From assembly GCA_963693305.1 (NCBI GenBank), contig OY855905.1, positions 19,315,937 to 19,379,936 on the forward strand: 64,000 nucleotides of DNA. The letters run 5' to 3'. The position numbers and the translations under genes were made by a program. The notes beneath the pieces are model-generated. The model was not told the origin of the DNA, searched no databases, and saw only the letters and a list, made by a program, of their open reading frames with translations. Below are positions 1-64,000 of this stretch, piece by piece. This stretch comes from Meandrina meandrites (lineage: Eukaryota; Cnidaria; Anthozoa; Scleractinia; Meandrinidae). How positions within the stretch are numbered: the stretch's first letter is position 1; every line of letters begins with the position of its first letter.

Positions 1-1490
1 TTGTTGATGTTGTGTTCTTTACACATGTCGGTTGGAATGTACATGTTCTTTGTAGAAGTGCCGGATGGCCAATGCAGTCAGAGGAAAACTAGGGCTTAAT
101 CATTGACATTGTGCAAGGCAGGAAGGGGATTGGGAGAAATGATTTTTAAGTAATCTACCATTGCGATCCTTTTCTGTATATTGGGTGAAATGCACAACAG
201 GAAGTAAACGTTAACCCTTCCAGACTTTAACATAACTTTACTGTCTTTAATACGACAAAAATATCGTTTCTATCGTTACATTTACAACTTCAACCCTTAG
301 GCCATGCAGGCAACTTAACGAAACTTTTTTAATGTGAATAGTCCACACTAAATGCAATGATTGATAAAAAATAGGATACCTGCGCAGTGTAGGTGCTAAA
401 TGTATGAATAAAAAATTAGGTAATACTACGCTGTATAGTCAAAATATTTTTCCCTGATAATAATAATCTTTGGTGGAAACGATTTCATGCAGTGTACAGT
501 ATAAAATAAAGAGATTTGCTAACGCCGAAGAATTAGGTACTCATTTTGATTGCATGAATAAGGTTTGGAAATTACGTCACGCAATCATCACGATAGGACC
601 TGTTATTATTGGGACTCACTTCGACGGGTTGTCATGACAACCTTCTTACAGAGCTCGTTCTATTTTCAGATTGGACAGAAACACTTGGGCACTTCTTCTT
701 ACTAACAAAACTACTTGTCCGATCGACTGTGCCAAACATTTGAAACGTTTCAGGACAGTAATTAAAACAAAACAAAAATGTAAACTGTCATGTAAAACAC
801 AATAGCACTAACAGCGAATTTCGCCTGACAAAACAGAAACTTTTGAGGGGCTGTGCTACAAGTAAATAACCGAACAAAAGTAAGTTTTGCTCTGAAAAGA
901 GTGAATTGGCGGAGTCGATGTTTAACATAGTGACTTGGTGCAGTTTTTGACAAGGTGTCTGGCCTATTAAATGTGTAAAACAAACTATCGATGTAACACA
1001 GCCCCACGACTATTTCACTTAGTAAGCAGATATAGAAATGTTACAAATAAGAACAGCTCTTCTGTATTGATTTCAACTCCCTCCTGCAGAGAACAAAATA
1101 ATAATAATAAAAAAATGTTAGGGATGCTCGAGTTGAGGCCTTAGCGATTGTAAATGTTGGCTATTAATTTTGCTGAATTTTTTGTGAATCAGAGATTGTG
1201 TGGTAATTACAAAAGCTTAACAAGACAACTTTTATGGTACATTATGGACTTTTTAAATTTAATCAATTCAGAAGACGCAGAAAGATTTCAACAATTTCAG
1301 GGAATCGTACTCATACTGTCTTACATAATCCATAGCGTAGCCCTATATGGTTATAGTGTGGTAAGAGTCTTTTGTAATCTTGTGTGTGGTGACCGAAAGT
1401 ATAAGAAACAAGAGGAGAATGCCCCATTCTCAATAACCCCCTTACTACCTCTAGCTTAAGTCTAGTAAGTTTTTATAGCGGGCCTCCTAC
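1..1490. other. Host non-coding stretch, no gene recognised
   Basis: AT-rich sequence. The longest open frame (1154-1459, plus, 101 codons) has no recognisable domain and no clear splice context. I see no RNA gene or transposon end here. Confidence 0.5.
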
Positions 1491-1521
1491 CTGAATTTCT
1501 TCTGGATGACATTCAATGCCC
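1491..1521 (-). CDS. Predicted 31-nt mini-exon, copy 1
   Basis: On the minus strand a 31-base block is preceded by a pyrimidine tract ending in TTTTCAG and followed by GTAGG, a good acceptor/donor pair. An identical-length block with the same flanks lies at 1793-1823. It can be read in phase after the 52-nt exon to its right as a 10-residue stretch without a stop. The product is unknown. It could instead be part of a local tandem repeat. The inferred host gene runs right to left and starts near 23.5 kb. Confidence 0.35.
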
Positions 1522-1616
1522 CTGAAAAAGGGAAAGAAAAGAGCATGTCTTCATCTTGCTTCCACAATAGTAAGTGTTTTTCTGGACTGTATAATCTTAA
1601 AGTTTACTTCTCTCAC

Positions 1617-1668
1617 CCTACTGGGCTATGACGCCCACTGGGCCCGCTGTCCTCCATTACCAAGTGTC
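1617..1668 (-). pseudogene. Degenerate copy of the 52-nt repeated exon
   Basis: Same donor (GTGAGA) and acceptor context as the copies at 1909-1960, 13638-13689 and 21326-21377. In the frame used by the intact copies it has TAA and TAG codons, so it is probably a dead exon. It forms a tandem module with the mini-exon at 1491-1521; the module is repeated about 300 bp to the right. Confidence 0.4.
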
Positions 1669-1792
1669 CTCTTTCGGAGTAACATGGTCTTGAGGCATTC
1701 TAATGAGAAAAGTTAACAGGAAGAATTGTCAATTGCTCCTTTATTGTTATTGACTTATGTTTATATAATAGGTTTATATTAGAGGTACCTAC

Positions 1793-1823
1793 CTGATTGT
1801 CTTCAAGCTGACATTGAATACCC
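1793..1823 (-). CDS. Predicted 31-nt mini-exon, copy 2
   Basis: Minus-strand block bounded by CCCTTTTTCAG and GTAGGTACC, matching strong splice consensus on both sides. It reads in phase from the open 52-nt exon at 1909-1960, the last base of that exon plus two bases here making a Gly codon. No domain is recognised. RNA evidence is needed to call it a real exon. Confidence 0.4.
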
Positions 1824-1908
1824 CTGAAAAAGGGCAAGAAAAGAGATTGTTACTTCCCTCCTACATAGTTTCCAGTTTAATATTAATTAAATCAGTTAAG
1901 TCTCTCAC

Positions 1909-1960
1909 CCTTCTGGGCTGTGAAATGGACTGGTGCCAGTGTCTTGTTGTACTGTCTGTC
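1909..1960 (-). CDS. Predicted 52-nt exon of unknown host gene (open copy)
   Basis: Minus-strand block between AG and GTGAGA. It is open in the frame giving a peptide with the pattern DxxxNKTLxPVxFTAxxG, shared with the copy at 21326-21377. If the start exon at 22239-22328 ends in phase 0 at its donor, this exon type joins it in frame. The upstream pyrimidine tract is weak. Product unknown. Confidence 0.4.
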
Positions 1961-2540
1961 CTCTTTCAGAATAACATGGTGTTGAGTCATGCTAAAGACA
2001 AAACTTTCATGTGATCAATTGGTAATGTTCTCTTTATTTTATTCTATTGAATGTTTGTTCTAATTTAAGGTATCTCTCTCTCTCTCCCTCTGAGTAATTT
2101 CCCCTGAAAATGTTCTTGTCAAACTCAGTTATACTTGTATCCAGTCATCAATGCTGTTTATCCATTAACCTCATAGACGTTGGTGCTATAAATACATGTA
2201 CGATTCACCGATTTGAAGACTTGCAATTTTGCTGCTAATCAAGTTTTGTCTAGGATTATACGTGCTTATGACAGCAAAGTCACGCCCTGTTATTAGTTAT
2301 AACTTTGAATTTTGTCCTAGGAGTTACTGGAAAGTTGAAAACTACATTCCATATGCATAAAGTGCCCTTGAGGGAAAGCACCGGATTGAGAGACAATGAG
2401 TATATTATTGTTACTTGCTCACCTCAGTGGAATTTCTGCTGGGGTCACTTGTTACTGCATCTTCAGTCTGTTGAGGTGCTCTGGAAAGCATTTGGAAACG
2501 CCTTAATGCCTAACTTTATGTTAAAAGAGTTCATTAAGTC

Positions 2541-2960
2541 TTGAAAAGTTCTTGAATTTTGGTGGGTGCCCTTAAAAATCCCTGAATTCCATTTTTCCTT
2601 GAAACTTCCTTTAATTTCTGTGTTAGCCTCTGAGAAGACCTTGAATTTTCTTCAACTTTGAATGTATTGGAGTCGAAAGCAAATTGCTTTGCATAGACTT
2701 TGGTATTCTTTTCCTGTGTAAAGCAATTTCAAACACTGTAAAATCCGGGTGTAAAAGCAGCTAATAAAGAAAAAAGACAAGTGAACTGAAAAAATGTAGA
2801 GAAGGAGATGGAACAAACACTTGAAGCCTTAGAAACCTGTTAGCTTAGACTGGGAACGTGCATTGATATACCATCTGTGAAATTACATTCCTGGTAGGTG
2901 GTCCTTGAAAATTCAATTTGGTCCTTGAAAGTCCTTGAAAAATGGTTGCTATTTTTTTGT
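2541..2960. repeat. CCTTGAA-rich degenerate repeat
   Basis: Multiple scattered copies of a TCCTTGAAA-type word occur at 2545-2660 and again, denser, at 2895-2945. It looks like a decayed short repeat or minisatellite. No gene is seen in 2030-3633. Confidence 0.4.
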
Positions 2961-3535
2961 GCGAACCCTGGTCTTAAGCTGCCTGTTTTGTTGCTAAAAA
3001 AATGAAAATGTTCAAACCCTCTGTGAAACATTGTTTCCTGGTTACTTCCTTGCCCTAACTGGCCAACATATGCATCACTACATAACTGAAGTAATTTGTT
3101 TTATTCTTACTGTTCTTTGTTTTCCTCCCCCTCTGAAGAGTCTTGGCTGTCCTACAAACATATTCACAATACAAAATTATGATCACTTACTAAACTTTTG
3201 TTTTTATTACTCTTTTATTACGAATCACGTTCAACTCGCATAATTGTCACATAATGGTCGGCAAAACAACCGAAAGCAAACAAATTTTATCATGCACTTG
3301 GGTACAATAGTCAACTGCAAAGGATTAAACCCTACGTAACCTCGATGTAATCTAATACAAAAGTAACTATCTGGTTTAAAGTCTTTATACAACAGAAATC
3401 AGTGCTTTAAAAAGATAATTATTGATTCTTAAACAGCTGAAATATTATCAGCTTGGAATACTTGCTGGCTTTTATCTGAAAAGAAAATTTTTGATTTAAA
3501 TGTCTTACCCTGGGATGTTTTGATGCCATTTGTCT

Positions 3536-3536
3536 G

Positions 3537-3568
<32 letters not shown>
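3536..3568. repeat. A-run followed by (TA)n microsatellite
   Basis: A run of about 17 A is followed by alternating TA. Simple-sequence repeat. Confidence 0.9.
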
Positions 3569-3570
<2 letters not shown>

Positions 3571-4143
3571 TTTTTACGGGACGAAATACTTGTAAAAAAC
3601 GAAAAACTAGTATATTTGTTGTAATGTAGGTTGAGTGATATTTTTAAACTAAATAAACTGACTTAGAAAGTAATTTCTTGTTCTATTATCTAAGAAACCT
3701 TAATGGTGGCTCGTGATCACCATGCATAATTGTTTGGTCAGAAGGAAAACTTTGTATCCTTAATTTGCTGCCGAACCCTTCGCCTAAGCCTGTGAAGGCG
3801 ACAAACTTCGCTACAACAGACGACAATTCATCCGTGTTCGCAGGATGTAAATAAAATAAATTTCCGCCCCACGTTAAAAGAATTCTATTTAAATTAAAAA
3901 TAAAGTCGTCTAGTCGTAACGGGTATTGTCGCACAACTGAAAACATTTATTTTCTCGACTTCGGCCCCACGTGTTAAGTTGAATATCATTGTTTTAGGTA
4001 AACACTCTTTTTAAAATAATCTTGCATGCTGTGGAAAACAGTTTAAATCCCAGGACATTATGCATGGTTGAGCCGCTCGTTCTGTTCAATGTAAAACGCA
4101 GCAACTGTAGGCAGTAAATGTTGGAATAATGAATTGCGGATAA

Positions 4144-4359
4144 ATGATGAATGGATTTGGAAATAAAGTGCTTGAAAGAATTATCAATTCTTCAAAAGCA
4201 CAGGTGCTTTTTAGTACTTTATTTACAGTCATTTTTATTCTCAGTGCTGCACAGCAAGCAAAACATCTTTTTAGTAGGACAATTTTCTCCCAGCGGAAGA
4301 GTAATTATCTGAAATATAGTTCCGTGAATAGCGCTAATCAAGTTATCACAATAATATGA
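4144..4359 (+). other. 71-codon open frame conserved in both duplicate copies
   Basis: This short frame has a hydrophobic middle (about residues 20-38) and differs from its twin at 15089-15304 by one base, changing one residue. The 100 bases just downstream differ more. Nothing else supports a gene, and it may only reflect a well-preserved block or gene conversion. Confidence 0.2.
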
Positions 4360-6617
4360 ATGTTGGGTGGGCGTCGAACGTTTGGGATATTCTATAATGT
4401 ACGTTTACTTTCTATGCAGGGTCACCAAATATTTAGAAATACTAGATTACAGCGCTGCGTGTTTGGACAGCGCCTCCAATAATCTAGAAAATAATCAGAG
4501 AAATAGCCGCACCATGTGGTAGCATCACAAACTCAAATACGTGGAAAGTTAGTAAATTGCTTGCTTTAGACACTTTCAATCAGTTTCAATGTCAACGTAA
4601 AGCATGTCAATGTGTTGTGCAATTGGTTCAAGGCTGTCATTCGGCAGGTCGGTGCTGATAATCAAATATAACGATGAAATCTTTTTTCTGTGCATGCAGG
4701 CAATCGCAGAAACGAGTTCGTCACGGTTTCAATCACGGTCGCCTCTGCCAGATGACGAGTTACCTTTTGTGTTTATACTTCTCGCTGGTTAAGCCGACGG
4801 ATAATTCACCCGCAAGACGTCGTGCCGGCTTTGGCAAGCAATATTTTAATGCAAGAGCTTAAGGAAGGTTCCTTCGTCGGTTAGTCTTGTTGTTCGGATT
4901 TCACATAGGGAAGAAACAAGCAGTAAATCTTTTTGGAGACCTTTAAGTCCGTTAGTTATATTTTGGAGACTGCTCGCGTGCTGTTGCAAATTTTCGAATG
5001 TTTCGACTTGTCGTTCGACGCGCTCAAGTAAAGTTATTCCCTCCCGAGTTGGACACTCAAAGTTGTAAGAGAGTTCTAAATTGTGTTGTTAGCCGTTAGA
5101 AAAATCAAATTAACACTGAACACTGTGGTGAAACATTGCTGAGGCTGACATGAAGAAAGTACAGTAAGCTAATGTCGACTGCATATCATTGCCGGTTTGT
5201 GAATTTCTTCTTATCAGGATTGAGCTAACTTTGTTGTAGCACAATCTAATGATTTTCTGACATTTTCGCTATTTTAGGACAAGGGAAAGACAATGGCCGA
5301 TTCTGAAAACCAGTGTAGCTTGATAGGAATGTCTATTCTTACCTGAATACTGGAAACGTCCTCAAACAGGTCTTTGCGATGATATCTTTTGCTCGTTCGG
5401 TAGCCCCGAAAACTCTTTCCAGCTTTCCGATGACTGTGGGCTTGTGGGATGGGTTAGCCACATGGTAGGACTGTGAACGAGTGTTTCGTGACTGCGTGAC
5501 ATTTCTTAGTTCACCTCCAATAGGTTCGGTGATAGAGTTTCTTCAATGCATTAGCAGTCAGAAGTAAGGGCGTTGAGTAATCTAACCACCATGTTGCTAT
5601 ATCAGCTGTATTGCCGAGTGTAGTTCCTCTTTTCTTGGGTTTGTTGTTAAACGACTTGAACTAGTTTCGATTTATGATCCAAATCAGCCAGTGTCGATCA
5701 GTTTAGTACATGTTCCGTATTGTCGAAAAAGATTCAATGTTGAACACAGTCGGTTGCTTCTAAATGCTTGAAACGACATTCTGAAAGATAAAATTTGTTT
5801 GGTTAGTTTAAGAGGTACTGAAGTCTAATAACGGAAAAATCATTATGGGTAATATCACTTTGTACTGTGATGAGCTAAATCTGCTACAGTGGAACTCCGA
5901 TACTGACAAATCCCTTACATAAAGAAGTCCTCGGTATAGCGAACGATATTTTTTACCACGGCCAAAGCCAAACCCTCGTAAGACGAACCCTCGTTATAAA
6001 GAACCGATTTTCTCAGTCGCTGAACACTTTGTTATATCTATCTTTCACTATACCTTTCTTTCTTTTGACTCTCTTGTCGTACTGAACTTAGAAAGTTGGC
6101 ACCGAATCCTGCTCAGTTGTTTTAAGTTAACTGTAAGAAGGCATCTTTACCGAAGTCCTCTGCTTTGTGTAAAATTCATCTACAGATGGCACAAACACAT
6201 GTTTTGTCACTTAACGAGAAACATTTTCTCTCCCGATAATACGTTTCGAAGAAAACTTTGTGTTGTCGTTAAATACTTGATACTGTACCTTTATCCGCTT
6301 TGAATCAAGAAAGGAAACGTTTCGTGGTCAAAAACTTCAGATCGCACAAACACTCCAGACAACACTGCCTCGTTGGTGAAACTAATCGCCGCATGGAACC
6401 TGCAAAATATTCGTAACTCAAAACTCCTAAAGGGAAGTAGAGCCAATACCAGTTCATTTCAAGCTGTGGCATAACCTAGTGGAGCGATTATTTACAACAA
6501 GTGCTTTCATCTGATTGGTCGAACAAACTGCAGCCCGTCGTGTTTTTGTCGACGTCAGTTGTGAATTATCATATTATTTCCTAGAAAGATTAATTCTAAG
6601 AAAAGTGAATTTATTAA

Positions 6618-7916
6618 CCGCGCGGCCATGGGCCGAGCGCGGTTCTTGCTCTGCACGGGATTTATTTTTTTTCGTCGTTTTTTTTTTGTCGGTAACCAGA
6701 CCCAAACTTCCACTCGACCAAATCGCGATCGGGACTTCGGATCACGCAACCTGGGATGTTTATTCACCAAAAGCTGTTGAAACATCAATGTACAGAAAAT
6801 GTTACGGATATTGTTTTCTTTATTGTGTATAAAATATTTTTTCTTTTGGTCTCATCGAAGCGTTGGGCTCAAAGGGAATTTGAAGACACTAAAAAAGGTA
6901 TTACGTCAGCCATGGAATGCGCTGATGTTGCAGCTTTCACTTTCGGTACGTGACAAATAAGATTGTGTTTACTTTCCAAGTTAATTTCGCCAGAAGCGAT
7001 GGTCATTGATTTATTTGTAATTTTGCGAGAATTTCTTGTGGGTTTAGGCAATTGAAGTGAATTCTTTGGCTGTTTTAATCGAAGCGAGTTCAAAGATTTA
7101 AAGGAAAATTAAATATTTGCTGAGGTAAAAAATTGAGCGTGCCCGTACTTGCAGGGGTTACGTCATTAGTAGGGAAAAAACCGTACAGCTAAAGATTGGA
7201 CTGTGTGACACGCGTGACTACTTTACTGGTCCTTCACTCATAGCACAAAAAATTAAACTTAACTGTGACTCGGCCAAATCGTGACTGGGGATCACGCAAC
7301 CTGTGATGTTTATTCTCCAAAAGCTGTTGAAACATTAATGTACGGAAAATGTTACGGATATTGTTTTCTTTATTGTGTATAAAGTATTTTTTTTTTCGTT
7401 TTATCGAAGCGTTGGATTCGAGGAGAATATTGAATACACTAAAAAGGTATTACGTCAGCCATGGAATGCGCTGACTTTGCAGCTTTCACTTTCACTATAT
7501 GACAGAAAAGATTATTTTTTCTTTGCAAGTTTATTTCGCCAGAAGCGACGGTCATTAATTTTATTGTAATTTTGCGAGTATTTCTTGTGGGTTTAGGCAA
7601 TTGAAGTGGATCCTTTTGCTGTTTCATAGAAGCGATTTGAAGAAGATTTGAAGCAGAATTTAATATTTGCTTAGGTAAACAATTGAGCGTGCCTGAACGT
7701 GCAGGGGCTACGTCATTAGTAGGGAAAAAACCTTCCAGCTAAAGATAGCATTGGATAAGGTAAACCTCGGATTGTGTGACTCGCGTGACTACTTTGCTAG
7801 TCCGTTACTCAAAGTGCCATCAGATTGAATTTAACCGTGACTTTTGAGTAAGAAAGCTCTTAATGAGCAAAAAATATATAAGCGCGGTCTTAAGTTGCTA
7901 TAGCAACTTCTTGTTA
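6618..7916. mobile_element. Insertion specific to copy A with an internal direct repeat
   Basis: Copy B (around 17390) passes directly from the left flank to the right flank of this 1.3-kb block, so it is an insertion in A or a deletion in B. Inside it about 545 bp near 6712-7258 is repeated at about 7268-7840. The edges carry CCGCGC / GCGCGG words near TTAA, possibly remnants of inverted termini. No coding capacity is recognised. Confidence 0.5.
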
Positions 7917-8602
7917 TAATTTCGTTTTCCCTTGTGTTATCTTTTTTCAATTTCATATGGAAAGCGATCTGTAGATGGACTCATTTTAATTTACAATAAC
8001 TAGCTAAGCATGTTAAGTCTGTAAAACTGAAGCTCTTGGTAAGAAAGGGTCATTCGTATTTCAACACAAACTGGCTAAGGTTCTGTACCGTGTTTAACAT
8101 AACAATTTCGTGGAAAAGCAAAATTTGCTTGAGCTACAACGCTTTATCGTGCCCGTTCCTTGCAATTTTACCAAATGAGACACCTGGGAACGAGTCAGGC
8201 CTACAAGTCTGACATCGGAAGAAAAACGAAACTCATCAACGACAAGAATGCATAGCGAGTTAAATCAGTTTGTAACAAGAGAAGAATGAGCAAAGTGAAA
8301 ACCCGTGACCTACCAAAGAAAATAAGGTTCTTTTTGAACGGCCTCCTTAAACAGCGCTGATACCTGCGTTGCTTCGTCCCAATCCTTGTTCTTGATTTTT
8401 AGAAGGATTTCCACTTTCACCCGCCACACAAATACCTATGTACCTGTATGTTAATCAATATAGTTCCTACCTTTCCCTTACGAAATATATATTTTTAATT
8501 CTAATATGTAGCCTCGATTTCACGTTAACGGAAGTCTTTCTTCTAAATAATTCTGTCTAAAATAGTAATACCGGAAACAAGTCATCATTTTATCCGTTTT
8601 AA

Positions 8603-9507
8603 GGACGGTGCCTACTTTTGTTACTGCGCACATCTTCTGCGCATCACGCAAGGCATCGATCGCACTAGACGCGCGCGCTAAGGGAATTTGCTCGCTCAAA
8701 ATGACGAATTCAACTTCGCGACGAAGCGCGCGACTAAAATGCAAGAAAATTTCGGTTGCAACGAAATCCAGTTAATGGACGTACTAAACCAGGAACAGTG
8801 AAAGAGTAACATGTCAGTAAGCCCTAAACGCTTATCGATAAAAATGGCTCACATTTAACAGTGAAACACATCGCTAATCGCTCAAACGTAATCAGCAAAC
8901 TGCTAACTACATATGGCGTGGTGCACGCGTGAAAAATTACGCGAGAAGCAAATATTTAACTCGCTAGGGAGGGGATAGGAAAAGTGTAACTGACCTCAAA
9001 AGCGATTCCATACAACTCGTATAACTTTTAAAAACGCGTGGTGACCCATACTTTTTATTTTATAGAATGGAAGTGGTAAGTCTATAGAACACATGATTAA
9101 TTTTTCGTTCAGTGCAAAAGTTGTTTAGGCTGTTTTTCTGGCCTTGCAAGAGAGAGCTGTTAGAGTCAAAAATGGCTCAAGTGCAATCGTTTTGTCAATA
9201 AAAACGTGGTTCACGCAGTTTCAAAGATAGTATTTGTTAGTTATTTTTAAGATCGTTATATTTAGTGTTTATTTTGTTCGTGAAAAACCAAATTCAAAGG
9301 TTATTTGTAAAGAAATTTTACTTCCTTTTACTTTTTTTGAAAATGCCACGTCAGCACTTTTTTCAAGATTTCAAACCTAATTATCTCGAAAATTTACGTG
9401 GCTACCCCTAATTTTCTTTTTGGATTTTAATAGCCCTTGATAACATCTACTTCCCTTGCATAGTCATCGGTCGGGCAAAAATACCTCGCTATTAGTAGGC
9501 ACCGTCC
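8603..9507. mobile_element. TTAA-target non-autonomous DNA transposon (905 bp)
   Basis: Ends are perfect inverted repeats GGACGGTGCCTACT ... AGTAGGCACCGTCC, flanked on both sides by TTAA (8599-8602 and 9508-9511). Copy B of the segmental duplication lacks the element near 18070, apart from a small flanking indel. TTAA duplications are typical of the piggyBac superfamily. There is no transposase inside, so it would move in trans. Confidence 0.8.
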
Positions 9508-9852
9508 TTAAGTGGTTCAAACCGTAGATAGATCCTCTTTGGAAAATGTAATAAGCGTTTGGTGCAAAAAGCCGGCGTTAATATGTTCTTCGTGGGTGAG
9601 TTTTGAAAAGATTTTTTTTTTCGGTACTACAAACGTTTTCACGGACTGTTTACTCTATTCTTTTTTTGCGTTTGCCAAGTTGTTCAATTGGTAAAAAGAC
9701 ATAGTGCAATATGCTCCAACAATTCACAGCAGTTCTTGTTGGGCGACAAGCGGCAAAGGATCTCATGTCGCACGGCACGCATTCGGACGTCACGCATCGT
9801 CATTTGAGACAAACGAGAAGTAAAAGAGACTGTCTTTTTTAGTATGTTTTAA

Positions 9853-10958
9853 AGTGCTACTATGATCAAATTTCCACCCCTTGCAATTTTAGGCGTATCA
9901 AAAAGAATTCCGCGAAAGATTTAATCTGCCGTTTTCCGTTTTCAAATGTCTGTATTAGGGCCAATTCGCACTAGCGGACAAATTTTGTAACAATTTGTAG
10001 ATTTCATCATTAATGGCTCTCTTGTTACAGAAAACAAGTGCAAATACGTTTTTTGAGACCAAGAACTTGTCAAACAATTCAGGAAAACAAAGAAGCAGTT
10101 GTCTTATGATTGGTCCGCGTTGCACGCGCGATACATTTTGTCAAACAATTGCAAAAACAAGTGCGAACGACTTGTTGGACATGGGCAAATTTTGTCAAAA
10201 CGGACAAATCTTCAAAGGGGCCGATGTCCTGCCTCAAGGCAGGACAAGTCATGACAAGTCGCATTCCAACGCCCCTCGTAATGCCCTTAGTTACGGAGAT
10301 ATCTAAGCTTTAAAAATGTATAAAATATGCAAATTAGAGGACTGAATGACGTCATTTACTCAGCTCAATTTTAAGTTATGTGCAAAAATAGAGTTGTCTT
10401 GGGCAATTTGCTGTTGACCAATGACACTTGGCAGGCTAATAGTTTAACAAGTGACGCACTTACAGTTACAATAAAATTGTTACCATGGCAACTCACTCTT
10501 TTCCAGTCCCCACCAGTATATTGCAGCCCCGAAAAGTGAAACCAGGCAAAGACATCTACCAAATCCATTTATATGTTTGCCAGATCATCCTTATGAGGTT
10601 TCACTGGCAAATATCAAAATGGCCAAAATTGGCCAGAAAAGCTTTAAGCATCAGGGCGTCTGGAACCCAGTATGTTGCCATGGTAACAAAATTGTTAAGT
10701 TCGTATATTACTACAAAGAATCAAACATATCTGATACAAATTGGCTTAGATATCTCTTATTTCATATTTGATCAAAATTTGCTTGAGTTTATGACGTTAT
10801 CATTTTGCTTATTTGCATATTTTACAAACTTGAATATCTCTGGAAAAAAAAGAGATATTTGAAAAAAGTAAACAGCATTTTTCTTCTCATACAGACTACT
10901 TGTTCTTCTTTTAAAACGGCTTAGAAAGGAAAAATGTGAATTTGATCACAGTAGCACT
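9853..10958. mobile_element. TTAA-target non-autonomous DNA transposon (1.1 kb)
   Basis: Begins AGTGCTACTATGATCAAATT and ends with its imperfect inverse, flanked by TTAA at 9849-9852 and 10959-10962. Copy B near 18805 reads straight through with TTGA at the site, an empty or mutated target. A small hairpin lies at 10226-10246. No transposase is recognised. Confidence 0.75.
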
Positions 10959-12447
10959 TTAAGGGAGTATTTTCCATCTTGCCAATATTCGTTTTTCATT
11001 GGAGGATATTATGAGTGATGTACACGAATATCATCAACTCACCCGAGTCGGAGAGGAATGAACTAAGCATCGGTAACTTGACTGGGAGTATTTAGTTTGA
11101 ATAGTAATACAACGATGAAGACCACACCAACAACAAACCTTTATTTGTACTCATTAAAAATTTACAAGATAGGATACATATACAATAATCAATCCATTCA
11201 TGAGTGTTCATTCGCATTTAGAAATCATCCTTCTGTTGGAATTTTCGTGTAAGTTTGGGCAGTGTTGTTTTCACTTTGCCGCCCCTGCAAGGCGAGTCGT
11301 AATAAGAGATAATGTCTTAACTCGCAACTTGTGATACACGGAGATCGAGGTAAGGATTTGTACGTAACACCGAATATGTGAACGTTGTTGTTGTCACGTT
11401 ATCAGTAATCACACTTTTATTAACTCAAATACCACGAGAAAGGCTGTAATTGTCGGGTCTTTGCGTGCTTGTAAAAGAAACTACAACAAGCAAGTTCCAC
11501 GGATAGGGAATGTCATAAATCGGTGTTCTGTTTATTATGAGAAATTTACCGCAGAAAAGCTCTTTTCACATTCCCTTGACTTCCTTTATGCAGTGCATCG
11601 TAATCGCATAGTCGGTTGAACCTTCTTGTTATCATGAATCAGGCAAGTGTGTTCCTGTGGGGTGGAATACCGCCAAGGGATTGACGAGAACATCAAGCCT
11701 GTAACGTTTTTGTTTACCTTTTAGGGCACCAGATCGTGAACAGCATTGTACAGTGTTTGTGTTTACTTGTTTCTGCCTGCAAATCATGCTTTTGTTTGTT
11801 TTCATACCTGGCGAAGTATATGACTTCGGATTCGTCTATTCTCCTCGTATACTCGTGTCATAACGATTATGTCGCTGAAAGATAGACAATTGCAAATCTT
11901 ATTAAGATGTTGTTACCATATTTGTTGTCGTTCATAGATTGTTTCCTTTACCTCTCAGCGTACTAAATTATGCTTTCTTTTTCAAGCAAACTATAAATAT
12001 TGTAGGGCATATAAGTTTTGTGTAACGGCTAACTTATTAATATTGCAAAATTAGTACTTAATACGCTAGTACACAGTACTAGATGTCATCATGTCATCTT
12101 ATTCCACTTCTTATCTTGTAATTTATCTATATATTGTAAATATTTTAGCATTTTAACCAATTTTGGCTATTTTTAATTTTTTTTCCAAGTGCCCCAGAGT
12201 AGTGTTTTTTTACTGCTGTTTTATTAATTAAGGGCATTTTTATAAGTTGCTTTTTAATAGAAATTTTATGGGCTCAAATTTTAATACTAAAATTGTAGAT
12301 TCGTACGTAAATGAACTTTAGGTTTTGTAAATTAAAATATGTAATTAAGTTTGTCTATTTTTACTGACATTATTTCATGGGAAGAACTTAAGGAAAACAA
12401 AATTTGTATCTATATATTTTTTAACCACATACACCTATTAAAAAAAA

Positions 12448-12448
12448 A

Positions 12449-12487
<39 letters not shown>
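12448..12487. repeat. (ATT)n microsatellite
   Basis: About 13 ATT units. The corresponding place in copy B (20221-20240) has fewer units, showing length change after the duplication. Confidence 0.95.
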
Positions 12488-12491
<4 letters not shown>

Positions 12492-13637
12492 TATTATTGT
12501 ATTTTAGAGATCCACCAAATGAACATTAAAATAATTAAAAAAATATTGTTGTTATTATTGATATGAGTGTGCATGTGAATTTACGTTCACTAACGTTAAG
12601 AAGTTTTGAAGTAACTTACTTAAAACTTTGGTATAAATCTCTTTCAATTGATTCCCTCATCTCGAAGCGATCCTGTTTAAAAATAAAAGTATGTTTTAGT
12701 GAATATGTGAACTTGATTAGGAATAATTATCACAGATTGCGTTTTGAGTTGGATATTCACTTTGTCGATTATATGACAAGCCAATAGTTTGTTTGGAGTA
12801 AGGTGTTGCAAAAACAGCTCCCTTAAGAAACACATTTTAAACTCTCTTATTCACCACATAGTTGTCAAGTTTGTCTTTTTGTATTCGTACGGTATGCATT
12901 GCTTAGAGTTTTCAACAATTTAAGAAAACTTGAAAAATATGACTCTTTTATACAGCGAATCCTTCTGTCATTTGGGTTATCCATAGCATAGTCCCATAGA
13001 TGTTTATATAAGTGCGTTTGGCGTTTTTTTGGACTCTCTTGTGTCTGATGTCTGATATTGTGGAGATTTTTATGAATGCCTTTCTCAGCCCCCCTCCCCC
13101 CCCCCCCCCCCCAACACCCTAGCTTCTTTAGAGAACTGATTCCAACGTGCGTTTATGTCTTAAGGTTTGATTATGGTAGCGACGCACCTGAAGATAGGCA
13201 GGCTGAAATGCAATCCCCCTGGAAAACAATGAGCGAACAGAGAACATCTCCGTTATCTTGTTAATTTTGTACAATCGCTGTTTCTTTGTTAGATTTTCTT
13301 TGGAGGTGCCCAATTGATTTTGTGCTATTTATTGTCCAAATAGAAACTATCACTAGAACTTGAATTTCCGCTTTTCATCGAGCTATGTTTATAACAACAA
13401 CAGTTGCAATTTAGACAAAATGTTACCTTTCCTGTTTCCTTTCAGGACAAGTGCAAAAGTTATTTTGAAATATGCAATTGAAAAGGTCATTGCCGACGTA
13501 AAAATATATTTCATTATTGTTCGAATAACGGTAATGAGGAGTTGATCTGTCAGATAAAATAGAATAAGCGCAGAATGAAATACATTTCTGCATTGTAACG
13601 TTACCATTTTCATATTATTTGCTTTTACATCTCTCAC

Positions 13638-13689
13638 CCTACGGGGCTGTGAACTCCACGGGGACCAGGTTCTTGTTGAACCAAGTGTC
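13638..13689 (-). pseudogene. Copy-A version of the 52-nt exon, stop-containing
   Basis: Aligns with 21326-21377 including the GTGAGA donor. In the inferred frame it carries TAG at its last full codon, so it is probably inactive. Confidence 0.4.
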
Positions 13690-14350
13690 CTCTTGCAGAC
13701 ATGCATGGTCTTGGTATGTTCTAAATAGAGTATTTTACACGGTTACCAACTGTCATATTGTTCTCTTGGTTCGTTATATAACTAACCGTCTGAAAAGCTG
13801 TTGACTGTAGTAAAATCAAAACTGAAGCGATTGTATTTTTCTAATCACAACGAGCGCAAATAGCGTATCAGCACTCGTAACGAGCCTATCAGCACTCGAA
13901 GCAAAAACATGCAACCCACGCCAAGCGCGGGAAACGGTTATTACGTTTGTTTGTTTGTTTGTTTGTTAGGACATATTCTTAATCTTTAAAAGTGTATATG
14001 AAGTGAACGGCTCTACTTTTAATTGGAAAGTTCATCAGTTTTGATTTACGGAAATGACGAAATTTAATTCTCACGTGCTCCTTCACCCTTGATTGCTCTC
14101 CATGCGTTGACATTTTCGCACGCGTTTTTACCTCTAAACTCACGAACTTCCATTATTTCGGCCCAGCGGTAAATTTTTTGAATTCCATTCAAACCTTACC
14201 GCTAAACTTCTCTACCGGCCAATTAGATGACGACACGAACTTAACTTAATTTTTAATAGAAACAAATTCATGTGCACTTTGAAGGCTCATGGTTGTCACA
14301 GTTTACAACCCTTTTTCAATAAGTGGATAGTTCATTCTCCCAGAACTCAC

Positions 14351-14433
14351 CTTTTCCACGAGGTCCAAGCTTGAAACGATACCATCGCTTGTAAGGAGAA
14401 CGTCAAGGAACTTCTGTACTTTTGAGTTGTCAT
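14351..14433 (-). pseudogene. Copy-A version of the start exon, frameshifted
   Basis: Homologous to the start exon at 22239-22328 with ATG and GTGAGT donor kept, but one base is missing early in the coding part (83 instead of 84 nt). The 5' UTR exons seen beside copy B lie outside the duplicated unit, so this copy also lost its promoter. Confidence 0.5.
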
Positions 14434-15088
14434 TTTTAATCTAGAAACATAGAAGGGTCAGTGTTTGTTTCAGTTTCCTGAATTTTTGAACAACTTGTAA
14501 GCTTTCTTTCTCGAGAGGTCGCGAGCTTGTAGAAATTATATAGTAACTATCTTCACTCCATACCTGTATTGTATCATTTTGTATGTATTTTATCATTTTG
14601 GTAAATCGACTCAAATCTGACTCTTAGTGATATTTTTAAACTAAATAAACTGACTTAAAAAGTAATTTCTTGTTCTATTATCTAAGAAACCTCAATGGTG
14701 GCTCGTGATCACCATGCATAATTGTTTGGTCAGAAGGAAAACTTTGTATCTTTAATTTGCTGCCGAACCCTTCGCCTAAGCCTGCGAAGGCGGACAAACT
14801 TCGCTACAACAGACGACAATTCATCCGCGTATAAAGTTCCGCCCCACGTACAAAGAATTCTATTTAAATTAAAAATATAGTCGTCTAGTCGTAACAGTTA
14901 TTGTCGTACAAAACATTTATTTTCTCGACTTCGGCCCCGCGTGTTAAGTTGAATATCATTGTTTTATGTAAACACTCTTTTTTAAAATAATCTTGTATGC
15001 TGTGGAAAACAGTTTAAATCCCTCGACATTATGCATGGTTGAGCAGCTCTTTCTGTTCAATGCAAAAGGCAGCAACTGTAGCCAGTAA

Positions 15089-15304
15089 ATGATGAATGGA
15101 TTTGGAAATAAAGTGCTTGAAAGAAGTATCAATTCTTCAAAAGCACAGGTGCTTTTTAGTACTTTATTTACAGTCATTTTTATTCTCAGTGCTGCACAGC
15201 AAGCAAAACATCTTTTTAGTAGGACAATTTTCTCCCAGCGGAAGAGTAATTATCTGAAATATAGTTCCGTGAATAGCGCTAATCAAGTTATCACAATAAT
15301 ATGA
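15089..15304 (+). other. Twin of the 71-codon conserved frame
   Basis: One base differs from 4144-4359. See that entry; coding status is unsupported. Confidence 0.2.
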
Positions 15305-18136
15305 ATGTTGGGTGGGCGTCGAACGTTTGGGATATTCTACAATGTACATTTATTTTCTATGCAGGGTCGCCAAATATTTAGAAATACTAGATTACAGCGC
15401 TACGTGTTTGGACAGCACCTCCAATAAGCTAGAAAATAACCAGAGAAATAATCGCACCATGTGCTAGCATCACAAACCCAAATACGTGGAAAGTTAGTAA
15501 ATTGCTTGCTTTAGACACACTTTCAATCAGTTTCAATGTCAACTTAAAGCATATCAATGTGTTGTACTATTAGTTTAAGGCTGTCATTCGGCAGGTCGGT
15601 GCTGATAGTCAAATGCAGTGATGAAATCTTTTTTCTGTGCATGCAGGCAATCGCAGTAACGAGTTCGTCACGGTTTCAATCATGGCCGCTCCTGCCAGAT
15701 GACGAGTTACCTTTTGTGTTTATACTTCTCGCTGGTTAAGCCGACGGATAATTCACCCGCAAAAAGTTGTCCCTTTTGACTACTCGCGTGCTGTTGCAAA
15801 TTTGCGAATGTTTCGACATGTCGTTATTCCTTTCCGAGTTCGGCACTTGAAGCTGTAAGAGGGTTCTAAATTGTGTTGTTAGCCATTAGAAAAATCAAAT
15901 TAACTCTGATCACTGTGGTGAGCTAACTTTGCTGTAGCAAAATCCAATGATTTCCTGACATTTTAGGACGAAGCAAAGAAAATGGCCGATGCACCGAGAA
16001 AGCCAGCAAAATAAGGAACAGTACAGCCGAAACCTGAACGAAAAGCGTTCTTGCTTTCACGAGATTGTTGTTTAACATGAATTTTAGCTGCTTCCAAAAA
16101 ACATGCCTGAGTAATGTGCAATTTGTGAGAGAATTATTTTCACCTGTATAGTTTGATAGTAATATCTACTCTTACCTTTTCAGTGGAAAATTCCTCAAAC
16201 AGGTCTTTGCAATGATATATTTCGTTCGTTCGCTAGGCCCAAAACTCTTTCCAACTTTCGGTGCCTGTGGTAGGACTGTGAACGAGTGTTTCGTGACGTG
16301 CGTGACATTTCTTAGTTCACCTCCAATGGGTGATAGTTTCTTTAAGACTTAGCAGTCTGAAGTAAGGGCGAAAGAATAATTTAACCACGATGTTGTTATA
16401 TCAGCCGTATTGCCGAGTTGTTCTTGGGTTTGCTGTTGAACGACTTGAACTACGGCTTTCGATTTATAATCCAAATCAGCCAATGTCTTTCATTTTAGCA
16501 CATGGTCCGTATTGTTAAAAAAAGATTCCATGTGGAACACAGTCGGTTGCTTCTAAATGCCTGAAATGACATTCTGAAAGATAAATTTTGTTTGGTTAGT
16601 TAAGAGGTACTGAAGTCTAATAACGGAAAAAATCATTATGGGTGATATCACCTTGTACTGTGATGAGCTAAATCTGCTACAGTGAAACCCCGATAAAATA
16701 AAGAAAGTCCCCGGTATAGCGAACGATATTTAGGGCCAAAGTTACTAACTGTACAATGCATTGGAACAAAACCCCGGTAAGACGAAGCCCTCGAATACAC
16801 TTTCCCAGTCCCTTGGCACTTTGTTATATCTAGCTTTCACTGTTCCCTTCTTTCCTGTGCCTCTTTTGTCGTACTGATCTTAGAAAGTTAGCACCGAGTC
16901 TTACTCAATTATCACCTAACTGTGAGAAGGCATCTTTACCAATGTCCTGCGCTTTGTGTAAAATTCATCTACAGATGGCACGAATACATGTTTGTCGCTT
17001 TACGAGAAACATTTTCTCTCCCGATAATACGTTTTTAAAAATATATCATACTTGATACTGTACCTTTATCCGCTGTGGATCAAGAAAGGAAACGTTTCGT
17101 GGTCAAAAACTTCAGATCGCACAAACATTCCAGACAACATTGCCTCGTTAGTGAAACTGAATGCTGCATGGGACCTACAAGGTATTTGTAACTCAAATCT
17201 CCTAAACGAAAGTAGAGCCAAGCTGTGGCAAAATTTAGTGGGGCGATTATTTATTAACAGTGCTTTCATCTGATTGGTCGAACAAACTGCAGCCCGTCGA
17301 TTGTTGGTTAACGTCACGTATGAATTATCAACTTACTGAATTTAGGCTATTTCCTAGAAACAGTAATTCCAAGAAAAGTGAATTTATTATAATTCGGTTT
17401 TCGCTTGTGTTATCTTTTTTTTTAATTTCACAGGGAAAGCGATTTGTAGATGGACTCAGTTTAATTTACCGATACATTAACTAGGTAAGCAAGTAAAGTC
17501 AGTGTAAAACTGACGCTTTTAGTAACAAAGGCGTATTCGTGTTTTCAACGCAAACTGGCTAAGGTTCTGTACCATGTTTACATAACAATTTCGTGGAAAA
17601 GCAAAATTTGCTTGACCTACAGCGCTTAATCGTCCCCCTTTCTTACAATTTTACCAAATTAAACGCCTGGGAACAAATCAGCCCATACATGTGACATCGG
17701 AAAAACCGAAACTCATCAACGACAACAACGTTGCAAGCTATATTATTTTTGTAACAAGAGAAGAGAACGGGCAAAGTGAAAACCTACCAAAGAAAGTAAG
17801 GTTCTGTTTGAACGGCCTTCCTGAAAAGCGCTGATACCTGCGTTGCATCGTGCCAATCCTTGTTCTTGATTTTTAGAAGGATTTCCACTTTCACCCGCCA
17901 CACAAAAACCTTTCCAGGTGTATGTTAATCAATATTAGTTCCTACCGTACTCTTACGAAATATATTTTTTAATTCTAATATGTAGCCTCGATTTCATGCT
18001 CACGGAAGCCTTTCCTCTAAATAATTCTGTCTAAAATAGTAATACCGGAAACAAGTCATCATTTTATCCGTAGATGGATCCTCTTTGGAAAAGGTAATTA
18101 ACTTTTGGTGCAAACAGCTGAGACAGCTGACGTTAA

Positions 18137-18519
18137 AGGGACACTGTCACGAGCATAACTTCAAAAATTGAACAGCCCGAAAACATGTTTACACCATTGG
18201 AAACCTATTAACAGTGGTTAAGTTTTCTTAAAATTACTATACCAGTGTACTGAAGCTAAATATAGAGTGATATCATTGTGATACCATCGGGAGCTTTTGA
18301 TCTCAACTTGAAAAAGTCAGCCTGACTTTTTCAAGGTCTGTCCTTGTGGTTTGGAACAATTGATGAAAACTATTTACTATCGCCCTCTGCTTTAAATAAT
18401 TTGCTAGGTATGATTCCCTTTACGTTCTAGGAGCATTTCCTGCGTGGTTGAAAGTACTTAGTCGTAATCTTGTTGCCGTTTTACTAAAAAAGCCAAAAAA
18501 TGTCCGTGACAGTGTCCCT
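18137..18519. mobile_element. TTAA-target MITE (383 bp)
   Basis: Perfect terminal inverted repeats AGGGACACTGTCACG ... CGTGACAGTGTCCCT with TTAA on both sides (18133-18136, 18520-18523). Copy A (9583-9590) has a single TTAA at the same place, giving a clean empty site. Non-coding, probably mobilised by a piggyBac-type transposase in trans. Confidence 0.9.
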
Positions 18520-21325
18520 TTAATGTGTTCTTCATGGGTAGGTTTTGAAAAGATTTCTTTCTCGTTACAAATAGTCTAAAAGCATCCTGTCACAATCAGT
18601 TACTACTAACATTTTCACGGACTGCTTACTCTTTTTTTTTGCCAAGTTGTTCAGTTGGTCAAAAGAAGTCGTGCAATATGCTCCAACCAATCACAGCAGT
18701 TCTTGTTGGGCGACAAGCGGCAAAGGATCTCATATCGCACGGCACGCATTCGGATGTCACTCATAGTCATTTGAGACAAACTAGAATTAAAAGAGACTTT
18801 TGCAGTATGTTTGAAGGAAGTATTTTCCATCTTGCTAAGATTCGTTTTTCATTGGATGATATTATGAGTGATACACACGAATGTCTTGGAACTCACCGGA
18901 GTCGGAGAGGAATGAAACTGAACATCGGTGACTTGACTGAGAGTATTTAGTTTCAATATTACCACAACGACGAAGACTACACCAACAACAGCAACAGCAA
19001 CATCAACAACAAACCTTTATTTGTGCTCATTATGAATTTACAAGATAGGATACATATACAATAATTAAGTGAACACAAACTCTACTGTGTGTTCATTCCC
19101 CTTTAGAAATCATCCTTCTGTTGGGATTTTCGTGTAAGTTCGGGCAGTGTTGTTTTCACTTTGACGCCCCTGCAAAGCGAGACATAATAAGAGATATTGT
19201 CTCAGCTCACAATCAGTGATACACGGGGATATAGATAGGAATTTGTACGACGTTATCAATAATCACACTTTTATTAACTCAAATACCACGCGAAAGGCTC
19301 TGTTTGTAAAAAGGCGTGTTTGTAAAAGTAACTACAACAAGCAAGTTCCACGGATAGGTGTTTTGTTTATTATGAGTAATTTACAGCAGAAAGGTTTTTT
19401 CACATTCCCTTGACTTCCCATATGCAGTGCATCATTATCGCATAGTTGAACCTTCGTGTTATCATGAGTAAGGCAAGGTGGAATACTGCCACGGGATTGA
19501 CGAGAACATCAAGCCTGAAACATTTTTGTTTATCTTTTAGGGCACCAGATCGTGAATAGCAGTGTTTGTGTTTACCTGTTTCTGCCTGCAAATCATGCTT
19601 TTGTTTGTTTTCATACCTGGCGAAGTATATGACTTCGGATTCGTCTATTCTCCTCGGATACTCGTGTCATAACGATTATGTCGCTGAAAGATAGACAATT
19701 GCAAATCTTATTAAGGGTTTGTTACCATATTTGTTGTCGTTCATGGATTGTTTCCTTTACCTCAGAATACTACATTTCGCTTTCTGTGTCAAGCAAACTA
19801 TCATTGTAGGGCATATAAGGTTTGTGTAACAGCAAGCTAATTTATTAATATTGGAAAATTAGTACTTAATACATTAGTACACAGTACTGCATGTCATCGT
19901 GTTATCTGATTCCACTTCTAACTTATAATATATTGTAAATATTTTAGTATTTTTACCAATTTTGGCATTTTATACGAATATTGAGATTTTGCTATTTTTA
20001 AATTTATTTCACAGTGCCCTAGATTAGTGTGTTTTTTTACTGCTGTTTCAGTAAATAAGGGTATTTTTATTAATTGCTTTTTAATAGAAATTTTATGGGC
20101 TCGAATTTAATGCTAAAATTGTAGATTCGTACGTAAATGAACTTTAGATTGTATGAATTAAAATATGTAAATAAGCTTGTATATTTTGTTAATGAGTATT
20201 TTTCAAACAAAATGTGTTTTAATTATTATTATTATTATTGTATTTTAGAGATCCACCAAATGAAGATTATAATAATTAAAAAAAATATTGTTATTATTAT
20301 TTATATGAGTGTGCATGTGAATTTACGTTCACTAATGTTAAGAAGTTTTGAAGTAACTTACTTAAAACTTTGGTACAAATCTCTTTCAGTTGATTCCCTC
20401 ATCTCGAAGCGATCCTGTTTAAAATAAAAATATGTTTTGGGGAATACGTGAACTTGATTAGGAATAATTATCACAGATTGCGTTTTGAGTTGGATATTCA
20501 CTTTTTTGATTATATGACAAGCCAAAAAGTTTGTTTGGTGTAAGGTGTTGCAAAAACAGCTCCCTTAAGAAACACATTTTAAACTCTCTTATTCGCCACA
20601 TAGTTGTCAAGTTTGTCTTTTTGTATTCGTACGGTATGCATTGCATAGAGCTTTCAAAGAATTTAGAGAACTTGAAAAATATTAATCTTTTATACAGCAA
20701 ATCCTTCCGTCATTTGGGCTATCCATAGTATAGTGCCATAGATGTTTATGTTAGTGGGCTTGGCGATTTTTTTTGTAGTCCCTTGTGTCCGATGTCTGAT
20801 ATTGTGGAGACGTTTATGAATGTCTTTCTCATCCCTCCCCCCTTCACCCTAGCTTCTTTAGAGAACTTTTTGCAACGTGCGTTTATGTCTTTAGGTTTGA
20901 TTTTTGTAGCCACGTACCTGAAGATAGGCAGGCTGATATCCGATCCCCCTGGAAAAAATGAGCGAAAAGAGAACATCTCCGTTATCTTGTTAATTTTGTA
21001 CAATCGTTGTTTCTTTATTAGATTTTCCATGGAGGTGCCCAATTGATTTTCGGTATTTATTGTCCAAATAGGAACTATCACTAGAAACTTGAATTTCCGC
21101 TTTCCATGGAGCTATGTTTATAACAGGAACAGTTGCAATTTAGACAAAATATTACCGTTCTTATTTCCTTTCAGGACAAGTGCAAAAGATACTTTGAAAT
21201 ACGCAATTGCAAATAACGGTAATGAGGAGTTGATCTTTCAGATAAAATAGAATAAGCGCAGAATGAAATACATTTCTACATTGTAACGTTACCATTTTCA
21301 TATTATTTGCTTTTACATCTCTCAC

Positions 21326-21377
21326 CCAACGGGGCTGTGAACTCCACAGGGACCAGTGTCTTGTTGAACCAAGTGTC
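21326..21377 (-). CDS. Predicted 52-nt exon of unknown host gene (open copy)
   Basis: Minus strand, open, between AG and GTGAGA. It would join the start exon at 22239-22328 in frame (phase 0 to phase 0) and ends in phase 1. The encoded pattern DxxxNKTLxPVxFTAxxG is shared with the copy at 1909-1960. I do not recognise the family. Confidence 0.4.
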
Positions 21378-21596
21378 CTCTTGCAGACATGCGTGGTCTT
21401 GGTATGTTCTAAGAAGAGTATTTGACATGGTTACCAAATTGTTCACTTGGCTCGGTTTCTTAACAGCGTAACGGGCCAATCAACACTCAAAGCAAAAACA
21501 TGCAACCCACGCTAAGCGATGGAAATGGGTGATTTGTCAAGTAATGATTGTTTTGGTTTCTGAGTGATCACAAAACAGGAACAGCATGCGTCTTTG

Positions 21597-21773
21597 AATA
21601 GGCCATTTTCGTATTCTCGGTTTTGAACTGGAACTAGCGTGCAATGGAGGCTAATGCGGGGGAATGTCATTAAAAACACCTTCATCTCATTTGCATTAGA
21701 AAAGATTTGCCGGCATTAGCCTCCATTGCAAGCTAGTTCCAGTTCGATACCGAGAATACGAAAATGGCCTATT
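21597..21773. mobile_element. Short foldback MITE (177 bp)
   Basis: Starts AATAGGCCATTTTCGTATTC and ends with its inverse; most of the element pairs with itself. It is absent from the matching place in copy A, so it inserted after the duplication. Non-coding. Confidence 0.8.
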
Positions 21774-22238
21774 GTCTCGTGTTATTACGTTTGTTTGTTT
21801 GTTTGTTAGGACATATTCTAAAGCTTTAAAAGTGTATATGAAGTGAACTGCTCTACTTTTAATTGGAAAGTTCATCAGTTTTGATTTAAGAAAGTGACGA
21901 AATCAATTCTCAAGTGCGCATGATTAGTTTGTTGTTTCAGTGATGCGTAACCACGTGTTCCTTCACGCTTGATTGCTCTCCATGCGTTGACATTTTCGCG
22001 CGCGTTTTTACCTCTCAACCCACCTCTAAATGTATTGTTTTGGTCGAGCAGTAAATTTTTGAATTCCAGTCAAACTTTACAGCCAAACTTCTCTACCGGC
22101 GAATTAAAATAAGGACGTTAACTTAACTTCCTTTTTCATCGAGAAAAAAAAAAATACATGTCTACTTTGGAAGCACGTGGTTGTTGTAGTTAACAGCACT
22201 TTTTCAATAAGTGGATAGTTCATTCTCCCAGAACTCAC

Positions 22239-22328
22239 CTTTTCCACGAGGTCCAAGCTTGAAACGATACCATCGCTTGTAAGGAGGACGTCAAGGAACT
22301 TCTGTACTTTTCGAGTTGTCATTTCAAT
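22239..22328 (-). CDS. Predicted start exon of unknown host gene
   Basis: On the minus strand an acceptor (TGTTTCTAG) precedes six UTR bases and an ATG at 22322. Twenty-eight codons follow without a stop and end in AAG, directly before a textbook donor GTGAGT. The peptide begins MTTRKVQKF and is amphipathic, with no domain I recognise. The 5' UTR exons at 22944-23011 and from 23453 lie upstream and the 52-nt exon at 21326-21377 lies downstream in the matching phase. The copy in the neighbouring duplicate is frameshifted. Confidence 0.5.
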
Positions 22329-22943
22329 CTAGAAACATAGAAGGGTCAGTGCTTGTTTCAGTTTCCTGAATTTTTCAAACAACTTGGAAAGTTTCCTTTG
22401 TAGAAATTATATAGTACCTACGTTAACTCCATACATGTATGACTCTCTAAAATATCTGATATTTTATCATTTTAGTAAATCGTATCGAATCTGTCATTTA
22501 TTTAAGGTGTAGACACTGTACAAGGGGAGACTTTGTTTAACAATGTAACACTAACATACTCGACTAGTATGCTGCGTTTATAAAATTTCGTTTCTTTTTA
22601 TTGTTAGGTTTGGAAGTCAACGCCAATATACCGGAGCGATTTTGAATGGGAGAGCAGCTCTTTACGCAAATCCAGACCTTTGTTGTGCTTGGAAGAATCA
22701 AGGAAAACAGTAATACTCACGAGAAAAGCTGTAAGATCAGTTGTATTCGAGTCGCAAATGCCAGGTGCACTCCAGTTTTCTTGTGTCGGAATCGCGAAGA
22801 GTGTGCGTCCAATGTTTGGAGAAAGAAAATGTGATATTACCTCAAACCGCTAGGGTAGAGCATAGAAAATGTGTTACAAAACTGTAATAAAACATTAAAA
22901 TCCTTTCATAGCGCTAGTAATATAATGATTTCTCTGTACTTAC

Positions 22944-23011
22944 TTGCAATCCCTATCCTGAATGTTCCTGAATGATGGGTCCTATTCGATTAGTTGGCTA
23001 CTGGACACAAC
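22944..23011 (-). other. Predicted 5' UTR exon
   Basis: Minus strand: acceptor TTTTCTTGTAG, 68 bases with stops in all three frames, then donor GTAAGTAC. Strong splice signals plus no coding frame fit a non-coding leader exon of the gene starting at 22322. Confidence 0.45.
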
Positions 23012-23452
23012 CTACAAGAAAATAAGAATCGGATTAGAAATTACGAGGTCCCTTTACAGTTAAATACATTTTGCAAGAGTGTAAAAACGTGTCTCGTGCG
23101 TAAGGATGAGCCGTTGACGTGAAGCTCATGCTAAACACACCTCGCTGAGCACACGAGGCTCTTCGTAGATTTTGTTTAGTAGTTGAGCATCCGGTGCTTT
23201 CTACTGGTTTATACCCGCAAGATATGTAACAACACCATCACTACACGGGAGAACCGAAAGCACACTTGTCAACTGACAAGAAAAGTTGATTAGGCTCATG
23301 AAACTAGGTTCTACTGTCGCACCACGTGTATAATTGCATTCAACAACCGTAAACGAAATATAACTCTACAACGTAGACGTAACTCTTTCGTAAACGAAAT
23401 ATAACTCTACAACGTTAGCAGCATGTAAAAAAAGGGAAAAGTTGAAACTTAC

Positions 23453-23610
23453 CGTGCTTTACGCTTTAGACGGCTAAATTACAACCCCTTCGTCTTATAG
23501 TGGGCCTGTTTACTCTCCTTGTAAAACCAGTATAATGTAGCAGCTGGCATGACGTCTAAAGCAGCTGCGACTGCGCGGGAAAATCGCGCGCGAGCACAAA
23601 CTTTTAACGT
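23453..23610 (-). other. Possible first exon and promoter region
   Basis: A minus-strand donor (ACG|GTAAGT) at 23452 ends a leader that begins in a CpG-rich patch near 23575-23610. The start of transcription is a guess. Confidence 0.3.
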
Positions 23611-25810
23611 ATCTTGGCCAACATGGTGACTATCTATCAAATGTTGCGTTATCTGCGTTACAAAGATCATCTTTTGACTTGTTTCACTGAAACTGCTGCC
23701 AGCACGGTTGGTCTTACATCCTCGATTTCTAAAATACCTCTTCCTTGCGGATCAAAGATGTGTTTCCACAAGGTTGTACTACTGGACTTTTCTTCTCCTG
23801 AAAGGTCATGTTTTCCTCTGTTGTTGTATTGTCGTTTCTGGTCTGTTGATCTGTTTCACGCAACGATCATAGCTTTAAAACTGAACGCGGTGTCTTGAAC
23901 AGTCCAGGTTCCATTTGCCTCTAGCCAAGTAACTTACAAAAACCAAATCCCAGTCGTTGCTATTGAAAGAAACATCCACTTTAAGACGACTTTAGGCAGA
24001 AAATCTGTCGATGCGTTATTTTTGGCTCCTGGTCGGCGTCATCGCACTGATAATACTTTCGCCAAAAGCTTTGAAATTTGCTGCGTACGTGGGAAAGCCC
24101 CAGAGTCACTTACAGACTTACATTGTCCATGATAATGACATCATGCATAAAATGATCACGCTTTGTTCCGTATATTCAATGCTTAAGCTTTTTTAACCGC
24201 ATGTGAATTTAAACGTTCAAGTTTAAAGCGACAGACAGTGATAAACTGTTTGGATAAAAACGAAAATGCATTCATTCAAGTGCGGTATTTAATGCGTCAT
24301 AGGACTGAATTTGCCCGGGCCTGTATCGTTCACAGCGCCAACTCAGTGAACCGTTCCCCGAATACTATTCTTTTCAAAATCTGTTTGTTTCTTTAAGTAG
24401 AGAAACCGGCTTTTGCCAATCCATGTCAATCACTAGAACAAGAGAGCAATTCACTTGTTGCTAAGGCGATGGTCTTTTCGTTGAATCACTTTCCCGAACG
24501 AGGTATCAACATTTATTCATAATTTGCCTTTAAACTCTTAGTAGGTAAACGGCCCATGGAAATTTATGCATGAGTGTACATTCGAGAACAATCCATGGTT
24601 GTTAAATTTCGATTCAACTGTATTTTTGTGAATGCATTTCGTGCCTGTCTCGCTATTTACCTTTTCGTAGGACGTCGATATACAATTTTTACCCACAGTG
24701 TGTAGTTACTGTCGAGAAGAAAGATTATGAGATGATAAATCGAATTTCAATCTAAAGGAGAATCAAATGTCTTGGTTTATAGATCACCATAACCAAACGA
24801 ACGATACCGAAAGTGATGGATAGGCTGGCAATAAGAGGGTAAATAAGTTCTAAATGTTTTGTTTGCTGAATGCCAGTGCGCTAAGAGGAGGCAAACCAAT
24901 CTGTCCAGTTGGTGACTCTGGAATTTAAATCCATTACAAGACAAAGTCTACAATACAGTCGGGCTTTTGAATCACAAATGAAGAGTGTTGATTTCGTTCC
25001 CCTCCCTCCCCCTCCTCACTCTTCATCTAGACTCGCTCCTACTCTCTAGGACGCTTTTCTACTCTCTCCCAAGGCTCTCCCGAGTTCTAATCCAACATGG
25101 CGCGCGCTCGCCTGATCAAAAAGCGATCGCTCTCTAAAATACGCCTGCATTGTGGCTATTGCAAGACAAGGAAACGATGACTCATCTTGAGCAGTTATTT
25201 ATTGAGTATCTAACATCGATTCGTGCATTCATCGTTGCGGGTACAGAAACAACGGTGGGGGGGGGGGGGGGGGGAAGGAGAGGAGGCACAGACTAAAGAG
25301 GGGGACTAAAGTATGGGGGAGGAAAATTTGGGTAGAGCGAAGACGAAGAGACAACAAAATGAAAATAAACATTGTTTCCTTTAGTAAATTAACTTTATTA
25401 GTAACAGTAATTGGACTGGGTGCAGTATAATCAATGAAGGGAGTAATCGGGCGAGTAATTTCGAAATGGCCGAGCATTCAATAAACACGTTCTTTCCGTG
25501 TGATGGAAATAACTACTGCTGATCGTTCGCTAGCTCAAGGCGTAAGATCTAGAGTCGCGCCGAACCCGACGATCGAAGCGTCAAAAAGTTGACTTGGCTG
25601 GTAGTTCAGTTTAATTAATAGCTTTTAACTCTATAGAAGCCAGCCCTCAAAACAGTCAAAATTGACCACATTTGTTGTTACTTCAACATATTTCAACCGC
25701 ACTAACAATCCATGACGCTTTAGACTCATGTGTAGAAGGATTTATTGCGTATGCAAAACAAAGGTAACAGATGGAATTGCTAGAGCTATAGTTCATCATT
25801 CCTGCTTTCA
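23611..25810. other. Host non-coding stretch
   Basis: No gene is supported. It holds a pyrimidine-rich stretch at 24995-25085 and a G run of about 17 at 25257-25274. Short open frames lack domains. Confidence 0.4.
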
Positions 25811-25814
25811 TTAA

Positions 25815-26223
25815 GGTGGGGGTATACCCGATTTTGAGTGAAATTTTAATAGGTTTAAGGAAGGGATAGAGGATAGAAAATTATTTTTGAAACACCAACA
25901 GACAGTTGACCCCCACGCAAGAGCACCCCAGGTTGTCAGGGGACTGTTTGGGTGTCCATATACTAATTTTTAACTTCAAATTCTAATTTTAAAATCACAT
26001 TAAATCCTTAATATTTCTTATTTCTCCAAATTTTACTAATCCTTTGAGAAAAACTATCTCTTTCCAAACATCCCCAAAAATCACCAAAAAATTTACAAAA
26101 CACCGCTTATCATAGCTTTGTGAAATGAGCATAGAGTTTCTGGATTGCTTGAAACGCAGACGAGATATTCGCATTAAACCCAAGCTTAGCGGTGGAAAAA
26201 CAGGCTTCAGGTGTACCCCCGCC
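25815..26223. mobile_element. TTAA-target MITE (409 bp)
   Basis: Imperfect inverted ends GGTGGGGGTATACC ... GGTGTACCCCCGCC flanked by TTAA at 25811-25814 and 26224-26227. It is the fourth element in the window with this target preference but its ends differ from the others. Non-coding. Confidence 0.7.
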
Positions 26224-26399
26224 TTAAGGCAGTCGTGCAGATAAGTACACGACCGGATCCTAACTCCTCCGGCACTGCTAATGTGCATGATTTCGTGTGT
26301 TTTACAATTAATATATACCTAGAATTAGCAAACTTTGTGCATTTGAGGAGCAGTTTTTGGCCCATGAAGCTGTTCCAGAAAGGGAGTCAAAAATAGCAG

Positions 26400-26701
26400 T
26401 TATGGATTCGTGCGGCCTTTACAAGGAATATGAACTGCTGGACAAAATTCACATGGAAGGAATACAGCCAGAAGTTCTTGTTGTGCTGCTTTATCTGTCG
26501 TTAGTTTACGAAATTATCACTGGCATCAAAAGAAGAGGACAACAATCAATTGAAAAGATGAGAAAAGTCTCAGTTAGGCTTGGGAAGCCATCACGCGGCA
26601 ATGATCGAATGACAGGCACAAGACTGCAAACACGAATCACCGACAATTCGCATCAAACATACCGACATTTTGTTCAGATGAGAATTTTAGCGCGAGATTG
26701 A
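26400..26701 (+). CDS. Possible MOZART2-like exon or pseudogene
   Basis: The frame from ATG at 26402 follows an acceptor-like AATAGCAG and encodes about 99 residues. The first part has a YELL...GIQPEVLVVLLYL pattern recalling the conserved helix of MOZART2 gamma-tubulin complex proteins. The rest is basic and not recognised. The similarity is by eye and weak. It may be a retained exon, a decayed copy or chance. Confidence 0.25.
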
Positions 26702-27316
26702 AAGGAGCTAAGTCACGGAGGTTTTGCAGACTTCTGGTCTAAACTATTCTAAAATTTATAAGCGGCCCACAAGCCGCTAGGCGAGTGGGACACTGATGTT
26801 CTTACCACACGTTATCTGTGATCTATAACTGAACAGACGCACCGCAAAATGGAATCTATTTGTTTTATACAACAACACAAGACTTCACTACACTTCAGTA
26901 TTGTTATTAAAAGCAATGCCGCCACCGGTGAGCTAAATTTGTTTTCCCTTCAAAATAAAGTCTTCCGTAGTCACGAAGCACTGTTAAAATCTGATTAATA
27001 CGTAGAATGAAGGAAAATTAAAACTCTGTAAGCTTTAAGCTGAGCGTTAACCGCCATTCATGGATTTCCCGCGTAGCGTCGTCAAACTACTCGTGCATCA
27101 CTCACAGCTTGTTTAGCCCAGTTTAATGTCTTGAAAGGTGAACAGTATTTGGCAGATTGCTCCTCGATGTAGATTTATTATTAAACTGAGCTTTCTGTTG
27201 TTGTTTTGGCTGCAAGTTTTGAAAAACTTTCCCGAGAAGACTGACTTGGACTATGAACTCTGATCACGCGCGCGAGTCACACCACGAAGTGACGTCATCT
27301 GTGCGTCTGTTTACCT

Positions 27317-27836
27317 ACTAGAAGATGGTTTTCCATGTTCTATTAAAGAAATAAAAAACGCGCCTGAGTGCATTGTTGAGTTATATAAGCACGCGGGAAT
27401 TTTTAAGAACACGAGAGAAGTGCATAGAGAAGCACGAGGCGTAGCCGAGTGCTTCTCGCACTTCTCGAGTGTTCTTAAAAATTCCCAAGTGCTTATATAA
27501 CTCAACAATGCACGAGGACAAGTTCTTTATTTCTTTTATAAAATGTTAAAGAAATTGCGCGCGCTCAAACTTGTGACGTAAGCAGCGTGCATTATAACTC
27601 CATAAAGCACGCGCGTGACGTAAGCAGCGTGCTTTATGGAGCTATAATGAACTCGAACTGACCAATCACAGCGCGCGCAATTACTCGAAAATTTTATAAA
27701 AGAAAATAATGCACGCTTGAGGTCTAGAAAAGCTGCTAGTGGATGCCCGAGCCGTTAGGCGAGGGCATTCAGCTGCTTTTCTAGACCTCAAAAGTGCATT
27801 ATTTTCTTATAGGACATAGGAAAACCATCTTCTAGT
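27317..27836. mobile_element. Nested foldback element (520 bp) with three internal palindromes
   Basis: Outer inverted ends ACTAGAAGATGGTTTTCC ... GGAAAACCATCTTCTAGT enclose three separate hairpins: about 27345-27535, 27545-27695 and 27705-27815. Each has long arms and its own short loop. The GCGCGC-rich middle part reads like a separate palindromic element. No coding sequence; no clear target duplication. Confidence 0.75.
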
Positions 27837-27941
27837 GGGTTTAGAATATAGCATAGAAATGCAAATAATTAAAAAAAAAACACTTTGGCGCGCGCGTGCT
27901 GATCTGAATGAACAAACACTACGCCAAGAAACCTGACGACA

Positions 27942-28744
27942 CAGGGGCACCCAACGGAATATTTCGGTAAAATATCTGTTCGGATGGAAGGTCGCCTAAG
28001 AATTTCGAAATTTTTTCCCAGCGACGCTCTAGACTTCTCAAATTTTTTCGGAAAACCATAAAGTTTCCCTAGAATTTTCGGAATTGATGTGCTCACTTTT
28101 ATCATGTGCCATAATTTTCGGACGGTTTTGTTTGTTCTCTAAAATTTTCGTTTGGCTTAATTATTCCAAAAGCTGCTAAAAGTTTCGGTGAGCATTAGAG
28201 GTAATCAGGAATGTACGTGAACCTAATGAAAGATAAAGGCAATTGAGGTGATTGAGCTCGGCATTAGCCTACTTATCAGATTATTGGAGAAGTTATTTTT
28301 GTTTTTTGTGGTCTAATTCGCGGTCAAATTTAGGGCCACGACCGCGTACTCGATCCTGTCGTATAATTTACACCCCCTAACGTTTTCGGATGAATAGGTT
28401 TAACGCCTATAATATTCGGATAAACATTTATATTGCCTAGTATTTTCGCGAAATTTCGATAGGCACACGTATAACGAAAAACTTCCCCTAAAATTTTCTA
28501 GTGAAAATATGGTCTCTCAGTGTCCTCGAACTTTCGACAAGATCCATCAGGATAGCTAAAACTTTCGGATGACTCAAAAAAGGACCCTAGAATTTTCGAA
28601 ACGACGAAAGTTCCCCTTAAATATCCGAACCGATAAATATTTTTTAGGGCATCTCCAAATTAACTAAAAAGCCTTCTAGAACATAGAGAAATCCATTTAC
28701 GACACTTCTGACGTCTTTGGAAAGATTCGGTCGTTGGGTGCCCC
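27942..28744. mobile_element. Non-autonomous hAT-like element (803 bp)
   Basis: Ends CAGGGGCACCCAACG and CGTTGGGTGCCCC are inverted, and TGACGACA is repeated directly on both sides (27934-27941, 28745-28752), an 8-bp duplication as made by hAT transposases. The interior is odd: a CTAAAATTTTCGG-like word recurs about every 30-60 bases. No transposase. Confidence 0.75.
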
Positions 28745-28816
28745 TGACGACAGCAATCAAATCCATTTTAATGGTGTTTTGCAGTCGAAAGTGAATTTCT
28801 ATATCGCTATACTTAC

Positions 28817-29003
28817 CTTGAAAAACCTTTGCAGCCCGTTTTGTGTTTGCTTTTGTGCTCTTAGAGTATGATTCCGTAACAATTTTGTTTAAATCAGTGT
28901 CTTGCAAGTTTGCAAAGCGGCACTCACTGCTCAACAACTCGTCAACGTCTTCATCTTCCCAGTCACCGAAACTTAATTCAGGTGAACTGTTTTTAGCGGC
29001 CAT
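28817..29003 (-). CDS. First exon of a KIAA1958-like / Crypton-derived protein
   Basis: ATG at 29003 opens 62 codons that end at a clean donor (AAG|GTAAGT, intron starting at 28816). The acidic start is followed by a RFANLQDTDLNK motif and a KSTKANTKRAAKVF helix. This is typical of the N-terminal segment of the KIAA1958/ZMYM/QRICH1-like group of metazoan proteins derived from Crypton tyrosine recombinases (established family knowledge, recognised by eye). A hAT-like element lies in the intron 64 bp downstream of the exon. The recombinase-like part is not in this window, so this is a partial gene or an orphan exon. The upstream region has a CCGCCATGTTTT patch. Confidence 0.6.
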
Positions 29004-29099
29004 AATTAAGGAAATAAAATGACAACTTTAAAAGATTGTTGCCGCCATGTTTTTGAATTCGTAATGCAGCAAAAGTTGCATCCGGGGTACCGGGCTTCT

Positions 29100-30770
29100 A
29101 TAGTTTTTAGCTATGTTCTATAAAAAAATAATGCCCGCTAGAATTCCATTGCGTGCATACCGCGGCTATATTTTAAAGTCTAATAGATGACAGGCATCAA
29201 CCAATCACAAAGCGCGCAGCATCTCGGTTGTTGTATAAAGGAAGATATAACCTTGATCTAAGATATAACCTTGATATAAACTTGATCAAACCATGGCTAT
29301 AAATTTCGATATTTTGAAGACGGCGGAATAAGCATGAAAAGTTTAGCCTCAATTTTCAAGTTGTAATCCATTTCTATCCCAGCAATGCCAACCATCCGGT
29401 TAGGTTCCTTTGAGACAAATATATATTTTGGCTGTTCAAAAATCTGTCAAAATCCTGCGCTTGTTTGAAGACTGTAGACTTTTATGACTCGATGAAAGGG
29501 AAGAATTGCCTTGTAGCAGTGCATCTTGTTTATTTTGTTTATAAACAAAAATAATTTTCGAAACCTGCTGAACCACGCATGTTAATTCAAATCGTATGTT
29601 TTTTCAATTTTAAGCGTGTATGCCTTCAACCCTGACCTCGCGATTCCAACAATTTATATTGATCGTATCCTTCGTTGTTAATTTTAGTCTTTTATTTCAT
29701 TTTCGTATTTAAGTGCAAAGCTAAGCAGGTTAATGTAAGTGATTTACCTTAACTGGACGGAGGTTAAAATGCAATAAATAGCAGGAGGCATAACACGTCA
29801 TAAAAATTCAAAATGGCGGCGCGCTGGAAATTTAAAGCCATGAACTTTTCCATTTATTGTTATTATTAAATGTTATCTCTCCCTTGACCTGTAAAATTTG
29901 GAATTTTGGCATCATTTCAAACAATTCAACGTCAACTTGTTGTAAGAGTGGAGGTTTCATTTAATAGGCAACGCTTGTGACGATACACCATTGTTTCATT
30001 ACTAGCTTCCGATGAAATAATCATAAAAGATTATATCACTTTCAACGTCTGGTAAAAACAACCAAATCGGAGGGTTTTTTTGAAAATAAGGACCAACCGT
30101 AGCAGTTCGATGGATGTTTTTTACGCTGGGTGACTTAAAAAGATTTTGAATGTTCAACGTCCTGAACGTTACAGCAGTATAAACATAAAAAAAGAAGTAG
30201 GCAAGAGGGCTATATTCCAAGCACAGCTTTATTATTGTTTTGTAGAAGCAACCAATCAAATTTTATTAATACAAAAACACTAAGGTCATCTCCAAGCATT
30301 ATTTGTCATTCTAATAAGCATCCTAAGATCATGTTATTATCTTACTATTTCCATCATACCAAGTGTTTTATATTTTCTCTGGCCATCACAAAATTTAAAT
30401 GTCCCACATTTGCTGATAAGCAAGGTCTTTGATTTGTTTCCTTAGTCTACGACAGCAAAAGCTACCCTAATTCTATGCATACGCGCTCTGGTCCTTGGTC
30501 ACGTTTCAGGAGCGTGTGTTTCTGTCTCTATACCCACTTGTACAGGGCACTATTGATGTTGTACTTCTGATTGTAATGGCTTGCCTCAGCCAGGTAAGTG
30601 TGACCTTTGTACTGAAATGACGTCGTGTCATGCGCTCCGTGTGTTGGAATCTCTTGGTGCTGGGTGAACCGCGCTCCAGACGCCTGGTACACAGCTGAGG
30701 GAGTGTTGTATTTCTAACTCTCACCATAGTAATTGGCCACGCCCAAGTACGTTTGACTGCTGATCACAAA
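29100..30770. other. Host non-coding stretch
   Basis: AT-rich with short open frames only. There is a CAATCACAAAGCGCGC-type patch near 29205. Nothing else is supported. Confidence 0.4.
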
Positions 30771-30776
30771 GGAATG

Positions 30777-31075
30777 CACAGGACGAAATCACATGTTTCC
30801 GTATTTCTGAAACATGACGGAAACATGCAACTCCATGTTTCTGTTACGTTTACGTCTTGCGGAAACGTGAAAATTCAAGTCTACGTGATTCCGTCACGTT
30901 TCCGGAACGGAAATGCCAAAAAGTGGTCCGGTTCCGCTGTAACCGCAGCAACGGAAACGTGAGTAAACGTCACGAAACCGGTAACGGAAACACAGGGTAT
31001 CCGTCGTGTTTCCGGAGCGGTTTCACATGTTTCTGTGACGTTTCCCTTTACGGATTCTTGGAATTTCGTCCTGTG
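30777..31075. mobile_element. MITE with GGAAAC/GTTTCC internal repeats (299 bp)
   Basis: Terminal inverted repeats CACAGGACGAAAT / ATTTCGTCCTGTG are flanked by ATG on both sides, a possible 3-bp duplication. The interior is built from many short GGAAAC and GTTTCC words in both orientations, giving extensive self-complementarity. It directly abuts the triplet array. Confidence 0.7.
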
Positions 31076-31147
31076 ATGCCAGGCGATGGCTCCACGAGTA
31101 GGAATGGATTGGAACAGGAGAAATTTGTTGCCATCCCACTTGTACTT

Positions 31148-31738
<591 letters not shown>

Positions 31739-31862
31739 GTGAAACTGCTAAAAAAAATATATAATTATATATCCCATAGACAACAGGTGAATGTGAAAAG
31801 GTTAACAAAATAGATTAGTGTGAACCAATCTGCAGCTTACTTTTGTAAGCAAATGCCTACAT

Positions 31863-32077
31863 TGTGCGGTTCCAGAAAATATCCATACCCACGCCAAGGA
31901 TGGTCACTGGAAATTCCGAAGGGGGAAGGGGGGGGGGGGGGGGGGGGGCAGGGTGATCTCAATAGCGCAAGTTTTTAAAAGAAAATATGAAGCTTAACTG
32001 TAAATTCCAGGGGGTAGGAGGGTCCAAACCAAAGAACCATCCTTGGGGGAGGTATGGATATTTTTTGGAACCACACA
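31863..32077. mobile_element. Foldback MITE (215 bp) with an internal G run
   Basis: Begins TGTGCGGTTCCAGAAAATAT and ends with the near-inverse. A G run of about 18 lies at about 31931-31949. A partial relative occurs at about 33998-34127. Confidence 0.7.
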
Positions 32078-32079
32078 TT

Positions 32080-33490
32080 ATAACTAGGGATAGGCGAGCT
32101 GCCTCCGCTGTTATCCTTTTTTTTCTCAGCGTATCCGTTACTACAGTCAATTATTTCGCTTGATGTTTTGGCTATTCTATTTTCTTAATTGATTGAAAAT
32201 CAGTTTCTGGCCTTGTCTTTTTCAAGATCATGGGACGAGGACGTTCCATTTAAAACAAACTTTCACTATGAATTGTTGAGGTCAAGTAGCTAATTAAAAC
32301 AAAGCCAAATTATGCAAAAATTCTGAAGAATTACATGTAATAATCACGTAAATTTAATTACACGAACGCGTCCCTAAATTCCTGGGATCATTTTGCTTTT
32401 TTTGCTGTAATGAGTGACCTCAGTGAGGATAAACTTTGGTAATAGCCAAACGTTTTAAAACTACCAATTGATACCAGCTGTTTTCCGAATTTTTGTTTCA
32501 ATATATTTGGGCTGGGAGCTCAAGCAACAATGACCAACTTGACAGACGAGCTCGAAACGGATACTAGAAACGGATGCCAAAAGATTTCTCACCTCTGTCA
32601 ATGTAAACGCCTGCCGTGAGTTTTGATTATCTCAAGAACTCTTTTGAATTCTCTTTCCTTCTTGACAAGTTTCAGCTACAAATTTTACTTAAATGCCTAA
32701 AGACTGATCGAGTCTTTTATCTTTTATTTCTACCACTTTTTTTAATGTTATGATGTTCCAGCTAAGAGCCGAAAGCACTGGATCGACAGCTGGCTACTTA
32801 TACCTGTGTCTCAAGCGAAAACTTTCTCACTTCTCTGCGAGTTTCAATGCTCGCGTTATCTTTTAAAAACTTTCCTTCTTTAACTCTTTTTGAACTTATC
32901 GCAGCTGGTAACTTTACATCTTGGTTGTGTCCTGAGTCTTTCAAACCCCTCGTGTAAAGTGTGATTTGTGTCTGACAAATCTCGATTTCGGATTTGAGTC
33001 TGTCAACCCTGCGAGCAAACGAGAGCTGCTCGCAACGCGCTAACAAGAGAACTTTCTAGACCAATACGTACTATTCTTGCTTTTGATCATATCAATTGCG
33101 TAAGTTTCGGCTTCTAGACCTTGTGCAATCAAGAAAGCTCGAAGGAAACTGCAGCAACCCAACTGCAATCAACGTTTGCAAGCGTCCTTTGTTGACTTGT
33201 TGTCATTTGTGCACGTGCTCATTATCACCCAATTATCATTATCATTATCATTGTCATTATCACCCAATCATCGTTTATCTTGCGCCATCATTGACCAATC
33301 ACCGTACAGGAAATTTTATCACACCTACCGATACTACTTGCGGGCCCACTTTGGGCAAATCGAGATTTTGTCTGGTATACTATATATATACTGTACATAC
33401 GCGCGGACTACGATGATGCCTCCTCGGGTTTTGGCCTCTGGGCCAAAACCCTGCGGGGCCAATTAGACTGCCATTAAACTATTGAAGGCA
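32080..33490. other. Host non-coding stretch
   Basis: No gene is supported. Contains an ATTATC microsatellite at 33233-33265 and a short strong hairpin at 33427-33450 (GGGTTTTGGCC and its inverse). Confidence 0.4.
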
Positions 33491-34580
33491 CTTTAGCCTG
33501 TACTGCAAAAAAAAACTTGACACCTTTACTTAACCTGGAGTAAACATTATGGTCTGTGATAATAATTACGTAAATTACCTGTAATTTCAATTTTTTTATT
33601 GGAACAAAATTATTTTGTCACGAGCCCCAGAATGGTTTTAAAACTTACGTGTAAAAAAGTGCCAGTATTCACATGTAGCTTAATTGGGTTCCGGGATGCC
33701 CATATTACATAATCACTTACTTATCCTCATCGGGCCCACGAGAACTCTTGACGCCGGGTTCATATTACATAAATAGCTATAAACGTCACTAATGTATATT
33801 CAGGTTTAAATTGGCAACATGTGGGAATCAATCATGTGACAATTTTATTACATTAACACAATAATGTGTATTTTTGAGTTCATTTTCAAGTTGACTAAGA
33901 GGAATGTCATTGCAAAGTCTTCAAGTCACCTGTAAATAGAAACAAAACAAACAAAAACTATCTATAATAATTGCTATCTTTCCAACATGCAGACTGGGGT
34001 CTCAATAACACAAATTTTTAAAAGAAAGTATGAAGCTAAACTGGAAATCCAAGGGGGTGGGAGGGTCCAAACCAAAGAACTATCCTCTGGGGAGGTATGG
34101 ATATTTTTTGGAACCACACCCTGTTGAACCAAGCCTGTGCTGCAAAAAAAACTTGACACATTAACTTAACCTGGAGTAAAATTTATGGTCTGCGATAATA
34201 ATCAATGATGTAAATTCTCTGTTATTTCATTATTTTTACATGTTTTTATTGAAACAAAATTTTTTGTCATGAACCCCAGAATGGTTTTAAAACTTACATG
34301 TAATATTAAGTGTCAGAATTTACTTGTAGCCATATTGGGTTCTGGGATGTTCATATTATATAAATAGCTATAAATGTCACTAAATTATATTCAGGTTTAA
34401 ATTGGCAACATGTGAGAGTCAATCATGTGACAATTTTATTACATTGACACAATGTGTATTTTTGAGTTCATTTTGACTAACAGGAATGCCCTTTCAAAGT
34501 CTTCAAGTCACCTGTAAATATAACAAAACAAACAAAAACTATTTATTTTGATGAAATTGCAATTTTCCAGTATGCAGACT
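33490..34580 (+). repeat. Tandem duplication of a 0.45-kb unit
   Basis: About 33490-33970 and 34130-34570 are diverged direct copies; both contain AACTTGACAC, CTTAACCTGGAGTAAA and TATTCAGGTTTAAATTGG blocks. Between them lies the partial foldback related to 31863-32077. Confidence 0.75.
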
Positions 34581-36545
34581 GTATATTAAAATTAAACGGC
34601 CTTTTTCAGTGTGTGAAAAAAACTGGCTGCTTTTATGCTGGGCTAGTGGATCCAATAAAATTTTCCACTTGCTAGATAGCCAAATGACATTTATGGATTT
34701 TTATTTTTTGTTGTAGTTGTTTCGAAAGAAACATGAGACTTTGGGTAAGCTTATAATGGTTTCACCTTGCCCAGTCTACCTGGGTCAGGCAAGGAAGAAA
34801 TCAATTTTCTTTGCACCCCTCCTTTCATTAATCATTGCAAAAAAAATGTCAGATTATTTGATTGGACCCTAAAGCTGAATTTTTGTAATCCGTTCATTTC
34901 AAAACATTACATCACAGAAATCTATGTTTGGTTTTCTTGTAGAGCAAGTTGCCAACCAAAACTAAGCTGGAGTTCATTTAAATCAAATTTTCAGCTACTA
35001 CTTGGCTAATTCCCATATGAGTTAAAAAAAAAACTCGTTCTCACTATCTATTTTTTTACGCCGAGCTCGGATTTAATTCCAGTAAGCTAAGTTGATAAAC
35101 ATGATAAACGTCGAAGACATCAGCTTTAACCAGTCTAAAAAAAATCATTGTACAATGAGAAACGCTTACCTCAGGTCCCTGTAAGTTTCTGTTACCCACG
35201 TTTTCGCACGTTTTTACTCATTCCATATTCTTGTTTATCGGGAATACAAATAAAGGAGGTATACCCTACGTTTGGGGAGTCGTTTTGATCGCGTCAAGAA
35301 GGAAAAACATCGACAAAACTGTCCTCTATATCTCAAAGTCACTCCTTAGATTCCCTCTTCTTGTCGCCATTTTGAAAATGGTCTTGTCGTGAGCCCGCAA
35401 TACGGACCACGGGGAATCCGCTGGGGAGAGCCCCAGCAGGGGGGAGGGGAGGGACAGCTACTTAACTTCTCCCCAGGCCCACCCCTTTCGTCTGAAAGAA
35501 ATTAAATCCATCCTCGACAAAAGCAATTGAAATGAGAAGAAACTGACAACGCCATCATAAAGAGCATGCACTCCTGCCTTTGGCAAAATTTTCTTTTATT
35601 CCTACCGCAAATAGTCGTTGAGTAGAAAGCCAACAAACTTTTCAATTGTATTTTTTTACTGCCGTACGTTTTCAGGAAAAAGTAATAATGGCCATTTTTA
35701 AAAAAAACTATTTAAAAATCTATAACTTCGCTTAAAAAATCCTAAGAGAGAGATACTAGTAAAGTTTTCAAGCGAATTTTAAAATGCGGTCCGTTCTGGT
35801 CACGTGACCGATGACGTCATAACAATAAAAGTGATAAAAATGTACTTAACATATAAATATCTACCAACATGTAATTTGTTGTTTCATCACATTTAATGCA
35901 ACGCCAGATACGCACTTGTACCCAGACTCCCACTTTTTGAAAATTGTACATAGCTCCCTTAATATTTATATTTTGTTCGGTACCCTGGCAGTCTGAAATG
36001 CATCACACCAATGTGCTTCAAACTGCAATGACTGCTTTTTCAGTAACAAAATATCTTCGTCACAGTGAGCAAAAACGAACTTCAGAGCAATGTCACGTGA
36101 CTAATGACGTCATCGCCCTACGTCTTATACAAGTAGTGGTTATTGTTAAGAGTTATTTCTGTACGACGTTGTACCCCTGCTGGCTTCAAACTGACCAAGT
36201 TATTTGGCATTGACGATTTTTCAGCTGCAAAGGATTCTGGGAAGGTTTTTATTATAATTATATATTGTTTTTATAATTATTATATAGAGGATAATACATG
36301 GTTTTTAACCGATATTTTAATTTATTTTTACTCTTACCTATAAATACATTAACGCAACGCGCGTAATACTCGACAATTCGGAAAGTATTAATATGATTTG
36401 CAAACTTTGGGCTTCCTCCAGCACCTTGAGTCGGTATGTACTTCATGGCTGAATTCCATAATTTTTGTAGTCGCCTTATCAACTTCTTCATGTAATTTAC
36501 ATATTATGTCCACTTACCAACATCACTAAGCGTATGAACACCTCC
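34580..36545. other. Host non-coding stretch
   Basis: No gene is supported. Two similar GGTCACGTGACCGATGACGTCAT-like palindromic patches (35798-35820 and 36090-36113) suggest a dispersed repeat. The word GAGGATAATACATGG at 36287 recurs at 37732. Confidence 0.4.
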
Positions 36546-36548
36546 ACT

Positions 36549-36712
36549 TTCCAGCCGTTCACTTCCGTTTGCCTCTGTTTACCTCCGTTTACCTTAGTTT
36601 ACCTGCGTTTACCTCCGTTCACCTGCGTTTAGCTGCGTTAACCTCCGTTCATCTGCGTTTACCTGCGTTTACCTCTGCTCACCTGCGTTTACCTCAGTTC
36701 AAGCAAGGGCAC
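36549..36712 (+). repeat. Minisatellite of a 10-11 bp CGTTTACCTC unit
   Basis: About 15 imperfect units of the type GTTTACCTCC / GTTCACCTGC are arranged head to tail. It gives an open frame by chance. Confidence 0.85.
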
Positions 36713-36954
36713 TTTGACCGTCGTTTGCCAGGTATGTCAACACATGATCCTTTGGTTTCGTCTTCAGATTTCTTCTTCCCCTCCCTCCTGTCTCACTTTT
36801 TACGCAAAACTCCTGGTACCTTGATTTTGCATGGCGGCCAAAGAGGCGAATCTCTTGTTTGCATGACTATTGTACCTTAACCTGACTTGACAAAGCATAT
36901 AAATTTATCTAGACGTCAACTCAAGGCACTGTTTATTAATTATCACAGTGGTGT

Positions 36955-36972
36955 GGGGGGGGGGGGGGGGGG
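36955..36972. repeat. Poly-G run
   Basis: About 18 consecutive G, a possible G-quadruplex former. Confidence 0.9.
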
Positions 36973-37739
36973 TATTGGTTAGAAACTGCCAAAAATCCAT
37001 CACATCTTTCTTTCATCCATTGTGAGATACTGTTTTCACAGCCGCCCCTCGCCCTGTTTAATAAAGAAGTATATCTTCCAGAAATATCATAAAATAGCTA
37101 AACATTATAACCGCGCAATAGAAAATCGTTTCGTCAGAAATTTCTTTTTTCGCGAGAGTGGCGCAAATTGAAGCGGAAGTACTACGATTATCTGTTGAGT
37201 AAGGTATGAAAGAAGTTTGGGGACAAAGTCTTGACGTTTGAACTACGTTGTTACCATGGGCAACTGGCTCGGTTTCCAATAGTAACTTGTCGAACTCAGC
37301 CGTCCCATGATTTGGCGGGCTTTTATGGCATGTGACACATATGTTACCAATGGATACTAAGCAGGTTACTCGTGTTAACGACGAAATTTTGACGCCAAAA
37401 CCTTGTCATCAAACTTCCCCCGTCCTTTACTCAATTGAAAATCGTAGTAAGACATATCCGGGGACATATGTACACTAAATACATATGAAAGACATCTAAA
37501 AAAGGGTATAAATTAGACACCACTGGAAAACTTCTATTGGTGCAAATAAGAATTGATTGATTGATTGATTAGTAAAATTCCGCCGGTAATGTTATAAAAC
37601 AGTTGGTTCTGTTTTTAGCTGTGTACCATAGCGTTGAAGTGCACGCGGGAAGTTTGGAGAGCACTAAATAGGCTAGAGTGCTCTCTGCTATCGGCTTCAG
37701 AAACTCTTACCCTTCTGTGCATAGATACATAGAGGATAA

Positions 37740-37783
37740 TACATGGTTGCGCGGAGATATGAAATTTATCGAGTCGAGTTCGA

Positions 37784-37815
<32 letters not shown>

Positions 37816-38110
37816 GCTCACTCGTGAGATATCGATTTGAACACGAGAAGATTTTGAAAATGTTGTCCGGTAGTCATACGAATGTTTCCGAACATTTTCC
37901 GAAAATTTCCGAAGATTTCCGAAGATTTCCGAAGATTCCCGAAGATTGCCGAGGAAGATCCGAAGATTTTTCGACTTAATATTAATAAACCTTGGCCCAT
38001 TGAGCATTGTAACATGGCAAACTCTGTGAGCTGATTGGTAAAAAATGATATCACACATGTGTGGATACCATTTTTATCCACACATGTGTGATACCATTTT
38101 TCTCGATTTG
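37740..38110. repeat. Cluster of hairpins and a TTTCCGAAGA minisatellite
   Basis: Hairpin 37791-37835 (GATATCTCACTCG and its inverse), then about six imperfect TTTCCGAAGA units at 37895-37960, then a palindrome built on ATCACACATGTGTGGAT at 38048-38095. Looks like a composite non-autonomous element; ends not defined. Confidence 0.55.
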
Positions 38111-38676
38111 CTACCACTCGCTATACCACTGCAGTTTATATAATAAAATTGTTTAATAATGGTTAAAGTTACCTTCACTCAAATGATTCGCATCTTGCTA
38201 AAAATAATTTCTTCTAGTACCTGATACTCTGCCACTGTGTAGTGGTTAAAAACTGCAGCTGGTCATTATCATCTAATGTGTTATGAGTTGTATAGCTATA
38301 GAGTGACATTTGCATTCAGATGCTTTATTGTGTCATCTATGCTACCGAATTCTGCTATAACTGCATCTTTTGAGTCATACCTACATGAAGTGTCAGTTTC
38401 TGTTTTCTATTTTTAACAACCGATCTACACTATGTGGTCCACCTTTTCCCCAGATTTTTGGAAGTCATAGTAGTTGATAAGCTCTAAAGTTTATAAGATA
38501 CAGCTGGGTGAGTAACCCTCTCCACCTTCTCATCAAGTACCTCAGCAGCCCCTACACCCCATTTTCCATTTGCTAAAATTTCAGATCTTCCAATTTCTCA
38601 CCCATGCCGCAGCAGAGAACAGAGAAAACACAGCTGAGACTTAAGCCTAATTTTTAGATGGTCCAGGTTCCAGGTC

Positions 38677-38737
38677 GCTCGCGGCCAGGCACTCGCTTCC
38701 TTCTTTCGGGAATACAGCGAGTGCCTGGCCGCGAGCG
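38677..38737. repeat. Strong GC-rich hairpin
   Basis: Arms GCTCGCGGCCAGGCACTCGC and its inverse enclose a loop of about 20 bases. Probably the core of a small foldback element; the wider flanks also pair partly. Confidence 0.8.
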
Positions 38738-38769
38738 AACGGGACCGTCTGAGAATCAGGCTACTGAGA

Positions 38770-40068
38770 CTAATGTGTGTTCACATTAAACTCGAAACAT
38801 GTTTAGTAACCACGTGTCAAAATTTTCTTTTAGTCGCGTTCTGCTCGCGCGTCAATCGCGCGTGGTCCTTTTATACCGTTCGTGTAGGACTATTGATATG
38901 CCTAGACATTTTTATTGTATGCACACGCAGGTTTCCTTGTACTTTCTCTTGTTGTTGTCACGTAGGGCACAGAAAGGAGAGCTCGGGGAATAGATTTAAC
39001 ATATACATACCTGGATCGCATTTGTTGTTTAGATGTAGCATCATAATGTCCAGCCCCGTAATAGTGGAACGCGATGAATAAGGGTGTGTTTGATAAACAC
39101 ATATCTGGTACTATAGGAACAACGGGAGTTGAACGACTTGAAGTTATAATTACGATAGGTATCCTGAGGACATTCGAGCAAACTTTCATCGTTGAATCAC
39201 CAATTTCCCGGTCAAATACATCGCCAGTTTTGAACTCGTTTGTCACCTCTGCAAATTGTCGCTTCGGCGGAGAGAAATTCCAAATATTCGTCTTTCCCTT
39301 CGATAAGTTGCTTTACAAACAACTGGCGTAATGTAAATGAATCTCCAATAAATTAGGTGACTTCAAATGATTTTCTAATTCACTGTTTCCCTTAACGTCA
39401 AGTTTCAATAATTGTCTTACAATGCTACGGAATGTGCAGTCTCAGAAGCCCATAGCTAGTTATGGAATTCTGGCAGTCTCCATCTTTCCTGATGCTGTCT
39501 ATCTCAAGCCCGAACCCGCGGGATAAATGCCTCTCGAGACCCTCAATATGTGTGTTTATGTTCAGGTCATAAATTGCTATGGCCGGCGTCCTCGAAAGAA
39601 AGAAGATTTGACAGTTTTGATAAGTGCAGCACACTGCTAAAGTCAAAGGCTCTGTTGCAACTTTGAGAGTCAACATTGTCTATTATTTATTGGAGGTTTA
39701 ATGCAACATTTAGGATAGATCCCGCCTCATAATCCGTGCATATGTCAGTAACTGTTTCTGCTACCGTGACCTCTGGGTCTAACGCTGGTTCACAACTTGA
39801 GTCACCTGACGTTTGTGCGATGCAGAGGGTTTGCTACTATGGTAATAAAAAAGCAGTCAAAATGCCTAAAATTTCTGCGAATAAGAATATATCCGCACAA
39901 CTTCAAAGAAGCGATAAAACAATTTTAATTCTTATTTTACCCACTCTTTTTACATGAAATGCTATAAACCATTTGTAATTTTAGCTTCAAGCAAAAAAAT
40001 GTTTTCTGCAATAATTGTCATAAGTTGGTACCAGCTTCCCGGCCGCGACATGCCCCAGACAAAATCAA
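38770..40068. other. Host non-coding stretch
   Basis: Only short open frames with no recognisable domain. Confidence 0.35.
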
Positions 40069-40366
40069 GCGCGGGGCAGGAGCCATAATGGGAGGAGACC
40101 GTAAACGCGACATCCACGCACCCTATGATACGAGACAATATTTATATTTTTAGAACAGGCAGACACGCGCGGATGCGTGGGTTCTCGCGTCGATGTTGCC
40201 GGAGTTGCGTGTATCATGTGAGTCGCGAGTAAATCTGCCACAAAAGACTCTGTGTTAAAACTTGAGAACGAAAAATAAATCAGTCGTTCTGTGAACCATA
40301 AAATTATACATTAGGCTGCGCAGCTTCCGTATCGTGCTAAATTCATCTCCTGGATTTTTTGTCAGT

Positions 40367-40372
40367 TAAGCA
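40367..40372 (+). repeat. Polinton target site duplication, left (TAAGCA)
   Basis: Six bases TAAGCA directly before the first AG of the element; the same six follow its last CT at 59961-59966. Six-base duplications are the hallmark of Polinton integration. Confidence 0.95.
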
Positions 40373-40898
40373 AGTAGTATAGTACTTGGGGGTTCGAGAG
40401 CAAAAAATAGATTGAAAATTGCGTTGGATTTTATTTGAAAATTTGCGTTCGCTTTGAAATTGATCTTTGAAAATTACTCTGGTTTTTTTGGTCAAGTACT
40501 CTGAAATAAAACTTAATACAAAAATGAATACAAAACTGGAAAATTATATGTTCTTTAAAAAGCTAAGCTTTTTGAAGATCAATTATTTTAAAATGCTGGA
40601 TAAAAAAAACTGTCTTATACTGTTTTTAAAAAAAATTGGGATATTAGTGCGTTTAAATATAGAATTTAATTACTGAATCCAGATATGGATCAAAAATAAA
40701 TCTATACTCTTTTTACAAAAATAAATCTATACTGTTTTTTTAAAATTGGGATCAAAGTGAGTTTTTAACACCAGGACTATCATCTACATGGTATTAGACG
40801 AGCTCTTTTTATAGATAAACATGATACGTAAGAGTCTATAACCACGCATGAAATTAAATCCTGATACTATATAATAAAAACAAATCTATAGTCTTTTT
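40373..40898 (+). repeat. Left terminal inverted repeat (526 bp)
   Basis: Matches the inverse of 59435-59960 base for base except about two substitutions, without length change. It contains a 69-codon AT-rich frame (40467-40676) repeated in the other end with one residue changed. That frame is probably not a gene. Confidence 0.95.
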
Positions 40899-40984
40899 TA
40901 TAATTTGTATACCAAAAAAGTGCGTTTAAAATTGATATATATATATATATATCCAAAAATTTGGTATACAAAAACAAAATTACA

Positions 40985-41296
40985 GTACTATATCCAGTGC
41001 TATATTCACACAAAATCCAGTGCTATATCCAGTGCTATATTTACACATGATTATCCACTACTATACTCAATAAGACATATCTATATCCAAAAATGGTATA
41101 CAAAAATAAAAATTACATTCCTATATCCAGTGCTATATCCAGTGCTATATCCAATGCTATATTCACACAAATCATTTACTTCCTTCTTCTTCTTGCCACT
41201 TTTTCTTCACCTGACGGCTTTTTAACACCTAAACCTACCTTAGCCTTTGAAGCGATTACATTCCTATATCCAGTGCTATATTTAGTGCTATATACA
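40985..41296. repeat. Subterminal CCAGTGCTATAT repeat
   Basis: Imperfect 12-base units CCAGTGCTATAT occur in clusters at 41005-41042, 41122-41163 and 41268-41292, separated by similar ACACAAA words. They lie just inside the left terminal repeat only; no equivalent is seen at the right end. Confidence 0.8.
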
Positions 41297-41484
41297 AAAA
41301 TGGTACTTCTTTCCTGTGGGTGTTCTCATACGTGGATGCTGTCCTTTATCACACTTTCTATTACTGGTTTGATGACATTGTAAGTACGTTGTTTATTACA
41401 ATATTCCAATACAATATTCCAATACAGTATTCGATACAGTATTCAATATAATACCATTCTACACGTATTCTCTTTTGTTTTTAT

Positions 41485-41973
41485 TCAGCCCTTTGTTTCT
41501 GTATCGTTTTTTATATCTTTTTCCAATGAGCTTAACAATTTATGCATTTTTTTATATTTTTGATCAGATTCACTATCAGAATCACTTGATGAATCATTAT
41601 CAGATTCACTTGATGAATCAGGAATAGGATTTATGTTTAAATATCTAACAGCATTGTAATTTTCGGTTTTATATATTTGACTTTCGTAATATGGTTCAAA
41701 ATTATTTTTATTTTTGTAGAACCCGTAATCAGTCACAATTTGCTCTAAAATCTCGTTGTATTGATCGTGGGCTTTCATATTATTTAGCTCAGCTTGAGTT
41801 TCGTCTAATTTATTAGATATTGATCCTTTTTTAGTAAAGAAACGCGACTCCTTTAGTTCATCAATTAATCTGTCAATATTTTCATTTAGTTTTTCATCCT
41901 CATTAATCAAATCATCCTTTTCATTTAGTAAATCCATAATTTTAGCAAATATGAGTAATTCGATGTCGATCAT
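41485..41973 (-). CDS. Acidic coiled-coil protein, paralogue of 58281-58691
   Basis: The frame is open from an ATG at 41991, but the ATG at 41973 is preferred because the TATATATTATAAT motif that precedes genes in this element lies between the two. The protein has about 162 residues: a charged helical first half (ELL..KIMDLLNEK, LKESRFFTKK) and a Ser/Asp-rich tail (SSSESDNDSSSD). The helical part aligns with the gene at the other end of the element, sharing a (S/K)ETRFF/ESRFF motif followed by L-DET. No enzymatic motif is visible. It is transcribed outward, toward the left terminal repeat. Confidence 0.75.
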   Translation of the reverse strand: MIDIELLIFAKIMDLLNEKDDLINEDEKLNENIDRLIDELKESRFFTKKGSISNKLDETQAELNNMKAHDQYNEILEQIVTDYGFYKNKNNFEPYYESQIYKTENYNAVRYLNINPIPDSSSESDNDSSSDSDSESDQKYKKMHKLLSSLEKDIKNDTETKG

Positions 41974-42022
41974 ATTATAATATATATACATATTATTTAT
42001 TTTTTATGTCCGTTTTTTATAA

Positions 42023-42922
42023 TCAATAGATTATACCATAAGCTAGTATATCGTCATTAATTTTTAATAGAATAGCATAATCAATCATTTCACATGTTTT
42101 TATTTTTAATTTACAATCGATGAATTCACTGCTTTTATTTTTTGGGGTTATGAAACCATGTTTATTATTGATTTTAATGAATTCTATATTGAAGATTTTA
42201 TTATATGAATGCAACAAACAATTAAAACCTGTTGTTATTAAATGATTTACATTGTGAAAAAAAATTTTACAATTAATTTTATTGTTCAAGGGTTTGATCG
42301 TTCGGGATTCTCTTCTAAAGACATTAAGGTTTTTTAGTACGTCAAAAAGTGATTCATGACAATTAACACTGTCATTAGACTGAATATTAATATTTAATTT
42401 AGCCGATGTAGGTACTAAATGAATTGTATTGAATTTTATATTTTTATAAGCTTTTATTACCTTATTTTTTATATCTTCGTATTTATTATCGTCATTTAAA
42501 AATTCACATTTATTTAATGCTATTATTATATGGTTTATACCCATCACCCTTGATACTAAAGCGTGATCATACGATTGTTTGATGCTATTATCAATTTCAT
42601 TTTTTTTGGCTGATAAAACAAGTAAAGCTATGTCTGCATGACACGAATTTTGAATGACTTGATTTAATAGAGACAAATGACCTGGATTATTTATGATATT
42701 GAAAGGTTTACCCATTAAATTAAAATGTTCAATTGATGAGTTTAGCGTCATACCACGTTCCTTCTCAGCCTCATCACTATCAATCAAATGAGCAAGCCAA
42801 TTTGTATGTGTATTAATGTTTTTATTTAATTCATTATGTTTTATAGCCGAACTATTTAATAGAATTCTTGCAATAAGAGATGTTTTTCCATTATCCACTG
42901 ATCCGATTACGGATATGTTCAT
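42023..42922 (-). CDS. eEF1A-type translational GTPase-like protein apparently lacking domain II
   Basis: ATG at 42922 is chosen: it starts MNISVIGSVDNGKT and has TATATATATA directly upstream; an ATG 23 codons earlier gives no conserved sequence. It is 299 residues long, against about 460 for eEF1A. G1 is GSVDNGKT (7-14) and the ERGMT switch I is at 55-59. G3 reads NNPGH (78-82), with Asn for the usual Asp. G4 is NKCE (137-140), with Glu for Asp. G5 is SAK (173-175). The region before G4 (HALVSRVMGINHIIIALNK) is close to eEF1A/eRF3/Hbs1. Residues about 215-299 look like eEF1A domain III, ending AYGIIY, so domain II seems missing. Role unknown: perhaps tRNA or ribosome binding, or a non-translational switch. 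Confidence 0.85.
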   Translation of the reverse strand: MNISVIGSVDNGKTSLIARILLNSSAIKHNELNKNINTHTNWLAHLIDSDEAEKERGMTLNSSIEHFNLMGKPFNIINNPGHLSLLNQVIQNSCHADIALLVLSAKKNEIDNSIKQSYDHALVSRVMGINHIIIALNKCEFLNDDNKYEDIKNKVIKAYKNIKFNTIHLVPTSAKLNINIQSNDSVNCHESLFDVLKNLNVFRRESRTIKPLNNKINCKIFFHNVNHLITTGFNCLLHSYNKIFNIEFIKINNKHGFITPKNKSSEFIDCKLKIKTCEMIDYAILLKINDDILAYGIIY

Positions 42923-43020
42923 CGTATGTCTATATATATATACATAGATTTTATTTTTTATGTATATGTTGTGATGTGGTATGATGATCATGTGGATTTT
43001 ATCATATTTATGTATGTATA

Positions 43021-46000
43021 TTATGTGGATATTTTATTATGCCCATATGCATAGCTTGATTTTCCGTCTTCGAGTATATATCTTTTATCATCGAAGCAAG
43101 ATAATGATACCTTATTTATTTCATAGCTTCCTAATTGATGTTTTTCGCTTCTTATTGTTTTCATTTTGTGATGTATTTGAAGTTTATTGAATAGAGTTTT
43201 TTTATAGTCTTCATGTTTTATGTTATTTTTGACGACGCATTTTTTATTTCCTTTGGCTGTTTTTACTTCTTTATTATTTTCTTTAACATATGAATACATC
43301 TTAGATCTCAAACCGACGAATTCAGTGATTGGGATTCCACAAGCTTCATCTTTGAATTTACCGATGACCTTTTTATTAGTCTCATCGAAGAATTTGGAGC
43401 TTTTATTATAGTCGCTATTATCAAATTTATCTCGGTTATTAAAAAGTCTTGATATACATCTTCAGCTTCGATTTCATAGGTCAAGCTGTCTGTGTCAGTA
43501 AATAATAACTTTGATTTGTCTTCATATTTCTTTTTAATGTAGTTATAATGGAAATCATACATAAGCGTTTTGCTTAGATCTAAGATGCACATACCCAAAT
43601 ATGCAGGCCTGTTTAGAGTAAGTGTTTCTTTGATCTTATGTACAGCTACTAGATTTTCATTGAATATTTTACTACTTACATAAGTTGGTTTAGATGTAAT
43701 CTTCAATAGTTTTTTATCATCTGTAATCAATCTCACATCAACTCTTTTTCTAAGATTTTCCATTGTTTTGCCATATACTGAATTATTCATTAATTTAAAA
43801 AAATCTTTTTCAAAACCATTTTTTGCTTTAGTCCTTTTCTGAGTATTGAAGTCAATATACTGTTTTAACCATGGGGATTGATTGAACTCAAGGGCTCTAT
43901 GAACTTTTGTTATTTTTAAACCGAGATCAAGGTATAATTGTAGATTTCTATAGTGTAGAACATACTTTTCTTTGTTATTTAAGGTAGGTATCAATTTATG
44001 AACTAACCACGTGGATATATTGTATTTGTCTGCAATAGTTTTGCAATAATTAGAGAGCATGTCTTTATTTACTTTAACCTTTTCGGGAGCTAATGGGTAA
44101 TCATTATGATAGTCATACAACTCTTTGGGGTATTCAAGATCGACTTCAAGTATCAAACCTTTCTTACTATTTTTTTCATACTTGGCGAGATTTGTATTAT
44201 CGATTTGTTTTTCAGTTAACCATCTAAAACCGCCTGTCGGAAGGTATTGACTCATAGCCCATCCATATAGATTATTAGCATCGAGATACATGATATACTT
44301 TGAGGGGGTCTTATCGTCGTATTCTTTCATGTATTTGTTATTTGCTTTGCCATATCGATTAGCGATGTATGAAATACCACCTCTCATTCCTTTCTCTATG
44401 AATTGGTACATATCTATGTCTGTCATTAATTCCAGTTTGATATTGGTCATTTTTAACATAGCGTCCCAAGATAGTCCAGGGCTGGTAAAGTAATGACATG
44501 GATCTAATTTATAATACTGAAAACATGTCTTTCGGAAGTTTTCAAACACGTCAGCTAATAGAAGTATGTCAGACTTAAGATACAGATCATGATACTCACC
44601 CATATTGCTGATATTAAATTTATTCCAAACATTCTGAGCATGCTCATAATCCTCATTTGTTATGTGTTCATCATTCAATATGCTGTAAAATTCTTCTTTC
44701 ATAGGTAATACTTTTTTATTGAATTTTTTAAAACTGTCCATGAAATCGTATGGATAAATACCTTTTTTCCTCATCAATTCAAATTTTTCATTTTTGAATT
44801 CTTGGCTTGTATATTTAAAAGCTTCTGTCGGCAAATTACTTACTAGTTTTTCCAAACTGTTACTCATAAACTGAAAACTGTCAATGAAGGTGAGATGATT
44901 ACCTAGCATGAAAGCCATATATTTCTCCATATTGTTGGGTATTGCATTGATACTCATTTGTTGAATCTTACCGTTCTTATTTATGTATTCATTGTTCTTA
45001 ACAATAGCTCCAATCTCTTGCATTATGAAATGGCTATCATAGCCCCTGAGATTGTGGAATATAACAGGTATTTTTATTTTATCAGGATCTACTTTGAGTT
45101 TCATATTACAGTCTTGATGTGCTGATCCTCTGTATTTGCCAGTAATATGACAATGATCTCTGACTCTAATATCTTTATCAGTATATTCTTTATCACATAT
45201 ATGACATGATGTTGCATTTTTGAATTTCTTTTCATCATCTTCAGTCATCTTTAATGGCTTGTCAAAGCATGTTTTCATAATTTGTTTACAATACTTAATT
45301 TCATCCAGCATCTTTTCCATGAATTTGTATACGGCCTTTTCACCTCGATATATCTTCGTTTGCTTTGTATATTGATCATCATAACAACAAACTACTTTAT
45401 ACCCATATCCACAATCTGTATGCCTCTGGTATGCCTCTGTATATGATTTATTATTGTTAGGCTTGCAACTAGAGATCTTTTCGGTTATAGCTTCAAAATC
45501 AGCATATATGACGAATGGTACAGCTTGCTGTTTATGGTGATTCTCGAACCTCAATATATTGTTATTCTTTTCAGGCATTTTTATAGCTTGTGTTCCATTT
45601 ACTTGTATGCAGTTTTTCTTGTGATTAGTCAACACTCTATCAGAGCTGAAACATTGAAGGCAATGCATACAAAAGTGCTTACGTTCTTTATGCTTGGTTT
45701 GGTTATACATGAACTTATTAAAGTCTTTTATCAGCACATAATGCTTATTATCATTATCAGTTATCAATAATAAATTCATCTCTTTGTCATATTTTTCTTT
45801 TGAAACAAAGATGGGATATGGCTTTTTGTCTTCATAACCAAACACGTTGATATTAATCTCATTTTGCTTTTCAATCTTATTGTAATGCTTAGTAGAAACT
45901 GGAAATTCAATGCCATCATAATTTAAGTTGCTAACATATTGTTTGTCTAATTTTTTAATCCTCTGAGGGTCTTTGTTTTGCGGGTTTAAATATCTAATGT

Positions 46001-46769
46001 GACACCACATAAAGCATTTATTATCATTATTTTTTATGTTGATCAATCCTTTTGCGCTATTTCTAAGCTCATGCGGTAGTTTAATGTATGATGAGCCTTT
46101 TAACGGTTCATATTTTACAAGGTTGATATAATGACCGTCTACGCTTAGAACAGTCCATCCAGATCCTTCTGAAATCCATTGAGCAACGAAATTTAATATC
46201 TGATGTTTAGATATTTGCAGTGATTCTGAAATTTCTTGTTTATTTATGATTATTTGTGCTTTGCTGTTGAAATAGGCTGTTTTATAAATAATGACATCAC
46301 CGATCATTTTTGAAAATGTTACCTTAAGAGTTTCGACGAATTTGATGCCTTTCATTTCATTCAGTAATGAATTGATTTGATGATTTACGACTGATCTTGT
46401 GTTTTGCAATTGTAATAACGGGTCTTCGTGGTTTTTTATATCAATCTCAAAAGACTGTGTATAGCCTCTCAAAGCCTTGTTGACTTGCTTTATTTCTGTC
46501 TTTGAAGCTTGGGTCAGCTTTACTGGTTTTATTGTTTTTGAAATTGGTTCAGGCTTGTAATCATCCCTGAATTCTAATGGCGGAGCAATGATATTTTCTT
46601 CATAATCTTGAACCATATCGCGGACGCTACGCCTGGATTTAGGCTTTGGAGTCCGTGGCTGGTCGGCTTTTAGCGATAATATCAGTTTTATAAGGTCAGT
46701 TTTTGATAGCTTGGCTAGATCTGATTCGTTCATATTAATATTGGTTGAGATAAAATCTTTATTTTCCAT
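43021..46769 (-). CDS. polB: Protein-primed family B DNA polymerase (broken by a frameshift)
   Basis: Replicates the element using a terminal protein primer. The first 1100 residues are intact. They include an N-terminal region with RTPKPK, a C-x2-C...H-x4-C finger (367-387), Exo I YADFE (421-426), a C-x2-C/HNH-like zinc fold (522-554), Exo II FHNLRGYDSHF (571), Exo III YLKSDILLLAD (730), motif A YLDANNLYG (828), motif B KLMNNSVYGKT (992) and motif C DTDS (1092). Shortly after motif C the conserved frame is lost at a run of five T on the sense strand (43441-43445). The family C-terminus continues in the -1 frame to a stop at 43021. The first frame ends at 43308. A one-base loss or an assembly error is most likely; C TTT TTA is not a good slippery heptamer. 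ATG at 46769 follows a TATAGTATAATTA motif. Confidence 0.95.
43441..43445 (-). other. Frameshift point in the polymerase gene
   Basis: Five-base homopolymer at which the conserved reading frame changes by -1. Family-typical sequence resumes immediately afterwards in the other frame. Confidence 0.85.
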
Positions 46770-46989
46770 TAATTATACTATAAATCGTTTTCTCTTTAAG
46801 TCAATTATAGTAAAATTATTTTTTTAGATTTTGTGTGTGTTTAAATTGTTAATGTTATTTATTATATGCAACCAGAAATAATATAATTTTGGTTGCCCAA
46901 ATCAACAATAACAGCATCATATATTTAATACTGTGTAACAGCCAACGGCCTCTACAATATATTGTTACATGATTTGTCTTTAATACGTT
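46770..46989. other. Intergenic region between polymerase and zinc-finger gene
   Basis: Carries the TATAGTATAATTA start motif of the polymerase gene at its left edge. Otherwise AT-rich, with a short GTAACA/TGTTAC inverted pair at 46935-46970. Confidence 0.5.
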
Positions 46990-47214
46990 TCATTCAGCTA
47001 GTATAACATCAAATTTATCATCGTTTTCAAGGCCTTTTAGTATACTGTTAGTAATGTGTTTTTTGGTTGACATATGACTATGCTTACCTGCTAATTTATA
47101 ATCATGATTACAGACAGGACATATCCAACTTTTTGAGAGCATATAGCGTGTTTTAGACTGTTTGATTGCTTCTTTTCTGTCATTTTCATTCAAATACTTA
47201 ATTGGTCTTCCCAT
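46990..47214 (-). CDS. Small C2H2-type zinc-finger protein
   Basis: A 74-residue protein. It starts MGRPIKYLNENDR, a basic leader also seen in small zinc-finger proteins of large DNA viruses (recognised by eye). A single finger follows with Cys-x2-Cys (CPVC, about residues 32-35) and His-x5-His (about residues 46-53). It probably binds nucleic acid or a protein partner. The start is supported by TATATAGTATTATTA just upstream. It faces away from the VLTF3-like gene, sharing the 47215-47748 region. Confidence 0.75.
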   Translation of the reverse strand: MGRPIKYLNENDRKEAIKQSKTRYMLSKSWICPVCNHDYKLAGKHSHMSTKKHITNSILKGLENDDKFDVILAE

Positions 47215-47748
47215 TAATAATACTATATAATTAATTTCTTATGTGTTTTTAAAGTGCGTTAATTTTAGTCATTGCTCTGGTTATTATCTTGGAAGCAAAT
47301 ATGCAAATCAGGGCTAGAACCCCAACGGTTTGTGAAATGATTAATATTTAAAATGCTTCTTAAATCCAAGGTCATAAAAACAGATGCGTAACATGATTAA
47401 TATTCAAAAATGCTTCTGAAAAGTTCTATTATGGTTACAACACATAGCAAAACAATAATATTTTCCTTCTGATAGCATCACGAGATTATTGTATGATTTT
47501 TTTAACCAATCAAAAACTACATATTTTGATTCACAATTGTGAAATATTTTTGTGAAACGTTATTCATTTTGTGAAATATTTTTGTGAAGTAAATTTTACT
47601 CAAAAAGTTTATTCTAAAGTTTACTCAAAAGTTTACTCAAAAGTTTACTCAGAAATTTATACAAGATGGTGAAATCGTCGTCTGCTCTTCAAAATCAAAT
47701 TGATGGAATGGTACAAACAAATTTTTTGTAATATATTTATATAAGAAG
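47215..47748. promoter_or_regulatory. Divergent promoter region with tandem repeats
   Basis: Lies between the zinc-finger gene (-) and the VLTF3-like gene (+). TATATAGT- and TAATATATTTATATAA-type motifs flank the two start codons. Inside are a repeated ATGATTAATATT-A-AAATGCTTCT block (47336 and 47392), two TGTGAAATATTTTTGTGAA copies (47537-47588) and four AAAGTTTACTCA copies (47608-47652). The repeats may be regulatory or replicative. Confidence 0.5.
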
Positions 47749-48306
47749 ATGGAATGCAATAAGCAGATACATAGCGAACTAATGACAATGAATGTAAGTG
47801 AATGCCCTTTCTGTGATCAACTATTGAAAGAAGGTGATAAATTGGTTGACCAATGTTGTGATAAACAGGATATTTTAGAAGATGCCTATTCAACAGTATG
47901 CCAAAATTGCGGTACCCAAAGTTATAAATGTATCTCCAATTATATCGATTTTTATGAAAATATGTTTCGTATTCGGCGCCGATCGACATATAATCGAAAA
48001 TATCATATCGATAACGTTTTGAACGATATTTGTTATAAGCATCGAATTAATTTGACTCATACTCAGATAGATAAAATACATGAATTGTTTAGAGTAATAG
48101 GCAACGTTATTCCTTCAGTTAATAAACTCCGAAGACGAATGATCAGCACTAAATATATCCTCAGGCAGTTATTTAAATTACTTGATCTTCCATTTGAATG
48201 TATAAAGATTACTGAATCGAGAAAAACGCTTGAATTTTATAATCGATATTGGGCAAAGATTTTAGAATTGAAATTTGATAGTATCATACACATTATTAGA
48301 CAGTGA
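47749..48306 (+). CDS. VLTF3-like late transcription factor
   Basis: 185 residues. A zinc-binding N-terminus has CPFC (19-22), CC (36-37) and CQNCG (51-55). The core has the pattern RRRSTYNRKYHI, then LRRRMISTKYILRQLFKLL, and an FYNRYW motif near the C-terminus. This arrangement is that of viral late transcription factor 3 proteins of poxviruses and other large DNA viruses, which also occur in some Polinton-like viruses (established; recognised by eye). It would direct late capsid gene expression, perhaps through the TATATA motifs before the genes here. It overlaps the membrane-protein gene tail to tail by 11 bases. Confidence 0.8.
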   Translation: MECNKQIHSELMTMNVSECPFCDQLLKEGDKLVDQCCDKQDILEDAYSTVCQNCGTQSYKCISNYIDFYENMFRIRRRSTYNRKYHIDNVLNDICYKHRINLTHTQIDKIHELFRVIGNVIPSVNKLRRRMISTKYILRQLFKLLDLPFECIKITESRKTLEFYNRYWAKILELKFDSIIHIIRQ

Positions 48307-48784
48307 ATTTTTTGTCGTATTTAAGCAGATACCGATCGATTATTGGACTGTTATCACTTATGTAGTCATCGGTGTTTTTCATCGTTATTAGGATATTGGA
48401 TAGGTTGAATTCACCCGTTCGCAAAATAAATTTTATTGTGTTAAGTATATGCATATAGGATTGGTATGCATATATACAATTTTGAATTTTCAAATCGAGA
48501 TTCTGATGCTGAAGCCAGCCTTGTATCAATAAAGCACCCGTGCTGATTGCAGTCAGGCTGATTCCGCCAGTTGAAATGGACGATACAATACCCCCCGAAG
48601 CAAATAAAATAGCCAGCGAATTGCCTGTAAATTTCAGCCTTCTAAAGCTTTTTGTAGCTTGTTTATAACACCAATATTTCTTATGGTATGCAATGTAGTA
48701 TTGTTTCAATTCTTGAATTTGCGATTGATTTAACTTGTCACTGATATGGTTCCATTCGAATATATTTTTGCGTTGTTTCGGCAT
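48296..48784 (-). CDS. Two-helix membrane protein of unknown function
   Basis: 162 residues. A basic, helical N-terminal part (about 1-50) precedes a hydrophobic, Gly/Ser-rich stretch at about 54-92 that can form two close membrane helices. A helical C-terminal half follows. No signal peptide or enzyme motif. The topology resembles SLATT-type two-helix proteins or small viral membrane proteins, but that is shape only. ATG follows CATATAATATAT. It may sit in the virion inner membrane or act in exit or entry; unknown. Confidence 0.7.
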   Translation of the reverse strand: MPKQRKNIFEWNHISDKLNQSQIQELKQYYIAYHKKYWCYKQATKSFRRLKFTGNSLAILFASGGIVSSISTGGISLTAISTGALLIQGWLQHQNLDLKIQNCIYAYQSYMHILNTIKFILRTGEFNLSNILITMKNTDDYISDNSPIIDRYLLKYDKKFTV

Positions 48785-48842
48785 ATATATTATATGCTTA
48801 GACTATGCTTTATTTCTTTAATTTTTTACAATAAAGCAATTT

Positions 48843-51005
48843 TTATTCGAAGAATACACCCTTTGTTTTGTCTAAAAATTGAATTTTATGGTACTCTTTA
48901 TTATTTATTGGGTATACAGATTTACTAAAACCGATTCTTTGTAAATTGTAATCTGAAGTGATTTTAATGATTGAAGCATTGATATTAAACCCAGAAAATG
49001 TTTGATCAATACTCATAGCATTATTGCATACAGCGATTCTGAATTGACCCGCAATTTTAGTATACCAGAGATTTAAATATTCTCCTATATAAGCATCTCT
49101 AATTTGCTTAGAATATACATCTAAATCATAATCGAGAAATAACTTACCAGACTCTAATTTCACCCATGGAAAATCAAAACTACCATCATTGCCTAATTCT
49201 ATTTTAATTCTTTTACTATCACCAGATTTATAATCGTATTTAAACGCAATATATATAGTCCAGTCATCAGATCCAGTTACATTTTCAGTTAAATTAACTA
49301 TGAAAACACCTGTAAACCCATCTCTTGGCTTAAATTCTTTTAACAATTTCGTAGTTTGAAAAACGAGATTACTACCTAAGCCAGACAGTACTGCACCGAA
49401 GCTGTCTGACATGGTGAATTCAGATGGATCCAGTAAATCAAAAAAGTATTCAAATATTGTTTTGTAATAGCTTTTTGGTTGTGATGATTTTATTTCATTT
49501 TTTAATTGTAATAAATTAACCACAGATTTGTCAGTAGTGCCTGCTTCAACATTAATGATCTGTTTGTCGTTCATATTGACAATTTTTTCAAAGTAAATAT
49601 TATCATTTTCGAAATACATGAAACTGTCATAAACACTACTATCAACATTTTCAACATAACCTATCACTCCATAAAATATCAAATAACAAGGAACCCATTC
49701 ATTGTTGAAATCTGTTGGTACATCATGTTTTTTATCGAAATCAATGTCAATATAGAGAACTCCATGATCACTGTTTTTATGTATATGAATCAAATATTTA
49801 TTATATTCAGAAAAATTTTTGTCTGTTTTATTACCTACATTGATTGATGTTGACTGAATGAATAATTCAGTGTTAATATTCCAATGTGGAAACAGCTCGC
49901 AAACAATAGTATATTCACCATGATTAAGAGCCCCACAATCGATACTTACTCTTCCACGATACCAATATATCAATCCATTAGTTTCAGGTTTGACTTCTCT
50001 ATTTATTTCGAAACTAACAAGATGAAGATTGATATGATGTATTTTGAAATCCTTTTCAATCAATGAAAGATTTCTTGTTTTGAATTCCGTTTTCCATAAT
50101 GATCGGTTTAGTGTGAAAGAAAAAACATTTTTTCTTATGACAGATTGTTTTATTTTAACTTGATTAACAAGATCGACGGCAAATTTTTTGGTAGCGGCGT
50201 CTGAATCGACACTGGGGTCTTGTAAATTTGTAATTGTATTTTTATTCATATCCAAATTTGAAAGCATTTTATTATCACCTAATACTGAAAGAGCAGTCAA
50301 ATCAACATATGCTTTATTAGCACCCTGAAGATGAGTAGAAGGTGTACTCAGATTATTAATATATTGATTATTCATATCAAGTGGTGCTGACATTTTATTA
50401 ACACCATTTCTTAGCAAAACATCAGTTTTATCAGCTTTTTTAAAGTCTTGACTGTCAATATACCCTTTATTCATGACATTGGACATATTAGAATACCCAT
50501 CATCAAAATCAGGAACATTTATGATGCTTTTGAATGTTTGCTCGTTATTTGTGGTTAAGTCAGCCTTATTAACAAATTTCAAGTCAACTTCAGCTTTTAC
50601 AGTTTCAATATGGTCTCTATTCATTGTATTGGCTAGGTGGATAGAGCTATCAACATACCCTTTATTTATTAGCGTTTTATTGTTCGAAGAATTTTGGTCA
50701 AAATCCTCGCTATTTTGTATTGATAAACCACGTAAATCGTAATATACTCCTGTCTTGTCCCTTTTTAAAAAGTGGTTTATCAGGTATTCTTTATTGACAC
50801 CACTCTGATAATCACGTTTTATACTTTCAAAATCGCTATCATCTGGTACATCTGCTTGAGTCTTGATATTGTACATTGCTTTTCCATGCATATCATAATC
50901 GCCCGAGGGAGTTAGCTTAAAACCGACTCCATCCTTGCCATCCTTACCTTTAATACCTGCTATATTGTTGTTATTTGATTGTAAAAGTCCGTTTGAGTAA
51001 CTCAT
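48843..51005 (-). CDS. Fibre-like virion protein with tail-fibre repeats
   Basis: 720 residues. A short collagen-like GIKGKDGKDG segment (17-26) is followed by at least three repeats of the type LDMNNxxIxNLxxPxxxxxAxxKxYVD (for example near 210-235 and 250-280). These are similar to units in phage tail fibres that trimerise as beta structures. The C-terminal half (from about 290) is beta-rich and may form jelly-roll or adhesive domains. Likely a spike or host-attachment protein on the capsid. Start supported by TATATATAA before the ATG. It lies 15 bp from the packaging ATPase gene on the same strand. Confidence 0.75.
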   Translation of the reverse strand: MSYSNGLLQSNNNNIAGIKGKDGKDGVGFKLTPSGDYDMHGKAMYNIKTQADVPDDSDFESIKRDYQSGVNKEYLINHFLKRDKTGVYYDLRGLSIQNSEDFDQNSSNNKTLINKGYVDSSIHLANTMNRDHIETVKAEVDLKFVNKADLTTNNEQTFKSIINVPDFDDGYSNMSNVMNKGYIDSQDFKKADKTDVLLRNGVNKMSAPLDMNNQYINNLSTPSTHLQGANKAYVDLTALSVLGDNKMLSNLDMNKNTITNLQDPSVDSDAATKKFAVDLVNQVKIKQSVIRKNVFSFTLNRSLWKTEFKTRNLSLIEKDFKIHHINLHLVSFEINREVKPETNGLIYWYRGRVSIDCGALNHGEYTIVCELFPHWNINTELFIQSTSINVGNKTDKNFSEYNKYLIHIHKNSDHGVLYIDIDFDKKHDVPTDFNNEWVPCYLIFYGVIGYVENVDSSVYDSFMYFENDNIYFEKIVNMNDKQIINVEAGTTDKSVVNLLQLKNEIKSSQPKSYYKTIFEYFFDLLDPSEFTMSDSFGAVLSGLGSNLVFQTTKLLKEFKPRDGFTGVFIVNLTENVTGSDDWTIYIAFKYDYKSGDSKRIKIELGNDGSFDFPWVKLESGKLFLDYDLDVYSKQIRDAYIGEYLNLWYTKIAGQFRIAVCNNAMSIDQTFSGFNINASIIKITSDYNLQRIGFSKSVYPINNKEYHKIQFLDKTKGVFFE

Positions 51006-51020
51006 TTATATATATGTAAG

Positions 51021-51662
51021 TTATATTTTTTCATTGAAATTCTTAGTTACGAATTTACGTGGTTTATCAATATATAAAAAGCTAAATGGCTCTTTAGTTG
51101 CTTTTAGATAGTCCTTTTTGTTGATTCCAAGCTCTCTGCAAATCATAGATTGTTCATTATTAGACGGAAATTCAAAAATACAATGATGAGTGCTATTTAG
51201 ACGGATAGTTTTATCTGTATTGTAAAAGGATTGGCTTATATATATACAAGAACAATTTTTATTTCTTGAATTCGTAAAATAGTTGCGTATTTCGCTATCA
51301 TTTTTTGATCCCGTATTGAGATAATCGTCAAAGATAGCTATTTTTTGTCCTTGATCTGAGATTTCATCGAGTGGTATAATCCCATCATTACTGATCTCAA
51401 TAATATCATAACCAACTTCTTCATTGATAGGTGCAAAGGTTTTTAACAAGTGCTCAATTTTTGACTGTTGTGGATTTTTAGTATAGAGATAGATCTTGTC
51501 GAAATACAATAATCTATATATCATGTCTAGCAAGAGATTGGTTTTTCCCGATCCGCTTGGACCTGTCAATAATAAGCGATAGCATTTATTAGGCATAAAA
51601 TCATATAACTGCTTGAATTTTGATTGCTCATCGTCTTCGATATCGTAATTCAATATTTTCAT
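51021..51662 (-). CDS. Genome packaging ATPase (FtsK/HerA, A32-like)
   Basis: Pumps DNA into the capsid. 213 residues from the ATG at 51662; an ATG 16 codons earlier is open but the TATACATATACG motif sits directly before 51662. Walker A is GPSGSGKT (about residues 33-40). Walker B is KIAIFDDYL (about 111-119). A downstream polar motif (YISQSF) fits the sensor of A32-type ATPases. Size and motifs are normal for the Polinton ATPase. It appears intact. Divergent from the PPxY-protein gene. Confidence 0.93.
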   Translation of the reverse strand: MKILNYDIEDDEQSKFKQLYDFMPNKCYRLLLTGPSGSGKTNLLLDMIYRLLYFDKIYLYTKNPQQSKIEHLLKTFAPINEEVGYDIIEISNDGIIPLDEISDQGQKIAIFDDYLNTGSKNDSEIRNYFTNSRNKNCSCIYISQSFYNTDKTIRLNSTHHCIFEFPSNNEQSMICRELGINKKDYLKATKEPFSFLYIDKPRKFVTKNFNEKI

Positions 51663-51774
51663 TATACATATACGATGGATAATTTTGTAGTTCAACACCG
51701 TGTTGTACACCGTGTTAAATGTTATTTTTTATATACGATTTTCATTTTTTATATAACGTAATAATATAACAATA
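51663..51774. promoter_or_regulatory. Divergent promoter between the ATPase and the virion gene cluster
   Basis: Both edges carry AT motifs next to the start codons (TATACATATACG; TAATAATATAAC). The middle has two copies of ACACCGTGTT (51698-51707, 51709-51718), each nearly palindromic, a possible binding site for a dimeric regulator. Confidence 0.55.
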
Positions 51775-52782
51775 ATGAGCTTACTTAAATGGCAACAACT
51801 TGCTAAAAGCAAATCTAAAATAGGTGATAAGATTAATTATACTCGGGATGTTATCACAAAGCATAAAATAGGGCAACAGACTGACCAAGAGACATTTGGA
51901 CGGTTATTCAAACCTGTTACTACTAAATTAGATGATGTGATTGATAGCAATCTTTATAGGATGCTTCCAAGGAGAAAGCATCCTGTTAAAAAGGTTGAAG
52001 TTCCAGATTACGGTATTCGTGTTGAAGATGATGTTGAAGACATGAATTTGGGTGATATATTTGATGAACAACCAGTCTTGCCAGAATCGGAGAAACAGAT
52101 TGCATTAAAACCTCCGACATATGATGAATCTATGAAAGATCTTTTGGTCGGTAAAAAAAAGATATATGTTGATCCCCAATATTTTCCACAGGATCAGGAG
52201 CTTCCACCTGAATATGATGACGATGAAGTACCAGATTATGCAATTGATGATGATGATATTATAAAAGAACAGTTAGATGATATAGGTGTAGCTAACTATG
52301 ATAGTGTTGATATGTTCCTAAGTCAACCTGAAATGACCCCTAAAAAATCTAAAATTTATCTTAAAAAGATTTTGAATGATGCTTCATTTAAGAGAAATCA
52401 GCTGAAAGGTTATAAGTCTAGTGTCACAAAGGATTATCACAGGGGTTATATATCTGATGCTGAGAGGCAATATAGAAATAAACGTATTGATAATGCAAGA
52501 AAGATCTTAAATGAATATATCAATCATTATGAACATAAGGTTGCAACAATGAAAGGTTCTGGAATCAAAAATCGAAAACAGCACGGAGGCAATGTTATGT
52601 TTTTCAATGATCCAAAGAAGCTCCTCAATAAATTGGAATTGATTATTGGCTCGTTAAATGCTGGTAATACATCGATTCAGATGAGAAATACGGGTGTTTA
52701 TATATTAGATACGTTATTGAAAATGGCAACAATCAATAGATCTCAATATAAAAAATTGTATAATCAGTACTTTAAAATTTGA
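51775..52782 (+). CDS. Virion-associated protein with two PPxY motifs
   Basis: 335 residues. The basic N-terminus is followed by an acidic middle containing PPTYDES (113-119) and LPPEYDDD (143-150), both PPxY late-domain consensus. VPDY-acidic segments occur twice (76-86, 152-162). The conserved C-terminal 70 residues (FFNDPKKLLNKLELIIG...YKKLYNQYF) match a helical domain common in cnidarian Polinton proteins (recognised by eye). PPxY motifs recruit NEDD4-type ubiquitin ligases; adenovirus protein VI uses one during entry. A comparable role is inference. First gene of the right-hand structural cluster; AT motif precedes the ATG. Confidence 0.75.
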   Translation: MSLLKWQQLAKSKSKIGDKINYTRDVITKHKIGQQTDQETFGRLFKPVTTKLDDVIDSNLYRMLPRRKHPVKKVEVPDYGIRVEDDVEDMNLGDIFDEQPVLPESEKQIALKPPTYDESMKDLLVGKKKIYVDPQYFPQDQELPPEYDDDEVPDYAIDDDDIIKEQLDDIGVANYDSVDMFLSQPEMTPKKSKIYLKKILNDASFKRNQLKGYKSSVTKDYHRGYISDAERQYRNKRIDNARKILNEYINHYEHKVATMKGSGIKNRKQHGGNVMFFNDPKKLLNKLELIIGSLNAGNTSIQMRNTGVYILDTLLKMATINRSQYKKLYNQYFKI

Positions 52783-52807
52783 TTTATGTAACAATATTAT
52801 ATAATAT

Positions 52808-53572
52808 ATGGAACGAGAAATTGTTTTATCCTCTTATAGTGTTAAAAATAAAGAGAGCAATAAGCCTGAGAATTTTTTGACTAGGTTTAACAAACCGATT
52901 ACACTAGATAGTAATTACGATTATGAGATTGGACTCAATCGTATAATTAACATGTCATTTACTTGGTTTAATTTGAATTCTGATTATGGAAATCAGCTTA
53001 TTAAATACAGTTCTGATAATGGTTCAATATTTAATGACATTACTTTTCCTCAAGGTGTTTGGAATTATACGGATTTTGATGATCATATTAAAGAAATCAC
53101 CAAGAAAGGAGATGATGATGATCCAACATATCCAATCACTCTTGAATTCGATTCAACAACATTTAGGGTCACAGTTACATTGGCTACCAATTACCAACTT
53201 GATTTGAGTCAAAGCAATTTTAATGAACTAGTCGGTTTCGATAAACAAATATTGAAAGATGATGTTAATATTGGTCAAAGAGTCCCAAATCTCTCTCAAG
53301 ATACTGATATATTAAATATTCATTGCGATCTCGTCAATACATCATAAGTTGATGGCGAAGAATCAGATATCATTTATACCTTTTCAACAAGTGTTTTACA
53401 ACCAAGCTTTAGCTTTACAATAGAGCCTCGTAGGGTTACATATAACCCAGTTAATAAGCAACGTATAAGCAGTATCAGGATATACATAACAGATGGAAAA
53501 AGACGATTAATTAACTTGAATGGTGCTGACACGTCTTTTTCATTGATTCTGAGAAAGGTAACAATTATGTAA
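52808..53572 (+). pseudogene. Minor capsid (penton) protein interrupted by a TAA codon
   Basis: The first 179 codons start MEREIVLSSYSVKNKESNKPENF, typical of the Polinton single jelly-roll penton protein that fills capsid vertices. At 53345-53347 an in-frame TAA stops it. The same frame then runs 74 more codons with family-typical beta strands (EPRRVTYNPVN, ADTSFSLILRK) to a stop at 53570-53572. So this is one gene with a single nonsense change, unless the stop is read through; the codon context is not a known strong read-through signal. Start supported by ATTATATAATAT. Confidence 0.85.
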
Positions 53573-53586
53573 CTTAATTGTATATA

Positions 53587-53964
53587 ATGAAACCATATGA
53601 ATTCAAAAGGTATTACCATCCAAGACTAGGTAAATTCGTATATAAACACAAAGGCTCTGGAATCATCGTTGATAACATTTTTAAACCAATTCAGAAGGCT
53701 ATGTCAACTGTTGTTAAAAAGGTTGTTAAACCCATTGGTAAGAGGGCTTTAAAATCAGGAATATCAAAAGCCAGTAAACAGATTGAAAAAAAGATATCAG
53801 AGAAGTCAGGTGACCTAATTATGAAGAGGCTTCATAATATGAAATCACTCCCACCCATGAAAAACCAACAGCAAAAAACAACTAAAGCTAGTGAAAAAAA
53901 ACGACAAGAGAGTACTGACATGATTATCAATCATCTTATTTCTGGTAATGGATTGAGACGTTGA
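53587..53964 (+). CDS. Basic amphipathic virion core protein
   Basis: 125 residues from ATG 53587, right after TGTATATA. The N-terminus is aromatic and basic (KPYEFKRYYHPRLGKFVYKH), followed by long amphipathic basic helices (VVKKVVKPIGKRALKSGISKASKQIEKKI). This fits Polinton/adenovirus minor core proteins (pX or VI-like) that condense DNA or disrupt membranes, but no specific family is certain. Between the penton and major capsid genes, 23 bp before the latter. Confidence 0.7.
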   Translation: MKPYEFKRYYHPRLGKFVYKHKGSGIIVDNIFKPIQKAMSTVVKKVVKPIGKRALKSGISKASKQIEKKISEKSGDLIMKRLHNMKSLPPMKNQQQKTTKASEKKRQESTDMIINHLISGNGLRR

Positions 53965-53987
53965 TTTTTATCTAAACTAATAATATA

Positions 53988-55242
53988 ATGTCTTTTAGAT
54001 CAAGTGAGCTTTTACAAAGGACCGAATTGGTTCGATTTCAACTCGATGATGTGATTAGAACACCCGATAATGACCAACATCAATCAAAAAACGGTTATAA
54101 ATTTACGGTAAACGATCGGTCAACATTTTTCGATTGGTATAATGCATTCTTTGAGGTACAATTTCAAGTTCAAAAAAGAGCAGATGGAGCTACTACTGGA
54201 GCAGATCGGGTTACTGTAATCAATGGGGCTCATTCGCTCATAAAACATATGATGATTAAAAGTGCTGGTAAAATTGTTTATGATACCGATAACCTGCATA
54301 AAGTCACTTTTGTTAAGAACCTACTCGAATATAGTGATGATTACAGTCGATCAGTAGCCAAGAATAGTCTTTGGTATCTCGATACAGATTCTTCCACAGC
54401 AAATACCAACCTGGGCTTCGAGGCTCGACGATTATTGACCACAGGATTAAATGATGTTAATGTCTTAATACCACTGAATCGGTACTCGTTTTTTGAAGAA
54501 CTAGAGTCTCGAATGCTTGTTCCCATGCAACTACAGTTCAATATTCATCTCCAGAATGATAGCGAATTGATTTATCAAGCCGCAGGAGACCATCATCGTG
54601 TTGTCGTCAACAGGTTTCTTTTATGGGTACCAAAATTAATCCCAAAAGACAGCTTATATGATAAGTTTGTCAGTTCATTTTTAACAAAGAATACATGGAA
54701 ATATAGCAGAGAAATGTATGAAGTATCACCATCTACAAGAAGTAGCGGTTTTTTTCCAGATAAGCAGTAGTATTGATAATGTTAAGGCAATATTTATTTA
54801 TTTTCAAAGAAATAGAACAAATCTCGCAACCCAAAATCCGTATTTATTCGATACTTATAAAATTAATGTTGATAACAATGCAAGTTATTTATCTACATGC
54901 AGATTAGAATATGGTAACGGTTTATATTATCCAGAAACTGAATACGACACTGAGTCTAAAGTCAGAATTTTTAACGACCTTATGGCATATGGGATGCGTA
55001 AAAATGATTATAACACAGGTACCCAACTCAACATGTCAAATTACAACAGTCTATATGGGCTGATTTTCTTCGATTTATCATTTCAACCTGAAAGGATAAC
55101 TAGGGATCCTAAACAATTAATATTTCGCTATAAACTCAGCGCAAACAGTGCAGTCAACAGCCCTTTCAGTGTCCATGCCGTCGTATTTTATGATAAAGAA
55201 GTCATTATTGATCAAGTAGGAAATGAACTTGTTATTGTGTAA
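53988..55242 (+). CDS. Major capsid protein (double jelly-roll), frameshifted
   Basis: Forms the hexameric capsomers. The first frame (53988-54770) holds the first jelly-roll, starting MSFRSSELLQRTELVRFQLDD and including an FFDWYNAFFEVQF strand. The second part lies in the +1 frame up to 55242 and contains NMSNYNSLYGLIFFDLSFQ and the last strand with FRYKLSANSA. The switch occurs in a run of seven T (54749-54755), where one extra T explains the change. The direction needed (+1) does not match -1 slippage, so this is damage or an assembly error. TAATATA precedes the ATG. Confidence 0.93.
54749..54755 (+). other. Frameshift point in the major capsid gene
   Basis: Seven-T run; the frame before it ends eight codons later while the rest of the capsid protein continues in the +1 frame. 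Confidence 0.85.
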
Positions 55243-55319
55243 ATCTTTTTTCAAAAGTCAGTAATTTTTAGTTAAAACAAATATGTTTTATAACGAAATT
55301 TATATAACATATAATATAT

Positions 55320-55802
55320 ATGACTACTTATCATTCACATAAAGTAAATCTTTCAGAAGGACAAAGAAATAAGCTTTTGACTGCTCACAACAATAAAAGT
55401 GGAATCACTATTCGTTTAAACAAATCAAATATCACAGGAAATGACAGTTTGATGCTTACCAAACGACAAATAAATAAATTAAATTAAGCCAAAAAATCAG
55501 GTATCGGTTCTGATTTGAAAATCTCACAGACTCAAATTCGAAAAGTCATTGGTGGTGGAGCGCCACGAATTGGTATTTTTCCATCAATAGGAGTCAGCGT
55601 TCCAAGACAAAGATCAAGAAGATCAACGACTACGAATCAACCCACAAAAACAAAAAAAGATGGTGGAAGAATCATGAGTAAGAAAGATGCATTGTCTTAT
55701 AGGACTCCACCATTTATTGGTACATGGGATCAATACAATAAATTCTTGAAAACTGTAGGATTAGTGCTTCCAAAAAAAAAGATCTTAAAACCAAAAAAGT
55801 GA
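55320..55802 (+). pseudogene. Second basic core protein interrupted by a TAA codon
   Basis: From ATG 55320 (after CATATAATATAT) 55 codons read MTTYHSHKVNLSEGQRNKL..., the start of a well-known Polinton core/pX-like protein with SGITIRL and LTKRQINKL motifs. TAA at 55485-55487 interrupts it. The same frame continues 104 codons with the family motif DLKISQTQIRKV, a basic Arg/Ser/Thr-rich part and a C-terminal PPFIGTWDQYNKF, ending at TGA 55800-55802. Likely binds the genome in the virion. Its end carries the slippery heptamer from which the protease could be made, though the internal stop would block that route in this copy. Confidence 0.8.
55793..55799 (+). promoter_or_regulatory. Putative -1 ribosomal frameshift site (A AAA AAG)
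   Basis: In the frame of the core protein the last two sense codons are AAA AAG, preceded by A and followed by the stop TGA. This is a canonical slippery heptamer. A -1 slip leads into the protease frame, which has no ATG. A second A-rich run (nine A, 55772-55780) lies upstream. No strong downstream stem is visible. Confidence 0.55.
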
Positions 55803-56266
55803 ATAAGCCTAAATTCATCAAAAAACCTCTGAGCAATATTGATTTATCAAGATGGTGTGATTATCTCGGAATAAAAATTAATGGTATTTTCAGTAGAGAT
55901 GAACATATGCATGAAGATCATACCCCGTGTATTATTAATTTGGATGACTATGAAGGTGTTGGCACTCATTGGACTTGTTGTGTGCCTGGTCATAATAAAA
56001 GAACATTGTGGTATTTCGATAGTTTTGGGATGCCTTACCCAAATGAATTTAAAAAGACAGCTGAGAAAGATGGAATAAAACAAATTTTGTATAATAGCAC
56101 GCAATATCAACATATCAAATCAGTTCTTTGTGGGTATTATTGTCTTTATTTCTTGCATCAAGCATTGGTGTATGATAAAGAGTATCTCGATATATTAATG
56201 CCATTATCAATGACTGACACAATGTACAATGAACGTTTTATAAACAATTATTTCAGAAATATATAA
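55799..56266 (+). CDS. Adenain-like cysteine protease (maturation protease)
   Basis: Cleaves virion precursor proteins during maturation. About 155 residues counting from GTG 55799. The triad is His in GTHW (57), Asp in YFDSFG (74) and Cys in SVLCGYYC (111), with a Gln at about 102-104 for the oxyanion hole; this is the C5/Ulp1-type order. There is no ATG before the conserved region and no AT promoter motif. The frame overlaps the end of the core gene in -1 and is open upstream, so translation probably depends on frameshifting from that gene; GTG start or stop-restart at GTGA is the alternative. The enzyme itself is intact. Confidence 0.9.
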   Translation: MNKPKFIKKPLSNIDLSRWCDYLGIKINGIFSRDEHMHEDHTPCIINLDDYEGVGTHWTCCVPGHNKRTLWYFDSFGMPYPNEFKKTAEKDGIKQILYNSTQYQHIKSVLCGYYCLYFLHQALVYDKEYLDILMPLSMTDTMYNERFINNYFRNI

Positions 56267-56278
56267 CTCATATATATA

Positions 56279-56707
56279 ATGGTCAAATCTTATTGCGTGC
56301 GTGAAAAAACAAAAACTGATTCAGTTCCTGATTCTGAAAAATACGTGAGAACAAAAAACAATCGTTTAATGCTCAAATCGAAATGCGCTTCTTGTGGAAT
56401 AACCAAAACTCGTTTTGTAAGTGAGAAAAAGGGACGAGGAGTCGGACAAACCATCAACAAAAAGATTGGTGATAAGATTCCAGGGTTTCAACAGTCTCAA
56501 GACGTTGCATCCTTTATAATGGGCCTTACAGGAGGTGATAAGAAGCTTTTTGATAAGTACTGGAGTGGTGATATTGCCAAGGGGGCTTTCAATAAGAAGA
56601 CTGGATTATTTTCAAAAAAATTCTGGACCCATCCCAAGGATACAACCAGCCCATGTAATCGAGTTGTGTTTAAAAATGGAAAATGGCATAACGAATATTG
56701 CGATTAA
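56279..56707 (+). CDS. Zinc-ribbon protein, relative of the next gene's N-terminus
   Basis: 142 residues. It starts MVKSYCVREKTKTDS; residues 1-50 parallel the start of the protein encoded at 56733 (KSYCV...TDS, KNxRLM, CxxC). The first Cys pair is reduced to one Cys (CVRE), so zinc binding may be altered; CASC is kept. The C-terminal part (DKKLFDKYWSGDIAKG; SPCNRVVFKNGKWH) is unknown. A similar N-terminus is common in cnidarian Polintons (recognised by eye). Start after CATATATATA. Confidence 0.7.
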   Translation: MVKSYCVREKTKTDSVPDSEKYVRTKNNRLMLKSKCASCGITKTRFVSEKKGRGVGQTINKKIGDKIPGFQQSQDVASFIMGLTGGDKKLFDKYWSGDIAKGAFNKKTGLFSKKFWTHPKDTTSPCNRVVFKNGKWHNEYCD

Positions 56708-56732
56708 ATATATAATCTATTTGTATATAAAG

Positions 56733-57287
56733 ATGTGTAAATCATATTGTGTCACGTGTAAAAAAAATACTGATTCAATAAATCCTAAAAAAGTCAAAGC
56801 AAAGAATGGTCGACTTATGGAGAAAGCAACTTGCACCATATGCCACAAAGGCAAGGCTAAATTCATCAAAAATGCGCAATCGGGAGGAGCATTTGATATT
56901 CATAAAGCTATTTTAAAAGTAGCACCAAAAAAGGGTTTTGTAATACCTGGACATAAATACACGGGACCAGGTAATCCTCTTGAAAAACAGGTAAAATGGG
57001 ATCCAAAAACAGGAAAAATACTTGAGATATATGAACAACCAACTGGTAGAACAGATGCTGTCAGTATGCAACATGATGTAGATTACACTGTATGTACAAC
57101 CAAATCATCAAAAGATCAAGTCAAATGTAAAAATGAGGCTGATCGGAAGATGGTAAAATCACTTGATGTTATCCCTTGGAAGGACAGACAATGGGGTCAT
57201 GCTGTTGCTCGAAATGCTATTGCTTCAAAAGCTAAACTCGGTCTTGGTGTAAAAAAAAGGAAGTCAAAAAACGGAAAACGGCGTTGA
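56733..57287 (+). CDS. Zinc-ribbon plus phospholipase A2 virion protein
   Basis: 184 residues. Residues 1-45 form a ribbon with CVTC (6-9) and CTIC (34-37). A PLA2 core of the parvovirus VP1 type follows: Ca-binding loop YTGPGN (76-81) and catalytic HDVDY (114-118), with Cys and acidic residues after it. Such enzymes breach endosomal membranes during virus entry (known for parvoviruses; role here inferred). The Lys/Arg-rich C-terminus (VKKRKSKNGKRR) may be a nuclear signal and also encodes the slippery site leading into the integrase. ATG 56733 follows TTGTATATAAAG. Confidence 0.85.
   Translation: MCKSYCVTCKKNTDSINPKKVKAKNGRLMEKATCTICHKGKAKFIKNAQSGGAFDIHKAILKVAPKKGFVIPGHKYTGPGNPLEKQVKWDPKTGKILEIYEQPTGRTDAVSMQHDVDYTVCTTKSSKDQVKCKNEADRKMVKSLDVIPWKDRQWGHAVARNAIASKAKLGLGVKKRKSKNGKRR
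57266..57272 (+). promoter_or_regulatory. Putative -1 ribosomal frameshift site (A AAA AAC) with stem
   Basis: In-frame codons AAA AAC preceded by A: the heptamer used, for example, at the MMTV gag-pro junction. The PLA2 stop follows 12 bases later. Seven bases downstream a stem can form: GGCGTTGAG (57280-57288) with CTCAAC (57303-57308) and GCC (57314-57316), with a 5-base bulge. A -1 slip enters the integrase frame. Confidence 0.6.
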
Positions 57288-58231
57288 GTAAAAATGATTG
57301 GTCTCAACAATTAGCCGATGAGTTACATAAACCAATCAAACGAAAATTTAAAACTAGAAGAGTAATATCAAATGGAATTGACGAGATATGGTGTTCGGAT
57401 TTGGTCGAAATGCAACAGTTCAGTAAATGGAACAAGGGATTCAGATATCTTCTCATGGTTTTAGATGTATTCTCTAAATACGGTTGGATCATCCCATTAA
57501 AAGACAAAAAAGGTGAATCTGTAACACAAGCATTCAAAACAATATTCAAAGAGGGGCGTAAACCACAATATCTTTGGACAGACAAGGGCAAAGAGTATTA
57601 TAACAAACACTTGAAAGACCTCTTAGAAAAGAATAAAATAACATTGTACTCAACTGAAAATGAGGAAAAATCCAGTGTTTGTGAACGATGGAACCGCACA
57701 ATAAAAACTAAGATGTGGAAGCAGTTCACTGGTCAAGGTAATACGCAGTATTTAGATATGTTACCAAAATTAGTTAAACAGTATAACAACACTAAACATA
57801 GCTCTATCAAAATGACGCCCATAGAAGCAAGTAAAAAGAAGAATGAAGGTACAGTTTACTTCAATCTATATGGTGATATGGAGCCATTATCAGCTAAACC
57901 AAAATTCAAGGTTGGTGACAAGGTCCGAATATCAAAGTATAAACGGAAGGTGTTCGACAAGGGCTATACACCAAATTGGTCAGAAGAGATATTCATAATT
58001 GATAAGATCCAAAACACTAATCCCATAACTTACAAATTGAAAGATCTCAATAATGAAGAAATACAAGGTAGCTTTTATGAACCTGAACTGTTAAAAGCAA
58101 AACAGGATGTATTCAGAATTGATAAAGTCATTCGGAGGGATTATAAGAAGAAACAAGCTTTAGTCAAATGGAAGGGATATAGTGATGAATTTAACAGCTG
58201 GATACCTATGAAAGATTTACAAAATATATAA
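57284..58231 (+). CDS. int: Retroviral-type (rve) integrase with chromodomain
   Basis: Inserts the element into the genome. The conserved part begins LADELHKPIKRKF and NGIDEIWCSD. Catalytic Asp39 (WCSD), Asp100 (WTDKG) and Glu134 (CERWNR) form the DDE triad, with 33 residues between the last two. The core is followed by a beta-rich domain (KFKVGDKVRISK) and a C-terminal chromodomain (about 273-315, FRIDKVI...VKWKGY...SWIP), which may guide target choice. There is no ATG at the start (the frame opens at TTG 57284 and is open upstream), no AT motif, and it overlaps the PLA2 gene in the -1 frame, so a PLA2-integrase fusion by frameshifting is likely. The sequence is intact. Confidence 0.93.
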   Translation: MSKNDWSQQLADELHKPIKRKFKTRRVISNGIDEIWCSDLVEMQQFSKWNKGFRYLLMVLDVFSKYGWIIPLKDKKGESVTQAFKTIFKEGRKPQYLWTDKGKEYYNKHLKDLLEKNKITLYSTENEEKSSVCERWNRTIKTKMWKQFTGQGNTQYLDMLPKLVKQYNNTKHSSIKMTPIEASKKKNEGTVYFNLYGDMEPLSAKPKFKVGDKVRISKYKRKVFDKGYTPNWSEEIFIIDKIQNTNPITYKLKDLNNEEIQGSFYEPELLKAKQDVFRIDKVIRRDYKKKQALVKWKGYSDEFNSWIPMKDLQNI

Positions 58232-58280
58232 ACGCATCAAAAAATAAAACATATAAAAAAATCTCATATAATAATATAAC

Positions 58281-58691
58281 ATGACTGAATACGAAATAGC
58301 TAAAAATGCCATCAACAATCTTTTGAACAGCGAAACGAGTAAACAAGAAATCGAACTTGCAATCCTGGTAGAATACATGTCTCTTCTAAAAGAAAAACAC
58401 GAAATTTCCAAAAGAATCACAGTAATAAAAACTGAATTAGATGAAATCCATGAAAAAATGTCAGAAACTCGATTCTTTTCATATAATGATCACAATGAAG
58501 TAACCCTTTTACATAATTTAGATGAAACAGGGGTCGATTTACGTGATGACGAGGATGATTATACTCATTATGGCCTTAGAAAACTCGTAAATAATATTCC
58601 AAAAAAGAATTCAAAAAAGATGGCAATGCCATTAACAAATTTCAAATCCGACAAAAAAAGTACTTGTTCAGATTCAGATTCAGAGGATTGA
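58281..58691 (+). CDS. Coiled-coil protein, paralogue of 41485-41973
   Basis: 136 residues. A helical, charged first half (IELAILVEYMSLLKEK...ELDEIHEKMSETRFF) aligns with the gene near the left end. A short basic and a Ser/Asp tail (CSDSDSED) mirror its acidic tail. No known domain. ATATAATAATATAAC precedes the ATG. Transcribed outward, toward the right terminal repeat. Confidence 0.75.
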   Translation: MTEYEIAKNAINNLLNSETSKQEIELAILVEYMSLLKEKHEISKRITVIKTELDEIHEKMSETRFFSYNDHNEVTLLHNLDETGVDLRDDEDDYTHYGLRKLVNNIPKKNSKKMAMPLTNFKSDKKSTCSDSDSED

Positions 58692-58935
58692 AAAACCAAG
58701 ATCTGATTTCATCGCTGGAACGCACAAAGAACCAAATTTTGTAAAAAGACTATAAGAGCATTTAATTAATGAAGTTTGATTTTTTAAATCAAACATCATA
58801 AGCTTTGCTTTTGTTTAGTCCAATACAATATCATGATTAGATTTTCAAGAATTGATTTAATATAAAATATATAGATCAAATAAAACGCAGTAAAATCACA
58901 TAAAAAATTAATATCTAACATCATAATATATAACT
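58692..58935. other. Intergenic region with AACGCA repeat
   Basis: Contains GGAACGCACAAAGAACCAAATTTT...AAAAAGACTATA (58719-58755), related to blocks at 59332 and 59411, and an AATCAAACATCATAAGC region. The promoter motif ATAATATATAAC lies just before 58936. Confidence 0.5.
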
Positions 58936-59322
58936 ATGGGACTCTTTGAACATCAATTACATAATCAATTTAAATTCAATGAATCTCCCACCAAAGGAGC
59001 TTCATCTGCTATTAAATTCCTTTCAAGCATGGACAATGTTCAAAATTTAAATGAGAAAATAAAAAACAACCTAAATACAATTTCAAAAATAATAGATGAA
59101 ATTCAAAAATTAAAAAAATCAACATTTGATCTTGAAGACATATATAAATTAAATCATAAAATTTCAGACACATTTAAAATTATAAAAGAATTAGATAAAA
59201 ATCTCGGATGCGTATCCATAAAACTTGTAAAACTAGAAGAAGATTTATCCCATTGCCCACTGAATAAATACATCAGCATATCAATCAACAATGGAACCAT
59301 ATCTATCAATGAAAATAAATAA
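58936..59322 (+). CDS. Small coiled-coil protein of unknown function
   Basis: 128 residues, mostly helical with heptad-like spacing (LNEKIKNNLNTISKIIDEIQKLKK; TFKIIKELDKNL) and a short beta-like end (ISISINNGTISI). No family is recognised. CATAATATATAAC sits directly before ATG 58936. Last gene before the right terminal repeat. Confidence 0.65.
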   Translation: MGLFEHQLHNQFKFNESPTKGASSAIKFLSSMDNVQNLNEKIKNNLNTISKIIDEIQKLKKSTFDLEDIYKLNHKISDTFKIIKELDKNLGCVSIKLVKLEEDLSHCPLNKYISISINNGTISINENK

Positions 59323-59331
59323 TCCATCAAA

Positions 59332-59434
59332 CGCACAATCCTCCAAAATTAGAAAAATACTATAAAAGATTTTGAACCCATAGCAATTTCCAGATTTGAT
59401 CCAGCGTTTTAAACGCACTAACAACCAAAATTTG
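59332..59434. repeat. Subterminal AACGCAC...AAAATTTG...ACTATA repeats
   Basis: Two related blocks (59332-59366, 59411-59446), a third at 58719-58755. Each lies after a gene end or at the terminal repeat edge; may be 3' processing or replication signals. Confidence 0.5.
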
Positions 59435-59960
59435 AAAAAGACTATAGATTTGTTTTTATTATATAGTATCAGGATTTAATTTCATGCGTGGTTATAGACT
59501 CTTACGTATCATGTTTATCTATAAAAAGAGCTCGTCTAATACCATGTAGATGATAGTCCTGGTGTTAAAAACTCACTTTGATCCCAATTTTAAAAAAACA
59601 GTATAGATTTATTTTTGTAAAAAGAGTATAGATTTATTTTTGATCCATATCTGGATTCAGTAATTAAATTCTATATTTAAAAGCACTAATATCCCAATTT
59701 TTTTTAAAAACAGTATAAGACAGTTTTTTTTATCCAGCATTTTAAAATAATTGATCTTCAAAAAGCTTAGCTTTTTAAAGAACATATAATTTTCCAGTTT
59801 TGTATTCATTTTTGTATTAAGTTTTATTTCAGAGTACTTGACCAAAAAAACCAGAGTAATTTTCAAAGATTAATTTCAAAGCGAACGCAAATTTTCAAAT
59901 AAAATCCAACGCAATTTTCAATCTATTTTTTGCTCTCGAACCCCCAAGTACTATACTACT
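59435..59960 (-). repeat. Right terminal inverted repeat (526 bp)
   Basis: Inverse of 40373-40898, ends ...ATACTACT with the terminal CT typical of Polintons, then TAAGCA. Confidence 0.95.
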
Positions 59961-59966
59961 TAAGCA
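59961..59966 (+). repeat. Polinton target site duplication, right (TAAGCA)
   Basis: Identical to 40367-40372. Confidence 0.95.
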
Positions 59967-60474
59967 CAAGACTAATCTAGAGAAGTTTTCTCAGTAAGAT
60001 AAAATTCACGATGACTCGTTTACATTTGGATTGTACTTTGGTTAAGATGGCCCGCGGCTATTTTTGGGGAACGGAGGTGCTCTTTTCTAAATCAAGCTTT
60101 GGACATGTAAACCTCACCCGATTTTTCTGATTTTTAGCAATCGAAATAGCAAATGTTCAAATTTTATAAAGCTTTAAAGTAAAGGGCAAACAAGGCAAAC
60201 GATCACGAGATATTAGCGCTTTTGAAAAAATATATTTATGAAAAGAACGCGAATATTTTCTAAACGCGACGATAGATTTTTTCTTATCAAAGTCAACAAG
60301 TTCAAATTATCCAATTTTTAGTGTGAGCAAGTTTCAACGAAATCGGCTGAGTAGAAATTGCTGCACAGTTGACTGTTGAACTTTCGCTTCAAAATATTAT
60401 GCTCGTGTATAATTGGGAGCTACAACAACGTTCAAGCTATGGTAAGATCCCATAGATTATTTGAAAGCTTAATG

Positions 60475-61200
60475 CCAACTAAAACGTTGCTGAAAAGTAT
60501 GGAAAGATCGGAAACTCCTAGCAAATAAAAGTTGTAAACAAATTAGGAGGAAGAGGTTTACGGTGCGTTTTTTCTTGTATTTGTAAGTATGAGAAAATAC
60601 AGCATAAATGCAAACGGCTTTGTCTACTTTCGTGAATCTAGTCTCGATGAAATGCGTCGAATTTTGCTTGCCAAGATAGCTACTCCGCGTCTTCCATTTG
60701 AAAACCCTCGGGTAACAGTAAATTATTCAAACTTGCCGCATTCTCAAGATTATTTAGCACCTGGAATTGAACATGGCACGCCACGTACCACATTCATTGC
60801 TAAATAAAATACATGAATACAAAGCTCAGCCGCAATTTTAACCGTGGCATGTTTATTTCCAGGTGCTAAATAATCTTGAGAATGCGGGTAGTGTGAATAA
60901 TTTACTGTAACAAGAGCGTTTTCAAAGCGCTCCAAAATTGAAGACGAAAGGTAGCTATCTTGGCGAGCCAAAGTCGAATCGGTTTCATCGAGACTAGACA
61001 CATGCACGAAACTAGATAAAGCCGTTTGCACATATGCTGCATTTTTTCATACTTGAAAGTAAACGAAAAAAAATCGGTAGATTTTTTTTTAATTCGAAAA
61101 AAAAAAATGAATCCTCTTCTGCTTCATTTGTTTACAACTTTTGCTGGAAGTTTCCGATCTTTCCATACTTTTCAACAATGTTTTAGCTGCACTGCAAATT
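60475..61200. repeat. Long imperfect palindrome inside the hAT-like element
   Basis: About 300-bp arms (60475-60765 and 60855-61200) pair in inverse, for example GATTATTTAGCACCTGG with its inverse near 60861, around a loop of about 90 bases. It would form a very long hairpin RNA if transcribed. Divergence between the arms shows it is old. Confidence 0.75.
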
Positions 61201-61322
61201 ATAATACAGGATACTAAAAGAAATATTTTGGAGCAGCATTAGTCGGATAAGTGACTTAAATGAAAATATTTTCATTATGCAGTATATATGTAATTTTATA
61301 TGATATGAAAGTCACATGTGAC

Positions 61323-61688
61323 TTACAACAAAGCATCAAGGAAAGGTCGAAATTGCGTATACAATCGTATTTCGGCAAAAATATGGTTTCTGCTTTTTTT
61401 GCTGTCATTCTGTATTTTTTGGTTGCCCATATCGCTGCGCTGTGAAACGTTTCGTAAATTGTCTTGACCACTGTGTGAGTCCTTGTACGACATGTTTAAC
61501 GAGTCTTCGCGACTGGATTTGTCCGAAAAAAAAATACTACTGCAGATATCCGAATCACTTGAATCATCCTCACTTTCATGGCTACATTCAAAGAAGTGCT
61601 CAAGGAGACCTTGACGTAAATTAGGAATAGAAACTGATGAAAGAAAGCCAGTGTTTACTTCACTTGCAGAGGTTATTTTGGACGCCAT
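61323..61688 (-). CDS. Possible acidic exon of unknown gene in the hAT-like element
   Basis: From ATG 61688 a 121-codon frame begins MASKITSASEVNTG, with a Ser/Asp-rich acidic part (HESEDDSSDSD). It lies just inside the right end of the hAT-like element, next to a CGCCATTTTG patch, like a captured first exon or the start of a transposon gene. No domain recognised. Confidence 0.3.
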   Translation of the reverse strand: MASKITSASEVNTGFLSSVSIPNLRQGLLEHFFECSHESEDDSSDSDICSSIFFSDKSSREDSLNMSYKDSHSGQDNLRNVSQRSDMGNQKIQNDSKKSRNHIFAEIRLYTQFRPFLDALL

Positions 61689-62215
61689 TTTGTTTATATT
61701 TCTCCTCGCGACGTCCTCGCGAAAATCCTCGCGGCAGTACGCTCGCGCGTCACGCGGGATGACAGGATTTGTTCTAAAAATAGAAATTTTGTCCCATATC
61801 ATAGGGACAAGGCCAGATCTCGCGCTTACGGTCTCCTCCCATTATGGCTCCTGGCGCGGGGCCATTTTGGTAACCTTACAGGATTGTGGAATTTTTCTGC
61901 ATATAACCGTGCACAGGACACCAGCTATCGAAACCACAGGTCAAATTAGGTTTGCATTCTCTTTCGTCAAACACAATAAAAAATAAATGTTTTGAATTCC
62001 AATTTTAATCTCGGTGTTGTACGTCTGCTCAACGTTTTGTAACATTAATGCCGCTGAATATGGCTCCCCAAATAAGAATAAACTGACGTACTGTGAGTTG
62101 TTTGTAAGAGCGACTGTTAAAGAAATTAAACAAAAATTCGTTTAGACTATAAACGCGCGGTGTTTAAACTGTCTTCACTCGGTTAAAAAGAGTAGCTTTT
62201 GTAGGAGCTTTGCTA

Positions 62216-63395
62216 GGTTGTTAGTAATCCGCAGAACGACGGAACACGGAACGGTGGAACGGCGGAACGACGGAACGAGAAACAGCGGAACGGGATTTTT
62301 TTCTGTTTTTTTTTTCTGTTTTTTTTTTTTAACAAAAAAACAACAACAAACAAACAGTAAATATATCTCACAAAATAAAGGGCATGCATATATTCTTTAT
62401 CCTTCGAGGTCGATCTAGAGCCAAGTTGTCGAGTTTATTTCGAGTGAGGATTTCGAGAAGCGTGACTGCCCTTCGGACTTGCTTGGGCCATCCCTTTTTT
62501 TTTTTCGTTTACTGTCGAATGCGTTTTCTGATTTTGGGTTGGTCGGTCGGAAAAGAAAAAAAAAGAAACAAAATAAAAATTGGAAAAGGAGTCTGGAACT
62601 AGGAGGCCCGGTATCTCAGCGTAATATCCGTGGAGCCTGGAAACAACAAGACGTGGTTATAAAGTCAACATGGCGGCAATGGAGGATAGGAAGGAAAAAT
62701 CGACATCCTGGTTAAATTCAAGCGAGAACAGCGCAAAAAGGATGAACGACCAAAACTGTATGGCAAAAAATTGCCTATGTTTCGGATTAAAGTGACATTT
62801 GTTTGAAATAATGTGTCATTGCCTTCTACATAATTTTTTTTTTTTTTTGAATACGCGAAAATCTGGGTCGGTCGGACGACGCTAAACAGGGAAAAAAAAG
62901 GGGATGGCCTTGCCCCAATCGAGACAATGAAACGTACAAAGTCGAAGCAAGTCAAAAAAGCCGTTGACAAAAAAAAATAGAAGGGCCTGAAAAGTTACTT
63001 ATTTCGTAAGAAAAAAAAGGAAGAGAAATGAAATGCCCACAAAAAGGGGTATTTTCAGTTGGTCACCCATCCAAGTACTAACCCCGCCCAACAGGGCTTA
63101 ACTTCAGCGATCGGACAAGAACCGTTGCTTTCCATGTGGTATCAGAAAGCGCGTAAATCAGGTAACGAAATTCCAGTTTCGGCAACGAAAGTGCCAAATT
63201 GTTCAAAAGATCTACCGGTATTTCTTGTTCTCTATTTGCATGACTCTGGTAACAAACCTTCCTTTAATGGTTTACAAATTTCGGGATAGTTGTTGTTTTT
63301 TTGTTAAAAAAAAAAAAAAAAAATCCCGTTCCGCTGTTTCTCGTTCCGTCGTTCCGCCGTTCCGTGTTCCGTCGTTCCGCGAATTACTAACAACC
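62216..63395. mobile_element. 1180-bp inverted-repeat transposon with 9-bp target duplication
   Basis: Inverted ends of about 80 bp start GGTTGTTAGTAATCCGC and contain tandem GGAACGACGGAAC units, ending before an A/T-rich run. GCTTTGCTA is repeated on both sides (62207-62215, 63396-63404). A 9-bp duplication and long inverted ends fit Mutator-like elements. No transposase. It contains a 5S rRNA-like block near its right end. Confidence 0.75.
63041..63146 (-). pseudogene. 5S rRNA-like sequence (truncated or SINE3-type)
   Basis: On the minus strand the block reads TACCACATGGAAAGCAAC, then TCCGATCGCTGAAGTTAAGC, then GGTTAGTACTTGGATGGGTG and ACC. These are the core of eukaryotic 5S rRNA, including the internal promoter (A box, intermediate element, C box region). 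The first bases and the final stem do not match, so it is probably not functional rRNA. It may be a 5S-derived SINE head or a captured copy inside the surrounding transposon. Confidence 0.75.
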
Positions 63396-63834
63396 GCTTT
63401 GCTAAAGTAATAACACGGGTGACCGCAAATATCTCTGAAGGTTTTCCCCCTAAGAATGACGTAATCGCAATATGTTCAGGCACGTTCGTTTCAAAATCGT
63501 TTCTTACCCACTCTGAAAATCTTTTTCACAGAAAAAATTGCAGCCTAGGTTTTCGATACATGACCACATAACATTTTAAACCGTTTTTTTTCCTCCTGAA
63601 AGCACAGTGAAAGCTATTTTTAGCTAAGATCGGTAACTTGACACTCTTGTTTTTCACGCACGAGTAGTTTCATAGTTTCAATAAGAACTCATCGTTGTTC
63701 CCGCGAGAATAGACAAACAAAAAGCTAATTTAGCGGCACTTTCTGGCATTTTGGATATTATTTTCTATGCATTTCTCCACCAGAATTGTAATATTGTGTC
63801 TGATAGGCATTCCTTAAAAAAGGAATTTCATACA

Positions 63835-63976
63835 CCTTATTCGATGGTTTAACATATAATACGCGCGGATATTATGCGAGTTGCGTAGTATTTTTTCGAG
63901 CCCCGAAGGGGCGAGGAAAAATACGAGGAATGAGCAAAATGTCCGCACGTATTATATGTTAAACCATCGAATAAGG
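63835..63976. repeat. Foldback repeat (142 bp)
   Basis: Begins CCTTATTCGATGGTTTAACA and ends with its exact inverse; an inner GCCCCGAAGGGGC hairpin lies at its centre (63901-63913). Confidence 0.85.
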
Positions 63977-64000
63977 GATTTATTATTCCACTAAAAACTA

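What the first reader, a model, noticed from the sequence alone, without database searches (positions are those of the whole stretch)
55793..57290. Protease and integrase both apparently made by -1 ribosomal frameshifting
Protease and integrase are the only two genes in the element without an ATG start and without the TATATA-like start motif. Both lie in the -1 frame of the preceding gene and overlap its stop. Each upstream gene ends with a canonical in-frame heptamer, A AAA AAG and A AAA AAC. The second is followed after 7 bases by a possible stem. Retroviruses express Pro and integrase this way; a parallel in a capsid-bearing DNA transposon would be new to me. It would tether protease to a core protein and integrase to a phospholipase, bringing both into the virion.
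Basis: partly seen in the sequence, partly recalled or inferred. Interest (0 to 1): 0.9.

Follow-up and report, generated by a model that had tools for sequence, protein, structure and literature searches.

The report
Polinton integrase made by ribosomal frameshifting
A virus-like DNA transposon in an animal genome (probably a coral) seems to make its integrase, and perhaps its protease, by having ribosomes slip back one base at the end of the preceding gene, a trick best known from retroviruses and bacterial insertion sequences.

Summary
Observation confirmed. The window holds a 19.6-kb Polinton (536-nt TIRs, 6-bp TSD, viral DNA polymerase, packaging ATPase, integrase). Protease and integrase lie in the -1 frame of the preceding ORF and have no usable ATG. 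The host genome carries many more copies, and these tested the idea.

Integrase: in 84 of 109 anchored copies it is -1 to the PLA2 gene (14 are +1, 11 in frame). In 82 of those 84, A AAA AAC sits in the PLA2 frame, although the 0-frame stop lies at three different places. Integrase dN/dS among 24 -1 copies is about 0.07-0.09. In 53 of 82 copies a 14-nt arm 7 nt after the heptamer pairs (11 or more of 14) with a downstream arm; synonymous resampling almost never gives this. The window's own lineage has only a possible pseudoknot. I take -1 ribosomal frameshifting to a PLA2-integrase fusion as very likely.

Protease: -1 is common (45 of 72), but the named heptamer is present in only 19 of 38 main-family -1 copies. 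The shared feature is an A-run about 20 nt upstream, no structure follows it, and a distant family is +1/-2 (10 of 12). Ribosomal frameshifting or transcriptional slippage both fit. Nothing was shown by experiment.

The parts
40372..59961 (.). Polinton element: 536-nt inverted repeats (40372-40907 and 59426-59961, 5 mismatches); the 6-bp direct repeat TAAGCA stands at 40367-40372 and 59961-59966, so its inner base is shared with the repeat as found
55320..55802 (+). core-protein-like ORF (0 frame of the protease junction); in-frame TAA at 55485-55487 in this copy
   Evidence: relative P0126 is open over this part
55772..55780 (+). A9 run, the shared slip candidate of the protease junction (in relatives mostly A9 or A12: -1; A10: in frame; A8 or A11: +1)
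55793..55799 (+).
55742..56266 (+). protease open frame, -1 to the core ORF, no ATG before the domain; Peptidase_C5 (adenovirus protease) match below the cut-off
56733..57287 (+). DUF5679 + phospholipase A2-like ORF (0 frame of the integrase junction)
57266..57272 (+). A AAA AAC slippery heptamer in the PLA2 frame, present in 82 of 84 -1 copies
57283..57308 (+). possible stem 1 GTTGAG/CTCAAC, 10 nt after the heptamer; its loop holds TGATTGGT (57295-57302)
57331..57338 (+). ACCAATCA, complementary to TGATTGGT in the loop: possible stem 2 of an H-type pseudoknot
57236..58231 (+). integrase open frame (rve + chromo), -1 to PLA2, first Met at about residue 43 counted from 57284

Best explanation
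The integrase of this Polinton group is translated as a C-terminal extension of the PLA2 protein. Some ribosomes reading the PLA2 ORF slip back one base on A AAA AAC, helped by an RNA structure just downstream (a long stem 7 nt away in most -1 copies, possibly a pseudoknot in the window's lineage), and go on in the integrase frame; the rest stop and make PLA2 alone. The protease is probably made in a similar way from the core-protein ORF, at an A-run; there the shift may be ribosomal or come from slippage of the RNA polymerase. Shown by sequence: frames, heptamer, lack of a start codon, complementarity, selection on the ORFs. Inferred: the slip itself, its rate, the fusion proteins and their fate.
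For: Integrase -1 in 84 of 109 copies; A AAA AAC in the 0 frame in 82 of 84 (the same letters 1 and 2 nt out of phase: 11 and 0), at 15-33 nt from the GLG codon, after TCA 44, CCA 29, AAA 5, ACA 2, GCA 1, GTA 1. The 0-frame stop is 0, 12 or 39 nt after the heptamer by lineage. 24 -1 integrases: median dN/dS 0.07-0.09 at dS above 0.3. No ATG, CTG, GTG, TTG, ACG, ATT, ATC or ATA in the integrase frame before the domain in 45 of 82. A 14-nt arm at spacer 7 pairs at 11 or more of 14 positions (G-U counted) in 53 of 82; a 12-bp stem is reached in 0 or 1 of 400 synonymous resamplings for each of five copies. PLA2 proteins of other contigs carry the same 0-frame reading of the integrase start. In print: A_AAA_AAC is among the most shifty heptamers on mammalian ribosomes, and many studies use spacers of 5-9 nt (PMC5009743, passages seen). 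Protease: -1 in 45 of 72 copies; in 22 -1 copies with a long ORF dN/dS medians are 0.16-0.29 and no ATG precedes the matched domain.
Against: 25 of 109 integrase junctions are not -1; 11 are in frame (one of them, L121, with a stop between), and in-frame fusions exist on other contigs (P0002, P0003, P0012). The integrase stem shows no covariation: permuting 3' arms among copies leaves pairing unchanged (0.938 against 0.935). The window's own copy has no unusual MFE (113 of 400 resamplings as low; z -0.92), its pseudoknot is only suggestive (9 of 400) and its spacer is 10 nt. One mixed-lineage RNAalifold run gave a weak structure (-2.6 kcal/mol; 1 of 60 column shuffles as low). The window copy is damaged. 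No RNA, ribosome-profiling or protein evidence was available.
Confidence: 0.8

Rival explanations
1. RNA-polymerase (transcriptional) slippage on A-runs yields a mixed mRNA pool, so protease and integrase are made from mRNAs with one A more or less. (The odds given for rivals are for at least one of the two junctions, so they overlap with the best explanation.)
For: The protease junction is an A-run whose length varies between copies, and one family needs the opposite shift, which slippage can give as easily. No stem follows the protease run.
Against: At the integrase the conserved element is A6 followed by C, kept in copies that have no long A-run upstream (L032, L035, L038), in one phase in 82 of 84, and followed at a fixed distance by a stem in 53 of 82.
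Confidence: 0.15
2. The frames differ only because of mutational decay or homopolymer errors in the assembly; working elements have in-frame fusions, as P0003 or P0122 do.
For: In-frame fusions exist at both junctions in relatives, and copies in the genome differ between states by A-run length. The window copy has other lesions.
Against: -1 is the majority state at both junctions in the copies read. 17 of 25 non -1 integrase junctions have a -1 copy as nearest neighbour, and the six non -1 copies on a tree of 30 integrases fall in five places. Integrase and protease ORFs are under purifying selection in the -1 state, and the heptamer keeps its phase while the distance before it varies.
Confidence: 0.06
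3. Termination-reinitiation at TTGA/GTGA or non-AUG initiation starts the integrase and protease.
For: TTGA and GTGA overlaps exist in the window.
Against: The TTGA overlap occurs in 24 of 82 -1 integrase copies; in 52 the 0-frame stop lies 39 nt after the heptamer, inside the integrase, and in 6 it follows the heptamer directly. 45 of 82 have none of the seven near-cognate codons looked for. For the protease this was not counted beyond ATG.
Confidence: 0.05
4. An intron joins PLA2 to integrase and core to protease.
For: A gene model of Oculina patagonica joins the two across this junction (P0057).
Against: That model skips integrase residues which are invariant in the 24 proteins aligned. Splice sites were not scanned systematically.
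Confidence: 0.04

Closest known systems
Retroviral Gag-Pro / Pol -1 frameshifting
   Same: A heptamer of the same class (A_AAA_AAC is listed among the most shifty in work on retroviral and coronaviral frameshifting; PMC5009743, passages), a spacer and a stem or pseudoknot; retroviruses also make protease and integrase this way (family knowledge).
   Different: The carrier is a DNA element with its own DNA polymerase; the upstream ORF is a PLA2-like or core protein, not Gag; each enzyme has its own junction.
Bacterial insertion sequences with -1 frameshifting (IS3/IS911 group)
   Same: DNA transposons that make their transposase by frameshifting; wide use in bacterial IS elements is stated in PMC8310308 (passage). 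The -1 detail for IS911 is recalled.
   Different: Bacterial ribosomes; one two-ORF transposase; no capsid genes.
Adintovirus Penton and Hexon-Adenain slippery sites (KnotInFrame suggestion, PMC11071296, passages seen)
   Same: Related polinton-like animal viruses; a possible -1 shift that adds an alternative C-terminus, or joins the protease to a capsid protein.
   Different: Different genes (Penton, Hexon); the passage calls it hypothetical; integrase is not named in it.

Membership tests
-1 programmed ribosomal frameshifting (integrase junction) | X XXY YYZ heptamer in the 0 frame | tested here: met
   A AAA AAC in the window and in 82 of 84 -1 copies
-1 programmed ribosomal frameshifting (integrase junction) | downstream ORF in -1 frame without its own start | tested here: met
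-1 programmed ribosomal frameshifting (integrase junction) | structure about 5-9 nt downstream, in the related copies | tested here: met
   53 of 82 -1 copies at spacer 7; beyond synonymous resampling in the five copies with an uninterrupted 12-bp stem; no covariation support
-1 programmed ribosomal frameshifting (integrase junction) | structure about 5-9 nt downstream, in the window itself | tested here: inconclusive
   possible pseudoknot at 10 nt, 9 of 400 resamplings as good; MFE not unusual
-1 programmed ribosomal frameshifting (integrase junction) | measured frameshift product | not testable with these tools
   needs a reporter assay or peptides
-1 programmed ribosomal frameshifting (protease junction) | conserved heptamer and frame | tested here: inconclusive
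   -1 in 45 of 72 copies, but A-run length varies, the named heptamer is in 19 of 38, and family D is +1/-2
-1 programmed ribosomal frameshifting (protease junction) | downstream structure | tested here: not met
   median z 0.46 in 17 main-family copies; about 0 in 6 family-C copies
Polinton/Maverick | viral type B DNA polymerase, rve integrase, packaging ATPase, protease | tested here: met
   PF03175, PF00665 + PF00385, PF04665 above cut-off; protease below it (PF00770, E 0.008), relatives P0202, P0223 and P0236 above it
Polinton/Maverick | long TIRs and 6-bp target duplication | tested here: met
   536 nt, 5 mismatches; TAAGCA on both sides
Polinton/Maverick | major and minor capsid proteins | tested here: inconclusive
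   no Pfam match for the ORFs of 52808-55242; folds were not predicted

The most novel reading that the evidence does not exclude
Polintons of animals use retrovirus-style recoding at two separate junctions, so that both the maturation protease and the integrase are made as minority C-terminal extensions of proteins destined for the particle (core protein; PLA2), which sets their dose and brings both enzymes into the virion. The two junctions use different signals, and the protease signal has changed direction between families.
Probability: 0.35. Interest if true: 0.9.

Novelty: new variant of a known kind. Interest (0 to 1): 0.78.

Why it matters
Relatively few eukaryotic DNA viruses are known to use ribosomal frameshifting (PMC8310308, passage seen), and I found none described for a Polinton integrase in the searches listed. 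It would link the rve integrases of retroviruses and Polintons also by the way they are expressed, explain why gene finders truncate Polinton integrases and proteases, and give a testable route by which an integrase could enter a DNA-virus particle.

Tried and rejected
Sequencing error or simple decay was my first reading, after in-frame fused relatives turned up; the copy census reversed it. IMG/VR scans with the integrase gave no confirmed locus; with the protease alignment they gave two distant loci (37% identity), of which L198 has its own ATG and L197 is cut at its start. RNAalifold over all lineages together gave a weak structure. Permuting stem arms gave no covariation. A first structure test at the protease cut at least one copy (L047) at a wrong A-run; it was repeated with anchored sites, with the same outcome. 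The share of fused clusters among database proteins was not used as a rate: cluster sizes are not copy counts, and the length window excludes fused proteins from the PLA2 search.

Not in print: searches (open-licence PubMed Central only) showed no report of frameshifting for a Polinton integrase. Subscription papers are not covered, and most hits were seen only as search listings; passages were read in PMC11071296, PMC10120064, PMC8097293, PMC8310308, PMC5009743 and PMC11071308, no paper as a whole.
Full report
What is there. The window carries an element bounded by 536-nt inverted repeats (5 mismatches) and a TAAGCA duplication. It encodes a viral type B DNA polymerase, a Pox_A32-like ATPase, two DUF5679 proteins, one of them with a phospholipase A2-like domain, and an rve-chromo integrase, so it is a Polinton. 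The protease matches Peptidase_C5 only below the cut-off (E 0.008), while its relatives P0202, P0223 and P0236 pass it.

The two junctions. Database relatives first suggested decay: some encode PLA2 and integrase, or core and protease, as one in-frame protein whose linker resembles the window's -1 reading (P0002, P0003, P0012; P0122, P0126, P0135). This needed DNA of many copies.

Census at the integrase. The host genome (551 Mb) gave 126 integrase matches (a lower bound). I read the junction in the window and in the 109 other copies whose match begins at residue 5 or earlier; the 16 matches that begin later were not fetched. Of these 110, one (L073) has no recognisable PLA2 upstream and was dropped; six needed an anchor typed by hand. 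Of the 109 left, 84 are -1, 14 are +1 and 11 are in frame (one of these, L121, with a stop between); as distinct junction sequences 60, 14 and 11. In 82 of the 84 an A AAA AAC stands in the PLA2 frame; the exceptions are L113 (A AAA AAT) and L092 (a stop just before the run). The same letters 1 nt out of phase occur in 11 and 2 nt out of phase in 0. The codon before it is TCA 44, CCA 29, AAA 5, ACA 2, GCA 1, GTA 1, so the amino acid changes while the final A, part of the heptamer, stays. The distance from the GLG codon to the heptamer varies from 15 to 33 nt while the phase is kept.

Why not decay. Among 24 -1 integrases (one, L003, with a stop) median dN/dS is 0.07-0.09 at dS above 0.3. On a tree of 30 integrases the six non -1 copies fall in five places (the tree cannot tell gain from loss, and the labels are no more clustered than shuffled ones). 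17 of 25 non -1 junctions have a -1 copy as nearest neighbour, often differing in an A-run.

Why not a separate start. The first Met in the integrase frame comes after residues invariant in 24 aligned proteins; 45 of 82 -1 copies have none of seven near-cognate codons either. The 0-frame stop is TGA 12 nt after the heptamer (24 copies, the window's TTGA lineage), TAG 39 nt after it (52) or TAG directly after it (6), so a stop-start overlap is not a shared feature.

Structure. In 53 of 82 -1 copies the 14 nt beginning 7 nt after the heptamer can pair at 11 or more positions, G-U counted (36 copies at all 14), with an arm 70-73 nt after the heptamer; in the other 29 the best arm pairs at 7-10. 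For five copies (L050, L051, L055, L068, L076) an uninterrupted stem of 12 bp was reached in 0 or 1 of 400 synonymous resamplings; for L058 an 8-bp stem in 5 and for L105 a 7-bp stem in 71, though L105's MFE was reached in only 2. Over 50 distinct downstream stretches the median z against shuffles is -1.97. Against this, the arms hardly vary and permuting them between copies does not lower pairing, so covariation gives no support. The window's lineage lacks this stem. It has GTTGAG/CTCAAC 10 nt after the heptamer with TGATTGGT in the loop complementary to ACCAATCA downstream, complete in 21 of 24 copies; 7, 9 and 13 of 400 resamplings reach this in three copies tested, and the MFE alone is not unusual.

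Other contigs. PLA2 proteins of many other contigs, mostly of unnamed species, end in tails such as KSKNGKGRRVKKTGKKN, which is the 0-frame reading of the integrase start; a pattern for KN followed by G, V and the like fits 88 of the 120 listed clusters, the window's own among them. The length window of that search excludes in-frame fusions, so this is not a rate, and some contigs may be of the same species as the window.

Protease. The protease search gave 150 matches, of 705 candidates. In the window and 40 copies, 35 could be anchored (six show no protease): 24 are -1, 7 are +1, 4 in frame (core anchors are weak for nine of them, among them the eight of a divergent family C). In 37 more copies: 21, 10, 6. 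-1 copies mostly have an A9 or A12 run after CC, in-frame ones mostly A10, +1 ones mostly A8 or A11. Family C has A AAA AAC about 50 nt before the domain (-1 in 6 of 8). Family B (69-71% identity; 8 of the 9 listed without inner stops fetched) is -1 in 5, in frame in 2, +1 in 1. Family D (12 of 79 listed fetched) is +1/-2 in 10, -1 in 1, in frame in 1. No structure was found downstream. Selection on 22 -1 proteases is purifying (median dN/dS 0.16-0.29). So a frame change is regularly needed, but its mechanism is not settled.

Reading. A_AAA_AAC is listed among the most shifty -1 heptamers on mammalian ribosomes, with spacers of 5-9 nt in many studies, whereas the passages report A_AAA_AAG as very shifty in E. 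coli (PMC5009743, passages). A preprint on animal viruses proposes, from KnotInFrame, slippery sites in adintovirus Penton and a similar relation for Hexon-Adenain (PMC11071296, passages), so recoding in this virus group has been suggested, but not for integrase in what I saw.

Noticed in passing
53988-55242: The capsid-like ORF is split into two overlapping frames near a T7 run at 54749, which looks like a lesion of this copy.
   Followed up: no
52805-53572: The ORF before it has a TAG at 53345-53347 with the same frame open on both sides.
   Followed up: no
43021-43311 and 43308-46769 (- strand): A second ORF overlaps the end of the DNA polymerase in another frame; possibly a frameshifted C-terminus.
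   Followed up: no
L148-L159: A GC-richer protease family (45-50% identity, 79 listed matches) has the protease in the +1/-2 frame of its core ORF at an A-run (mostly CAA AAA AAA GCC) in 10 of 12 copies read.
   Followed up: partly
L105, L108, L116, L123 and two more copies: The 0-frame stop TAG follows the A AAA AAC heptamer directly (6 of 82 -1 copies).
   Followed up: partly
P0057, P0312, P0318: Annotated Oculina patagonica proteins appear to join PLA2 to later integrase parts while skipping the junction, probably a gene-model artefact of the frame change.
   Followed up: no
L031-L070: Copies with nearly the same integrase junction carry quite different proteases (L046 against L031), which suggests module exchange between elements.
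   Followed up: no
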